From NCBI GenBank assembly GCA_945860515.1, contig CAMARI010000003.1, positions 1-49,590 of the forward strand: a stretch of DNA of 49,590 nt, written 5' to 3'. Below are positions 1 to 49,590 of the stretch, in pieces (the first letter of the stretch is position 1; every line of letters begins with the position of its first letter). This DNA is from Polaromonas sp. YR568 (lineage in GTDB: Bacteria; Pseudomonadota; Gammaproteobacteria; Burkholderiales; Burkholderiaceae_C). Under the pieces are notes generated by a model. That model searched no databases. It was not told where the DNA came from and was given only the letters and a program-made list of their open reading frames with translations. A program made the position numbers and the translations under genes.

Positions 1-47
1 GACTCGCCCTCTAAGTGGCGAGAAACAAAACGTAGTTTTTCATCCAT
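1..47 (-). mobile_element. Start of an IS481-like transposase gene, cut by the window edge
   Basis: On the minus strand an ATG at 47 opens a frame reading MDEKLRFVSRHLEGES that runs off the left edge. This resembles the N-terminus of IS481-type transposases (DDE family), which begin with a similar amphipathic helix before a helix-turn-helix. A purine-rich stretch (GGAGTGTCAG) lies upstream of the ATG. Only 15 residues are visible, so the family assignment rests on recall of a short motif and completeness cannot be judged. Confidence 0.55.
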
Positions 48-148
48 TTTCTGACACTCCTTCCAAGGCATAGAGAGCTCCTCCTATGCCAAAAAACTGT
101 AAAGGATGTGTCCGGTATAAACTGTTAACTATCTATCAATATGTTCAA

Positions 149-180
149 AGCCCTTGCAGAAATGCAAGGGCTGTTTATTT
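149..180 (+). terminator. Rho-independent terminator hairpin
   Basis: A perfect 10-bp stem (AGCCCTTGCA pairing with TGCAAGGGCT) closes a GAAA tetraloop and is followed by GTTTATTT. The U-rich tail is on the plus strand, yet no plus-strand gene ends nearby. It may have served a gene now lost or lying left of the window. On the minus strand the tail is TTTGAACAT, so weaker termination of the cyclase fragment is possible. Confidence 0.7.
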
Positions 181-251
181 CTAGCTCAAATATTTGCATC
201 AACTCATCGAAATAGAACAGTCACAACGCTCAACTAATTGAGATGCGATCG

Positions 252-731
252 TTAAGCATTCTGCAAAGCATCATCAAAAATAGCCACTGCTCTGGTCCAA
301 CCTGCTGAAGCACCGCGAATTTTGTGGGGAAAACAGCTAATGAAAAAACCACTACTGGGCAGGGCTTCAAGGTTGTGCAGTTTTTCCAAATGACAATAAC
401 CAATGTCGCGCCCTGCCTTGTGGCCTTCCCAAATCAAAGCCGCATTACCCGACTCAGCATACTTTTTCGCCGTATGTACAAAAGGCGCATCCCAACTCCA
501 AGCATCTGTGCCGGTCAAGCGTACGCCACGCTCCAACAAATACATGGTGGCCTCATAGCCCATGCCACACCCACAAGACACATAGTCGGGTTGACCGTAT
601 TGCATACCCGCACGGGTGTTGACGACCACAATTTCCAAGGGCGACAAGTTGTGACCCATGCGCTTGAATTCAGCTTCCACCTCTGAAGCAGTCACCACAT
701 GGCCGTCGGGTAAGTGTCGGAAATCCAACAA
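252..731 (-). pseudogene. Cyclase-family (kynurenine formamidase-like) hydrolase, 5'-truncated
   Basis: The frame encodes 159 residues matching the C-terminal two thirds of cyclase-family hydrolases (PF04199), metal-dependent amide or ester hydrolases usually 210-260 residues long. Recognisable parts include LDFRHLPDGHVVT near the start, the GTDAWSWDAPF segment and the GASAGWTRAVAIFDD tail. The N-terminal third, with the HxGTHxDxPxH metal-binding motif, is absent. An in-frame TAA sits just upstream of residue 1, where only a TTG could start translation. The break abuts an IS OrfA stump at 758, so a mobile-element event probably removed the 5' end. It lies downstream of leuD on the same strand and was probably the last gene of that operon. 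Catalytic activity is unlikely. Confidence 0.8.
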
Positions 732-757
732 TTAAAAATCAGTTTTAGGAGAAAGAA

Positions 758-826
758 ATGAGCGAATCGAAACGACGGGCGCGGTACACACTGGAATACA
801 AGCTGGAAGACGAGCAAGACAACTGA
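758..826 (+). mobile_element. Remnant of an IS3-type OrfA (22 codons)
   Basis: An ATG preceded by AGGAGAAAG opens MSESKRRARYTLEYKLE, typical of the N-terminus of IS3-family OrfA. After 17 residues the frame passes into DEQDN and stops, so everything behind the first helix is deleted. The stump lies between the truncated cyclase gene (start 731) and the leuD stop codon (833), marking the scar of an insertion followed by a deletion. Confidence 0.65.
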
Positions 827-832
827 AGATTC

Positions 833-1435
833 TCAGTCAATTCTCTGCAGCCAAGGCGTTTTTATCGCCACTACAGCCTCGTGGGCAGCCAGTGCATCGG
901 CGTAGCGCAATGTTCGAGTGATGTCATCTTCACCGGACAACAGTTGCGCTAAATGTCCGCGCGCCATTTCAAACTTGATCTTCAACCCATGCGGTGTTAC
1001 CACCTCACAATTTGTAATATCCATGTCGAGCACGGATCCATCGCCGTTGATCTGTTGCGTCAGAACCAAGTGGTCAATCAGTGATACCGTCGCTGTGACT
1101 AGACCATTTTTGACCGCATTATTTCGGAAAATATCCCCAAAAGACAGCGCCACAACAGCTTGAATTCCATAGTCGGTCAGTGCCCATACAGCGTGTTCGC
1201 GCGACGACCCACAGCCGAAATTTCGGCCCGCGATCAGGATGCGGGTCGCGCTTCCTGCGCTGACAAAAGAGGCGTCTGGGTTGTTGGCGGCGACCCAGTC
1301 AGCAAACAAGTAACGTCCCATGCCCTGACGCACTGTGGTTTTGAGGTACCGAGCCGGGAAGATGGCATCGGTATCAATGTCGGCACGCTGCAGTGATGCC
1401 ACGGGGCCTTTGACGCGCGTGATGCCTTGGCTCAT
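833..1435 (-). CDS. leuD: LeuD-type (isopropylmalate isomerase family) small subunit, divergent
   Basis: This 200-residue protein is the swivelling small subunit of an aconitase-family hydro-lyase that pairs with LeuC. Visible motifs are DIDTDAIFPARYL (about 20-32), GRNFGCGSSREHAVWALTDYG (about 70-90) and GDIFRNNAVKNGL (about 100-112). It differs from anabolic LeuD: the usual NGLDxIGLTL segment near the C-terminus is replaced by SGEDDITRTL. Its ATG overlaps the leuC stop (ATGA), so the two are translationally coupled. No leuA or leuB is nearby. The neighbours are catabolic enzymes, so the substrate may be a substituted maleate rather than isopropylmalate (inference). Family certain, substrate uncertain. 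Confidence 0.88.
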   Translation of the reverse strand: MSQGITRVKGPVASLQRADIDTDAIFPARYLKTTVRQGMGRYLFADWVAANNPDASFVSAGSATRILIAGRNFGCGSSREHAVWALTDYGIQAVVALSFGDIFRNNAVKNGLVTATVSLIDHLVLTQQINGDGSVLDMDITNCEVVTPHGLKIKFEMARGHLAQLLSGEDDITRTLRYADALAAHEAVVAIKTPWLQRID

Positions 1436-2847
1436 GACAAAAACTCACGCGGGTCGGTTAGCGCACCGCGCAGGGCGGAAGCGGCCACAGCGGCAGGGCT
1501 CATCAAATGGGTCCGCCCACCTTGACCCTGTCGATTTTCAAAGTTACGGTTGGACGTAGAGGCACTTCGCTGCCCGGGTGTCAGACTGTCGCCGTTCATG
1601 CCCACGCACATGGAGCAGCCAGACTCGCGCCACTCAAATCCTGCATCGACAAATATCTGGGCTAAGCCTTCTGCTTCTGCCGCACGCTTGGTCATGGAAG
1701 AGCCAGGAACCACCAGACCGCGAAGGCGGGTAGCAATACGTCTACCTTTAACCACGCTGGCTGCCGCGCGCAGGTCCTCAATTCGGGCATTGGTACAAGA
1801 ACCTATAAAGGCCACATCGATGGAAATACTGGCAATAGATTGTCCAGAGCGTAGCCCCATGTAAGCCAGTGCGGCCTCAAACCGAGCTTGCTCCAGCAGG
1901 TTGTCCTCAGCGCCAAATGAGGACGGAACTATTTGGTCAAAGTGGGCGCTGTCTGCGGGTGTCGTGCCCCAAGTCACCAGCGGCTGAATAAAATTCGCAT
2001 CAATCGTCTCGAGTCTGGCAAAGTCGCCGTTGACGCCGCTGTTGTCAGTTTTGAGACTGCGCCATGCTTCTAAAGCTTGATCAAAGTGCGACTTGGCCAG
2101 GCCCGAGACGCGGGGGCGCAGGTATGCCTCGGTAGTTTGATCGGGTGCTATCAAACCAAAGCGCGAACCCGCTTCGATGGTCATGTTGCACAAGGTCAGT
2201 CTGGCGTCCATGGACAGTGCGCTGATAGTCGAACCGAAATATTCGATGGCAAACCCAACGCCACCACTGGTTCCCAATTGGCGAATGATGCCGAGCGCCA
2301 AGTCCTTGGCGTAGACGCCTTGACCGAGCTGGCCATCAACCCAGAGTCCTAGGGTTGCGAGTTTGCGAATCCACAGGCTTTGCGTACTCATGACATGTTC
2401 GGCCTCTGAGGTACCGATGCCCCAAGCCAGCGCGCCTAGCGCACCCAGCGTTGCGGTGTGGGAGTCACCGCAGACAACAGTCGCTCCGGGCAGGATATAA
2501 CCCTGCTCCGGGGCGACAACATGAACAATACCTTGCCGCTTGTCGTCAAGATCAATCAGTCGCATGCCAGTCTGTTTTGCATTGGCGCGCAAGGTCGCAA
2601 TCTGCACTGCGCTCTCAGCGTTAGGGATGTGCGTGTTGCGGTCTGGCGTTGTTGGGACGTTGTGGTCTTGGATCGCGATGTGGCGCTCGCTGGATCGCAA
2701 GACCCGTCCCGACATGGCCAGTCCGGCAAAAGCCTGCGGGCTGGAGACTTCATGCACAAGATGCCGGTCAATGTAGACAAGGTCTTCGCCGTCTTCGTTA
2801 CTGGCGACCACATGGGTTTGCCAGATCTTGTCGAACAGGGTGCTCAC
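1432..2847 (-). CDS. leuC: LeuC-type (isopropylmalate isomerase family) [4Fe-4S] large subunit
   Basis: Starting from the GTG at 2847 (VSTLFDKIWQTHVV), the protein has 471 residues, the usual LeuC length; the open frame further upstream is a shadow of the hydrolase gene. It shows the aconitase-family GDSHTATLGALG motif and the cluster cysteines in GSCTNARIEDL and CSMCVGMN. With LeuD it would reversibly hydrate or dehydrate a substituted malate in the cytoplasm. It begins 38 bp after the MBL hydrolase and overlaps leuD by 4 bp. The context of monooxygenase, amidase and lyase suggests a catabolic hydratase, comparable with dimethylmaleate hydratase of anaerobic nicotinate breakdown (inference). 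A second leucine-pathway LeuCD copy is the alternative. Confidence 0.88.
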   Translation of the reverse strand: MSTLFDKIWQTHVVASNEDGEDLVYIDRHLVHEVSSPQAFAGLAMSGRVLRSSERHIAIQDHNVPTTPDRNTHIPNAESAVQIATLRANAKQTGMRLIDLDDKRQGIVHVVAPEQGYILPGATVVCGDSHTATLGALGALAWGIGTSEAEHVMSTQSLWIRKLATLGLWVDGQLGQGVYAKDLALGIIRQLGTSGGVGFAIEYFGSTISALSMDARLTLCNMTIEAGSRFGLIAPDQTTEAYLRPRVSGLAKSHFDQALEAWRSLKTDNSGVNGDFARLETIDANFIQPLVTWGTTPADSAHFDQIVPSSFGAEDNLLEQARFEAALAYMGLRSGQSIASISIDVAFIGSCTNARIEDLRAAASVVKGRRIATRLRGLVVPGSSMTKRAAEAEGLAQIFVDAGFEWRESGCSMCVGMNGDSLTPGQRSASTSNRNFENRQGQGGRTHLMSPAAVAASALRGALTDPREFLS

Positions 2848-2884
2848 TGGATTCTTACTCTGTGTGGCTGTAACAGTTGCTGGC

Positions 2885-3769
2885 TCAGGCGTACTTAAAT
2901 CTGAAGTGGTCGCTCTTGGCGACGATACGTCCCGCTGTCGGAGAGGGGAAATGACCGCTGAACAGCAGGGTCGGCGTGTCGGCCAGCCTGTGCACCAGCT
3001 CAGATCGCGTCTGTGCCGCCTGCACGGAGTCGTGACAAAACCGTGATGACAGCGACAGGTCAATCAGTTGCGCCGGCGTGTGCAGAATGTCACCGGCAAA
3101 CACGGCATGCGCCCCTTGGCTGCGTGTATCCAGCAGGCAGTTGCCTGCGGTATGGCCGTGCGCATCATGCAACTCGATACCGGCTTCGAACTCAAAACCA
3201 GAGTTCACCATCATGGCCTGACCCGCATCGACTACCGGCAGCACACTGTCGGCAAACGAGCCATGGTTAGGTGCGTCCAGGCCACGGGCCAGCGCGTGGC
3301 GGTGAGCCTGTTCCCAGTGTTCGTATTCGGTCTTGGCAAATACGTAACGTGCCTTGGGAAAGGTCGGCACCCAGTGGCCATCTTGCAGGTAGGTGTTCCA
3401 ACCGACGTGGTCGGCATGCATGTGGGTGCAGCAGACAAAGTCGATGTCTTGCGGCTGCACACCAAGGCGCTTCAGGTTCTCAAGGTATTTGTAATTCTGT
3501 CGGTGCCACGAAGGCCGCAAAGACCGCTCCTTGTCATTACCCACACAGGCATCGATCAATATCGTATGGCTTGGCGTTTTCAGGATGTAGCTGTGGAAGC
3601 TCATGTTGACGCGGTTGTCCGCTGTAACAAACGCAGGTTTAAGCCAGGCCGCATGCTGTTCGACCTGTTCAGGCGTGATGCCTGGAACCACAAAATCAAG
3701 AGGTGAAAATGCGCTTTCGCTTTCAAGCACCAGATCGACCTGGAACAGGCCGATTTTTTGTGTCTTCAT
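2885..3769 (-). CDS. Metallo-beta-lactamase-fold hydrolase
   Basis: The 294-residue protein carries the MBL signature THMHADHVGWN (HxHxDH at about 116-121), a further His in HDAHGHTAGN (about 206), a metal-bridging Asp in FAGDILH (about 226) and a late His in SGHFPSPT. These make a complete dinuclear Zn site. Members of this lactonase-like group open lactones or hydrolyse esters and amides; 4-pyridoxolactonase of vitamin B6 breakdown is one precedent. No signal peptide is seen, so it is probably cytoplasmic. Its ATG overlaps the stop of the LivH stump (ATGA). Position between the racemase-family gene and leuC suggests hydrolysis of a ring-cleavage intermediate, which is inference. Confidence 0.85.
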   Translation of the reverse strand: MKTQKIGLFQVDLVLESESAFSPLDFVVPGITPEQVEQHAAWLKPAFVTADNRVNMSFHSYILKTPSHTILIDACVGNDKERSLRPSWHRQNYKYLENLKRLGVQPQDIDFVCCTHMHADHVGWNTYLQDGHWVPTFPKARYVFAKTEYEHWEQAHRHALARGLDAPNHGSFADSVLPVVDAGQAMMVNSGFEFEAGIELHDAHGHTAGNCLLDTRSQGAHAVFAGDILHTPAQLIDLSLSSRFCHDSVQAAQTRSELVHRLADTPTLLFSGHFPSPTAGRIVAKSDHFRFKYA

Positions 3770-3849
3770 GGGCTAGGGCAGCAGCCTTGCGCCGCCAGTG
3801 CGTAAAGGCCGCCTGAAATCAGGCCATTGGTAATCTGACCGACAATCAT
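3766..3849 (-). pseudogene. LivH permease N-terminal stump (27 codons)
   Basis: The frame reads MIVGQITNGLISGGLYALAA and then QGCCPSP before TGA. The first 20 residues match the start of branched-chain/aromatic acid ABC permeases (LivH), which normally continue for about 290 residues of membrane segments. Everything after the first helix is gone and the last residues look out of frame. The stop overlaps the ATG of the MBL gene, so the reading chain is preserved. This suggests that a livHMGF block was deleted from the operon and only the coupling end kept. Confidence 0.7.
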
Positions 3850-3862
3850 GGTTTGGTGCCTA

Positions 3863-4603
3863 TCAGTAGTGAGACAGAAGCTTGCCGAAGCCCTGCAGCT
3901 TGTCGTTGATGCCGACGGCGCGCAGGGCGTGCCAGTAGGTTGCCGTGTTGATGGCAATGACTGGCTTTCCCAAATAAAACTCAGCCGTGGCTGCGAAACG
4001 AACCATGGACAGATTGGTGCCAACCTGAACAATGGCATCGATATCGTCGCCATCAAGTTGCTTGAGCGTGTCACGGCACATCGCGTCGGTTGTGTGAGCA
4101 ATCTGTACCGGGCTAGGCCGCTGCAGACAAATATCTCGGACGACGGTAAAGCCACAGTCCTGATAAAACCGGCGGACTTGGTCGTTGGCGACCGGAAAGT
4201 AAGGCGAAAAGAAAGCAATCCGTTTAGCTTTGTAGACATTGAGCGCGGCTTCTGTCGCAAAGGATCCGCAAGAAACTTCGACCTCGGCGCGCTCACGCAT
4301 CATGTTGAGGTAAGTTTCAGCGCCTTTTCGACCATCCCAAAAGGTTGCTGCGGACATCCCCATCACGAGGTACTGCATTTCGCAGCTTTTGAGAACGTCT
4401 ACCGCCTGCAGGGTGTTTCCCTGAATATTCTTAACCAATTTCAGAAATTCTTCATTAGTGTTAACAGGATCATTGGGAATGATGATGCGGCTGTAATGAT
4501 TGGTGACGCCTACCGGCCGCATGTCGTCAAAGTCGGGTTGGACGATGGTGTTGGTTGAGGGACCAAGCGTTCCAAATTTCATGCGGTAACCAAGATGGTC
4601 CAT
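3863..4603 (-). CDS. Asp/Glu racemase-superfamily protein (maleate isomerase / arylmalonate decarboxylase-like)
   Basis: This 246-residue protein begins MKFGTLGPSTNTIVQPDF after a short lead, the typical start of the maleate cis-trans isomerase and arylmalonate decarboxylase group. These enzymes use one or two cysteines as acid/base or nucleophile. At the two positions where I expect them the sequence reads VMGMSAATFWDG (Ser at about 84) and VQVGTNLSM (Asn at about 197), so both look replaced. A subfamily using Ser or Thr, a different reaction, or misplacement on my part are all possible. It lies 2 bp after the amidase gene, the same pairing as nicF/nicE (maleamate amidase, maleate isomerase) of nicotinate breakdown. 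Confidence 0.8.
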   Translation of the reverse strand: MDHLGYRMKFGTLGPSTNTIVQPDFDDMRPVGVTNHYSRIIIPNDPVNTNEEFLKLVKNIQGNTLQAVDVLKSCEMQYLVMGMSAATFWDGRKGAETYLNMMRERAEVEVSCGSFATEAALNVYKAKRIAFFSPYFPVANDQVRRFYQDCGFTVVRDICLQRPSPVQIAHTTDAMCRDTLKQLDGDDIDAIVQVGTNLSMVRFAATAEFYLGKPVIAINTATYWHALRAVGINDKLQGFGKLLSHY

Positions 4604-4605
4604 GG

Positions 4606-5229
4606 CTAGACTTTCGAAAGTAGTATTTGAAGAAAAGTATCTCGCGGCATCACATCTGCATATTTCTGGCGCATGTCGAAAAGATTGGCATCATGGGGCT
4701 CGATGGCCCGGTCACCAACGCAGTCCTCGATCACGATGGTGCGAAAGTTGAACTGCATGGCGTCCACGACGCTTGCGCGTATGCAGCCGCTGGTGGTGCA
4801 CCCCACAATGACAGCGGTGTCAACACCACGCAGATGAAGCCACTCAGACAGGCCGGTCGAAAAAAATGCAGAGGCGGATGTCTTGCGCAACACCCATTCA
4901 CCTGCGGTCGGCGTCAATTCTGGAACAGTTTGCGAAGCATGCGCATGTTCCGTTAATTGCAGTAGCGGCGGGACCTTCAGACAAAACACGTTTTTATTGG
5001 CACCATCGTCTGCAAAAACCACTCGCGTGTGGACGACCGGAAGCTGCGCTTTTCGAAAGGCCGCCAACAAAGGAACTGTCTCCTTAACAGCCTGAACGAT
5101 GTGAGGACCACCAAACTGCGTCTCGTCCACAAATCCGTTGACGAAGTCCACAAGGATGAGGCCGCAGCGCGAACCGATACCTGAGGTGTTCCCCAGGTTT
5201 TGTTTGCGATAGATGTCTTCCTTGTTCAC
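4606..5229 (-). CDS. Isochorismatase-family amidohydrolase (maleamate amidase / N-carbamoylsarcosine amidase-like)
   Basis: The 207-residue protein shows the cysteine-hydrolase triad: Asp28 in LVDFVNGF, Lys116 in LRKTSASAF and Cys149 in GCTTSGCIRASVVDA, each in the family's usual setting. The family hydrolyses amides such as maleamate (NicF) or N-carbamoylsarcosine to the acid and ammonia. The start is a GTG overlapping the TGA of the lyase gene (GTGA), indicating coupling. With the racemase-family protein downstream it resembles the last steps of nicotinate-type degradation, implying a nitrogen-containing substrate (inference). Length and triad suggest an active enzyme. Confidence 0.87.
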   Translation of the reverse strand: MNKEDIYRKQNLGNTSGIGSRCGLILVDFVNGFVDETQFGGPHIVQAVKETVPLLAAFRKAQLPVVHTRVVFADDGANKNVFCLKVPPLLQLTEHAHASQTVPELTPTAGEWVLRKTSASAFFSTGLSEWLHLRGVDTAVIVGCTTSGCIRASVVDAMQFNFRTIVIEDCVGDRAIEPHDANLFDMRQKYADVMPRDTFLQILLSKV

Positions 5230-6134
5230 GGCTTCACCACTTCGGTGGCATGCATTTTGTCGAACTCACTGACCCAATCGAAACCCATCAGCTTTGAAAA
5301 ACCCTGGAAATCATGGAGCGGCTGATCAAGGTTGGCACTTGAACCTGTCGCTTTGATGTGCTCATAAACATTTTTAAACGCGGCACCTGCCGACAAGAAT
5401 GCAGCCGACGGAAAGATGACCAGGCCGAAACCGATACGCTGCAGCTCCTCCTTTGTCAGCACTGGGGTGCGCCCCGTCTCAACCATGTTGGCCACCAGCG
5501 GTAGGTCAAATGCTTTGCCAATGATTTCCATCTCCTCAATCGACTCAGGACTTTCGATAAACAAAATGTCGGCACCCGCTTGGGCGTATTGCTCCATGCG
5601 ACGCAGGGCTTCATCCAGACCATGAACGGTGCGTGCATCCGTGCGGGCAATGATCTGGAAGTTCTTGTCGGTGCGGGTTTCCGCAGCCACCTTGATTTTC
5701 GCAACCATGTCGGCCATTGGCACCACCCGGCGGCCCAGCATATGACCGCACTTTTTGGGAAATTCTTGGTCCTCTAATTGGATCGCGCAGGCACCGGCGG
5801 CTTCATAACCGCGAACGGTGTGCATGACATTGAGTAAACCACCATAACCTGTATCGCCGTCACAAATCAAGGGGGTGTCGGTGATGCTGACGAATTGTGT
5901 GACGCGGTTGACCATGTCGGAGTAGCTGGCCAGACCGGCGTCGGGCAAGCCCAAGTAGGAGGCAACGGTGCCATAACCAGTCATGTAGAGGGCTTCAAAT
6001 CCCATCTGGTCTGCCATCTTGGCAGAGACCATCTCAAAAACACCCGGCGCAACAACGAGGTGTCCTTTGGTAAATCGGGCTTTGAGTTCCGCACGCTTTT
6101 GCGTGGCGGTTTTTGTGCTGAGGCCTTGCTTCAT
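5226..6134 (-). CDS. Isocitrate lyase / PEP mutase-superfamily C-C lyase (dimethylmalate lyase-like)
   Basis: The 302-residue TIM-barrel protein has ICDGDTGYGG (Mg-binding Asp residues), QLEDQEFPKKCGHMLGRR and IIARTDA. The KKCGH loop with its catalytic Cys marks lyases such as isocitrate, methylisocitrate and 2,3-dimethylmalate lyase, and separates them from Cys-less phosphonomutases. The reaction would split a substituted malate or isocitrate into pyruvate or glyoxylate plus a second acid. A LeuCD-type hydratase in the same operon could supply that substrate, as in the dimethylmaleate hydratase/lyase pair known from anaerobic nicotinate fermentation. Its ATG overlaps the monooxygenase stop. 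Confidence 0.85.
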   Translation of the reverse strand: MKQGLSTKTATQKRAELKARFTKGHLVVAPGVFEMVSAKMADQMGFEALYMTGYGTVASYLGLPDAGLASYSDMVNRVTQFVSITDTPLICDGDTGYGGLLNVMHTVRGYEAAGACAIQLEDQEFPKKCGHMLGRRVVPMADMVAKIKVAAETRTDKNFQIIARTDARTVHGLDEALRRMEQYAQAGADILFIESPESIEEMEIIGKAFDLPLVANMVETGRTPVLTKEELQRIGFGLVIFPSAAFLSAGAAFKNVYEHIKATGSSANLDQPLHDFQGFSKLMGFDWVSEFDKMHATEVVKP

Positions 6135-7327
6135 AAGATGGACTCCGCGCGTTCTAACGCATCAATCATGGATGTTTTACGAAGGTAATCCTTCGAGGCG
6201 GCAGGACTTGCTGCGATAGCGCGCAGTTCGTTCTGGGTTTTACGGCGGGTATCAGGATCGCGCTCTTCGATATTCTTTTTGTTGCGTGCCGTGTTGGCAT
6301 TGATGTATTCGATGGCCACCGACCGCCGCTGACGCTCATAGCGGTCCAGTAGGTCAGGTGATGCCCCGGAAATCAAAATATCAACCAGTTTGTCCGAAAG
6401 ATTGAAAGCATCTTGAACGCCGCCGTTCATGCCCATACCACCGATCGGATTGTTGATGTGAGCAGCATCGCCGGCAAGCACCACGCGGCCGCGACGGAAC
6501 TCTTTTGCAACCCGCTGGTGGACCTTGTAGAGGGTCCGGTGCACGGTGTTGTAAGGGGTGTCTTTGGGCAGAAGATTTTGTAGCCGCGTTTGAATAGACT
6601 CGTCGGTCATGACTTCTTCATCTGTCTCTTCCAGTCGAGTGGGAAAAAGAACGCGCCACAAAGTCGGAACCCGCAGCAGAACACACCATTCTTCAGGATC
6701 CGAGACGTAGTTGACATACGACAATTTCGGTAAATGGTCAGCGTATTCGAAGTCGGTCGACACCGACAGAAAACGTTCTGGATAAGTAAAACCTTCAAAC
6801 TCGATGCCTAGGGACTGACGCACAGCGCTTGATGCACCATCTGCGCCAATGAGGTAATTGCCTGTAAAGGCCGTCATGTGGCCATCAATCTTGACGTTTG
6901 CTGTCACGCTCTGGGCATCTTGCGTCACTGTTTGCATTTCTGCACCCAGAACAATTTTGACGTGTGGCAACAAGGCAAGTCGATCCAGCAGCAATGTGTT
7001 GAGTTTCCATTGCTCGCATTGCAGCCGAAACGGGTGCTGTGTTTCGCCTTCCAGCAGGGACATGTCGAACTCGGCAATCAGGCCCTCCTTGCGATCGCGC
7101 TGTTGGGTGTAGCGCGCTACCAGGCCTTGCGCTACAAGCTCGTCTGTCAATCCGAATCGTGCCAGCATGTCAAGTGTCGGAGGGTGAAAGGTAGAGGCGC
7201 GCAGGTCATCTTGTGGTTTGGTGTGACGTTCAAAGACTGTCACTGAGATGCCGGCTGTTGCTAAAGTCAGCGCGCTCACCAGTCCCACTGGACCCGCGCC
7301 GGAAATCAATACATGAGGTGAATTCAT
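6131..7327 (-). CDS. FAD-dependent aromatic-ring monooxygenase (group A hydroxylase type)
   Basis: The 398-residue protein has the FAD-binding GAGPVGL near its start (about 10-16), a DG motif in LIGADGASSAVRQSLG (about 160) and GDAAHINNPIGGMGMNGG (about 287-304), the second FAD/ribityl motif. These define single-component flavin hydroxylases acting on phenols or hydroxypyridines with NAD(P)H and O2. As the first gene of the operon it probably performs the initial hydroxylation or, like 2-methyl-3-hydroxypyridine-5-carboxylate oxygenase, a hydroxylation with ring opening. About 190 bp upstream lie before the LysR stop; a TTGACT -35-like hexamer is present there but I see no good -10. Substrate unknown. 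Confidence 0.88.
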   Translation of the reverse strand: MNSPHVLISGAGPVGLVSALTLATAGISVTVFERHTKPQDDLRASTFHPPTLDMLARFGLTDELVAQGLVARYTQQRDRKEGLIAEFDMSLLEGETQHPFRLQCEQWKLNTLLLDRLALLPHVKIVLGAEMQTVTQDAQSVTANVKIDGHMTAFTGNYLIGADGASSAVRQSLGIEFEGFTYPERFLSVSTDFEYADHLPKLSYVNYVSDPEEWCVLLRVPTLWRVLFPTRLEETDEEVMTDESIQTRLQNLLPKDTPYNTVHRTLYKVHQRVAKEFRRGRVVLAGDAAHINNPIGGMGMNGGVQDAFNLSDKLVDILISGASPDLLDRYERQRRSVAIEYINANTARNKKNIEERDPDTRRKTQNELRAIAASPAASKDYLRKTSMIDALERAESIL

Positions 7328-7520
7328 ACGCAGTTATTGTCAGTGTTAAAAATTCTTATGATTAGTCAAAAGCGCTTTGAGCACAAGTGAAAAATTTCCA
7401 AGCCATAACCATAAATTATTCAGCTATATTAAAGCGTTGATACCAGCGTTCAATGTCGTTCCAAGCTTTCGATCAGGCCAGACTTGTTTGGGGTGGTTCG
7501 CATGTGATTGACAGAAATTT

Positions 7521-8432
7521 TCATGTGCCCGCATGTAAGCGCAAGCCATCCATAAATGCCTTCAACATGGGTGACTCGGCTGTTTCGCGACGACGAATAA
7601 CGCCGACATTTCCCTCTCTAAGGTAAGGCAAGGGAAGAGGGACGACCTGCTTGAGCGTCTGAAAATAGTGCATCAACTTGGCGGACATAGGGGCGACCAA
7701 ATCACCATCCTGAAGCATGGTCACAATGACGAGCGTTGACCCAGTCTCTACGCGATAACGCGGAGCGGGCTGACCTGCCAAAGCAAGTTCGTGCTCAAGT
7801 TCACGTCGAAGAGGACTGACTTTGGGCGGAATGATCCACGGGAAACGAAGCACATCTGGCCAATCTACTTTTCGTTTTTTGGCCAATGGATGGTTGGTTC
7901 CCACCACCACACGAATTTGCTCCGGGTAAAGGATGTCGCAGCGTACGCCTGCATCAAGTCGTGCCTGGTCGGTGCGGGTAATCACAAGATCTACACGTCC
8001 CTCTTGCAGCTGCGGCAACAAGGTATCAAGTCGATTTTCGATGATATTTAAGTAAGCATCAGGAAATTTCTTCCTGAAATATCCAGCTGCGTGAGGCACC
8101 AGCCCGGTTGCAACTGTTGGTGTGGTGCCGACCACTAAATTACCAGAAGCACCTGTGGACATCAAGCCAATGGTCGCTTGTGTGCGATCAAGTTCCCCGA
8201 TGATGGCTCGGGCATGTGAGACCAGCGCGGTGCAAAATTCGGTGGGCGTTAAACCTCGTGAGTTACGTTTGAAGAGTCTAACGTTCAGGTCTTCCTCCAA
8301 CTCTCCCAACCATTTCGAGAGGCCGGGCTGAGTGACACCCATTTGGCTTGCCGTGTGGCTGATGTTACGGGTCTCGTAAAGTGCAACCAGCAAGTACAAC
8401 TGACGCATCCGAAGTCTTTGAGTCCACTCCAC
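7521..8432 (-). CDS. LysR-family transcriptional regulator
   Basis: This 303-residue regulator has the N-terminal winged helix-turn-helix (LYLLVALYETRNISHTASQMGVTQPGLSKWLGELEE split over about 12-48) and an effector domain starting about residue 90. The start is the GTG at 8432: AAAGGT sits at a proper distance upstream and the MEWTQRLRMRQLYLL N-terminus fits the family. A symmetric T-N11-A site lies immediately upstream at 8448-8472. It precedes the catabolic operon on the same strand and is divergent from the Bug gene at 8660, so it may control either or both, with an aromatic acid or ring-cleavage product as inducer (inference). Confidence 0.92.
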   Translation of the reverse strand: MEWTQRLRMRQLYLLVALYETRNISHTASQMGVTQPGLSKWLGELEEDLNVRLFKRNSRGLTPTEFCTALVSHARAIIGELDRTQATIGLMSTGASGNLVVGTTPTVATGLVPHAAGYFRKKFPDAYLNIIENRLDTLLPQLQEGRVDLVITRTDQARLDAGVRCDILYPEQIRVVVGTNHPLAKKRKVDWPDVLRFPWIIPPKVSPLRRELEHELALAGQPAPRYRVETGSTLVIVTMLQDGDLVAPMSAKLMHYFQTLKQVVPLPLPYLREGNVGVIRRRETAESPMLKAFMDGLRLHAGT

Positions 8433-8447
8433 GTCGACATACCTTTA

Positions 8448-8472
8448 ATATTATGGAAGTAGAAAATAATAT
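8448..8472. promoter_or_regulatory. Candidate LysR operator (ATATTAT-N11-ATAATAT)
   Basis: Two perfectly inverted 7-bp arms, ATATTAT at 8448-8454 and ATAATAT at 8466-8472, are separated by 11 bp, matching the LysR-type T-N11-A rule. The site lies in the divergent region between lysR and the Bug binding-protein gene, right beside the lysR ribosome-binding site, a position suited to autoregulation. AT-rich DNA makes chance symmetry possible. Confidence 0.5.
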
Positions 8473-8659
8473 CATCTAATGTAAATGGTGTCTTGGGGCA
8501 CAATCGGCGTAGGTTGTAATGTGACAATTCTGCGGTGATAGCGATCTTTGCTGTGATACGCGACCTTATTTTTAAGAACTCAGTCAGCATCATCTATCGT
8601 TCAGGTCACCACATCAGTTTGAGGTTATAGATAGTCATTTACGAAATGGAGGGCGCACC

Positions 8660-9625
8660 ATGCGACTGCTTTGGAATGTTTTGCTATTGACGGCTTGCAC
8701 TTTGTCCGGACAGAACGCTTGGTGTCAAACCTATCCGTCGCAGCCCATCAAGCTGGTCATGCCATTTGCCCCTGGTACGGGCGCTGAAGTAGCGCTGCGT
8801 GTGATTGCAGAGCGTCTTGGCAATGCACTTAATCAACCTGTGGTGATTGAAAACCGTCCGGGAGCCGGATCGACCCTCGGTGCGGATCTGGTGGCCAAGT
8901 CCGCGCCAGATGGATACACGCTGGCAGCCTCTTTTAATTCATCGATTGCCCCTGGGCCTTTGATGTATGCGAAGCTTCCTTACGACCCGATCAAGAGCTT
9001 TCATCACATCGCACTGGTCGGCGTTTATCCCCAATACGTGATTGTAAAAACCGACCACCCAGCTCAAACAATGCGGGAGCTCTTGGCCATAGTCAAGGCC
9101 AAGCCAGGGACTGTGAATTACGCGTCTGCGGGCGTTGGGACGTCAGGTTTCCTGGCGGCTGAACTGCTCAAGCAAACGCTTGGCTTGAATATGACCCACA
9201 TCCCCTACAAGGGCCCCTCTCCGGCCATTGCCGATTTGTTGGGCGGTCGGCTGGACATGGTTTTGACGGCAAGTGCGTCTGAGCTGGTTAAGGCCGGTAA
9301 AGTTAGGGTTCTGGCCGTGACGAGCGCCAAGCGCATGCCTGCATTTCCTGACGTCCCCACCTTGGATGAAATTGCCCCTGGTGTGCAGGCGGTTTCGTGG
9401 CTTGGCATTTCTGCGCCGGCGCAAACGCCGCGAGCGATCACTTCTCGCATCGAAAAAGAGTTGCTTGCTATTTTGAATACGCCAGAAATGCAAGCCCGTT
9501 TATCTGACCCGGTTGTCGGCATGTCTCCCATGGCGCTCGGGCCAGACAAGTTTTTAGAGTTCATCCAAAACGAAATTCGGGTCTGGTCACCCGTGATCAA
9601 GTTAGGCAATATACGTGTGGACTGA
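8660..9625 (+). CDS. Bug/TctC-family periplasmic substrate-binding protein
   Basis: The 321-residue protein has a signal peptide (about 1-22, ending NAWCQ before TYPSQPIKLVMPFAPG) and typical Bug motifs: VVIENRPGAGSTLGAD, KSAPDGYTL, THIPYKGPSPAIADLLGGRLD and FPDVPTLDE. Such proteins bind carboxylates for tripartite tricarboxylate transporters. No TctA or TctB membrane gene is nearby, the common orphan state in Burkholderiales. It is divergent from the LysR gene, whose candidate operator lies about 190 bp upstream, so its ligand may be linked to the operon at 833-7327. Ligand unknown. A GGAGG-like sequence before the ATG supports the start. Confidence 0.92.
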   Translation: MRLLWNVLLLTACTLSGQNAWCQTYPSQPIKLVMPFAPGTGAEVALRVIAERLGNALNQPVVIENRPGAGSTLGADLVAKSAPDGYTLAASFNSSIAPGPLMYAKLPYDPIKSFHHIALVGVYPQYVIVKTDHPAQTMRELLAIVKAKPGTVNYASAGVGTSGFLAAELLKQTLGLNMTHIPYKGPSPAIADLLGGRLDMVLTASASELVKAGKVRVLAVTSAKRMPAFPDVPTLDEIAPGVQAVSWLGISAPAQTPRAITSRIEKELLAILNTPEMQARLSDPVVGMSPMALGPDKFLEFIQNEIRVWSPVIKLGNIRVD

Positions 9626-9655
9626 TCAACTGCAATGACAAAGCGTGATGCGGTC

Positions 9656-10432
9656 TTATGGCATGTAAGTGCCGCCGTTGACATGCAGTGTCTGCCCCGT
9701 CATGTAGGCGGCCGCTTCAGACAACAGAAACATCACCGGCCCAACGATGTCCTTGGGTACTGCAATTCGCCCCAAAGGGACAACTTGACCATAACTGGCC
9801 GTGTCCAAACTAGAAGCTCTTTGCTCGTCGGATCTGCCGGTGCCACCTCGCAAAAATGCAGTGTCTACTGCGCCCGGAGCAACAGCGTTGACCCTCACAG
9901 AGGGGGAATTTTCAAGAGCCAACTGTTTGGTCAACAAGATAATCCCGGCCTTGGCCGGTCCATAGGCTCCGAAGTTGGGCCGAGCCCATGCACCCAGACC
10001 CGAGGCAATATGCACCAGGCTCGCTCGGTCCGATCGGTGCAGCAAGGGCAGGACCGAACGTGAAATATAAAACGCAGCGTCAAGGTTGCCATGAATCACG
10101 TCCTGCCACGTTTCTAGGGAAGTGCTTGCCAAACTTTGTGGCGCAGCCATGAAACCAACCAAGTTGACGCATGCATCGATTCCTCCAAGCAGTTGTGCGG
10201 CTTGCGTCATGGCGCGTTCGACGGAGTCGGGATCTTTCGCATCAAGAGAAAAATGTTCAACGCCTTCAACGCGGTAACGTTCAATGGATTCAGGAAGATC
10301 AAGTATCGTGACATGCATTTTCTGTCGCAGTGCCTCAAGGGCTAAGGCTCGCCCGATACCGCCACATCCTCCCACAATGACAAGTTTCAAATATGGCCGG
10401 ATGGTTAGATCGTTTATTAACGAAGGATTCAT
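9656..10432 (-). CDS. Short-chain dehydrogenase/reductase (SDR)
   Basis: The 258-residue Rossmann-fold oxidoreductase shows the cofactor motif GGCGGIGRA (about 21-29), CVNLVG in place of the usual NNAG, the catalytic Ser in HIASGLG, and YGPAK (Tyr-x-x-x-Lys). The C-terminal HVNGGTYMP tail is classical. An Asp in TILDLPES after strand beta-2 suggests NAD preference. It converges on the Bug gene (30 bp apart, no clear terminator) and is divergent from the liv operon at 10569. It may oxidise an alcohol intermediate of the compound imported by that transporter (inference). Confidence 0.88.
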   Translation of the reverse strand: MNPSLINDLTIRPYLKLVIVGGCGGIGRALALEALRQKMHVTILDLPESIERYRVEGVEHFSLDAKDPDSVERAMTQAAQLLGGIDACVNLVGFMAAPQSLASTSLETWQDVIHGNLDAAFYISRSVLPLLHRSDRASLVHIASGLGAWARPNFGAYGPAKAGIILLTKQLALENSPSVRVNAVAPGAVDTAFLRGGTGRSDEQRASSLDTASYGQVVPLGRIAVPKDIVGPVMFLLSEAAAYMTGQTLHVNGGTYMP

Positions 10433-10568
10433 TCAAATTTCTCCAGTTGTTGACCAGGTTTAACAAACAATCAGAGCAAGTGGGCCCGCTGCAAAGTTGC
10501 AAATAGCGTAAATACCAATGCAGACCACATGCACTATGAGTAAGAGTAAATTAACTTAAAACCCGATC

Positions 10569-11483
10569 ATGCAGTTTTTACAGCAAATCATTAACGGTCT
10601 GATGTTAGGCGGCATTCTTGCCTTTGTGGCGGTGGCTTTCACGCTCACCATCGGAATGTTAAATTTTTTAAATTTCACGATTCCGGCTCTTTTCATGATC
10701 GCTGGCATGGTGACTTGGGCCCTGTCGTCATCGGGGTCTAACTTGCTGGGCTGGGGATGGCATTGGGCTTGGGCTGCAACTGTCGGAATTGGCTTTGCCG
10801 TGCTGGCCTCACTGCTGATCGAGCGCTTTACTTACCGTTACATGAAGGCTCGTTTTGGCGACGCAACTGAGCATGCCTTGCCGCTCGTGAGCTCGTTGGG
10901 TTTTCTTATTTTCTTCGAGCATTTGGCAGCATCCATCTGGGGCAGTGATCCACAGCGGTTTGAACTTCCCTTCATGGACACGAATTTGCGATTCGGAGGA
11001 CTGATTGTTGGTATTCCGCATTTGATTAGTTTGGTTCTTGCCATTGTCCTTGTCGCGGGCCTTAACACCTTGCTGGTACGCACCAAGGTGGGCAGAGCAT
11101 TGCGTGCGATTGCTGAAAATCCGAATGCCTCAACCTTGATGGGGGTCGAGGTGCAGCATATTGTTCCGGTGGTCTTTGTCATTGCTGGGACACTTTCTGG
11201 CTTCGCCGGTATTCTTTATGCGGCAAGCTACGGCACGGTCACGCCTTTTATGGGAGATGCGATCGCCACAGATGCCATTGCGGCTATGGTGTTAGGCGGG
11301 CTGGGCAATATCTGGGGTGCCATCGCTGGGGGTTTGCTCGTCGGCTTAGTCAAAATTTTGGCGATCAGTACCTTCGGCGCTGAGATAGAGAAAATTCCGG
11401 TGTGGGGACTGCTTTTGGTGATACTGGTCATTCGACCTTCGGGATTGTTCGGTCACACCAACATCGGCAAAGGCAAATTCTGA
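10569..11483 (+). CDS. livH: Branched-chain/aromatic acid ABC transporter permease LivH
   Basis: The 304-residue inner-membrane protein has about eight hydrophobic segments and begins MQFLQQIINGLMLGGILAFV, the usual LivH start. The motif AENPNASTLMGVEVQHI is the cytoplasmic coupling loop that contacts the ATPases, and AMVLGGLGNIWGAIAGG is conserved near the end. It opens an operon with livM, livG, livF and a binding-protein gene. Its stop overlaps the livM start (TGATG). The operon lacks amino-acid genes and lies among catabolic genes, so an aromatic or dicarboxylic acid is as likely a substrate as leucine. Confidence 0.9.
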   Translation: MQFLQQIINGLMLGGILAFVAVAFTLTIGMLNFLNFTIPALFMIAGMVTWALSSSGSNLLGWGWHWAWAATVGIGFAVLASLLIERFTYRYMKARFGDATEHALPLVSSLGFLIFFEHLAASIWGSDPQRFELPFMDTNLRFGGLIVGIPHLISLVLAIVLVAGLNTLLVRTKVGRALRAIAENPNASTLMGVEVQHIVPVVFVIAGTLSGFAGILYAASYGTVTPFMGDAIATDAIAAMVLGGLGNIWGAIAGGLLVGLVKILAISTFGAEIEKIPVWGLLLVILVIRPSGLFGHTNIGKGKF

Positions 11484-12379
11484 TGTCCGGCTATGTCAGT
11501 GGTTTGCTTGCCGTGTTTGCGATCAATACAGTTATTGCATACTCTGTTTTTATTCCCGCTTCTGCAGGTTTATTGAATCTGGGTGCTGCTGGTTTTGTTT
11601 TAGTGGGTGGTTATACGGCCGGAGTCCTGACATCGCAGTTTGAATTTCCCCTTTGGTTTGCGGTCATGCTGGGCTCTGCTTTGGCCGGTGTCGTCGCCTT
11701 CTTGATTTCATGGCCCATTTTGCGGACGCGCGGCGTTTACATGGTTCTGGCGACGTTTGCATTTGCCGAGGTTGTGGCTGGAGTCTTGCTCAATATTCCT
11801 GCTCTGGGCGGTGCGGCAGGTTTGTCGGTGATGGCCTATGCCGGCCTGCAAACCGTTTTGCCGGTGACACTGGCCGTTGTTGTCTTTGTTGCTTGGTTGA
11901 TGTCAACCCGCTTTGGTTTGTCTGTGCGCGCCATCCATGACGATGAAAGCGTGGCTCACCTGTTTGGCGTGAACTTGCGCGCGACTCAGGTGACTGCGCT
12001 GACCATCGGCGGCGCCATCGGCGGCATGGGGGGGGCTTTGCTGGTTCACCAGTTCAACTTTATCGACGTGCAATCCACGGGTGTATTGTTCAGTATTTAC
12101 GTGCTGCTGTATGTGCTGATGGGGGGAACCCAAACGGTATGGGGCCCCATTTTTGGTGCGGCATTCTTCACTTTGGCGCCCGAGGCTCTGCGCACTGTAT
12201 CGCAGTTCAGCCCAGCGCTGAAGTTTCTCGAGAATGGACGCTACATGGTTTTCGGTATTGCCGTGGTGCTGCTCATGATGTGGCGGCCTCAAGGTGTGAT
12301 CACACGCACGATGCTTGAGCGCATACGCGCCTCTCTGTCCCTTTCGCCGTTAGACAGAAGCAAGAGGGCCGGGTCATGA
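11483..12379 (+). CDS. livM: ABC transporter permease LivM
   Basis: Read from the ATG at 11483, overlapping the livH TGA, the protein has 298 residues and multiple membrane spans. The open frame extends upstream into livH but that part is not a credible membrane N-terminus. LivM hallmarks are ASAGLLNLGAAGFVLVGGY near the start, RTRGVYMVLATFAFAEV, the coupling loop AIHDDESVAHLFGVN, and MGGTQTVWGPIFGAAF. It forms the second half of the membrane channel with LivH. Its end overlaps livG by 4 bp (ATGA). Confidence 0.9.
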   Translation: MSGYVSGLLAVFAINTVIAYSVFIPASAGLLNLGAAGFVLVGGYTAGVLTSQFEFPLWFAVMLGSALAGVVAFLISWPILRTRGVYMVLATFAFAEVVAGVLLNIPALGGAAGLSVMAYAGLQTVLPVTLAVVVFVAWLMSTRFGLSVRAIHDDESVAHLFGVNLRATQVTALTIGGAIGGMGGALLVHQFNFIDVQSTGVLFSIYVLLYVLMGGTQTVWGPIFGAAFFTLAPEALRTVSQFSPALKFLENGRYMVFGIAVVLLMMWRPQGVITRTMLERIRASLSLSPLDRSKRAGS

Positions 12380-13137
12380 GCGCAGCGCTGCAACTTTCCG
12401 GTGTGAGCAAGTCGTTTGGAGGCCTGAAAGTTATTGATGACGTCAGCTTCGATGTCAGGCGTGGCAGCAGAACAGCCTTGATTGGTCCGAACGGAGCGGG
12501 GAAGTCGACTATTTTCAACTTGGTTTCTGGCGTTTACCCGATAGACGCTGGACGCATTGTGGCCGATGGGCATGACATCACACACATGTCCGTTGCCAAG
12601 CGGGTGGGTCATGGGGTGGCACGTTCATTTCAAAATATTCGTCTTATGCCGCATTTGTCGACCATTGAAAACGTGATGCTTGGCGAGCACCATTACAGCT
12701 CGCCGTTCGCGCTGGCCCGTGGGACAAAAGCCTCAGAAAATGCACGAGCTGCTTTGGCCGATGCAGGCCTGGGAACTTATCCCGGCCAGGTCGTCGCTGA
12801 CTTGCCCTACGGCATTCAAAAACGAATTGAGGTGGTACGGGCCATCATGGCTAGACCCAGTATTTTGCTGCTCGATGAGCCTGCCGCAGGCCTTAACAGT
12901 GCAGAGACTGTTGAACTCAGGTTGCTGCTGGAGCGTCTTTCAAACACAGGTATGACGCTGTTCGTGGTCGAGCACGACATGCCTTTTGTTCGCAACCTCT
13001 GCGACCACGTGGTGGTCCTTAATTTCGGTCAGAAAATTTTTGAAGGTACTCCCGATGCGGTTCACCGGGACCCCGGCGTAATGGAAGCCTATCTGGGAAC
13101 ACCGGCCCCTCTGCCAGGAGTTGTTCATGCTGCTTGA
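12376..13137 (+). CDS. livG: ABC transporter ATP-binding protein LivG
   Basis: The 253-residue ATPase has Walker A GPNGAGKST (about 37-45), a Q-loop in ARSFQNIRL, the LivG-type signature LPYGIQKRIEVVRAI in place of canonical LSGGQ, Walker B SILLLDEPAAGLN and the switch His in VVEHDM. It powers the LivHM channel together with LivF. It overlaps livM by 4 bp and livF by 11 bp, so the operon is translated as a coupled unit. Confidence 0.9.
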   Translation: MSAALQLSGVSKSFGGLKVIDDVSFDVRRGSRTALIGPNGAGKSTIFNLVSGVYPIDAGRIVADGHDITHMSVAKRVGHGVARSFQNIRLMPHLSTIENVMLGEHHYSSPFALARGTKASENARAALADAGLGTYPGQVVADLPYGIQKRIEVVRAIMARPSILLLDEPAAGLNSAETVELRLLLERLSNTGMTLFVVEHDMPFVRNLCDHVVVLNFGQKIFEGTPDAVHRDPGVMEAYLGTPAPLPGVVHAA

Positions 13138-13828
13138 AGCGCGCGGACTGCAGGTGACGTATGGCCCCACTGAGGCTGTCAAGGATATGTCTCTTCATAT
13201 CGCCGAGGGTGAAATCGTGACGGTGCTTGGAGCCAATGGCGCTGGAAAAACATCCTTGCTCAAGGCTCTGCAAGGCGTCGTCAAACCGTCTCGCGGCGAA
13301 GTATTTTTCAAAGCCCAATCGGTGATCCGGCAAAGCGCTGCTTGGCGCGTGGGACAAGGTTTGGTCCTGGTGCCGGAAGGTCGACAAATCTTTGTCAGCC
13401 TCACGGTTCACGACAACCTGCTGATGGGCGCTTACACGCGAACAGACAACCCCGAACGTGAGATAGAGGCGATCTACGACCGTTTTCCTAACTTGGCGAA
13501 ACGTCGCCACATGCTCGCGTCAGTGCTGTCCGGCGGAGAGCAACAAATGTTGGCTATCGGTCGGGCTTTGCTGAGTAGGCCCGCTTTGATGATGCTCGAT
13601 GAGCCTTCATTGGGATTAAGCCCCTTGCTGGTTCAATCCTTGTTTGCACTGATCAAAGACTTGCACCGCGGCGGGCTGTCTATCTTGCTCGTCGAGCAAA
13701 ACACACACATGGCTTTGGCTACCGCCCACAGGGCCTATGTGCTTGAACTAGGGCGGCTGGTTTTGGAAGGCAGCACCAGCGAGTTGGCATCAGACCCTCG
13801 CATGGCGGCGGCTTATCTGGGTAGTTAA
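13127..13828 (+). CDS. livF: ABC transporter ATP-binding protein LivF
   Basis: The ATG at 13127 (MLLEARGLQVTYG) is preceded by AGGAG at 13116-13120 and is a better start than the TTG two codons earlier. The 233-residue ATPase has Walker A GANGAGKTS, signature LSGGEQQMLAIGRAL, Walker B LMMLDEPSLGLSP and switch His within LLVEQNTHMAL. It is the second nucleotide-binding subunit of this transporter. The binding-protein gene follows 15 bp later. Confidence 0.9.
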   Translation: MLLEARGLQVTYGPTEAVKDMSLHIAEGEIVTVLGANGAGKTSLLKALQGVVKPSRGEVFFKAQSVIRQSAAWRVGQGLVLVPEGRQIFVSLTVHDNLLMGAYTRTDNPEREIEAIYDRFPNLAKRRHMLASVLSGGEQQMLAIGRALLSRPALMMLDEPSLGLSPLLVQSLFALIKDLHRGGLSILLVEQNTHMALATAHRAYVLELGRLVLEGSTSELASDPRMAAAYLGS

Positions 13829-13843
13829 ACAAAGGGGTTTTCA

Positions 13844-15016
13844 ATGAAAATGCGCTTCTTTCTTGGTTATGTAGTCGGCTGTGTGGCACTGCCTGTGATG
13901 TCACAAGAGTTGGTTTTGGGCTTGTCCCATGCAAAAACTGGACGCTATGCCAGTGTCGGGGTGGGTACCGAAATCGCGGTCGATATTGCCGTGGCTGAAA
14001 TCAATGCCGCCGGCGGTATCAATGGCAGGAAACTCCGGGTTGAAAAATTTGATACGGGTGGAGAAGCTAAGAATGCACAGATCGCGGTGCAAAAATTTGT
14101 TGAAGACACCAAGGCCCTAGGTATCATTGGCCCATTCTCCAGTCAGGAAGCCCAAGTCGCCTTTGCTGCTGGTGAACGACTTGAAATCGTGCAAATTCCA
14201 AATGCTGCTACAGCCCCCGGTTTAACCAAAGACCGTAAATGGGCCTTCCGCGTTACTGAAGATGAAGGCAAGCAGTTTGGGCGTCTGCTCAAGACAATGG
14301 CCGTCAAGGGTGGCATCAGCAACAAGACTGCTGCCGTGATGTTCCCAAGTGATGAATTCGTGGGCAAGTCCTTGGCCACTTGGATGCCTAATTTACTGGA
14401 GGCCAATGGCTGGAAGATGGTCATACCAGCAGAAGGCTTCCCGACCAACGCCACTGATTTATCCCCGCATATCACCAAGCTGAAGGGCATTTCTCCAGGT
14501 GTTTTTGCTTTCGCTGGTTTGCCCGAAGGTACTGCCAAAGTGATGAAGGAACTGCGTCGTCAGGGTCATACCAGCACGCTGATTGGTGGACAAATTTTTG
14601 CTGATCCTGACATTGGAAAAGTCTTAGGCTCGGACGGTGAGGACGCAACTTATGTGTCTTGGTACTGGTGGGACGCGAACGACCGGACCCGCCAGTTTGA
14701 AAAGAAATTTTTGGATGAAGCCAAGAAACGTGGGGTCAACAAATCCGGCGCTCATCACGTTGACGCTTCAGCCTACGATATTGTTTATGTCTACGCTGAC
14801 TCCATTCGTCGTGCGAACGTGACAGGGGATGCTGCCAAGGTCAAGGCTGAAAGAACCGCTATTCGCGACAACTTGATGGCCACCAACATCAATGGCGTTA
14901 ACGGCAAAATCTGCTTCAGTCAGGACCGTGATTCAGAATTGCCGGCTTACATTATTCGCCTCAAGAATGGTCAGCGCACATTGCTTGATTCGCATGCACC
15001 AGATGTTTGCAAGTAA
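13844..15016 (+). CDS. Periplasmic branched-chain/aromatic acid-type binding protein
   Basis: The 390-residue type I periplasmic binding protein has a signal peptide (about 1-20, cut near VMSQ/E) followed by LVLGLSHAKTGRYASVGVGTE. Family features are AVAEINAAGGINGRKLR, a GIIGPFSSQEAQVAF ligand loop and YDIVYVYADSIRRA in lobe 2. AAAGGGG stands before the ATG. Position as last gene of livHMGF identifies it as the receptor. Relatives bind leucine, amides, or aromatic carboxylates; the ligand cannot be fixed from sequence. A strong palindromic terminator follows. Confidence 0.9.
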   Translation: MKMRFFLGYVVGCVALPVMSQELVLGLSHAKTGRYASVGVGTEIAVDIAVAEINAAGGINGRKLRVEKFDTGGEAKNAQIAVQKFVEDTKALGIIGPFSSQEAQVAFAAGERLEIVQIPNAATAPGLTKDRKWAFRVTEDEGKQFGRLLKTMAVKGGISNKTAAVMFPSDEFVGKSLATWMPNLLEANGWKMVIPAEGFPTNATDLSPHITKLKGISPGVFAFAGLPEGTAKVMKELRRQGHTSTLIGGQIFADPDIGKVLGSDGEDATYVSWYWWDANDRTRQFEKKFLDEAKKRGVNKSGAHHVDASAYDIVYVYADSIRRANVTGDAAKVKAERTAIRDNLMATNINGVNGKICFSQDRDSELPAYIIRLKNGQRTLLDSHAPDVCK

Positions 15017-15024
15017 GCAGTCTG

Positions 15025-15052
15025 AAAAAACGGAGCCGCGGCTCCGTTTTTT
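15025..15052. terminator. Bidirectional rho-independent terminator
   Basis: A perfect 28-bp palindrome: AAAAAACGGAGC and its complement GCTCCGTTTTTT flank a CGCG-containing centre. It gives a GC stem with a T6 tail on either strand. It lies between the plus-strand binding-protein gene (stop 15016) and the minus-strand hydrolase gene (stop 15095), so it ends both transcripts. Confidence 0.9.
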
Positions 15053-15094
15053 CTGTTTGGACTGGCAAGGGTCAAGGCGGGTGCGGTGGCGTGC

Positions 15095-15997
15095 TCAACT
15101 TATATGACCGGTGTGGTTTTCTAGATACCAGGACGATAGTTCTTCGCGCGTTGTCCACCACACGTCAGGGTGACTCTTCGCATGGGCTAAAAAATCACGG
15201 AAACACGGCATACGGTGGGCGTGCCCGGATACGTGAGGATGCAAGCCAACGTTCATGAGCCTGCCGCTTTCAGCCCCTTCCTTGTAAAGCTCGTCAAATT
15301 GATCCTTGAGCATTCGGGCTGCATCCCAGGTCGACATGGCACGGCGGTGAAAAAATGTGAAATCATTGATCTCGATGCTGTAAGGTACGTTAACAATGGG
15401 ACCAGATGGTGTCTGAATCAGGTAGGGCTGATCGTCGTTCATGTAGTCGCAAAAAAATTGCAATCCTTGTTCGGCCACCAAGTCAGGCGTATTGGGTGTT
15501 CCTCTAAGGGACGAAGACAACCAGCCTTTAGCTTTGCGCCCGACCGATTTTTCATACACAGCCAAAGTAGCGGCAATCAGTTCCCGCTCCTTCGCAATGT
15601 CGAAAGTGTGGCGCGTCAGCAGTTCGCCTTGTTCGTAGTTGTGCGCTACGATTTCCCAGTTCCTATCGTTGGCATATTGAATAATTTCTGGCCGCTCAAG
15701 CGCCGTCTTGGCGTTGATGGTGATAGAGAAAGGAGCCCCCATCTCCTCGAACAGCTTGAACATTCGCCAAACGCCAACACGCTGTCCATATTCCCGCCAG
15801 GTGAAATTGGGGAAATCAGCCACATTACCGGGCAGAGAGTCCGGCAGCATCGGTGGACCACCAGCGTAATAGGGCTCGCTGGTATCTTTGGTCAGGTCCC
15901 AGTACTCACAATTCATGGTCATGATGAGTGCAAGTTTTTTCCCGTTCGGAAAGCGCAGCGGTTTGCGATTGATGATGGGTGACCATGAATAGTGCAA
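15095..15997 (-). CDS. Polysaccharide-deacetylase-family (PuuE-like) hydrolase
   Basis: The 300-residue protein belongs to the NodB/PuuE carbohydrate esterase 4 fold, which in this branch includes allantoinase-like and imidase-like C-N hydrolases. Seen are TMNCEYWDL at the metal-site position of the usual TFDDG-type motif, VAHNYEQGELLTRH where metal His residues sit, LRGTPNTPDLVAEQG, and GLHPHVSGHAHR near the end. There is no signal peptide. Translation probably begins at a TTG (15997) preceded by GGAG seven bases upstream; no suitable ATG lies near. Placement beside a Liv transporter and an SDR suggests breakdown of an imported amide or cyclic imide, but the reaction is not determinable. Confidence 0.78.
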   Translation of the reverse strand: MHYSWSPIINRKPLRFPNGKKLALIMTMNCEYWDLTKDTSEPYYAGGPPMLPDSLPGNVADFPNFTWREYGQRVGVWRMFKLFEEMGAPFSITINAKTALERPEIIQYANDRNWEIVAHNYEQGELLTRHTFDIAKERELIAATLAVYEKSVGRKAKGWLSSSLRGTPNTPDLVAEQGLQFFCDYMNDDQPYLIQTPSGPIVNVPYSIEINDFTFFHRRAMSTWDAARMLKDQFDELYKEGAESGRLMNVGLHPHVSGHAHRMPCFRDFLAHAKSHPDVWWTTREELSSWYLENHTGHIS

Positions 15998-16104
15998 GAT
16001 AGAACTCCAGAGTAAGGTTTGAAAAATGAGTCTTCCTGTGTCACAAATGTAGACGCAGATTTATTGAGTTTCAGTGCGGCTTTAACCAAATCAAGGAAAT
16101 CTTA

Positions 16105-16941
16105 ATGATCGACACAAAAGATGCGTCCCTTTGCGGTCGCGTCATTATTATCACAGGCGGTGTGCGGGGCCTGGGCCGCGAAATGGCGCTGGCGCTCATA
16201 GCGCAGGGCGCCAAGGTGGTGGTGACGGGTTCTTCCACATCGGAGGCCATGGCAGAAACCATCGCCTTGGCAGAAGCACTGGTCGGCAAGGACTGCATGG
16301 TGGGTATTGCCTCGGATGTCAGTGATTTCAAGAGTTGCCAGGACCTGGTCAATGCGGTGCTGGCACGGTTTGGAGCATTGCACGTGCTTGTTAACAACGC
16401 CGGCATAGGCATGCGGCTGATCAGCGAAACCTATAACACGGTGCCTGTCAATTTCTGGGAAATTGACCCCGACCAGTGGCGTCGCATCATGGACACGAAT
16501 GTCAATGGCGTGTTCAACATGTCCCGCGCATGCGTTCCGCACATGCTTGCACAGGGCTTCGGCAAAGTCATCAACGTGTCGACCAGCGACCAGACCATGG
16601 TGCGGCGCAGCTATTCGCCCTACGGTCCGTCCAAGGCGGCGCTGGAGGCGATGTCGTGCGTTTGGGCGCAGGAACTTGCTGGAACCGGAGTGGATATCAA
16701 CGTCTACCTGCCAGGCGGCGCCGCCGATACGGATCTGCTGCCGCCCAGTGTCAACAAACGCGGTGCTGACGGCAATCTGTTACCAGCGGCCATCATGCGG
16801 CGCGGCATTGGATGGTTGTGCTCCGACGCATCCAACGGCCAGAGCGGGAAGCGTTATATCGCGCGTCTCTGGGATGAAACCATACCGCCATCGCAAAGCG
16901 CTGCAACGGCAAGCGCTCCCGGGTATTTCCTGTCGGCCTGA
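16105..16941 (+). CDS. Short-chain dehydrogenase/reductase (SDR)
   Basis: The 278-residue classical SDR has TGGVRGLGRE (cofactor glycine motif, about 18-27), LVNNAGIG, catalytic Ser in NVSTSDQ and YGPSK. Residues TGSSTSE after beta-2, without an acidic residue, suggest NADP preference. An unusual long loop MRLISETYNTVPVNFWEI follows NNAG and the C-terminus lacks the typical VDGG tail. AAGGAAATC precedes the ATG. It is divergent from the PuuE-like gene, so the two may share regulation. Substrate unknown. Confidence 0.87.
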   Translation: MIDTKDASLCGRVIIITGGVRGLGREMALALIAQGAKVVVTGSSTSEAMAETIALAEALVGKDCMVGIASDVSDFKSCQDLVNAVLARFGALHVLVNNAGIGMRLISETYNTVPVNFWEIDPDQWRRIMDTNVNGVFNMSRACVPHMLAQGFGKVINVSTSDQTMVRRSYSPYGPSKAALEAMSCVWAQELAGTGVDINVYLPGGAADTDLLPPSVNKRGADGNLLPAAIMRRGIGWLCSDASNGQSGKRYIARLWDETIPPSQSAATASAPGYFLSA

Positions 16942-17113
16942 GGCTGGACGACCTGCCCTCGCGTCCTGGTAAACGGTAGCGACGCGATTAATAAACCGCA
17001 TAGATTTGTTAACTAAAGTTATGAAACTGTCACAGTCCACCCCGTTCCTGCTTAACAAAGCATGGCTTGGAATGTCGTTTATGCTTACTGTGACAGAACC
17101 ATTTCGACTGAAC

Positions 17114-19480
17114 TCAGCTTTGCATCAAGGTCCAAACCCGGGCCGCTGTCAGCGGCATTTGCAGCAACGGCGCTTGAGCCGCCATGCCGGCGCGGGCCAG
17201 TGCATCGGCCACGGCGTTGACCACGGTGGGGGTCGCGCCGATGGTGCCAAGCTCGCCCACACCTTTGACGCCGAGCACGTTGTTCAGGCAGGGCACCGAG
17301 CTGTCCATCTCGGTCTTGAAGACGGGTGAGTCATCGGCGCGTGGCGCGACGTAATCCATCAAACTACCGGTCACAGGCTGGCCGGTTTCGCGGTCGTAGA
17401 CCAGGTGCTCGTAAAGCGCCTGGCCGATGCCTTGCACCGCGCCACCGTCAAGCTGGCCGCGCACAATCATCGGGTTCACCACGCGGCCGACATCGTTGAC
17501 AGAGGCATAGGCCGCCACCGCCACATGGCCAGTCAGCGGGTCAATTTCGACCTCGCTGATGTGGCAGCCGTTTGGCCAGCTGGGGCCCTTCGAAGCGGTG
17601 GTCGAGTTCATGAAAATGCGTTGGTCGGCTTGGCGCCCAGCCAGCGCAAAAATGTCGGTGCTCAGGTCGGTTCCGATCACTTGCAAACAGCCTTCACGGT
17701 ACTCGATATCCTGCACCGAAGCTTCAAACTCCAGCGCGGCAAGGCGCTTGGCTTCAGCAATGGTTTGGTCAGCGCCGACGCGAATGGCCGAGCCGCCCGT
17801 GAAGATCGAACGCGAACCGGCGCTACCAAAACCGTCGCCGCGATCGGTATCGCCGAGCACCACCCGGACTTTTTCAATCGGTACGCCAAAGGCGTCCACC
17901 ACCAACTGCGCCAGCGAGGTCAAGATACCCTGTCCCATGCCGTTGACGGCTGAAAACACCTCGATCATGCCGTCGGCCTGCACCGCCACGGTGACTGTTT
18001 CCTCCATCGCATTGCCACCGGTCCACTCTAAAAAAGTAGCTATGCCTTGGCCCCGCAACATGCCGCGCCGGGCTGAGTCTGCCGCGCGCGTTGCAAAGCC
18101 TGACCAGTCCGCCAACACCAAGGCTTGGTCCATGATGGATTCAAAATGACCGCAGTCGTAGATCTGACCCATCGGATTTTTATACGGCATTTGCGACGGC
18201 GCGATGAAGTTACGCCGGCGCAAGGCGATGCGGTCAATGCCGGACTGCCGTGCCGCCTCGTCCATCAGCCGCTCCATGATGTGGATCGCTTCTGGCCGAC
18301 CCGCGCCACGGTAAGCGGCGGTCGGCGCGGTGTTGGTCAACACGGCTTTGAAATGGAAATCAATGGTTTGGATGTCGTAGACGCTGGTCTGCACCCAGGG
18401 GCCGATCAGCAGTTGAATGGCCGCACCGGTGCCAGTCGGGTAAGCGCCCACATTGGCCAACGAGGCGACCCGCAGCGCCAAGATTTTGCCACTCGCGTCG
18501 AGCGCTAATTCAGCCTGTGTTTGCAAGTCTCGGCCGTGCGTGGCCGAGATGAATTCTTCGCTGCGGTCTGCGACCCACTTGACTGGACGCTGCAGCGCGC
18601 GGGCGCAAAAAACAATCGCCAAGTCTTCTGGGTAAATGCCGGTTTTCATGCCAAAACCACCGCCGACATCACCGACCAGCACGCGCACATTGTTACGCTC
18701 AATGCCCAGCAAGTCGCAGACTGAATTGCGCACGCCCGAAGGCATTTGCGTGCTCATGCGAATCGTCAAACGGCCGGTCACTGGGTCGGGCTGGGCCAGC
18801 ACCGTGCGCGGCTCTAGAGAAACGGGTGCCAAACGCTGGTTGACGATGTCGAGTTTGACCACATGCGCTGCCTGGGCAAAGGCTTGGTCGGTGGCCTGCA
18901 CACTGCCGTAACGGGTTTCACCGGCGATGTTGTCAACCGCCTGCTCACACAACACAGGCGCATTGGCAGCCGTAGCGTCGTCTAAGTTGACCAGCATGGG
19001 CAATTCTGCATACTCAATGTCAATTGCCTCGGCAGCGTCACGCGCTTGCTGCAAGCTCAGCGCCACCACGGCGACCACCGCTTCTCCGACAAAACGCACC
19101 CGCTCGTGGGCCAGCGCGCGGCGATATGGCGCGGCACAAGGCAAAGTGTCGATCCGCTTGAAAGCCGAGCCGGGTATCGGCTTGACCCCCGCCGCCGCCA
19201 TGTCAGCCCCAGTGACAATGCTCAGCACCCCGGGCATGGCCAGCGCAGCCGTACTGTCAACCGAGACAATGCGGGCATGCGGGTAAGGCGAGCGTAAAAA
19301 GAAAATGTGAACTTGGCCCACAGGGCTGACATCAGCCGTGAACTGACCGGCCCCGACCAGTAGCTTGTCGTCTTCAAGACGGCGCACCGACTGCCCGCTG
19401 CCAAAACGGGCGTGCAAGTCAGCGTGGACTGTGGGAGGAGAAGAAAGAGACCTATCCGCGGTGAGTGTGGTGCTTGACAT
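17114..19480 (-). CDS. Molybdenum hydroxylase large subunit, CoxL form II / xanthine dehydrogenase family
   Basis: From the ATG at 19480 the protein has 788 residues, the usual length of the Mo-binding subunit; a GTG at 19534 would add 18 residues with no family match. It starts the domain with RFGSGQSVRRLEDDKLLVGAGQF. Motifs include GDVGGGFGMKTGIYPED, AYRGAGR (about residue 390, the form II version rather than the AYxCSFR of true CO dehydrogenase) and GVKGVGELGTIGATP with the catalytic Glu. Such enzymes hydroxylate aldehydes or N-heterocycles. The [2Fe-2S] and FAD subunits (CoxS, CoxM) are absent from the window, so it must take partners from elsewhere or be orphaned. Confidence 0.88.
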   Translation of the reverse strand: MSSTTLTADRSLSSPPTVHADLHARFGSGQSVRRLEDDKLLVGAGQFTADVSPVGQVHIFFLRSPYPHARIVSVDSTAALAMPGVLSIVTGADMAAAGVKPIPGSAFKRIDTLPCAAPYRRALAHERVRFVGEAVVAVVALSLQQARDAAEAIDIEYAELPMLVNLDDATAANAPVLCEQAVDNIAGETRYGSVQATDQAFAQAAHVVKLDIVNQRLAPVSLEPRTVLAQPDPVTGRLTIRMSTQMPSGVRNSVCDLLGIERNNVRVLVGDVGGGFGMKTGIYPEDLAIVFCARALQRPVKWVADRSEEFISATHGRDLQTQAELALDASGKILALRVASLANVGAYPTGTGAAIQLLIGPWVQTSVYDIQTIDFHFKAVLTNTAPTAAYRGAGRPEAIHIMERLMDEAARQSGIDRIALRRRNFIAPSQMPYKNPMGQIYDCGHFESIMDQALVLADWSGFATRAADSARRGMLRGQGIATFLEWTGGNAMEETVTVAVQADGMIEVFSAVNGMGQGILTSLAQLVVDAFGVPIEKVRVVLGDTDRGDGFGSAGSRSIFTGGSAIRVGADQTIAEAKRLAALEFEASVQDIEYREGCLQVIGTDLSTDIFALAGRQADQRIFMNSTTASKGPSWPNGCHISEVEIDPLTGHVAVAAYASVNDVGRVVNPMIVRGQLDGGAVQGIGQALYEHLVYDRETGQPVTGSLMDYVAPRADDSPVFKTEMDSSVPCLNNVLGVKGVGELGTIGATPTVVNAVADALARAGMAAQAPLLQMPLTAARVWTLMQS

Positions 19481-19733
19481 CAAGGCAAATCTAAAAGTTG
19501 TGGAAGCAGTTGTTGACCCAAGAAAAAAGAGCACAGCAACTGCCGAAAATTTAAAACTCCATCGCTACTATAAAGAGATCTGGACTTTCGTGTCTTGGTG
19601 CATGGCTTGCTGCCTTCAAGAAAAGAGTTGAAAAAAAGAAAGAATTGGGCTCAAACCAGATTCTGGACGCAGTATTTTGGTGATAACTGGTATTACGTTA
19701 GTATGATTTATTGATTTGCAAATAGGGGCTGTC

Positions 19734-20138
19734 ATGAAAATAACGGGTGGTTGTTACTGCAAAGGGATTCGCTACTCATATGAGGGCGAAATCAAAGCTG
19801 CTTTGCAATGCCATTGCAGAGAGTGTCAATATATTACAGGTGGTCACCCAAACGCCATAGTGATCTTGGACCTTGATGGCTTCAAGTACGAAAATGAGAC
19901 TCCCGCGTCATTCAAACGCAGCGACTTAGAAAAGCCAGTTACTCGTTTTTTTTGCCCTACATGTGGTACCGCAATAGGTACTCAAACCCCAGCAAGGCCC
20001 GGTTCGATGGTGGTGAAGGTTGGCACTTTAGATGACCCCACTGTCTACAAGCCAAAAATTGCAATCTTCACAGTGGACAAACAAGCCTTTCACCACATCC
20101 CCGATGATGTGCAGGCATTTGAACGTCGACCGGGGTAA
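19734..20138 (+). CDS. GFA (glutathione-dependent formaldehyde-activating)-family protein
   Basis: The ATG at 19734, preceded by AGGGG at five bases, gives a 134-residue protein of the GFA/CENP-V fold. Zn-binding cysteines are all present: GGCYCKGIRY, LQCHCRECQ and FFCPTCGTAIG. The family includes Gfa, which adds formaldehyde to glutathione, but most members have unknown roles. It is a single gene flanked by the CoxL gene start and an IS256-like scar, with codon use that looks AT-richer than its neighbours. An aldehyde or glutathione link to the neighbouring oxidase gene is speculative. Confidence 0.85.
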   Translation: MKITGGCYCKGIRYSYEGEIKAALQCHCRECQYITGGHPNAIVILDLDGFKYENETPASFKRSDLEKPVTRFFCPTCGTAIGTQTPARPGSMVVKVGTLDDPTVYKPKIAIFTVDKQAFHHIPDDVQAFERRPG

Positions 20139-20154
20139 AAATTTCGTGAATTCG

Positions 20155-20270
20155 GAGTCTGTCAGAAATTTTGTGTGTGAGGCATACCATTCCTCAAAAG
20201 GAGTTTTATGCCTCGGAAAATCGGCAAAGCCGGCAAGGTCGATGAGCTTCATGTTGAATGTCCACGTTAA
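20155..20270 (+). mobile_element. IS256-like element remnant (end plus 20-codon transposase start)
   Basis: The sequence CTGTCAGAAATTTTGTGTGT resembles the terminal inverted repeat of IS256-type elements, which often ends in an AAATTTTGTGTG core. It is followed by AAGGAG and an ATG at 20208 opening MPRKIGKAGKVDELHVECPR before a stop. Only an end and a transposase start seem to remain. The remaining bases to 20405 hold no gene I recognise. Confidence 0.45.
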
Positions 20271-20405
20271 GAAATGAACAAATTGTCCGGAATTTATTCG
20301 AGAGTGTAGGCCCTGCGCTTCAGGGGGGGCGGCGTAAAACTTGGACTGGTTTATGCCGTAAATCCAAGGTTGTCAGTTTTCGGTCGGCTGCAACACCTCT
20401 GCAGG

Positions 20406-21110
20406 TCAGATACCGAGATAGGCCTTGCGAATTTCGGGGCGGTTGCTCAACTCCTGCGACTCACCAGAGGTGATGACTCGACCATTTTCCAAAACATACG
20501 TTCGCTGTGAAATTGCCAGTGCACGGCTGACGTTCTGTTCAACCAGCAACACGGATGTACCGCTTCGGTGAATGGATTCGATGGCGCGAAACATTTCTAC
20601 GACGATGACAGGTGACAGTCCTAAAGATGGCTCATCGAGCAAAAGTAAACGCGGAAGTGCCATCATGGCTCGACCAATGGCCACCATCTGTTGCTGACCC
20701 CCAGACAATGTGCCCGACACTTGATCCAGTTTGGCACGCACAGCAGGGAACAGATCACAGACGTGTTCAAAAGTGCGCTCGCGTGCAGCACGCGCAGCGG
20801 GATGCATGGCCCCCAGTTCAAGATTTTCTCGAACAGTCATTCCTGTGAATAATCGACGACTCTCCGGCACCAATGCCAAACCTCTTTCACACAAGAGGTG
20901 AGGCGAAAGCTTCGAAATGGTTTCGCCTTCCCATTCGATCTGCCCGTTCTTGACAGGGTTCAATCCCATGACCGCATTGATCAATGTGGTTTTACCTGCT
21001 CCGTTGGGCCCAATCACTGCAACGAGTTCACCGGATTTGACTTCCAGAGAAACTTCCCACAGCGCGGGTGCAGAACCGTAGTTGACTTGAATGTGATCAA
21101 TTCGAAGCAT
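20406..21110 (-). CDS. livF: ABC transporter ATP-binding protein LivF (second transporter)
   Basis: Starting at ATG 21110 (MLRIDHIQVNYG), two bases after the livMG stop, the protein has 234 residues. It has Walker A GPNGAGKTT, signature LSGGQQQMVAIGRAM, Walker B LLLLDEPSLGLSP and the switch region LLVEQNVSRAL. It is the last gene of the divergent liv operon reading toward the IS256-like scar. I see no clear terminator behind it, and the distal gene's tail lies close to insertion debris. Confidence 0.9.
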   Translation of the reverse strand: MLRIDHIQVNYGSAPALWEVSLEVKSGELVAVIGPNGAGKTTLINAVMGLNPVKNGQIEWEGETISKLSPHLLCERGLALVPESRRLFTGMTVRENLELGAMHPAARAARERTFEHVCDLFPAVRAKLDQVSGTLSGGQQQMVAIGRAMMALPRLLLLDEPSLGLSPVIVVEMFRAIESIHRSGTSVLLVEQNVSRALAISQRTYVLENGRVITSGESQELSNRPEIRKAYLGI

Positions 21111-21112
21111 AT

Positions 21113-22888
21113 TCAAACCACCCCATCACCAAGGTAAGCACTCACAACTTCCGGACGTGCCATCACGACCTCAGGAAGGCCTTCCGCTATCACTTCCCCT
21201 TGGTTGAGCACGACCAAGCGGTCTGACAATGCCAGCACCGCGCTCATGACGTGCTCTACAAACACAATCGATGTGCCCTGGTCGCGTATGCGGCGAATGG
21301 TCTGGACGGCTGCGTTGATCTCCGGCGGCGTCAAACCCGACAAAACTTCATCCAGAAGCAAGACTTGTGGCCGTGCCGCCAAAGCACGTGCCAGCTCTAG
21401 AAATTTGCGTTGATGCAAATTAATTTCCTCGGGATAGTAATCCCCTTTTTTGTCGAGCCCGGTAAATCGCATCCATTTAAGCGCCTCTTCCAAGGCTTCT
21501 GCATCGGTTAAATTCGCGCCACCGTATTGCGCAGCCAACGTGACGTTTTGTAAAACTGTCAGGCCATGGAACGGCCTTGGAATTTGATAGGTGCGCGACA
21601 AACCTTGACGACGGATTCGATGTGCAGGCCATCCCGCACAGGTTTGCCCCGACAACACAACAGTTCCCGCCGTTGGAAGGTAATGACCTGTCACCACATT
21701 AATGAATGTGGATTTTCCTGAACCATTCGGCCCTAGAAGGCCCAAGATTTCACCCTTGTAAAGATCCAGATCCACTTGATGGAGCGCTCGAATGCCAGAG
21801 AAATTTTTGCTCAAGCCACGTACTTCCAGGACTTTTTCTCGCGCGAAATTTGCGGACGGCGTGATGCTCGGACGCTCAAGATACGTCAGTTCTTCGGGCG
21901 CATGAAAAGGTTCATCTTGAAGATCTTGCGCATTTTTTTGAATCAAGCGTTTGTGCATACGCAGTTGCCAAGTTCCCACAATGCCTCTTGGCATCACGAG
22001 CACAGCACCGGCCAGCACCATGCCAATGATGATTTTGCCTACCAGCGCACTGTCACCCGCGGTGAAGGCATTGAGCAGCAGTGTGATCAGCACCGCGCCA
22101 ACCATGGGGCCAAGCCAATGCCGACTGCCCCCCAAGATGCTCATGAGAACGACGGTTAAAGGGACAGTGATGTTAAATGTTTCGCCTACCGTCACATACG
22201 ACACATACAAGGCATGCACAGCACCCATGACGCCCGCAAAGAAACTCGATATTGCAAACGCCCCCATTTTGAGTCTGTAAGTTGGTACGCCATTAACTTC
22301 TGCCGAGTCTTCGTCATCGTGAATGGCCAACAAACCCAGGCCAGCCTTGGCTTTGAATATCCACCAGGCCACACCGATACAGACACAAGCCAGTCCCAGG
22401 CTGGCGTAGTAAAAAGTCGATGCAGGTTTAGGCCCCCATTGAGGAATAGCCACTGACATCAGGTAGACGCCTGGTCCGCCATCGATGGGTGTATTCACAG
22501 CCACCGTGGCCAGTACAAAACCCACGGCCAAGGTAATTAGCGCAAATGACTCTCCCCGAATTTTTCGCGCATTGAAGACCAGCCAGCCAATCGCCAAGGC
22601 TAGCACTGCAGCCAATACACCACTGCCCAGCGCGGCAGGCACCACGTGCCAATCGGCCTTGGTGGCCAGTGTGGCCATTCCGTACATACCCACACCAAAA
22701 AATGCACCATGACCGAACGAAAAATAGCCCGAATACCCTGACAAGATGTTCCATGAGGTGGCCAATGTGACCCAGAAAAATATCACATACATCAGCGACT
22801 GCAGGTGGACGGGCAAGCCAAGATAGGGTGCTGCGAAAAGCAACACCAAGAGCAGCATTACTGCCATCGTTCTATGCATCTTATTCAT
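21113..22888 (-). CDS. Fused LivM permease-LivG ATPase
   Basis: The 591-residue protein joins a LivM-type permease (about 1-320, with SGYFSFGHGAFFGVGMYG, the coupling loop AIHDDEDSAEVNGVP and LGGSRHWLGPMVGA) to a LivG-type ATPase (about 345-591, Walker A GPNGSGKST, Walker B VLLLDEVLSGL, switch FVEHVM). In the ATPase the ABC signature reads INLHQRKFLELARAL instead of LSGGQ, a variant I have seen in such fusions. The linker carries charged residues (ERPSITPSANFAREK). Start is ATG 22888; a GTG lies one codon upstream. It overlaps livH by 8 bp. Confidence 0.9.
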   Translation of the reverse strand: MNKMHRTMAVMLLLVLLFAAPYLGLPVHLQSLMYVIFFWVTLATSWNILSGYSGYFSFGHGAFFGVGMYGMATLATKADWHVVPAALGSGVLAAVLALAIGWLVFNARKIRGESFALITLAVGFVLATVAVNTPIDGGPGVYLMSVAIPQWGPKPASTFYYASLGLACVCIGVAWWIFKAKAGLGLLAIHDDEDSAEVNGVPTYRLKMGAFAISSFFAGVMGAVHALYVSYVTVGETFNITVPLTVVLMSILGGSRHWLGPMVGAVLITLLLNAFTAGDSALVGKIIIGMVLAGAVLVMPRGIVGTWQLRMHKRLIQKNAQDLQDEPFHAPEELTYLERPSITPSANFAREKVLEVRGLSKNFSGIRALHQVDLDLYKGEILGLLGPNGSGKSTFINVVTGHYLPTAGTVVLSGQTCAGWPAHRIRRQGLSRTYQIPRPFHGLTVLQNVTLAAQYGGANLTDAEALEEALKWMRFTGLDKKGDYYPEEINLHQRKFLELARALAARPQVLLLDEVLSGLTPPEINAAVQTIRRIRDQGTSIVFVEHVMSAVLALSDRLVVLNQGEVIAEGLPEVVMARPEVVSAYLGDGVV

Positions 22889-23732
22889 CACTGCGCCGGA
22901 ACAAGAGAATCAGGATCAGCACCATGAACGCCACCAAGGGTGCCCATGTGGGTGCAATCAAAGCCATGGTCATGGATTCGATAATTCCAATCACCAAGCC
23001 CCCAATAAGTGGCGTCAGTGCCGACCCTAATCGTCCGATCATGACGGCTGCAAAGACGACGCCGACCCAGGCAAATATTTGGGAAGGGGCCAAGGTAAAC
23101 ATCAAAGCCACACAGACACCTGCACAGGCCGCCAGTCCAGCGCACAGGCCCGCCAGCCAGATGCTCAAACGCTTGGCATTAATTCCAAACGCAGTCGCTA
23201 TTTCAGGGTCTTCCGCGCAAGCTCGTACAGACTTGCCCACATCCGTTTTCTTCAGCAACCACCACACCAGCCCAACAAGCATTAAACATAAGCAAAAGGT
23301 GATGGCCTCAGAGTAAGTAACAACCACGCTGCCCAGACGAAATTTATGCTCTTCATAGACCGAGGCCATGCGTCTAAAGTCGGCACTCCAAATCCATTGG
23401 AGTAAAGCCTCCACTGAAACGGTCATGCCGAACGTCACCAGCAAAGAATTGAAGGGGGTGATCGCAAACCGCATCAGCAATAACTGAACCGCCATGCCCA
23501 GCACCGCAAACACAGGCACCAACAACAGCAGTGACACCAACGGGTCAACACCTAGCCGGCTTTTAAGTTCGTAGGTGATGTATGCCGAGAGAAAAACCCA
23601 GGCAAAGTGCGCCAGATTGATTTGCCTGAGCAAACCCCAACCCAATCCAATGCCTAGGCCGATCAGGCCATACAGCGAACCTAAAAAGACGCCCGAAGCC
23701 AGGGCCTGGAATAAAAGCCCTGCACTGGGCAT
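22881..23732 (-). CDS. livH: ABC transporter permease LivH (second transporter)
   Basis: The 283-residue protein has around eight membrane segments and the LivH start ALASGVFLGSLYGLIGLG. The coupling loop CAEDPEIATAFGINAKRL and the ending GGLVIGIIESM are typical. It follows the binding-protein gene with one base between stop and start and overlaps the fusion gene. With the fused LivMG and LivF it makes a full importer whose target is likely the substrate of the divergent intradiol-dioxygenase operon. Confidence 0.9.
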   Translation of the reverse strand: MPSAGLLFQALASGVFLGSLYGLIGLGIGLGWGLLRQINLAHFAWVFLSAYITYELKSRLGVDPLVSLLLLVPVFAVLGMAVQLLLMRFAITPFNSLLVTFGMTVSVEALLQWIWSADFRRMASVYEEHKFRLGSVVVTYSEAITFCLCLMLVGLVWWLLKKTDVGKSVRACAEDPEIATAFGINAKRLSIWLAGLCAGLAACAGVCVALMFTLAPSQIFAWVGVVFAAVMIGRLGSALTPLIGGLVIGIIESMTMALIAPTWAPLVAFMVLILILLFRRSDE

Positions 23733-23733
23733 A

Positions 23734-24927
23734 TTAGAAGTTCAACTTGCTACCTGGAAACGCAAAATCTTTGGGGTAAACCACCATCCATTTGCCGCCC
23801 TGTAGTTGCTTGATGCGGTTTAAGTCATCGCCGTAGTTATTCTGCCCATCAAAACGGACTCTGCCCACGATGGTGTCCACTCGGTTCTTCTTAAGAAATG
23901 CAGCAATCTTGGCATCCTCAAGACTTCCCGCACCTTTGACGCCAGCCTCCAAGAATTGCCAGCCTGTATAAGCATTGGCCGCCTGAAGATCGAACGCCGT
24001 GTCTGGCAAATTGGCTTTTGCGGCGCGTTCGTTGTACATCTTGAACACTTCGGCATAAGCTGGGTTGTTGGTAAATGGCGCATGTTGCTCGAAAGTGGAG
24101 AGCGACAATGCGTTGGCTGCCAAAGGAGACTGCGCCAAGGGGCCTGGTGTGGGATAAAGATGGAAGTGGATTTTCGGCTTGTAATCAATCTTGTTCATTG
24201 CCTCAAGCAACTGAATACTCTCTGGACCAATAGATCCGATCCAGACAACATCGGCATTCGCCTCTTTAAGGCGAGACGCAATGGGACCAAAATCTCTGTT
24301 TCCAAATTCCCACTCAAGCCAAAGTGCTTCGCGCAAACCACGTTTTTTGAACACCTCACGCGCGCCCACCGACAAGAAGACAACCGAGGGGAATTTACTC
24401 GTCACCATTGCCACTGATTGAGGCTTTGCACCAGACGCTGCAATTGCGTCCAGCAGGGTATTGGGTACTGTCGTGCCTGGGTCAATGCCCATCACATAAG
24501 CAGGGAAATGCATGTCGTATTTGGCCAAAGAAGGGATGCCAAATGAATTCGTAATCAGCACCTTGCCGTTGCGCTGTGCCACGCCCATGGCAGCTAGGGA
24601 ATTGGCAGTTGCATAAGGGCCCATCAGGAGGTCGACGTTGTCGCCAGATATCAGTTGCTCATACAGGGTGCGCGCAAGATCGGGCTTGGACTGATCGTCT
24701 TTCACGATCCACTCCACAGGACGGCCCAGCAAGCCACCGCGCTTGTTCAATTGCTCGATGAAAATTTCACCTGAAATTTTGTGCATGACGGCAGTCCCTG
24801 CCAAGGGGCCTGTCAGCGACAAAGTGCTGCCAACTCGGATGGCTTTTGTCTGCGCATGCAGCAATGTGGATGTTGAAGAAAGCAGAACCGAAGAACTTAC
24901 AGCTTTCAGAAAAGATCGCTTTTGCAT
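23734..24927 (-). CDS. Periplasmic binding protein of the second Liv-type transporter
   Basis: This 397-residue type I binding protein has a signal peptide (about 1-26, MQKRSFLKAVSSSVLLSSTS to LLHAQ) and begins its mature part with KAIRVGSTLSLTGPLAGTA. It contains LNKRGGLLGRPVEWIVKDD and DLLMGPYATANSLA. Residues such as YAEVFKMYNERAAKANLPDTAFDL resemble receptors for aromatic acids more than leucine. GAGGAG precedes the ATG. It is the first gene of the minus-strand operon and faces the citryl-CoA-lyase-like gene across a 190-bp region with a palindromic operator. Confidence 0.9.
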   Translation of the reverse strand: MQKRSFLKAVSSSVLLSSTSTLLHAQTKAIRVGSTLSLTGPLAGTAVMHKISGEIFIEQLNKRGGLLGRPVEWIVKDDQSKPDLARTLYEQLISGDNVDLLMGPYATANSLAAMGVAQRNGKVLITNSFGIPSLAKYDMHFPAYVMGIDPGTTVPNTLLDAIAASGAKPQSVAMVTSKFPSVVFLSVGAREVFKKRGLREALWLEWEFGNRDFGPIASRLKEANADVVWIGSIGPESIQLLEAMNKIDYKPKIHFHLYPTPGPLAQSPLAANALSLSTFEQHAPFTNNPAYAEVFKMYNERAAKANLPDTAFDLQAANAYTGWQFLEAGVKGAGSLEDAKIAAFLKKNRVDTIVGRVRFDGQNNYGDDLNRIKQLQGGKWMVVYPKDFAFPGSKLNF

Positions 24928-24983
24928 CTGTGACTCCTCAAAATTGAATAGTTGACATGAACGTAACTTGCTCTACATTATTG

Positions 24984-24997
24984 ATACCAGACGGTAT
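24984..24997. promoter_or_regulatory. Candidate TetR-type operator palindrome
   Basis: ATACC-AGAC-GGTAT is a perfect inverted repeat of 5-bp arms with a 4-bp centre, in the shape of many TetR-family operators. It lies in the divergent region between the liv operon and the catabolic operon whose last gene encodes a TetR regulator. The right arm overlaps TATTAT, which could be a -10 element, so binding would block transcription. No other comparable palindrome was seen here. Confidence 0.5.
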
Positions 24998-25117
24998 TAT
25001 TTTTGCTAGGAGTTACCCTCACTAAAAATGTCTCTAAAGCGTCATCTAAAAGTTGTCGCAGAGATCATAGTTCAGGCATCCATTTTCTCTAATCACCCTT
25101 CGAAGGGCCTTGCACAC

Positions 25118-25927
25118 ATGAGCTCAATCCCTGTCTCCAGCGCATTCACTCCTAGTGGGTCCACACACATGGCCATCGCCGAGCTCGACCGAATTGTCGT
25201 GCGTGGAAAAGATCTTTGCCGCGATGTCATAGGACAGCAATCATTCACCGCTTATTTTCTCTTCCTTTTGACAGGTGAGTCACCGAGCGCCAACTTGGTG
25301 CGCATGGCCGATGCCACCATGGTTTCCTTGGCCGAGCATGGGTTGGTGCCTTCGGTGCAGGCGGCTCGCATGACACTGGCTGCTTCCCCTGAGTCGGTTC
25401 AAGGCGCAGTTGCTGCTGGCTTGCTCGGATGTGGCCCGGTCATTCTTGGCGCCTCTGAAACTGCGGGTCATTTACTGATTGCCATGCTTCAACAAGCTGC
25501 GCAAGAGGGCAAAGCTTTAGAAGACGTTGCCAAAATCCGTCTTCAAAGTTTCCGCGCAAACAAGCAAGCGCTTCCTGGTTTTGGTCATCCGGTCCATAAG
25601 AATGGCGACCCCCGCGCCACTAAATTACTTGATCTCGCCAAAGAGTGGGGCGTGGCCGGCGAACATGTCCGTGCCTTGCAGGCGTTGACTTCACAGGTTG
25701 AAGGTGTCTATGGCCGTCCATTTCCAATGAATGTTTCTGCGGCCATTCCCGCTGTATTGTTGGATGCAGGTTATCCCGCTGGCGCCCTCAAGGGAATTCC
25801 TTTGTTGGCAAGAACTGCATCGCTTGTGGCGCACATTCTGGAAGAGCAAACGCGACCCATCGGTTTCAAGTTGGCCAGTGCTGCAGAGCAAGCCATGACA
25901 TACGACGGCCCCGCCGTACCGCGTTAA
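25118..25927 (+). CDS. Citryl-CoA lyase-like (citrate synthase superfamily) protein
   Basis: Starting from ATG 25118 (MSSIPVSSAFTPSGSTHM) the protein has 269 residues, the length of short citrate-synthase-fold lyases rather than full citrate synthase (about 430). Motifs are GCGPVILGASE, the active-site loop PGFGHPVHKNGDPRATKL and a late RTASLVAHILEEQ. These proteins cleave or form a citryl-CoA-like C-C bond. The gene is followed by an acyl-CoA ligase, which could make the CoA ester to be cleaved. A role after intradiol ring cleavage is inferred from the operon. The upstream in-frame start at 25028 is less likely, because family similarity begins at 25118. Confidence 0.82.
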   Translation: MSSIPVSSAFTPSGSTHMAIAELDRIVVRGKDLCRDVIGQQSFTAYFLFLLTGESPSANLVRMADATMVSLAEHGLVPSVQAARMTLAASPESVQGAVAAGLLGCGPVILGASETAGHLLIAMLQQAAQEGKALEDVAKIRLQSFRANKQALPGFGHPVHKNGDPRATKLLDLAKEWGVAGEHVRALQALTSQVEGVYGRPFPMNVSAAIPAVLLDAGYPAGALKGIPLLARTASLVAHILEEQTRPIGFKLASAAEQAMTYDGPAVPR

Positions 25928-25941
25928 TTCCGAGGGTTGAG

Positions 25942-27567
25942 ATGACCAGTGCTGCATATCTGTCTCCTCTGGAAGTTTTGAGGAATTTCGATCATCACGA
26001 TTTTTCGATTGATCAGTTTTTTCAGGCGCGCCTGCGCCAACTGAGCGATCGACCGATGGTTGAATACCAAGACACCATCATGAGCTGGAAGACGTGCTCA
26101 GCGCAAGCGGATCGGGCCGTAACCTGGCTGCGCCAACGTGGCATTCAAAGTGGCGACCGGATTGGTTCAATGGCTTATAACCATCCGGCCACAGTGGTAC
26201 TCCTAATTGCCTGCGCACGAATCGGCGCCATTGTTGTGCCATGCAATCCTGAGTTTGAAGCACGCGAAGCTAAATACATTTTTGAGCATGCCGGCGTGCG
26301 CGGTGTTGTCTGTTCCCCCGAACCACTTTCCAAGGTTCTGGAAGCAACAAGTCAAATGACCCCAACACCTTGGAAAGTGGTCATCGAAGAAGACCAGCCT
26401 GATTCAGAGCCCTCCTTGCTGCGTCAATGGAATTCATGCGAACCTGACGTCAGTACCCGCACAGGTACTGCAGACAGCACTTGCATGATCATCTACACCT
26501 CAGGTACCACGGGGTTTCCGAAGGGCGTGATGCACAGCCAGCGCAGTTATTTGCTAACGGCAGAGGCATTTGTTCACCGCATGTACCTTCAACCGGATGA
26601 GCGCTTGATGTGTGTACTTCCGCTGTTCCACATCAATGCTCTGATGTATTCACTTGGCGGGGCTATGGCTTGTGGCGGCACCCTAATTCTCATTCGTCGT
26701 TTTTCGGCATCCAGTTTCTGGCAGCAGGCTGCAGCCACTCGGGCGACGGAGGTCAATGTGATCATGTCTGCCGCCGCCATTCTCGCGCGCAGACCTCCAG
26801 AAGAGTTCGTGGCCAGCCACAGCCTCCGAAAGATGTTTCTGGCGCCTCTGAATCAGGATTTGCTTGACACCTTCCATCAGCGATTTCATGTGTCTGTATT
26901 GATCGAGTGCTACGGCATGACAGAGATCCCCGGCGTACTCAGTAATCCTTTCCTGGGCCCTCACAAGCTGGGCAGTATGGGCTGTATTTCCCCACACCCC
27001 GACCCCGCTATTGAACGACCGCAAGTGCGGGTAATTGATGAGGCTGGCAAGGAAGTGCCCATAGGCGAGGTGGGTGAACTGGTGGTCAAAACCCCCACGT
27101 TAATGCAAGGCTATTTCAATGATCCTGACCAGACTGCTGCCAGCTTCAGGGACGGGTGGTTCCTGACAGGCGACTTGGTACGATGCGACGCAGATGATTT
27201 TCTTTTCTTCTTCACCCGTAAAAAAGACATCATCAGAAGACGTGGTGAAAACATTTCAGGCGCAGAAATCGACTCGGCCATTGGGAGTCATTCCGATATT
27301 CTCGAATGCGCTTCGATTGGCGTGGCCTCCGATTTGGGTGAAGAAGAAATTCTTCTGGCTGTCGTTGCTCGCCCCGGAACACAGATTACCCCTGAGATCG
27401 TTCATGCTTATGCGCAACAGAAACTGTCCCCCATCAAGCGTCCTCGATACATCGTCATGGTCGACAGCCTGCCTCATACCGGCTCCATGAAGATTGCCAA
27501 ATTTCGACTTAAACCAGCTAATAATCTACGCCTGCAAGCCACTGATTTTTCAAAGAAGGAAATCTAA
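25942..27567 (+). CDS. Acyl-CoA synthetase (AMP-forming ligase)
   Basis: The 541-residue adenylate-forming enzyme has the P-loop IYTSGTTGFPKGVMHS (about 178-193), ECYGMTE (A5 motif), the hinge region GWFLTGDLVRCDADDF and FTRKKDIIRRRGENIS. The C-terminal catalytic Lys lies in TGSMKIAKF. It activates a carboxylic acid to its acyl-CoA via an acyl-AMP. It follows the lyase gene by 14 bp and precedes the dioxygenase gene by 2 bp, so all three are one transcript. Substrate unknown; a tricarboxylic or aromatic acid would suit the neighbours. Confidence 0.9.
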   Translation: MTSAAYLSPLEVLRNFDHHDFSIDQFFQARLRQLSDRPMVEYQDTIMSWKTCSAQADRAVTWLRQRGIQSGDRIGSMAYNHPATVVLLIACARIGAIVVPCNPEFEAREAKYIFEHAGVRGVVCSPEPLSKVLEATSQMTPTPWKVVIEEDQPDSEPSLLRQWNSCEPDVSTRTGTADSTCMIIYTSGTTGFPKGVMHSQRSYLLTAEAFVHRMYLQPDERLMCVLPLFHINALMYSLGGAMACGGTLILIRRFSASSFWQQAAATRATEVNVIMSAAAILARRPPEEFVASHSLRKMFLAPLNQDLLDTFHQRFHVSVLIECYGMTEIPGVLSNPFLGPHKLGSMGCISPHPDPAIERPQVRVIDEAGKEVPIGEVGELVVKTPTLMQGYFNDPDQTAASFRDGWFLTGDLVRCDADDFLFFFTRKKDIIRRRGENISGAEIDSAIGSHSDILECASIGVASDLGEEEILLAVVARPGTQITPEIVHAYAQQKLSPIKRPRYIVMVDSLPHTGSMKIAKFRLKPANNLRLQATDFSKKEI

Positions 27568-27569
27568 TC

Positions 27570-28469
27570 ATGAGTAATTCGCACGACAAAGGTCTCGAAA
27601 ATCGTTATGACTCCCTTGAATTGATTACACAAGAAGTGCTCGAACGCTATGCGCAGACACCTGACCCGCGTTTGCGTGAACTGATGCTGTCACTGATCAA
27701 GCATATTCACAGCTTTGCTAAAGAGGTCAAGCTCACGGCTGACGAATGGAACTTCACCATGAGTTTTCTGGAACAAACGGGGAAATGGTGCAGCCCCGGC
27801 CGCAATGAATTCATGATTTTTTCGGATGCACTGGGTTTGTCGATGCTCACCGTCACGCAAGATTATCCTCGTCCGGCGCATGCCACAGAGCCGACGCTCG
27901 TGGGCCCCTTCTTGTTGGAAGATGCTCCTCAATTTCCGATGGGTGCCGACATCAGCGCAGGCGCAACCGGTACTCCCATGCATGCACAAGGTCAGATTCT
28001 GACCATGGATGGCCAGCCAGTTGCCAACGCCGTCATTGATGTATGGCATTCCGATGATCGAGGTCTCTACGATGTGCAGGACGGCTTAGAAGAGAGGGGC
28101 GCCTGGGCGCGCGCAGTCTTGACAACTGGTGGCGATGGCCGCTTCAGCTTCTGGTCTGTATTGCCGGTGGACTACCCTGTTCCGCAAGATGGCACTGCGA
28201 TTCAGATGCTCAAAGCAACGACTGGCAGAAGTTGGCGGCCTGCACATTTGCATTTCAGGATTCGAGCACCTGGTCAACGCCCATTGATCACGCACATCTT
28301 TGACAGGACAAGCAAGAATCTTGATGGGGACGCAGTGTTCGGTGTTCGCCCATCCCTTATTGCGGACTTCAAACATCAGGCTTCTGGAATTGCGCCAGAC
28401 GGCAAAGACATGATGCGTGATTTTTACACGCTCGATTACAACTTTGTGATGACCGATGCCATCCAATAA
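27570..28469 (+). CDS. Intradiol ring-cleavage dioxygenase (hydroxyquinol 1,2-dioxygenase type)
   Basis: The 299-residue protein has the N-terminal dimerisation helix domain (about 1-100) and a beta-sandwich with the Fe(III) ligands Tyr167 (GLYDVQ), Tyr202 (PVDYPVP), His226 and His228 (RPAHLHFRI). VGPFLLEDAP and LDGDAVFGV are typical of the hydroxyquinol/chlorocatechol branch. It would open a catechol or hydroxyquinol between the hydroxyls to a muconate or maleylacetate. No cycloisomerase, maleylacetate reductase or flavin hydroxylase is in this operon, which is unusual and points to a nonstandard route. AAGAAGG precedes the ATG. Its end overlaps tetR by 14 bp. Confidence 0.9.
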   Translation: MSNSHDKGLENRYDSLELITQEVLERYAQTPDPRLRELMLSLIKHIHSFAKEVKLTADEWNFTMSFLEQTGKWCSPGRNEFMIFSDALGLSMLTVTQDYPRPAHATEPTLVGPFLLEDAPQFPMGADISAGATGTPMHAQGQILTMDGQPVANAVIDVWHSDDRGLYDVQDGLEERGAWARAVLTTGGDGRFSFWSVLPVDYPVPQDGTAIQMLKATTGRSWRPAHLHFRIRAPGQRPLITHIFDRTSKNLDGDAVFGVRPSLIADFKHQASGIAPDGKDMMRDFYTLDYNFVMTDAIQ

Positions 28470-29097
28470 TGGAAAAAAAGCAGACACATCACGTACACGG
28501 GTGACACGCCGGGGATTGGAGCGCAGGGCTCAAATTCTTCAAGTTGCAACCGAGCAGTTTCTGATCCATGGTTTCGCCGGCGTCAGTATCGATGTCATTG
28601 TTCTCGCAGTAGGGGGTTCAAAGACCAACGTCTACAGCCAATTTGGCAACAAAGAGGGGTTGTTTCGCTCAGTCATCGAGAACCTCTGCGAATTGTTTTT
28701 ACGCAATTTCAGAAAAGTAAACCTGGCTGATAAAGATGCCCGTACGGGCTTGACGCAATTGGGCACGACGCTGCTCAAATCACTTTTGTTGGATAAGCAC
28801 ATTGCGTTTCAGCGTTTGGTGCTGGCCGAAACTGCGCGCTTTCCTGGACTGGGACAGATTTGGTTTGACGATGGCCCTCAACAATCGCGCTTGCGCATTG
28901 CTGGCTTCATCACACGATGTCAGGAAGCGGGCGAGTTGCGAGTCTGCAATCCGATGATGGCCGCAACGCTGTTTCACGACATGCTGGTATTTAATCCAAC
29001 GCACCTGAGCACCATCGGTAGGCCGTCTTCAGCCCAAGCGGTCAATCGACATGTTCGCGAAGTCGTCGAATTATTTATGAGAGGTATGGCTCGGTGA
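28456..29097 (+). CDS. TetR/AcrR-family transcriptional regulator
   Basis: The 213-residue regulator has a long basic N-terminal tail (KADTSRTRVTRRGLERRAQ), then the TetR helix-turn-helix AGVSIDVIVLAVGGSKTNVYSQFGNKEGLF (split, about 35-65) and a C-terminal AcrR-like ligand domain. It overlaps the dioxygenase gene by 14 bp and is the last gene of the operon, so it is co-transcribed and probably autoregulates through the palindrome at 24984-24997. The stop codon lies at the apparent left edge of an IS3 remnant, so the last residues may derive from the element. Confidence 0.87.
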   Translation: MPSNNGKKADTSRTRVTRRGLERRAQILQVATEQFLIHGFAGVSIDVIVLAVGGSKTNVYSQFGNKEGLFRSVIENLCELFLRNFRKVNLADKDARTGLTQLGTTLLKSLLLDKHIAFQRLVLAETARFPGLGQIWFDDGPQQSRLRIAGFITRCQEAGELRVCNPMMAATLFHDMLVFNPTHLSTIGRPSSAQAVNRHVREVVELFMRGMAR

Positions 29098-29460
29098 TGT
29101 GACCCCTGGACGTCACCCGCTTCAATAGGCACCGGTTAAGGTCGAAATTGAACTGGAGTGATAGCTATGAAGACAGCGAGATACCAAGCCGAATTCAAGG
29201 CTGAAGCGGTACGCCAAGTCACCGAGCGTGGTCATTGAGTTGTTGATGTTGCCAAGCGATTGGGCATGTCCGACAAAAGCCTGTACTTATGGGTGCGCCT
29301 TGCAAAGGATAGAGTGGGCCCCGGCAGTGGGGAAACTGCCCAGCTCAAAGCTGAAGTGTCGCGCCTCAAGGCAGATTTGAAGAGGGCCAACGAGGAGCGT
29401 GACATCCTAAAAAAGGCCGCAACGTACTTTGCCAAACTGTCCGGGTGAAGTACGCGTTTT
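29094..29460 (+). mobile_element. Degraded IS3-family element with OrfA interrupted by a nonsense codon
   Basis: An OrfA frame opens at ATG 29167 (MKTARYQAEFKAEAVRQV) and continues with VVDVAKRLGMSDKSLYLWVR and the leucine-zipper part LKAEVSRLKADLKRANEERD to a stop at 29446-29448. This matches IS3 OrfA (about 93 residues), but a TGA at 29236-29238 breaks it after RGH, probably a substitution of a serine codon. An OrfB-like start (VKYAFYRL) begins at 29446 and dies at once. TGATGTGACCCC near 29094 resembles an IS3 left end. The OrfB catalytic domain is missing, so the element cannot move by itself. Confidence 0.8.
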
Positions 29461-29475
29461 ATCGTTTAAATAGTC

Positions 29476-29543
29476 GTGGGAAGTTGGCAAACTGCAAAAT
29501 TTTTCAAACTGATGAGGTCGCAAGTTCGACACTTGCATCTCAC
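29476..29543 (+). other. tRNA-like fragment (possible degenerate tRNA)
   Basis: At 29520-29536 a 5-bp stem (GCAAG/CTTGC) encloses the 7-base loop TTCGACA, close to a tRNA T-arm, and is preceded by GAGGTC, common at the variable loop. ATCTCAC (29537-29543) can pair at six of seven positions with GTGGGAA (29476-29482), like an acceptor stem. Total length is 68, shorter than a normal tRNA, with no convincing anticodon arm and no CCA. It may be a decayed tRNA or a chance likeness. Confidence 0.25.
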
Positions 29544-29621
29544 ATCGGTTAACGCACTGCTAGTGGGCAGACCGAAAGAGCTGACGAGTCGTCGTCGAGT
29601 TCTTTACTGATGAGTCTTTGA

Positions 29622-30605
29622 TCAGTCTGCTTTGATACCGTTTCGATTGATGAAAACCGCCCAGTAATCTCGCTCTCTTTTCAGGCTGGAGGCAAACTCT
29701 GCGGGTGTGTCAAATATCGGTATGAGTGCCAGTTCTCTGAGCCTTGTGGCAATGGCAGGTGATTTCATGATGGTGTTGATCGTTGCGCTCAGCTTGGCAG
29801 CGATTTGCGGTGGTAGTCCTGCAGGTCCCACGATGCTGAAGGTCGTGCGGGCGGTCATGCCGTTAACGCCGGCTTTTTCAAACGAAGGTACGTTGGGCAG
29901 CAAATCTGTTTCACGGTTGATCGCCAGCGCCACCACCTGACCAGAGCGGATAAATGGCTGGATGGACGCAAGATCAGGGTACATGAATTGCAGGCGACCG
30001 CTGAGCAAGTCCTGGTAGGCCGGTGCGACGCCTTTGTAGGGCACATGTTCAAACTTCGCTCCACTCAGGCTTTCCAGCATTTTGACGCCCATAAATGGCG
30101 GCGTAGCAACGCCTGAAGACCCGTAAAACGACTCCCCTGGTTTTTGCTTTCCCCGCTCAATCAACTGAGCCAATGTACGCATGCCCGAGCCGGCGTGCGC
30201 GACGATCACCATCGGCGCAAAGACGCCCTGCGCAATCGGCGTGAAATCACGTTCGGCATCAAAAGGCAGCGCGGAATACAGGCCAGGGCTAATGGCAATC
30301 GACGCATTCGCGGTCACCATGAAGGTGTAGCCGTCAGGCGCAGATTTGGCCGTTGCGGCAGCGCCGATGTTGCCACTGGCACCTGCCCGGTTGTCCACCA
30401 CAAAAGGTTGACGCAGTTCGTCGGTTAAAGCTTGCGCGAGCAGCCGCCCGAAAATGTCAGTACCACCACCAGGCGACGACGGCACGATCACCTTCACAGG
30501 CTTGCTGGGCCAGTTGTCTTGTGCGTTTGCGGGCACAAAGATAGCCATGAGAGCCAGCACTGCCAACGCCATCACTGGCTGAACTAATTTTTGTCGCGAT
30601 GTCAT
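29622..30605 (-). CDS. Bug/TctC-family periplasmic substrate-binding protein
   Basis: From ATG 30605 (MTSRQKLVQPVMALAVLALM) the protein has 327 residues; an ATG eight codons upstream is also possible. A signal peptide ends near PANAQ, followed by WPSKPVKVIVPSSPGGGTDIF. Bug motifs include FVVDNRAGASGNIG, KSAPDGYTF, EHVPYKGVAPAYQDLLSGRLQ and LPNVPSFEKAG. It would bind a carboxylate in the periplasm. No membrane partner genes are near. It is followed on the other side by a decayed Bug copy and lies across from the gentisate gene region, so an aromatic carboxylate ligand is plausible but unproven. Confidence 0.9.
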   Translation of the reverse strand: MTSRQKLVQPVMALAVLALMAIFVPANAQDNWPSKPVKVIVPSSPGGGTDIFGRLLAQALTDELRQPFVVDNRAGASGNIGAAATAKSAPDGYTFMVTANASIAISPGLYSALPFDAERDFTPIAQGVFAPMVIVAHAGSGMRTLAQLIERGKQKPGESFYGSSGVATPPFMGVKMLESLSGAKFEHVPYKGVAPAYQDLLSGRLQFMYPDLASIQPFIRSGQVVALAINRETDLLPNVPSFEKAGVNGMTARTTFSIVGPAGLPPQIAAKLSATINTIMKSPAIATRLRELALIPIFDTPAEFASSLKRERDYWAVFINRNGIKAD

Positions 30606-30722
30606 AGATACCTTTTGTTGCCCAACCATTAACTTCTTCGCATTGATTTGCGCAGCACTGCAAAAATAGTCATAAAAGCGAAATCTTGGCGCGCCTGTTG
30701 ACTTCTGCCCGTCTGCGTGAGT

Positions 30723-31229
30723 CTATTCCATCATTTTGACAATTTCTGCTGGCTTGACATTCAAGGTTTCAAAGCCAAAGCTGGTAAGAGGCTCCCCAAT
30801 GACCGGGACCTGTTGGACTTTTGCCATGTCGTCGTTGACACGGCTGACGATAGCTACCGGAGTCACTCCTGAGGCCATCATGGCTACCCTGCCACCGACT
30901 TCCCGACAAGGAGGGCCACCCGCCTCGACCATCGTGGGTATGCTTTCATAATCGGGAATGCGCTTGGACCCGGCAACATCGCTGAATTTGAGTTTGCCGG
31001 CCTTGTGCATTGCGCCGGCTGATACAGCACGACCAAACCCCTAGTCAGGCTCGCCGTTCGCGACGGCGCTGTAAAGCTGGCTGGTTTCCTAGAAGGGGAT
31101 GTGGCGCATCTGTGTGCCGGTTGCACCGTCGGGCAAAGCTGCACCCAGATGGGCTGGACTGCCGACATTTCATGAGCCGTAGGTCAGCTCGCCGTTTTTT
31201 GCTTTTGCGACCGCGATCAGGTCTGTCAT
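30723..31229 (-). pseudogene. Bug/TctC-family binding protein, N-truncated with three nonsense codons
   Basis: One continuous frame from 31229 to 30723 aligns with the C-terminal half of Bug proteins: MTDLIAVAKAKNGELTYGS, MRHIPF, LYSAVANGEPD, SAGAMHKAGKLKFSDVAGSK, TMVEAGG and FGFETLNVKPAEIVKMME. It is broken by TGA at 31170-31172, TAG at 31089-31091 and TAG at 31041-31043, all in phase, with no frameshift in between. The N-terminal half, including the signal peptide, is absent. The last part (31010 to 30723) remains open but has no function on its own. Confidence 0.85.
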
Positions 31230-31314
31230 AAGGTTCCATTTGAAGGAAGCGCAAGCCTCGTTGTGATTTGATAAGTACACTTAGCGCATACCGTGGCCGA
31301 CTTGGAGACATCGC

Positions 31315-31977
31315 TTGAAGATTTGCCGATTTGACGATAACCGACTGGGACTTGTTGAAGGCGATGTCCTGCGTGACATGACCGCCGCACTCGACGTGTT
31401 GCCAGGCTACGGCTACCCATTGCCCCAGCTTGACCCCTTGATCGCGAATCTCGATGCAGAGCTCGCGCGCATCAAAACGCTGGCGGCTGATGCGCCGGTA
31501 TTGCCTTTGACGGGGCTCAAGTGGCTCGCGCCTGTGGCCAACCCCGGCACAATTGTGGCTGCACCCGTCAACTGCAAAAAGTACCTTCAGGAGGCGCGTG
31601 ACGATGCACAGATTCATCACAACAACCAAGTTGCCGACATTCAAACGATCGGTCTTTTTCTGAAAGCCACCAGTTCGCTGGTGGGGGCAAGCCACGGTGT
31701 TGCGCTGCAACACGCCGATCGCCGCAATGATCACGAGGCTGAATGGGTGGTGGTGATTGGCAAGGCCGGTCCCAACATCACCGGGGCCAACACGCGCGAT
31801 CTGATTTTGAGCATCGGCGAGCTGATTGAGTTTGCCTCTTCTTTTGACAGCCTGCTGCCGGGTGACCTGATTTACACCGGCACCCCGGAGGGTGTGGGTC
31901 CGGTGCTACCGGACGATACCATCGTGACCGATTTTGAAGGCATTGGCCGCATGCATGTTGCAGTAACCTTAGCCTGA
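31315..31977 (+). pseudogene. FAH-family hydrolase (fumarylpyruvate hydrolase-like) with internal in-frame deletion
   Basis: The 220-residue frame matches fumarylacetoacetate-hydrolase-family proteins of about 280 residues at both ends: PGTIVAAPVNCKKYL and ADRRNDHEAEWVVVIGK on one side, NTRDLILSIGELIEFASS and PGDLIYTGTPEGVGPV on the other. Between NIT and ANTRDL (nt about 31780-31786) roughly 60 residues are missing, including the conserved Asp metal ligand; the Glu pair in HEAE remains. The frame stays open, so a stable inactive product is possible. Start is probably the TTG at 31315 behind GGAG at 31304-31307. It lies just before a gentisate dioxygenase gene, where a fumarylpyruvate hydrolase would be expected. 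Confidence 0.75.
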
Positions 31978-32004
31978 GGCGAAAAAATCATAACTGGAGA
32001 TCGA

Positions 32005-33045
32005 ATGATGAACAGCACACAACAAGACATTGATACCGGGCGCAAGGTGTTCTACGACAAGATCGGCACTGCCAACTGCACCCCCTTGTGGGAAGTCCTT
32101 CACAGCCTGGTCACGGTCGTGCCCAACACACCTTGCCTGCCCTACCTGTGGAAATGGTCAACCATGTGGCCCTGGTTACAAGAAGCCGGACAGCTCATCA
32201 CAGCCAAAGAAGCAGAGCGCCGTGTGCTGGTGCTGGAGAATCCGGGTTTGCGCGGCCGGACGCGCATCACCCACAGCCTCTACGCGGGCTTGCAGTTGAT
32301 CTTGCCCGGCGAGGTGGCTGCAGCGCACCGGCATTCCCAGTCGGCACTGCGTTTCATCATGCATGGAGACGGTGCTTACACTTCTGTCGATGGTGAAAAG
32401 GTGGTGATGCACCGAGGCGATTTTGTGATCACGCCGTCATGGACCTACCATGACCATGGCAACGAGTCCAGCGAACCCATGGTGTGGCTTGACGGGCTGG
32501 ACCTTCCCATTGTCGAACTGCTGGATGCGCAGTTTCGGCAAGACGGTGCTGAAGATATGCAGCACATTGCCAGTGCTGCCAATGTCAATCTGGCGCGGTT
32601 TGGCAACACCATGAAACCCGTGCAATACAAGGCACGTTCCAAAACCTCGCCGCTGTTCTGGTATCCGTATGACCGCACTTTGGAAGCACTGACCACCCTG
32701 AGCGCTCACGAAGACCCGCATCCTTGCTGGGGTCACAAACTGCAGTACACCAACCCGGTTACGGGGGACTGGGCTATACCTACCATCGGTACTTTCATGC
32801 AGTTGCTGCCTGCTGGCTTCGAGGGCAAAGCCTACCGGTCAACCGACTCCACCATCTACACGGTCGTTGAGGGCAGCGGCACTTGCACCATCAACGGACA
32901 AATCTTCGGTTTTGGCCCCAAAGACGTTTTTGTCTGCCCATCATGGATGCCCTACACGCTAGCGGCAGATACCCAGGCCGTGCTGTTCAGTTTCTCGGAT
33001 CGCCCGGTGCAGCAAGCGCTGGACTTATGGCGCGAGTCTTTCTAG
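32005..33045 (+). CDS. Gentisate 1,2-dioxygenase
   Basis: The 346-residue bicupin protein has the Fe(II) ligands in AAAHRHSQSALRF (His108 and His110) and a third His in TYHDHGNE (about 149-151), the active N-terminal cupin. The second cupin (about 240-340, GSGTCTINGQIFGFGPKDVF) lacks a metal set, as in the family. It opens gentisate (2,5-dihydroxybenzoate) to maleylpyruvate. GGAGA lies before the first of two adjacent ATGs. The gene begins 27 bp after the damaged FAH gene; no maleylpyruvate isomerase is in view, so the pathway here is incomplete unless served from elsewhere. Confidence 0.9.
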   Translation: MMNSTQQDIDTGRKVFYDKIGTANCTPLWEVLHSLVTVVPNTPCLPYLWKWSTMWPWLQEAGQLITAKEAERRVLVLENPGLRGRTRITHSLYAGLQLILPGEVAAAHRHSQSALRFIMHGDGAYTSVDGEKVVMHRGDFVITPSWTYHDHGNESSEPMVWLDGLDLPIVELLDAQFRQDGAEDMQHIASAANVNLARFGNTMKPVQYKARSKTSPLFWYPYDRTLEALTTLSAHEDPHPCWGHKLQYTNPVTGDWAIPTIGTFMQLLPAGFEGKAYRSTDSTIYTVVEGSGTCTINGQIFGFGPKDVFVCPSWMPYTLAADTQAVLFSFSDRPVQQALDLWRESF

Positions 33046-33075
33046 CGCACAGGCGCCAAGAAGCTTCAAAATACT

Positions 33076-34764
33076 TCAGAGCACTTCGCTGGCAAAGTCC
33101 GCCAGCCTTGACCGCTCACCGCGCGCCAATGTGATGTGTCCACCATGCGGCCAGCCCTTGAACCGGTCAACAGCGTAGGTCATGCCCGACGAGCCTTCGG
33201 TCAAATAAGGCGTGTCGATTTGGGCCAGATTACCCATGCAAATAATTTTGGTGCCAGGCCCGGCGCGTGTGATCAGCGTTTTCATCTGCTTGGGCGTCAA
33301 GTTTTGCGCCTCATCAATGATGACGTACTTGTTTAAAAACGTCCGGCCGCGCATGAAGTTCATGCTCTTGACCTTGATCCGTGAGCGAATCAGCTCGTTG
33401 GTGGCCGCGCGGCCCCATTCGCCTGAACCGTTTTCGGTCTTGCCGAGCACTTCTAGGTTGTCGTCCAGCGCGCCCATCCATGGGCCCATCTTTTCCTCTT
33501 CGGTGCCAGGCAGAAAACCGATGTCTTCGCCGACCGATACCGTGGCGCGGGTCATGATGATCTCGGTGTAGCGGCGGTCGTCAAGCACCTGTGTCAGGCC
33601 GCTGGCCAGCGCCATCAGCGTCTTGCCGCTGCCCGCCGTGCCCGCCAGCGTGACAAAGTCAACTTCCGGGTCCATCAGCAAATTCATGGCAAAGTTTTGC
33701 TCGCGGTTGCGAGTGGTCACGCCCCATACCGCGTTTTTCAGGTGGTTGAAATCTTTCAGGGTTTTCAATACTGCTGTTTTGGCACGTATTTCGGTGACAC
33801 GTGCATAAAGAGGTGGCTCGCCAGGCGCTTCAAAAAACACGAATTGATTGATCAACAGACTGGTCACGATCGGGCCGGTGATGCGGTAGAAGTTGTAGCT
33901 GCCCTGCTGCCAGCTCTCAATGGTTTTGCTTTGCCGTGTCCAGAAGTCGTTGGGCAGCGCCAGAACGCCGGAATACAGCAGATCACCGTCATCCAGTGTC
34001 TTGTCGTTCTGGTAATCGTCAGTGGCCAGACCCAGCGCACGGGCCTTGACGCGCATGTTGATGTCTTTGGATACCAGTACCACTTCGCGCGGGGCATATT
34101 CTTTGCGCAGGGCCTCAACGACTCCCAGAATCTGATTGTCCGCCTTGCCTTGTGGCAGGCTGGTGGGCAGCGAGTAGTTCAGAGCTTGGGTTTGAAACAG
34201 CAGATTGCCTTTTGCTTCGCGGTGGCCAGTCGTGTCCAGCTTCAGGCCTTTGATGATCTCGGCACCTTGCGCGCCTGCCAGCGCATCCAGCGAGCGGCTG
34301 GTTTGGCGAGCATTGCGGGCGACTTCGGTCATGCCTTTTTTGTGACCGTCCAGTTCTTCCAAAACGATCATGGGCAGGAAAATGTCGTGTTCTTCAAATC
34401 TGAACAGGCACATCGGGTCGTGCATCAGCACGTTGGTATCGAGCACAAACAGTTTGGTGGGCCCAGTGTGCTTTGGTTTTTTAACGAGTTTTGGTTTAAC
34501 AGGCAAATTGGTACGCCCACCAGCGCCGTCATCGGGCTGCTTGCGAAGTTGCTGAATGCTCTCATCTTTATAGCTTCTCGCGCTCGAATTCACTAAGTTT
34601 GAAGCCTTTTTAGTGTCTAAAAAAGCTTCTGGGTGGGCAGTTTTGGGCGTCGCCGCCGGCTTTGCGCTGGCTTTCAGCGATTTAGTGCTTTGGCGCTCAG
34701 GTGCGTCCAGACTATCCAGGGAGATCAGCGCTGCGCGCTTGGCAGGGGGTGGGGGCAAGGGCAT
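33076..34764 (-). CDS. phoH: PhoH family ATPase with PIN domain
   Basis: The 562-residue protein joins a basic, Pro/Lys-rich N-terminal stretch (1-100), a PIN nuclease domain (about 103-245, KLFVLDTNVLMHDP with acidic residues at LEELDG and SKDINM) and a PhoH P-loop ATPase (about 345-562, Walker A AGTAGSGKT at 374-382, Walker B VIIDEAQN at 481-488). PhoH2-type proteins are thought to unwind and cleave RNA. It is downstream of bcp on the same strand but separated from it by a strong terminator, so it has its own promoter. The 3' end converges with the gentisate dioxygenase gene, 30 bp apart. Confidence 0.92.
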   Translation of the reverse strand: MPLPPPPAKRAALISLDSLDAPERQSTKSLKASAKPAATPKTAHPEAFLDTKKASNLVNSSARSYKDESIQQLRKQPDDGAGGRTNLPVKPKLVKKPKHTGPTKLFVLDTNVLMHDPMCLFRFEEHDIFLPMIVLEELDGHKKGMTEVARNARQTSRSLDALAGAQGAEIIKGLKLDTTGHREAKGNLLFQTQALNYSLPTSLPQGKADNQILGVVEALRKEYAPREVVLVSKDINMRVKARALGLATDDYQNDKTLDDGDLLYSGVLALPNDFWTRQSKTIESWQQGSYNFYRITGPIVTSLLINQFVFFEAPGEPPLYARVTEIRAKTAVLKTLKDFNHLKNAVWGVTTRNREQNFAMNLLMDPEVDFVTLAGTAGSGKTLMALASGLTQVLDDRRYTEIIMTRATVSVGEDIGFLPGTEEEKMGPWMGALDDNLEVLGKTENGSGEWGRAATNELIRSRIKVKSMNFMRGRTFLNKYVIIDEAQNLTPKQMKTLITRAGPGTKIICMGNLAQIDTPYLTEGSSGMTYAVDRFKGWPHGGHITLARGERSRLADFASEVL

Positions 34765-34790
34765 GTGCTATGTACTATTTAAGATGCGTT

Positions 34791-34826
34791 AAAAACAAAA
34801 AAGCCGCCAAATTTAAGTGGCGGCTT
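34791..34826 (-). terminator. Rho-independent terminator of bcp
   Basis: Read on the minus strand, the stem AAGCCGCCA/TGGCGGCTT (34801-34809 with 34818-34826) with an 8-base loop is followed by a T-rich run TTTTGTTTTT. It lies about 87 bp after the bcp stop and just upstream of phoH, separating the two transcripts. Confidence 0.88.
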
Positions 34827-34912
34827 TCTGGCGGCTTTCGCGGGTGAGGTGATTGGCGCGGTCAACAAGATAAAGTCATTATGCACAAATCCTGTGAAGC
34901 ATCAGAAATGCT

Positions 34913-35389
34913 TCAGGCTGGTTTTTTCAATGCTTTAACAGCCTTCAAAACTTCGTCCACATGGCCGACTACTTTTAGGCCGCGCCACTCTTGAGCCAGT
35001 GTGCCGTCCGCCGCCAACAAAAATGTGCTCCGTTCGATACCTTTGACTTTTTTGCCGTACATGATCTTGTTTTTGACCACGCCAAACATGTGACACATTT
35101 TTTCTTCGGTATCGGCAATCAACTCAAAGGGCAGTTCAAGCTTGGTTTTGAAGTCGTCGTGTGACTTCATGTTGTCCCGGGACACACCAAAAACTGTGGC
35201 CCCGGCTTTGACAAAGCTTTTGTAGTGGTCACGAAACTGCATGGCTTCAGTGGTGCAGCCTGGGGTGTTGTCTTTTGGGTAAAAGTACAAAACAACCACT
35301 TTCCCAATATGCGATGTGTTGGAAACCTTGACGCCACCCGTGGCGTTCGCTTCAAATTCGGGGAGGAGCTTATTGACGACGACTGCCAT
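34913..35389 (-). CDS. bcp: Thioredoxin-dependent peroxiredoxin Bcp (PrxQ)
   Basis: The 158-residue thiol peroxidase has the peroxidatic Cys in DNTPGCTTEAMQFRD (about residue 45). The Cys expected five residues later in many PrxQ proteins is absent here (position is Gln/Phe), so it is of the 1-Cys or alternative-resolving type; another Cys occurs in EEKMCHMFG. VVLYFYPK precedes the site and GIERSTFLL follows. It reduces peroxides with thioredoxin in the cytoplasm. It is followed by a strong terminator and preceded by a hairpin at 35432-35455. Confidence 0.92.
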   Translation of the reverse strand: MAVVVNKLLPEFEANATGGVKVSNTSHIGKVVVLYFYPKDNTPGCTTEAMQFRDHYKSFVKAGATVFGVSRDNMKSHDDFKTKLELPFELIADTEEKMCHMFGVVKNKIMYGKKVKGIERSTFLLAADGTLAQEWRGLKVVGHVDEVLKAVKALKKPA

Positions 35390-35431
35390 ACTGGTGGGAC
35401 CCTGGGAGTAGTGATTGTGGTGGACCTCTAG

Positions 35432-35455
35432 GCAAATGGGATCGCTCCTATTTGC
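35432..35455. repeat. Hairpin upstream of bcp
   Basis: GCAAATGGGA and TCCTATTTGC form a 10-bp stem (one G-T wobble) around a TCGC loop, 43 bp upstream of the bcp ATG. No T-run follows on either strand, so it is not a standard terminator. It could be a transcript-stabilising or regulatory hairpin in the bcp leader, or a remnant repeat. Confidence 0.5.
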
Positions 35456-35490
35456 ACAACCCTAGATTTTACCCTGAAAGCCAGCCCGGC

Positions 35491-35880
35491 TCAGTCGCCT
35501 GTCTCGATCAGCAATGCTGCAATCACCTGACGCCCTTCGCCTGCCAGAACGTTGTATGTGCGGCATGCGGCCAGTGTGTCCATGGTTTCTATGCCAATGC
35601 GGCTATTCATAAGCGCACGCATGAAGGCCACAGGCGCAAACCTGAGGCGTGTGCCGCTGCCAAAAATCACCAGTTCGGGCTTGGTTTCAGCCAACAGGGA
35701 GAAGTGGTTCTCAGTCAGGTCTTCGAAGCGGGTGCAGTCCCAGTCAAACTTTTCACCGCGCGAGCCAATCACGATGCTGCATTCGATTTTTTCAGCCACA
35801 CCGTTGCGGCCCAAACCAACCCAGCCTGGCCCGTAGCCCAGAATGGATTGAACATCTAGTTTGTCAGGTTGAAGCTTCAT
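35491..35880 (-). CDS. Mth938-like domain protein
   Basis: Starting at ATG 35880 (MKLQPDKLD) the protein has 129 residues of the Mth938/NDUFAF3 (DUF498) fold. It shows SILGYGPGWVGLGR, a PELVIFGSGTRLRF segment and IGIETMDTLAACRTYNVLAGEGR, the core of the family. A TTG three codons upstream is less likely. The function in bacteria is not established; the mitochondrial relative helps complex I assembly. It is divergent from alaA and upstream of bcp on the same strand, a neighbourhood I recall from related Burkholderiales genomes. Confidence 0.85.
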   Translation of the reverse strand: MKLQPDKLDVQSILGYGPGWVGLGRNGVAEKIECSIVIGSRGEKFDWDCTRFEDLTENHFSLLAETKPELVIFGSGTRLRFAPVAFMRALMNSRIGIETMDTLAACRTYNVLAGEGRQVIAALLIETGD

Positions 35881-35959
35881 GGATAACAAGTTTATGGCAG
35901 ATGCTGCAAGCCAGCATTTGTGTGGTCAAATTATGGGTTCCGTTTTAAGGAATTCTCCA

Positions 35960-37231
35960 ATGAAACCTGTCACCAAATCTGCCAAGCTGGCCAACGTGCT
36001 TTACGACATTCGTGGGCCCATCATGGACGCGGCACGCCAGATGGAAGACGAAGGCCAGAAGATCATCAAACTCAATCTTGGTAACCTGGCGGTATTTGGC
36101 TTTGATGCGCCTGAAGAGATCCAGCAGGACATGATTCGCAACCTGCCGAACTCGGCAGGTTACTCTGACAGCAAGGGTATTTTTGCGGCTCGCAAGGCCG
36201 TGATGCACGAGACGCAAAAGCAGGGCATCAAAGGCGTGACGCTGGACGACATCTACCTGGGCAATGGCGCAAGCGAACTCATCACCATGGCCACCAACGC
36301 GCTGCTCGACAACGGTGACGAGCTGCTCCTGCCGATGCCCGATTACCCGTTGTGGACAGCCGCGACCAGCCTGTCGGGTGGCACCCCCGTGCATTACCTG
36401 TGCGACGAGGCCAACGGCTGGATGCCCAATTTGGCTGATATACGGGCCAAAATCACGCCACGTACCAAGGCGATTGTGGTGATCAACCCGAACAACCCGA
36501 CAGGGGTGCTCTACTCGAACGAGTTGTTGATGGGCATCGTGGCGATTGCACGCGAGCATGGCCTCGTTATCCTGGCTGACGAGGTATATGACAAGGTGCT
36601 TTATGAAGGTGCCAGGCACACGGCCATAGCTTGTCTGTCATCGGACGTGCTGACGCTGACCTTCAATTCATTGAGCAAAAGCTATCGCAGCTGCGGTTAC
36701 CGGGCGGGCTGGATGGTGGTGTCGGGCGACAAACGCGCAGCTGTTGACTACATCGAAGGCCTGAACATGCTCAGCAACATGAAGCTGTGCTCTAACGTGC
36801 CGGGCCAGTGGGCCATTCAAACCGCACTCGGCGGCTACCAGAGCATCAACGATTTGACTTGCGAAGGCGGCAGGCTGCGCCGACAGCGTGACTTGGCTTA
36901 TGAGCTGATCACCGCCATTCCTGGTGTGAGCTGCGTCAAGCCGGTAGCTGCGCTGTACATGTTCCCCAGGCTGGATCCGGTGATCTATCCGATCAAGGAC
37001 GACCGCCAGTTTTTTCTGGAGCTGCTGCGCCAGACGCGCGTCATGCTGGTCCAGGGCACAGGTTTTAACTGGCCTGACCCGGACCATTTCCGCATCGTTT
37101 TTTTGCCGCACGAAGACGACCTGCGCGAAGCGATCGGCCGCATCGCCAAGTTTCTGGAGTCGTACCGCAATCGTGCAAGCACATCCCCCACAAAAACGAG
37201 CGCTATTAAATTGGTCGGAAATCGCGCATGA
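35960..37231 (+). CDS. alaA: Alanine transaminase (AlaA-type, PLP-dependent)
   Basis: From ATG 35960, with AAGGA eight bases upstream, the protein has 423 residues and is strongly AlaA-like throughout: LANVLYDIRGPIMDAARQM, NPNNPTGVLYS, DEVYDKVLY and SLSKSYRSCGYRAGW with the PLP-binding Lys. It transfers the amino group between glutamate/2-oxoglutarate and pyruvate/alanine. The frame extends upstream to 35879 but those codons overlap the Mth938 leader and have no match. The C-terminal 20 residues (ASTSPTKTSAIKLVGNRA) are an extension beyond E. coli AlaA. hom follows 40 bp later, in line with amino-acid metabolism. Confidence 0.92.
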   Translation: MKPVTKSAKLANVLYDIRGPIMDAARQMEDEGQKIIKLNLGNLAVFGFDAPEEIQQDMIRNLPNSAGYSDSKGIFAARKAVMHETQKQGIKGVTLDDIYLGNGASELITMATNALLDNGDELLLPMPDYPLWTAATSLSGGTPVHYLCDEANGWMPNLADIRAKITPRTKAIVVINPNNPTGVLYSNELLMGIVAIAREHGLVILADEVYDKVLYEGARHTAIACLSSDVLTLTFNSLSKSYRSCGYRAGWMVVSGDKRAAVDYIEGLNMLSNMKLCSNVPGQWAIQTALGGYQSINDLTCEGGRLRRQRDLAYELITAIPGVSCVKPVAALYMFPRLDPVIYPIKDDRQFFLELLRQTRVMLVQGTGFNWPDPDHFRIVFLPHEDDLREAIGRIAKFLESYRNRASTSPTKTSAIKLVGNRA

Positions 37232-37270
37232 ATTCTTTGGCCTAGAGGCTTATTCCGTAGTTAAAAATAT

Positions 37271-38593
37271 ATGAAATCGATTCAAGTAGGTCTTTTGGGC
37301 ATCGGCACCGTAGGCAGCGGCGTGTTCAGCGTGCTGCAACGCAACCAGAGCGAGATTGTTCGCCGCGCAGGGCGGGGCATCGAAATAGCCATGGTTGCAG
37401 ACCTGGATACAGCACGTGCCCAGGCCGCTGTAGGGCCGGCAGTCCAGGTCGTCAGCGATGCGCGCGCCGTGATTGCCAACTCCGACATTGACATCGTCAT
37501 TGAGCTGATCGGCGGCTATGGCATTGCCAAGCAACTGGTGCTCGAGGCGATTGAAGCGGGCAAGCATGTGGTCACGGCCAACAAGGCGCTGCTGGCGGTG
37601 CATGGCTCCGAGATATTTGCTGCAGCCAGTCGCAAGGGTGTGATGGTCGGTTTTGAAGCCGCTGTAGCGGGCGGCATACCCATCATCAAGTCATTGCGCG
37701 AGGGCTTGAGCGCCAACCGCATTCAGTGGATAGCCGGCATCATCAACGGCACGACCAATTTCATCCTGAGCGAGATGCGTGACAAGGGCCTGGACTTTGA
37801 TGTGGTGCTCAAGCAGGCGCAGGCTCTGGGATATGCCGAGGCCGATCCGACGTTTGATATCGAAGGCGTCGACGCAGCCCACAAAGCCGCACTCATGTCG
37901 GCCATGGCGTTTGGCGTGCCGGTGCAGTTTGACAAAGCCTACGTAGAAGGTATTGCCCAACTGGGTGCGCAAGACATCAAGTACGCCGAGCAACTCGGCT
38001 ACCGCATCAAGTTGCTTGGCATCACCAAAAAGACTGACAAGGGAATTGAGCTGCGCGTGCACCCTACGCTGGTGCCCAACAAGCGCCTGATTGCCAATGT
38101 CGAAGGCGCGATGAACGCGGTGATGGTGCACGGCGATGCCGTCGGCACCACGCTCTACTATGGCAAAGGCGCAGGCAGCGAGCCGACAGCCAGCGCCGTG
38201 ATTGCCGACCTGATTGACATTGCCCGCCTGCACAACGCAGACCCTGCCCAGCGCGTGCCGCATCTGGCTTTTCAGCCAGACGCCATGAGCAACATGCCCG
38301 TACTCAGCATGGGCGAGGTCGTGACCAGCTACTACCTGCGCCTGAAGGTGGCCGACGAGGCTGGCGTGCTGGCCAACGTCACCAGTATTTTGGCGAAGGC
38401 CGGTATCAGTATTGATGCCGTGCTGCAGCGGGAAGCCGATGAAGTAGGCGGTGAAGGCGCAACGCAAACCGACCTGATCATCTTGACCCACGATTGCGTT
38501 GAAGCCAAGATGAATGAAGCCCTTGGCCAGATGCAGGTGCTTAAAACAGTGCTGGCAACGATTGTTCGGATTCGCAAGGAAGAGCTGGCTTGA
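37271..38593 (+). CDS. hom: Homoserine dehydrogenase
   Basis: The 440-residue enzyme has the NAD(P)-binding start QVGLLGIGTVGSG, GKHVVTANKALLA, AGGIPIIKSLREGL and NGTTNFILSEM with catalytic-domain Lys and Glu, and a C-terminal ACT regulatory domain (about 350-440, YYLRLKVADEAGVLANVT). It reduces aspartate semialdehyde to homoserine for threonine and methionine. The ACT domain suggests feedback inhibition by threonine. Its TGA overlaps the thrC ATG (TGATG). Confidence 0.96.
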   Translation: MKSIQVGLLGIGTVGSGVFSVLQRNQSEIVRRAGRGIEIAMVADLDTARAQAAVGPAVQVVSDARAVIANSDIDIVIELIGGYGIAKQLVLEAIEAGKHVVTANKALLAVHGSEIFAAASRKGVMVGFEAAVAGGIPIIKSLREGLSANRIQWIAGIINGTTNFILSEMRDKGLDFDVVLKQAQALGYAEADPTFDIEGVDAAHKAALMSAMAFGVPVQFDKAYVEGIAQLGAQDIKYAEQLGYRIKLLGITKKTDKGIELRVHPTLVPNKRLIANVEGAMNAVMVHGDAVGTTLYYGKGAGSEPTASAVIADLIDIARLHNADPAQRVPHLAFQPDAMSNMPVLSMGEVVTSYYLRLKVADEAGVLANVTSILAKAGISIDAVLQREADEVGGEGATQTDLIILTHDCVEAKMNEALGQMQVLKTVLATIVRIRKEELA

Positions 38594-40125
38594 TGCACTA
38601 TCGTTCGACACGTGGCGCCGCTACGGCCAATGAGGCCCCGCGCAAATTCTGCGACATTCTGCTAGAAGGCCTGGCACCCGACGGCGGTCTGTATTTGCCG
38701 GAGTATTACCCGCAAGTCACGCCCGCCATGCTCGATGCCTGGCGTCACTTGCCTTATGCGGATTTGGCGTTTGAAGTGTTGTCGCTGTATGTCGACGACA
38801 TTCCAGCGGCTGATTTAAAAGCCATTTGCCGCAAAACCTACACGCAGGATGTGTTTGGTACGGCCGCCATCGTGCCGCTTCGCCCGCTTGGAAAAGGCTT
38901 GTATCTTCAGGCCTTGTCAAACGGCCCGACGCTAGCATTTAAAGACATGGCCATGCAACTGCTGGGCAATTTGTTTGAATACGAATTGGCGCGACGTGGT
39001 GAAGAGCTGAACATCCTGGGCGCGACCAGTGGCGACACCGGCAGCGCTGCTGAGTACGCGATGCGCGGCAAGCGTGGGGTGCGGGTGTTCATGACCTCCC
39101 CGCAGGGCCGCATGAGTCCTTTTCAGCAGGCGCAGATGTTCAGTTTGCAAGACGCGAACATCCATAACATCGCTGTTGAGGGTGTGTTTGACGATTGCCA
39201 GGACATCGTCAAGGCCGTGTCCAATGACCTGGACTTCAAGCGGCAGTACAAAATTGGTACCGTCAACTCGATCAATTGGGCTCGCCTCATGGCGCAAGTT
39301 GTGTACTACTTTGCCGGCTATTTACAAGCCTCCACGCTTGTCGCATCGCGTACTGCGCTGCCCCCCGAGGGGGCCGCTGCGCCTGCGGACTGGCAAAGCC
39401 AGATCCGCGGCCCCAGCTTGAAGAGTTCAGGGGAATTGCCCAAGGTCAGTTTTACGGTTCCCTCCGGCAATTTCGGCAATGTCTGCGCTGGTCATGTCGC
39501 CCGCATGATGGGCTTGCCAATTGACAAACTGGTCGTTGCTACCAACGAGAACGATGTTCTGGACGAGTTTTTCCGCACAGGTATTTACCGTGTCAGAACC
39601 AGCATTGACACGATGGAGACTTCCAGTCCGTCGATGGATATTTCCAAAGCATCGAACTTTGAACGCTTTGTGTTTGACATGCTCGGCCGTGACGGCGCGC
39701 AAACCAAAGCACTGTTTTATGACCAGCTCCATGCCAAAGGCAGCTTTGATTTGAGTGCTAACGAGGCCTTTAAATCAGCGGCTAAAACCTATGGTTTTCT
39801 GAGCGGAAAAAGCACCCATGTCAACCGCTTGGCCACCATTCAAAGCGTCTATGCGCAGTTCAATGACATCATCGACACCCATACCGCTGACGGCGTGAAA
39901 GTGGCGCGCGAGCACATGCAGCCTGGCGTACCCATGCTTGTGATGGAGACTGCCTTGCCGATCAAATTTGCCGAAACGATTGAAGAGGCACTCGGCAGGC
40001 TACCGCCGCGCCCGGCAAAATTTGAAGGTATTGAAGCCCTGCCCAAACGCGTCAAACTGATGCCCGCCGATGTGGTGCAGATCAAGTCCTATATTGTTGA
40101 ATGCGTGAACGGTATCAAGCTATGA
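38593..40125 (+). CDS. thrC: Threonine synthase with repeat-derived insert
   Basis: From ATG 38593 the protein has 510 residues and converts O-phosphohomoserine to threonine with PLP. LAFKDMAMQLLGN holds the PLP Lys, ATSGDTGSAAEYAM the phosphate-binding loop, and VPSGNFGNVCAGH the region after the insert. Compared with related enzymes (about 470-485 residues) there are about 27 extra residues at 251-276, between YYFAGYLQAST and KVSFTVPSGNFGN, formed from a GC-rich repeat and read in frame. The insert lies in a loop between conserved parts, so activity is probably kept. Overlaps hom and mobB by TGATG and ATGA. Confidence 0.95.
   Translation: MHYRSTRGAATANEAPRKFCDILLEGLAPDGGLYLPEYYPQVTPAMLDAWRHLPYADLAFEVLSLYVDDIPAADLKAICRKTYTQDVFGTAAIVPLRPLGKGLYLQALSNGPTLAFKDMAMQLLGNLFEYELARRGEELNILGATSGDTGSAAEYAMRGKRGVRVFMTSPQGRMSPFQQAQMFSLQDANIHNIAVEGVFDDCQDIVKAVSNDLDFKRQYKIGTVNSINWARLMAQVVYYFAGYLQASTLVASRTALPPEGAAAPADWQSQIRGPSLKSSGELPKVSFTVPSGNFGNVCAGHVARMMGLPIDKLVVATNENDVLDEFFRTGIYRVRTSIDTMETSSPSMDISKASNFERFVFDMLGRDGAQTKALFYDQLHAKGSFDLSANEAFKSAAKTYGFLSGKSTHVNRLATIQSVYAQFNDIIDTHTADGVKVAREHMQPGVPMLVMETALPIKFAETIEEALGRLPPRPAKFEGIEALPKRVKLMPADVVQIKSYIVECVNGIKL
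39347..39420. repeat. GC-rich dispersed-type repeat inside thrC
   Basis: The segment contains CTGCCCCCCGAGGGGGCC, a C5/G5 stem with a tiny loop, flanked by GCGC-rich arms (TACTGCGC and GCTGCGCC). I recall sequences of this form as common intergenic repeats in Comamonadaceae. Here it is in frame in coding DNA and read as TALPPEGAAAPADW. Only one copy is present in this window, so repeat status rests on recall. Confidence 0.6.
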
Positions 40126-40658
40126 ACGTGGTTGGATTTGCCGGTTACTCCGGTTCAGGCAAAACCACGTTGGTCGAGCAACTGATTCCCGTGTTGAAAA
40201 AGCGTGGTTTGCGGGTATCGGTTGTCAAGCATGCGCACCACAGTTTTGACATTGATCGTCCTGGCAAAGACACGCATCGCCACCGTGAGGCGGGTGCGTT
40301 TGAGGTGGTTGTCGCTTCCAGCAACAGATTTGCGTTGATGCGCGAATTCGAAAAGCCATCGGCCATGACCGTGCATCAAATGATTGCGGAGCTCTATGAC
40401 GGCGTGGACTGGGTGCTGGTAGAAGGCTTCAAGGACAGTGACCTGCTCAAGATAGAAGTCTGGCGCGCGCCCACGGCAGACTACGCCGGCAAACCAGTCC
40501 GCTACATCGATGACGATTTCATTGTGGCGATCGCCACTGATTCCCCTGAGGCCTTGCCCCAAGCGACCCAGCGTCCTGTGCTTGATCTCAATGACCCAGA
40601 AGCGGTGGCTGACTATTTGCTCAGTGCGCACGGTCGTTTTACTTACACTTTTGATTGA
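40122..40658 (+). CDS. mobB: Molybdopterin-guanine dinucleotide biosynthesis adaptor MobB
   Basis: Starting at ATG 40122, overlapping the thrC stop, the 178-residue P-loop GTPase has Walker A GYSGSGKTT (about 7-15), SVVKHAHHSFDIDRPGKDTHRHREAGA and the switch LVEGFKDS. MobB binds GTP and assists MobA in making the guanine dinucleotide form of molybdenum cofactor. It links to moeA through a TGATG overlap. The Mo hydroxylase subunit at 17114 would be one client of the cofactor pathway, though that enzyme type normally uses the cytosine form. Confidence 0.92.
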   Translation: MNVVGFAGYSGSGKTTLVEQLIPVLKKRGLRVSVVKHAHHSFDIDRPGKDTHRHREAGAFEVVVASSNRFALMREFEKPSAMTVHQMIAELYDGVDWVLVEGFKDSDLLKIEVWRAPTADYAGKPVRYIDDDFIVAIATDSPEALPQATQRPVLDLNDPEAVADYLLSAHGRFTYTFD

Positions 40659-41893
40659 TGCCACCCACCACACCCCGCCAGCCCCTGAAGCCGCTTGATG
40701 AGGCATTGGTTGAACTGCTGGGGCATGCTACGCCCTCTGACAAAACAGAAACAGTCTCAACTTTTGATGCCGATGGCCGCGTACTGGCTGAAGACCTTGT
40801 CGCTGCATTGGATGTGCCTGCGCACGACAACAGTTCGATGGACGGATACGCGGTACGCAGCGCAGATTGGCAAAATGCTCAAACAGTGCTGCATGTCAAC
40901 CAGCGCATTGCCGCGGGCAGCAAAGGTAGCCTGCTCGGGCCCATGTCTGCGGCGCGCATCTTCACGGGTGCGCCGATTCCCGATGGCGCTGATGCGGTGG
41001 TGATGCAGGAAGACTGCAGCACGCCCGGGCCGGAACGCGTGTGTGTTGCCACCCAACCCCAAGTTGGACAGTGGATCAGGTGGCGCGGCGAAGACGTGAC
41101 ATCAGGCCGCACTGTGCTCCCAAAAGGGGAGCTGCTAGCCCCTGAATCGATTGGTCTGGCAGCCAGTATTGGTTATTCGGCGCTGCGTGTGGTGGCCCCC
41201 GTTCGGGTGGCGCTGTTTTCTACCGGTGACGAGCTGGTGATGCCTGGCGATGTTGCACCCCAGGACATGTTACCGGGTGCGATTTACAACTCCAACCGGT
41301 TTTTTCTGCGTGCCTTGTTGCAACGACTGGGCTGCACCGTGACCGACATGGGCATCGTGCCAGACAAACTTGAGGCGACAAAAGAGGCCTTGTTAACCGC
41401 AAGCAGCGCGCATGATCTGGTGCTGACCAGTGGTGGCGTGTCTGTGGGTGAAGAAGACCACATCAAGCCTGCCGTCCAGGCACTCGGGCAGCTCAATCTG
41501 TGGCAAATCGCCATCAAGCCAGGCAAGCCGTTTGCCTACGGGAAAATCCAGAACGCGCACTTTATCGGCTTGCCCGGCAACCCTGTATCGAGCTATGTCA
41601 CCTTCCTGCTGCTGGTCAGGCCGTTTATTCGACAGCTTCAGGGTGTTACCCGGTTTGCTCCTAAATCCATAGCTGCTAGAGCAGACTTTGATTGGCCAAA
41701 AGCCGATAAACGCAGGGAATTTTTGCGCGTAAGACGAAATTCAGCAGGAGGGCTGGACTTGTTTGACAACCAAAGCTCCGGTGTTCTCACCTCGGCCGTC
41801 TGGGCCGATGGTCTGGTCGACAACCCGGCTGGCAGAACCATTGCGCGTGGCGACATGGTTCAGTTCATGCCGCTGTCATCACTGATGACCTGA
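40658..41893 (+). CDS. moeA: Molybdopterin molybdenumtransferase MoeA
   Basis: The 411-residue enzyme inserts molybdate into adenylylated molybdopterin. It shows DNSSMDGYAVR, IFTGAPIPDGADAVVMQED, LFSTGDELVMPG, YNSNRFFL, LTSGGVSVGEEDH and KPGKPFAYG, and a C-terminal domain IV. The ATG at 40658 overlaps the mobB stop; a TTG one codon before is the alternative. moaD begins 10 bp after its stop. Confidence 0.95.
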   Translation: MPPTTPRQPLKPLDEALVELLGHATPSDKTETVSTFDADGRVLAEDLVAALDVPAHDNSSMDGYAVRSADWQNAQTVLHVNQRIAAGSKGSLLGPMSAARIFTGAPIPDGADAVVMQEDCSTPGPERVCVATQPQVGQWIRWRGEDVTSGRTVLPKGELLAPESIGLAASIGYSALRVVAPVRVALFSTGDELVMPGDVAPQDMLPGAIYNSNRFFLRALLQRLGCTVTDMGIVPDKLEATKEALLTASSAHDLVLTSGGVSVGEEDHIKPAVQALGQLNLWQIAIKPGKPFAYGKIQNAHFIGLPGNPVSSYVTFLLLVRPFIRQLQGVTRFAPKSIAARADFDWPKADKRREFLRVRRNSAGGLDLFDNQSSGVLTSAVWADGLVDNPAGRTIARGDMVQFMPLSSLMT

Positions 41894-41903
41894 AAGGCCG
41901 ACG

Positions 41904-42152
41904 ATGCTGGTGACCATCAAATACTTTGCCTCCGTTCGTGAAGCGATCGGGTGCGCCAGCGAACAGCGTGAAACTTCAGCCACCAGCCTGGCTGGCCTGC
42001 GTGACGAATTGCTGGCAGCCGGCCCCGCTTACGCCTGCCTCAGCCGCGAAAGGGCAGTGCGCATGGCGCTGGGTCAAATGATGAGCGACGAAGCTGCCTT
42101 GTTGGCACCCGGCTGCGAAGTTGCATTTTTCCCCCCTGTGACCGGTGGCTGA
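41904..42152 (+). CDS. moaD: Molybdopterin synthase sulfur-carrier subunit MoaD
   Basis: An 82-residue ubiquitin-like protein ending in VTGG, the C-terminal Gly-Gly that becomes a thiocarboxylate and donates sulfur to the dithiolene of molybdopterin. MLVTIKYFASVREAIG and EVAFFPPVTGG are typical. It pairs with MoaE directly downstream, one base away. Confidence 0.95.
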   Translation: MLVTIKYFASVREAIGCASEQRETSATSLAGLRDELLAAGPAYACLSRERAVRMALGQMMSDEAALLAPGCEVAFFPPVTGG

Positions 42153-42153
42153 C

Positions 42154-42627
42154 ATGAGCGGCCGCGTGTCCATTCAAGCAGAAGACTTCAGCCTGGCCAT
42201 GGAGGTGGACGCGCTCAGAAAAGGTGACAAGCGCGTGGGTGCTGTGTGTACCTTCACAGGCACAGTACGGGACCGCAATGATGGTCTTGGTGTCAGCAGC
42301 ATGGAACTGGAACACTACCCCGGCATGACTGAAAAAGCCATTGAAGCGATGATTGACGAGGCACTGAATCGCTTTGATATCTTTGGCGCGCGTGTTGTGC
42401 ATCGTGTGGGCGTTCTGTTGCCGCTGGACCAGGTCGTGATGGTGGCAGTGACGTCAGCGCATCGGGGAGAGAGCTTCAAGGCCTGCGAGTTTTTGATGGA
42501 TTACCTCAAAACGCAGGCACCGTTTTGGAAGAAAGAGCAAACACCCGAGGGTGCGCGTTGGGTCGACGCGCGAGTCACCGACGACGCGGCTTTGGCCAAG
42601 TGGGGCATTGAACTGAAAAACAGCTGA
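42154..42627 (+). CDS. moaE: Molybdopterin synthase catalytic subunit MoaE
   Basis: From ATG 42154 the protein has 157 residues and the conserved blocks VGAVCTFTGTVRDRN, LELEHYPGMTEK-like SMELEHYPGMTEKA, HRVGVLLPLDQVVMVAV, SAHRGESFKACEFLMDYLK and PFWKKEQ with the active-site Lys. It converts cyclic pyranopterin monophosphate to molybdopterin using MoaD thiocarboxylate. A GTG at 42145 inside moaD is a less likely start. It is the last gene of the hom-to-moaE run. Confidence 0.95.
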   Translation: MSGRVSIQAEDFSLAMEVDALRKGDKRVGAVCTFTGTVRDRNDGLGVSSMELEHYPGMTEKAIEAMIDEALNRFDIFGARVVHRVGVLLPLDQVVMVAVTSAHRGESFKACEFLMDYLKTQAPFWKKEQTPEGARWVDARVTDDAALAKWGIELKNS

Positions 42628-42649
42628 AGCTCTGCGTGCGTGGCAGGCA

Positions 42650-43144
42650 TCAGGTTTGAGTGGGCGGCACGAAGGCGGCCCGTGCTTGGTCTTCCAGGCC
42701 CTGTGTCAGTTGCATCAGTAAAAGCATCAACTGCTTTTGCTGCTCTTCAGACAGGGGCGCCATGAGCCTTTCATAGGCCCGGTCTGCGGGTTCAGTGGCC
42801 AGTTGCAAGAGTGCCTTGCCCTCAGGGGACAGCACGACAGCCATATTGCGTTTGCTGGTCAGGGCCGCCGCGCGTTGCACCAATCCGCGCCCCTCCAGTC
42901 CGCGCAGCACACGCAGCACCGTCACCTTGTCAAAACCCAGAGCGCGTGCCAGGCTGGACTGATCCAGCCCCGGCGCGCTGCCCAAAACGGTCAGCACACC
43001 AAACTGGGCCGGTGTCAGGCCCACGCTGCTGCACTCGTCTTCGAACATGGCTGCCGATATCTGATGCGCCCGCCGCAGCAAAAAGCCCGGACGCGTATAA
43101 AGTCGGGCCAGATCTTTTGAGGCTTGTGTGAGGGGCTCATTCAT
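42650..43144 (-). CDS. MarR-family transcriptional regulator
   Basis: The 164-residue protein is a winged-helix MarR regulator: FGVLTVLGSAPGLDQSSLARALGFDKVTVLRVLRGLEGRGLV (helix-turn-helix region, about 47-88, split) and RNMAVVLSPEGKALL forming the wing. MarR proteins often sense phenolic acids. Its ATG overlaps the stop of the LysR gene (ATGA), so the two regulators are co-transcribed, divergent from the aromatic-type cluster at 44201 onward. It converges with moaE. Confidence 0.9.
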   Translation of the reverse strand: MNEPLTQASKDLARLYTRPGFLLRRAHQISAAMFEDECSSVGLTPAQFGVLTVLGSAPGLDQSSLARALGFDKVTVLRVLRGLEGRGLVQRAAALTSKRNMAVVLSPEGKALLQLATEPADRAYERLMAPLSEEQQKQLMLLLMQLTQGLEDQARAAFVPPTQT

Positions 43145-44061
43145 ACCGAATTCCAGTCATGCCCCATTGACTTCCATGGTGGCAGGGGTTTGAGATTGTT
43201 TTCCAGCCAGTCCAGCAACATGCGTATTCTGGGCAATTCAATCCGGCTGGCAGGAACCAGGGCCTTGAGCCAAATGTCAGGGATCCTGAAATCTTCAAGA
43301 ACTTCAACCAGTTCACCCTTTCGCAGGGCCTTTTCTGTCAGGTAATCAGGCAGCACGGCGATCCCGCTACCGGCCAGTGCTGCCTTGTAAATAGCGCCGC
43401 CGTCATTGGTACGCAGTTTGGAGTGCACGTCGATGCCCATCAAACCCTGCGCGCTTTCGAACTCCCAGCGCGGCCCCGACGTGGTGAACACCAAGCAGTC
43501 ATGGCTTTCCAAGTCAGCGGGGTGTTGCGGTGCCCCTCTGCGCGCCAGATAAGAGGGCGAGCTACACAAGCGCCGCCCGAGTGGGTACAGCGGTATGTCT
43601 TGTACGCCGCCATAAAGCTCAGGTCTGGCACCAATTGCAATGTCAAAACCTTCTTCTATCGGGTTGACCGAACGGTCTGCCAGCACGATGTCCATGCTGA
43701 TCATGGGCTGGCCCTGCAAAAACTGGGTTAAAAGATTTGACAGGTACAAAATGCCCAGCGTGGTCGGCACCTTGACGCGTATGTGTCCCTCCAGTTCACC
43801 GCTGGCACGGGCCATGCCTGCCAGGGCATCGTCGACCTGCCGCACAGCGTCTTTGACGGTGCGCAGGTAGCGCTCACCGACATCGGTCAGCGTCAGTTTG
43901 CGGGTGGTGCGTGTAAACAAGGGCGCACGAATGCGCCACTCAAGCTGGTCAATGCGCTTGGAGATGACCGATGGCACCAGCCCGAGCTGACGGGCCGCAC
44001 CCGAGAAGCTGCCCGCATCTGCTGTGGCGACAAAAGCTTTCAAATTTGCCAGAGTGTCCAT
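43141..44061 (-). CDS. LysR-family transcriptional regulator
   Basis: The 306-residue regulator has the N-terminal helix-turn-helix (LKAFVATADAGSFSGAARQLGLVPSVISKRIDQLE, about 7-41, split) and a CrgA-like effector domain with IAIGARPELYGGV. It is placed head to head with the ThDP-enzyme operon, the classical LysR arrangement, and shares a transcript with marR. It likely responds to a substrate or intermediate of that operon. Confidence 0.92.
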   Translation of the reverse strand: MDTLANLKAFVATADAGSFSGAARQLGLVPSVISKRIDQLEWRIRAPLFTRTTRKLTLTDVGERYLRTVKDAVRQVDDALAGMARASGELEGHIRVKVPTTLGILYLSNLLTQFLQGQPMISMDIVLADRSVNPIEEGFDIAIGARPELYGGVQDIPLYPLGRRLCSSPSYLARRGAPQHPADLESHDCLVFTTSGPRWEFESAQGLMGIDVHSKLRTNDGGAIYKAALAGSGIAVLPDYLTEKALRKGELVEVLEDFRIPDIWLKALVPASRIELPRIRMLLDWLENNLKPLPPWKSMGHDWNSV

Positions 44062-44117
44062 CGAGTCTGCCCGTGATTCATCGCGATTTGGAAAAGGTGT
44101 AGCTTAAAAACAGACGA

Positions 44118-44145
44118 TTGTGTCTTATTTCGGGTTAATTACAAT
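44118..44145 (+). promoter_or_regulatory. Candidate sigma-70 promoter for the ThDP-enzyme operon
   Basis: TTGTGT (44118-44123) and TACAAT (44140-44145) are 16 bp apart, a weak -35 with a near-consensus -10. ATTGT and ACAAT arms surround the same interval and might be a regulator site. Transcription from here would leave a leader of about 50 bases before the leader ORF at 44201. The weak -35 fits an activated promoter. Confidence 0.35.
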
Positions 44146-44200
44146 ACTTAGATTTCCTTGCCTTCACAACAACTTGGCCGTGCCAATGAGGGAGTCAAAC

Positions 44201-44290
44201 ATGCAAGTTGCAAAACAAGATATCCAAGGCCAGCGGTTCAATCATGGCTGCATCAAAGCACGGCCGGGTCGGGCTGATAGCAACCCATGA
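44201..44290 (+). CDS. Leader ORF coupled to the ThDP-enzyme gene
   Basis: A strong ribosome-binding site GAGGGAG (44188-44194) precedes an ATG at 44201 that opens a 29-codon frame starting MQVAKQDIQGQRFNHGCIK. Its TGA overlaps the ATG of the next gene as ATGA, and that gene has no ribosome-binding site of its own. The ORF therefore probably feeds ribosomes to the enzyme gene by translational coupling. I recognise no homology; a role in regulation or a remnant of a longer leader are both possible. Confidence 0.5.
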   Translation: MQVAKQDIQGQRFNHGCIKARPGRADSNP

Positions 44291-46017
44291 GCCAACCCGA
44301 ACGGCGCAGCGGCGCGCATTACTTTCTGGAAGGCCTGACCGAGCTCGGCATCGGTTATGTTTTTTCAAATCTTGGCACCGACCATGTCTCCATCATTGAA
44401 GAGCTGGCACGCTGGGACCAAGAGGGCAAACCGCACCCCGAGATGATGCTGGTGCCGCATGAGAATGTGGCCATTCACATGGCTGCCGGTTTTGCGGCTG
44501 TCACCGGTCGTGGTCAGGCAGTGATGGTCCACGTGGATGCGGGTACCGCCAATGCGGCGATGGGCATGCACAACATGTTTCGCGGCCGTCTGCCCGTGAT
44601 GCTGATTGCGGGCAAAGCCCCCTACACCCTGCGCGGCGAGCTGCCCGGCTCGCGCGACAACTATGTGCATTTTGTGCAAGACCCGTTTGACATGGCCAGC
44701 CTGGTCAGGCCCTATGTGAAATGGGACTACTCGCTGCCCAGCGGTGTGATCGCCAAGGAAGTTTTGCGGCGCGGCCATTCTGTGATGCAAAGCGACCCGC
44801 CAGGGCCGGTTTACCTGACCCTGCCGCGCGAAATGCTGGCCGAGACGGTTGCAAGTGACAACGTGCAGTCGTTCAGCAGTGAGCGTTACGGTGCTGTGCT
44901 GGCTGGCGGCATTGACGACGAGCGTGCTCAGGTGATAGCCGCGCAGTTGATGGCGGCCGACAACCCCATCGTCGTGACGTCTTACCTGGGTCGCAAGGCC
45001 GAGGCAGTGACTGCGCTGGAAGACTTGGCCTTGTTGTGCGGCATTCGCGTCTTCGAGTTCAGCCCCAGTCACCTGAACATCAACCGATCATCGCCGTGCT
45101 TTGCGGGTTTTGAGCCCGGCAAGGAGGTGGGTAAAGCAGACGTCGGCCTGTTGCTGGATGTCGATGTGCCCTGGTTGCCCAAGTATGCAGAGGTCAGCAG
45201 CCAGACGCGCTGGATGCACATTGATGTCGATCCAATCAAAAAAGACTTTCCCATGTGGGGCTTTGCCACCGACATGCGGGTGCAAGCCGACTGCGCCACC
45301 GTGCTGCGCCAGGTCGCGAAAATCGTGCGTGCCAAAGCAGACCAAGCTTTTCATCACAAAGTCCCGGTGCGCGTGGCTGGCTGGCTGGCTGCGTCCATTC
45401 AACGCAAAGACGGCGTTTCTCGCGCAGCGCAAGACCATGGCAAGCCAGGCGCCATCACCGCAGCCTGGCTTTGCAGTGCTTTGGGCGCTGCCATCTCAGC
45501 AGATGACATCGTCATCAACGAAGCCATACGCAACACATTCGCTGTGCTGAACCAGATACCGCGTTCCAAGCCGCTGACCCTGTTCTGCGGCGCAGGTGGG
45601 GGCCTGGGCTACAGTGGCGGCATGGCGCTGGGCGCTCAATTGGCCAACCCCGAGGTACGTGTCGTACAAATTGTTGGCGACGGCGGCTTTCATTTTTCGA
45701 CACCCACGTCGGTCTACGCGACTGCGCAGCGCTACGGTTTGCCGATCTTCACCATCGTGCTTGACAACGGTGGCTGGCAGGCTGTGAAAGAGGCTGTGCT
45801 GCGCGTCTATCCTGAGGGTGCAGCAGCCAGGACAGATGAGTTTCAGGCGCGGCTGCAAAACCAGGACCGGCAGTTTGAAAAAGTAGCCGCTGCCTTTGGC
45901 GCCTATGGTGAATGCGTGCGCGAGCCAGACGATGTCGAAGCGGCCATTGCGCGGTGCCTGGCTGCGGTAGATTCTGGTCGGGCCGCGGTGCTCAATGTCC
46001 AGATTGGATTGCAATAA
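44287..46017 (+). CDS. Thiamine diphosphate-dependent enzyme (acetolactate synthase / benzoylformate decarboxylase family)
   Basis: The 576-residue protein has the three ThDP-enzyme domains. The cofactor-activating Glu is Glu59 in LVPHENVAIHMAAGFA. The Mg/ThDP motif begins IVGDGGFHF and ends VLDNGGWQ. It lacks clear FAD-binding signs of true acetolactate synthase and no small subunit gene is near, so a decarboxylase or carboligase on a 2-oxo acid or an acyl transfer is more likely. The middle domain has LLLDVDVPWLPKYAEV. It starts via ATGA overlap with the leader ORF. The next gene encodes a Bug protein, suggesting catabolism of an imported aromatic or 2-oxo acid. Confidence 0.87.
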   Translation: MSQPERRSGAHYFLEGLTELGIGYVFSNLGTDHVSIIEELARWDQEGKPHPEMMLVPHENVAIHMAAGFAAVTGRGQAVMVHVDAGTANAAMGMHNMFRGRLPVMLIAGKAPYTLRGELPGSRDNYVHFVQDPFDMASLVRPYVKWDYSLPSGVIAKEVLRRGHSVMQSDPPGPVYLTLPREMLAETVASDNVQSFSSERYGAVLAGGIDDERAQVIAAQLMAADNPIVVTSYLGRKAEAVTALEDLALLCGIRVFEFSPSHLNINRSSPCFAGFEPGKEVGKADVGLLLDVDVPWLPKYAEVSSQTRWMHIDVDPIKKDFPMWGFATDMRVQADCATVLRQVAKIVRAKADQAFHHKVPVRVAGWLAASIQRKDGVSRAAQDHGKPGAITAAWLCSALGAAISADDIVINEAIRNTFAVLNQIPRSKPLTLFCGAGGGLGYSGGMALGAQLANPEVRVVQIVGDGGFHFSTPTSVYATAQRYGLPIFTIVLDNGGWQAVKEAVLRVYPEGAAARTDEFQARLQNQDRQFEKVAAAFGAYGECVREPDDVEAAIARCLAAVDSGRAAVLNVQIGLQ

Positions 46018-46070
46018 GAACTTTTGAAGATGACATGCGTTTTTTATTCACCAGAAAGCAGGAGACATAC

Positions 46071-47039
46071 ATGCTGACAAAACAAAATTTTCGTCTGGTT
46101 CATTGGATCATGGCAGCACTGTCATGCCTGCCGCTGGCAGGCTTGGCAGCCGACTACCCCACCAAGCCGGTCACCATCGTGGTGGGGTACTCCGCCGGCG
46201 GCGGCGTGGACGCCATGGCGCGCATCCTGGCGGAAAAGCTGCCGGCCGTGATTGGCCAGCCGGTGATTGTCGAAAATCGTCCCAGCGTGGGTGCGATTGT
46301 TGGCAGCACTTACGTGGCCAAGTCCAAGCCCGACGGCTACACGCTGATGATGGGCGCGCCCGGGCCGATGATTTTTAACCACGCGGTCTATGCGAAGCTG
46401 CCCTATAGCCCGCAAGACTTCACGCCGATTTCGTTTGTCAGCGATTCGCCGTTGGTGCTCCTCGTCAACGTCAACAACCCGGCCAAAACAGTGCAGGAAC
46501 TGGTCAATCAGTCCATACAAACCCCTGACAAAGCCAACTACGGCGCGAGTTCAGCATCGTTTCAGTTGATCACTGAATTGCTGAACAAAAAAACCGGCGG
46601 CAAGTTTACGCACATCCCCTACAAGGGGGCCAATGACTCAGTGACGGCAGTGATGGCGGGCGATGTGACGATGACGCTGGCCGATGCCGGTCCGGCCTTC
46701 GTTGGGATGCAAAGTGGTCGTGTCAAAGCGCTGGCGGTGACATCAGCCACACGCATGAAGGACTACCCTAACGTTCCTACATTCACCGAGCTTGGCATCG
46801 ACCTGAAGGTGTCGCTTTGGATTGGCCTGCTGGCCCCTGCTGGCACGCCTGCCGACATTGTCAAGGTGTTGCAAGACGGTGTTGCCAAAGTGGTTGCCAT
46901 GCCAGATGTGCAAAAGAAGATCAGCAGCAAGTCAGTCATACCCTTGAGCAACACATCGGATGAGTTTGCCAAAATCATTGCCGCCGAAATTCCCATCTGG
47001 AGGCAACTGGCGATCGACAACAACATCAAAGCCAACTAG
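46071..47039 (+). CDS. Bug/TctC-family periplasmic substrate-binding protein
   Basis: The ATG at 46071, with GGAG at 46061-46064, starts a 322-residue protein with a signal peptide (about 1-26, ending AGLAA) and mature start DYPTKPVTIVVGYSAGGGVD. Bug motifs are VIVENRPSVGAIVGS, KSKPDGYTLMMG, THIPYKGANDSVTAVMAGD and YPNVPTFTELG. It probably captures the substrate of the surrounding enzymes. No TctA/TctB genes nearby. Confidence 0.92.
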   Translation: MLTKQNFRLVHWIMAALSCLPLAGLAADYPTKPVTIVVGYSAGGGVDAMARILAEKLPAVIGQPVIVENRPSVGAIVGSTYVAKSKPDGYTLMMGAPGPMIFNHAVYAKLPYSPQDFTPISFVSDSPLVLLVNVNNPAKTVQELVNQSIQTPDKANYGASSASFQLITELLNKKTGGKFTHIPYKGANDSVTAVMAGDVTMTLADAGPAFVGMQSGRVKALAVTSATRMKDYPNVPTFTELGIDLKVSLWIGLLAPAGTPADIVKVLQDGVAKVVAMPDVQKKISSKSVIPLSNTSDEFAKIIAAEIPIWRQLAIDNNIKAN

Positions 47040-47086
47040 TCCCTGTTTATTTTCCTTTACCCGTCACGCCACCAAAGAAACGATCC

Positions 47087-48127
47087 ATGCACCCCAAATC
47101 AAAAGACTACCAGCGCATCGCCACCGAAGAGGCCTTTGCGCCACCCGAACTGCTTGCGATTTATCGCAAAATCATCGCCAAAGGCAATGTCGACCCCGGC
47201 TTTAATGGCCTGATGGGTTTTTACATGACCAGCCCCAGCGAGCGCGCCCAGCACATCATGCGCTGCCTGACTGACATGGACGATTTGCGCATCCAGCACA
47301 TGGACGAATGCGGCATTGACCGCCAGGTGCTGGCCATGACATCACCGGGCGTACAGGTGATGGACAAGGAAACAGCCGTTGCCTTTGCCATCACCGGCAA
47401 TGACTATCTGGCCGACGCCATCAAGCGACACCCCACACGCTTTACCGGCATGATTTCAGTCGCACCGCAAGACCCCGCTGCTGCTGCCAAGGAGATTGAG
47501 CGCGGGGTGACGCAACTGGGCATGAATGCGATTGTGATCAACTCGCACACCCAGGGCGAGTATTTGTCAGACCAGAAATTCTGGGATATTTTTGCCGCCG
47601 CTGAAGCCCATGACGCGCCGATTTATCTGCACCCCAATTCGCTGCCCAAAAACATGATTGAGCCATTTCAGGAGGCTGGACTGGACGGTGCGATTTACGG
47701 CTTTGGTGTCGAGACCGGCCTGCACGCGATGCGCATCATCACGTCAGGCGCTTTTGACCGCTTTCCGAAGCTCAAGATGATCATTGGCCATATGGGCGAG
47801 GCGTTGCCCTATTGGATGTACCGCCTGAACTACATGCACCGCGCCACCGTGGCCTCCAAGCGTTACGACAGCATGAAGCCTATCAAGAAGACGCCGGGTG
47901 AGTACTTGAAGGAAAACTTCTACATTACCAACAGCGGTGTGGCGTGGGAACCCGCCATCAAATTTGCACAACAGGTGCTGGGTGTGGACCGGGTTCTGTA
48001 CGCCATGGATTACCCTTACCAGCATCAGCTCGATGAAGTCATCGCCATGGACAACATGACCATGAGTACCGAAGACAAAAAGAAATTTTTTCAGACCAAC
48101 GCTGAAACAGTTTTTAAAATCAAATAA
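47087..48127 (+). CDS. Amidohydrolase-2 family protein (ACMSD / gamma-resorcylate decarboxylase-like)
   Basis: The 346-residue TIM-barrel protein belongs to the ACMSD branch, which holds nonoxidative decarboxylases of hydroxybenzoates (2,3-dihydroxybenzoate, gamma-resorcylate, 5-carboxyvanillate). Metal ligands: IATEEAF with Glu14/15 in place of the HxH of other amidohydrolases, His in IYLHPNSLP, His in IIGHMGE and Asp in YAMDYPYQ. It would decarboxylate an aromatic acid or hydrolyse a related compound. It lies between two Bug-protein genes, with 47 bp and 90 bp spacing, likely in one transcript with the ThDP enzyme. Confidence 0.88.
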   Translation: MHPKSKDYQRIATEEAFAPPELLAIYRKIIAKGNVDPGFNGLMGFYMTSPSERAQHIMRCLTDMDDLRIQHMDECGIDRQVLAMTSPGVQVMDKETAVAFAITGNDYLADAIKRHPTRFTGMISVAPQDPAAAAKEIERGVTQLGMNAIVINSHTQGEYLSDQKFWDIFAAAEAHDAPIYLHPNSLPKNMIEPFQEAGLDGAIYGFGVETGLHAMRIITSGAFDRFPKLKMIIGHMGEALPYWMYRLNYMHRATVASKRYDSMKPIKKTPGEYLKENFYITNSGVAWEPAIKFAQQVLGVDRVLYAMDYPYQHQLDEVIAMDNMTMSTEDKKKFFQTNAETVFKIK

Positions 48128-48217
48128 AAGTTTCTGAGAAACGCTTTTGAACTGTTTGGCAGCTCGACGGTCCATCGACTGGCGCTGCCCCCTTTTGACG
48201 ATGAGATAGGAAACACC

Positions 48218-49186
48218 ATGACACACACAAAAATCCGCGTATTTGCGACCAGCGCTTTGCTGGCGGTTAGCATGTTTGCGCAGGCCCAGACCTGGCCCGG
48301 CCAAACCATCAAAATCATCGTGCCATTTACGCCTGGCACCGGCATGGACACCATTGCCCGCACCGTGTCGCCCAAGCTCAGCGAACGCCTGGGTCAGCCG
48401 GTGGTGGTGCAAAACACGCCGGGCGCCAGTGGCAACATTGGCGCCGACAACGTTGCCAAGGCCACGCCTGATGGCTACACGCTTTTGATGGGGGCCAACA
48501 CCATGCTGATGGCTTCGCAGCTCTACAAGAACGTTCCGTTCAATCCGGTCAATGACTTTTCACCGGTGTCTATGGCCGCCTACGGAACCTTGATGCTGGT
48601 GGCGAACCCCAAAATGGGCTACAAATCGATGCAGGACCTGGTCGCTGCGGCCAAGGCAAAGCCGGGTTCCATCAACTATGGCTCGCCGGGGATCGGTACC
48701 CCTCACCACATGGCGATGGAGCTGTTCAAAACCAGAACCCAGCTGTTCATGCTGCATGTGCCGTATCGCGGTACGGCGGGCTACGTGCAAGACCTGTTGT
48801 CGGGGGAAATCAATGTCGGCTTTCTGCCTGTCCACGTGGCCCAGGGTTTTGTCAGCTCTGGTAAGTTGACGGCCCTCGCGGTGGGCGGCAATGCGCGTCA
48901 CCCGGTGGCGCCTACCGTGGCCACCTTTGCCGAGCTGGGTGTGAAAGACGTCAACGTGGACATGTGGTACGCCTTTTTTGCACCCAACAAAACGCCTGCA
49001 CCGGTCGTCAATCGGCTAAACACCGAGATAGCCACCATCATGGGCTTGCCTGAAATTCGTGCCATTCTTTCCCGCGCCGGGCTGGACGCTGCATCCTCGT
49101 CAACCAGCGAACTGAACACGACGGTCAAAAGCGACTACGAGCGCTGGGGCTCGGTCATCAAGCGCAATGGCATCACGGCTGAATAG
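48218..49186 (+). CDS. Bug/TctC-family periplasmic substrate-binding protein
   Basis: The 322-residue protein has a signal peptide (about 1-24, ending FAQAQ) and TWPGQTIKIIVPFTPGTGMD. Motifs: VVVQNTPGASGNIGAD, KATPDGYTLLMG, LHVPYRGTAGYVQDLLSGEIN and VATFAELGVKDV. It is the second Bug gene in this cluster and differs clearly from the one at 46071, so the two may have different ligands. TAGGA lies before the ATG. The next gene, an FAD monooxygenase, starts 333 bp later. Confidence 0.92.
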   Translation: MTHTKIRVFATSALLAVSMFAQAQTWPGQTIKIIVPFTPGTGMDTIARTVSPKLSERLGQPVVVQNTPGASGNIGADNVAKATPDGYTLLMGANTMLMASQLYKNVPFNPVNDFSPVSMAAYGTLMLVANPKMGYKSMQDLVAAAKAKPGSINYGSPGIGTPHHMAMELFKTRTQLFMLHVPYRGTAGYVQDLLSGEINVGFLPVHVAQGFVSSGKLTALAVGGNARHPVAPTVATFAELGVKDVNVDMWYAFFAPNKTPAPVVNRLNTEIATIMGLPEIRAILSRAGLDAASSSTSELNTTVKSDYERWGSVIKRNGITAE

Positions 49187-49519
49187 CTGAAATCACATGT
49201 TCTGATCCTTCTGATGGAGAAATCCGGTTGATTGTGTGTATGCTAACGGTTTTAAACCGGAGCTTACCCTGGACATCGCGAGCCTGAAAAGCGCTTTTCT
49301 CCCCCTGGCACCCGCTGGCACCCGCTGGCACCCGCCATCACCCGCTTTGGCCACTTCATGCACAGCGGGCCACGCGATCGGCCTGCGGCCAGATTTATTC
49401 TGGTTCGCATTCATCGCGGCTAGCTGGCATCGACCTTCCTATTCGGGTGCGTACGGATGAACCAGCTGCAAGGCCTCGCCCAAGCCCATCACCATCAGAT
49501 CATGATTTCAAGGACAGAC
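49187..49519. other. Non-coding gap with a 10-bp tandem repeat
   Basis: No gene was found in these 333 bases; open frames on both strands look random. It contains three exact copies of CTGGCACCCG (49305-49334) and a fourth imperfect copy CCATCACCCG (49335-49344). A G/C-rich, stem-prone stretch follows. It may hold the promoter of the next gene. Confidence 0.6.
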
Positions 49520-49590
49520 ATGCAAGCCAATCGCCCGCTCTCGACCACAAGCCAAAATCCGCATGATGCCGACGTGATCATCGCCGGCGG
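49520..49590 (+). CDS. Start of an FAD-dependent monooxygenase, cut by window end
   Basis: An ATG at 49520, with AAGGA at 49510-49514, opens MQANRPLSTTSQNPHDADVI and then IAGG, where the window ends. DVIIAGG is the beta-1 strand and first glycines of a flavin/NAD-binding Rossmann motif (GxGxxG) as in aromatic-ring hydroxylases. Together with the upstream decarboxylase and Bug genes a hydroxylase fits. Only 23 residues are visible, so the family is a guess based on the motif. Confidence 0.6.
   Translation, partial: MQANRPLSTTSQNPHDADVIIAG

Follow-up and report, generated by a model that had tools for sequence, protein, structure and literature searches.

Why subunits of the leucine-pathway isomerase type (LeuC and LeuD) should be encoded among enzymes suggestive of ring degradation is the question raised by a locus of Polaromonas sp. 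YR568 (contig CAMARI010000003.1), which we analyzed in a window of 49,590 nucleotides, the term denoting the whole stretch of DNA studied. Positions 833-7327 hold seven tightly packed minus-strand enzyme ORFs, all open where a preliminary description made from the sequence alone had placed them; the families named there are borne out by Pfam and NCBIfam. That description ended the unit at 7327 and overlooked a relative of PuuE allantoinase and cyclic imide hydrolases, the SDRs, and a transporter; in fact the unit reaches 15997, the end of the PuuE relative, or beyond. The features of the locus are as follows.

252-731, minus strand: truncated cyclase-family remnant (PF04199, 57 bits; the match covers only profile positions 60-142 of 142)
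833-1435, minus strand: leuD-type small subunit, putative catabolic paralogue (PF00694, 90 bits; NF002458, 183 bits)
1432-2847, minus strand: leuC-type large subunit (PF00330, 512 bits; GTG start taken at 2847, ORF open to 3063)
2885-3769, minus strand: MBL-fold hydrolase, lactonase-like, on the YtnP/AidB side (PF00753, 74 bits; HMHADH starts at 116)
3863-4603, minus strand: Rac, maleate-isomerase/arylmalonate-decarboxylase fold (Amdase, 43 bits; M83 and G195 replace the catalytic cysteines)
4606-5229, minus strand: NicF-like amidase, isochorismatase family (PF00857, 134 bits)
5226-6134, minus strand: ICL/PEP-mutase superfamily lyase (PF13714, 157 bits; TIGR02317, prpB, 267 bits)
6131-7327, minus strand: class-A FAD monooxygenase, FMO (PF01494, 235 bits)
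7521-8432, minus strand: LysR-type regulator (91-95% identity in L037, L039, L041, and L098; same place in L176)
8660-9625, plus strand: TctC-type solute-binding protein (PF03401, 246 bits; 87% in L176)
9656-10432, minus strand: SDR oxidoreductase (86% in L176)
10569-15016, plus strand: Liv-type ABC transporter, livH, livM, livG, livF, and livK, named by eye and synteny (all five 89-94% identical and in the same order in L176)
15095-15997, minus strand: PuuE-allantoinase/cyclic-imide-hydrolase relative, pda, candidate ring opener (3cl6, 127 bits; 96% in L176)
16105-16941, plus strand: second SDR, a less certain member (found at 14 of 80 Rac loci; no match in L176)

By ORF coordinates, fmo/icl, icl/nicF, and leuC/leuD each overlap by 4 bp, with gaps of 2 bp between nicF and rac, 93 bp between rac and mbl, and about 37 bp between mbl and leuC. 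The minus strand has two terminator-like sites, one inside fmo and one upstream of it, and none in the gaps within the operon; in total, six such sites were seen and 8.6 expected. The operon genes are under purifying selection: dN/dS is 0.03-0.14 for leuD, leuC, rac, nicF, icl, fmo, and lysR in comparison with three close relatives, and 0.22 and 0.18 for mbl, which is unmatched in those three loci and was compared with L037 and L045, respectively.

From 414 Rac relatives, the best 80 were retained for a comparison of gene neighborhoods. Since many of these lie on short contigs, each presence count is to be read as a minimum. We set the identity thresholds ourselves and called genes in relatives with a home-made heuristic; family alignments excluded any sequence containing X or a stop, hits of less than 75% coverage, and duplicates. 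At these 80 loci, under slightly different filters, FMO accompanies Rac in 56, NicF in 57, ICL in 54-55, and MBL in 16-17. The preliminary description had proposed a search for conserved neighborhoods, and FMO, ICL, NicF, and Rac do form an uninterrupted block, in this order, at 37 of the 63 nearest loci. The gene set is no chance grouping. None of the seven scored partner genes was found at 9 of 17 distant Rac loci, some of which lie on short contigs; looser versions of the cluster occur in Alphaproteobacteria, and in the Novosphingobium locus L161 nicF, pda (59% identical), icl, fmo, and rac stand together. The core also occurs in the cultured environmental relatives Limnohabitans sp. 2KL-1 (L079) and Pigmentiphaga kullae K24 (L087), the latter with LeuCD as well. 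Of the 56 loci with FMO, only 10 have leuC and 12 have pda. LeuCD is a facultative member, and both it and the PuuE relative are missing from most related loci. The proposed pairing of LeuCD with the lyase fared better, icl being present in nine of the ten leuC loci. Among the fetched loci outside the window, leuC and pda were seen together in L176 only, which repeats the order from leuD through liv to pda but without mbl after rac; a Liv transporter lies near Rac in 10 of the 80 loci. Genome-wide searches at 50% identity or more, in 21 genomes that we picked from the 80 loci, found pda in five and mbl in four. Among the eight of these genomes with the operon LeuC, both genes were found only in G202, G203, and G209, so the other five manage without them. 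By title, several of the Rac-locus records derive from pond, Baikal, or groundwater genomes.

The LeuC and LeuD proteins exceed the cut-offs of the leucine-synthesis families (TIGR00170, 583 bits against 560; TIGR00171, 141 bits against 116), and LeuC contains the cluster-cysteine motifs GSCTN (349) and GCSMC (410). A LeuC 70-89% identical to the operon protein is encoded in 8 of the 21 genomes, and all eight encode another LeuC, arranged as leuC-leuD-leuB in four; with a query that was only a 62-codon leuB fragment, two of six fetched LeuC surroundings lacked a leuB match (the long-type copy of G207 and the short-type region of G204). In a LeuC tree that left out rows under 400 aa and contained the L100 protein twice, the operonic proteins form a clade of nine rows (branch length 0.91, support 88/96, with a long-branch warning). 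LeuD residues V83 and R104 occur together in 9/9 operonic rows shown and 0/17 distinct non-operonic rows, in a comparison that showed identical segments once and did not include the L100 LeuD; where R104 stands, Tyr, Phe, His, or Asn is found in the remaining rows. The operon LeuCD is a second copy in the relatives, with its own clade and signature, showing neither leuB linkage nor single-copy status. The preliminary description had raised the possibility that LeuCD is the only leucine isomerase; this does not hold in the relatives, where a second LeuC accompanies it in 8/8, and the Polaromonas assembly (86% complete) shows one long-type LeuC and no second, which we explain by a contig break. 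The own leuB lies on contig C130, cut by the contig edge, and a further aconitase-family gene lies on contig C7. In one Rhodospirillales locus (L100), the LeuC beside FMO, ICL, Rac, and NicF is of the HacA type and is accompanied by a LeuD-like match; it was recruited separately. The window LeuCD may act as a DmdAB-like (dimethylmaleate hydratase) enzyme hydrating a 2,3-dialkylmaleate.

The best PDB match of the NicF-like amidase is 3ot4/3uao (227 bits), the solved Bordetella NicF, with 106 of 195 residues identical (54%), and the triad (D28, K116, and C149) is intact, as first described; its substrate class may be a maleamate-type amide. The lyase has the KKCGH loop (EDQEFPKKCGH, starting at residue 121), DTGYGG, and ARTDA motifs, mostly kept in the family with the variants KRCGH in L064 and ARTDS in L100. 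Its best PDB match carries a mutase name, and its score of 266.7 bits against TIGR02317 is under the PrpB equivalog (methylisocitrate lyase) cut-off of 354.4. The nearest solved relatives of FMO are PnpA and HspB (6ain, 214 bits; 7da9, 210 bits), and its GAGPVG (Rossmann GxGxxG) and GDAAH (GD motif) sequences agree with a class-A FAD aromatic hydroxylase. The PuuE relative scores 148.7 bits against the PuuE allantoinase model TIGR03212, under its cut-off of 424.6. For Rac, assigned earlier to the racemase family, the fold stands and the catalytic cysteines do not: the best Foldseek matches are maleate isomerases (4fq5, 2xec, and 2xed; TM about 0.72-0.82), and M83 and G195 occupy positions that are Cys in isomerase-like relatives, both columns being invariant, without Cys, in 29/29 alignment rows. 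Given the loss of both cysteines, isomerization by the known mechanism is unlikely, and we rejected Rac as a maleate isomerase or arylmalonate decarboxylase acting in that way. Rac presumably performs some step tied to FMO.

We posit, with confidence that is evenly balanced, that 833 to about 15997 or 16941 is a catabolic regulon whose substrate carries carbon substituents and is either a cyclic imide or a small nitrogen-containing ring; a cyclic imide or pyrrole-type substrate may be as possible as a pyridine. The individual reactions and their succession are inferred, as are the substrate and what Rac does. The substrate would be taken up via the Liv system and/or TctC, oxygenated by FMO, and opened hydrolytically by the PuuE relative, perhaps also by the MBL hydrolase, with the SDRs adjusting side-chain alcohols. 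Release of ammonia by the amidase would then leave a substituted acid of the cis-butenedioate (maleate) type. With both catalytic cysteines missing from Rac, no trans acid would be formed by the known maleate-isomerase mechanism; the dedicated LeuCD would instead add water to the cis form, and the lyase would split the resulting substituted malate, giving a carboxylic acid and a 2-oxoacid, pyruvate or one like it. That the substrates are dialkylmaleimides or alkylated pyrroles, such as 2-ethyl-3-methylmaleimide from chlorophyll or haem, is a quite improbable version: FMO and the imide hydrolase would open the ring, NicF would yield 2-ethyl-3-methylmaleate, LeuCD would hydrate it, the lyase would release a 2-oxoacid and a short acid, and Rac would be a cysteine-free enzyme of new chemistry. 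The lyase is a relative of the petal death protein, which cleaves 2-ethyl-3-methylmalate; if true, this version would be a bacterial route mineralizing remnants of tetrapyrrole pigments.

As the preliminary description supposed, no account of a pathway with this gene set was found in the open-access literature searched. The regulon may represent a catabolic route that appears to be undescribed, present across Comamonadaceae and other Burkholderiales and reaching into Alphaproteobacteria, in which an enzyme of the leucine pathway would have been taken over for a catabolic hydration. With it, the role of cysteine-free maleate-isomerase-fold members becomes testable, and it cautions against three annotations for such genes: leucine biosynthesis, methylisocitrate lyase, and arylmalonate decarboxylase. 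In the anaerobic nicotinate fermentation of Eubacterium barkeri, an aconitase-family hydratase is followed by an ICL-superfamily dialkylmalate lyase. We take this hydratase-then-lyase logic to be common to the window cluster; the E. barkeri route is oxygen-independent and uses a B12 mutase, whereas the window cluster combines a long-type LeuC with oxygenase and amidase genes. The hxn pathway of Aspergillus nidulans proceeds through monooxygenation, a ketoreductase step, the cyclic imide hydrolase HxnM, described as related to PuuE, and an amide hydrolase (PMC9304392). Its likeness to the window is by step types; it ends in hydroxyglutarate, and the passages describing these steps name no LeuCD or lyase (PMC9304392).

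Several alternatives remain to be weighed. An unlikely one starts from pyridine-4-carboxylate or a similar imide, which would give an aconitate-type amide; NicF would convert this to (methyl)aconitate, LeuCD would hydrate it, and the lyase would cleave (methyl)isocitrate. The lyase pocket (F192, I240, and P242, versus W/F/T in the own AceA-like protein) is near the F/L/P of methylisocitrate lyase, R104 of LeuD could suit an extra charge, and an imide-hydrolase relative is present. However, given that the genome already encodes the AceA-like protein (assigned by eye, contig C82) and the aconitase-family gene on C7, a dedicated pair would be needed only for a substituted acid; moreover, upstream pyridine-carboxylate enzymes were not identified, and the isonicotinate precedent that we assume had no match in the open-access literature. 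The methylcitrate cycle (methylaconitate hydration and methylisocitrate lyase) shares the hydratase and lyase logic and the lyase superfamily, but has a different hydratase and no amidase or oxygenase, and the window lyase is below the PrpB cut-off.

We consider rather unlikely a variant of the aerobic nicotinate or nicotine lower pathway, in which FMO would form 2,5-dihydroxypyridine, cleaved elsewhere to N-formylmaleamate, NicF would lead to maleate, LeuCD would be a maleate hydratase, and the lyase would be incidental. The Nic and HspB-Iso-Nfo-Ami-Hpo pathways, as we understand them, share an FAD monooxygenase, a maleamate-type amidase, and a maleate-isomerase-fold protein with the window; FMO is closest to PnpA/HspB among solved chains, the amidase is 54% identical to Bordetella NicF, and the L040 cluster encodes an alpha/beta hydrolase, presumably the fold of the nicotinate-pathway deformylase. 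Unlike in those pathways, no dihydroxypyridine dioxygenase was recognized among the genes scanned, which cover part of the genome; Rac lacks both cysteines, and LeuCD and a C-C lyase are added, the alkylmalate lyase being superfluous for plain C4 maleate and icl accompanying leuC in 9 of 10 loci.

A vitamin-B6-like pathway, with SDR, MBL lactonase, and FMO acting as in pyridoxine breakdown, is very improbable. The three families co-occur, and hydroxymethyl oxidation is suggested by genes that relatives carry for an aldehyde dehydrogenase (L040 and L046), a HisD-family protein (L090), and an Fe-ADH (L087), but no role is known for NicF, LeuCD, or ICL in B6 breakdown. The MBL protein matches 4-pyridoxolactonase weakly (NF047925, 42.9 bits), far under the cut-off of 325, and we rejected that assignment; it is closer to YtnP, its best NCBIfam match (79 bits, cut-off 425), and AidB. 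Finally, that LeuCD is the leucine-biosynthesis isomerase merely adjoining an unrelated catabolic operon is scarcely credible, its family scores and its status as sole long-type LeuC in the own assembly being outweighed by the other LeuC in 8/8 relatives (leuC-leuD-leuB in four), the separate clade, the LeuD signature, and the own leuB fragment on another contig, which bear out the original reading of a catabolic cluster rather than leucine synthesis.

Two further genes of the window were tried as pathway members and rejected. The cyclase remnant at 252-731, a candidate deformylase, was matched at 0/80 Rac loci at the threshold used and is probably outside the pathway, and the molybdenum-hydroxylase subunit at 17114-19534 was matched at 0/80 at 45% identity. 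Matches of 30-31% to the latter lie near FMO and Rac in L095-L097, and Pfam confirms a molybdenum hydroxylase in L096.

The operon comprises seven minus-strand genes (window 833-7327: leuD, leuC, mbl, rac, nicF, icl and fmo) at the positions given in the preliminary description, and family searches uphold the families assigned there. The lyase KKCGH, amidase triad and MBL-fold hydrolase (MBL) metal motif that it claimed are all present: intact motifs include GAGPVG and GDAAH in the FAD monooxygenase (FMO), KKCGH, DTGYGG and ARTDA in the ICL-superfamily lyase, D28, K116 and C149 in the NicF-like amidase, HMHADH in MBL, and GSCTN and GCSMC in LeuC. Neighboring genes overlap by 4 bp at three junctions, which argues for a single predicted transcript, and comparison with three close relatives gives dN/dS values of 0.03–0.14 for seven genes, a set that includes lysR and excludes mbl. 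Searches of an open-access library turned up no account of such a gene set; the cluster is an apparently undescribed combination of known enzyme families, in which Rac, a maleate-isomerase-fold protein, is the one truly odd member.

The best matches to the AlphaFold model of Rac (pLDDT 79.5) are maleate isomerases. The motifs ACLVA and SACVQMPS of isomerase-like relatives correspond to GMSA and QVGTNLSM in Rac, so both cysteines are lost, and all 29 aligned rows carry the same residues at these positions. The loss of both cysteines makes the usual maleate-to-fumarate ending unlikely for this pathway. A LeuCD-type hydratase accepts a cis acid, and a cis acid left unisomerised would fit as its substrate. 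FMO and Rac family members are also paired, together with a tctC gene, on contigs C230 and C134 of the same genome (FMO 41–44% and Rac 32–33% identity), and the C230 Rac likewise lacks both cysteines. These mini-clusters suggest a general FMO–Rac partnership, in which Rac probably acts near the FMO step. A distant FMO relative (44–45%) occurs on Agrobacterium vitis pAt and a Mariluticola plasmid, where the neighbors common to both (an AA_synth-family protein, an amidohydrolase and a DUF4286 protein) differ from those of the operon and might reveal the FMO substrate class.

Rac was used to scan GTDB genomes, yielding 414 relatives, and partner genes were scored by tblastn with thresholds in the best 80 of these loci.

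Partner genes in the best 80 of 414 Rac loci
FMO, 56 of 80
ICL, 54 of 80
NicF, 57 of 80
leuC, 10 of 80
leuD, 9 of 80
MBL, 16 of 80
pda (PuuE-like), 12 of 80
SDR2 (second SDR), 14 of 80
livH, 10 of 80

The cyclase-family gene (PF04199) that lies without its first part at window 1-731, after a transposase-like start (by eye) at the contig edge, was found in none of these 80 loci by the same search. FMO, ICL, NicF and Rac are contiguous in 37 of the 63 loci L037–L099 from this set. In the 17 distant loci (L100–L116; Rac identity 57–62%), FMO is present in six, ICL in three and NicF in four, and nine lack any of seven scored partner genes, so Rac is also able to stand apart. The distribution of the cluster is patchy: among 200 family genomes, 43 have a Rac-like match of some kind, only four, our own counted, have Rac at ≥50% identity, and 12, likewise counting our own, have the lyase at E ≤ 1e-70. 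Alphaproteobacterial plasmid versions occur in Thioclava (FMO, Rac, MBL, NicF and SDR) and Novosphingobium (SDR, NicF, PuuE-like 59%, ICL 48%, FMO 46% and Rac 52%).

The proposed operon would be called into question if its LeuCD were the only leucine isomerase of the genome and the other genes were not conserved along with it. Operon LeuC (70–89% identity) was found in 8 of 21 genomes searched, all eight of which encode another long-type LeuC (~47–55%), so in relatives it is not the sole copy; in a ninth genome, that of L101, a 66% LeuC piece is cut by a contig edge and a further LeuC matches at 53%. Four of six fetched LeuC surroundings contain leuC-leuD-leuB (one each in relatives G200, G203, G204 and G209), and the other two, a long-type copy of G207 and a short-type region of G204, gave no leuB-fragment match. 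Searched with the leuB model, our genome yields on C100 a relative of full length that scores under the cut-off and, at the edge of C130, the end of a gene, a 62-codon fragment 90–97% identical to relatives' leuB; the biosynthetic leuCD was probably lost to assembly (86% complete). The LeuC sequences of the operon group in one clade on a branch of length 0.91; its support is 88/96, and the tree carries a long-branch warning. V83 and R104 mark the operon LeuD in all nine of its rows, and all 17 other distinct rows have Pro and Tyr/Phe/His/Asn there; the alphaproteobacterial L101 LeuD has the V and lacks the R. Locus L100 encodes a HacA-type LeuC (TIGR01343, 477 bits) and a LeuD-like match between FMO and ICL, an independent recruitment. 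Elsewhere in our genome (C26; L121 2701-5341), a short-type LeuC/LeuD pair beside a TctC gene and a beta-keto-acid-cleavage-like protein (by eye) is possibly another hydratase and C–C cleavage module.

An AceA-like protein (assigned by eye) is encoded separately from the operon on C82, and a further ICL-superfamily member on C34. In alignment, F192, I240 and P242 of the window lyase replace W, F and T of the AceA-like protein; methylisocitrate lyase has F, L and P there, and this pocket suggests a substrate with a carbon group on the carbinol carbon and a 2-oxoacid product such as pyruvate. Among solved structures the lyase comes closest to 4iqd, which bears the name carboxyvinyl-carboxyphosphonate mutase, and to 1zlp, the petal death protein.

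The operon probably belongs to a larger unit. A Comamonadaceae MAG (the genome holding L098) repeats the window order leuD, leuC, rac, nicF, icl, fmo, lysR, tctC, sdr, livH-M-G-F-K, pda in stretch L176 at 80–96% identity, with mbl outside the operon, beyond pda together with a second FMO; no match to the second SDR turned up in L176. In the genome holding L039, a separate contig (L177) carries a tctC-sdr-livHMGFK-pda-mbl block, with another nicF and an FMO fragment nearby. This recurring order makes the PuuE-like protein a likely, though not universal, pathway member: at ≥50% identity pda occurs in five and mbl in four of 21 genomes, and both in only three of the eight with operon LeuC. The protein has no Pfam match at 0.001, scores 127 bits against the solved PuuE allantoinase and 149 bits against TIGR03212 (cut-off 425). 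PMC9304392 describes HxnM, a cyclic imide hydrolase of fungi, as a relative of the PuuE-like group that opens 3-hydroxypiperidine-2,6-dione, after which an amidase acts. In relatives, the LeuCD part is accompanied by an aldehyde dehydrogenase in L040 (HpaE-like; this cluster also has an alpha/beta hydrolase) and L046, and, in L087 and L090, by HisD-family and iron-alcohol dehydrogenases, of which one each was scanned. These genes hint at side chains of the hydroxymethyl or aldehyde type. The analysis directly establishes gene content, motifs, conservation and paralogy; the reactions, their order and the substrate we infer, a dialkylmaleimide being the boldest candidate that the data allow.

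The window also encodes a molybdenum-hydroxylase large subunit (17114-19534) and, by eye, citrate-synthase-like, AMP-ligase, intradiol-type dioxygenase, fumarylacetoacetate-hydrolase-type and gentisate-dioxygenase-like genes (25028-33045), the latter region marking it as a catabolic hot spot.
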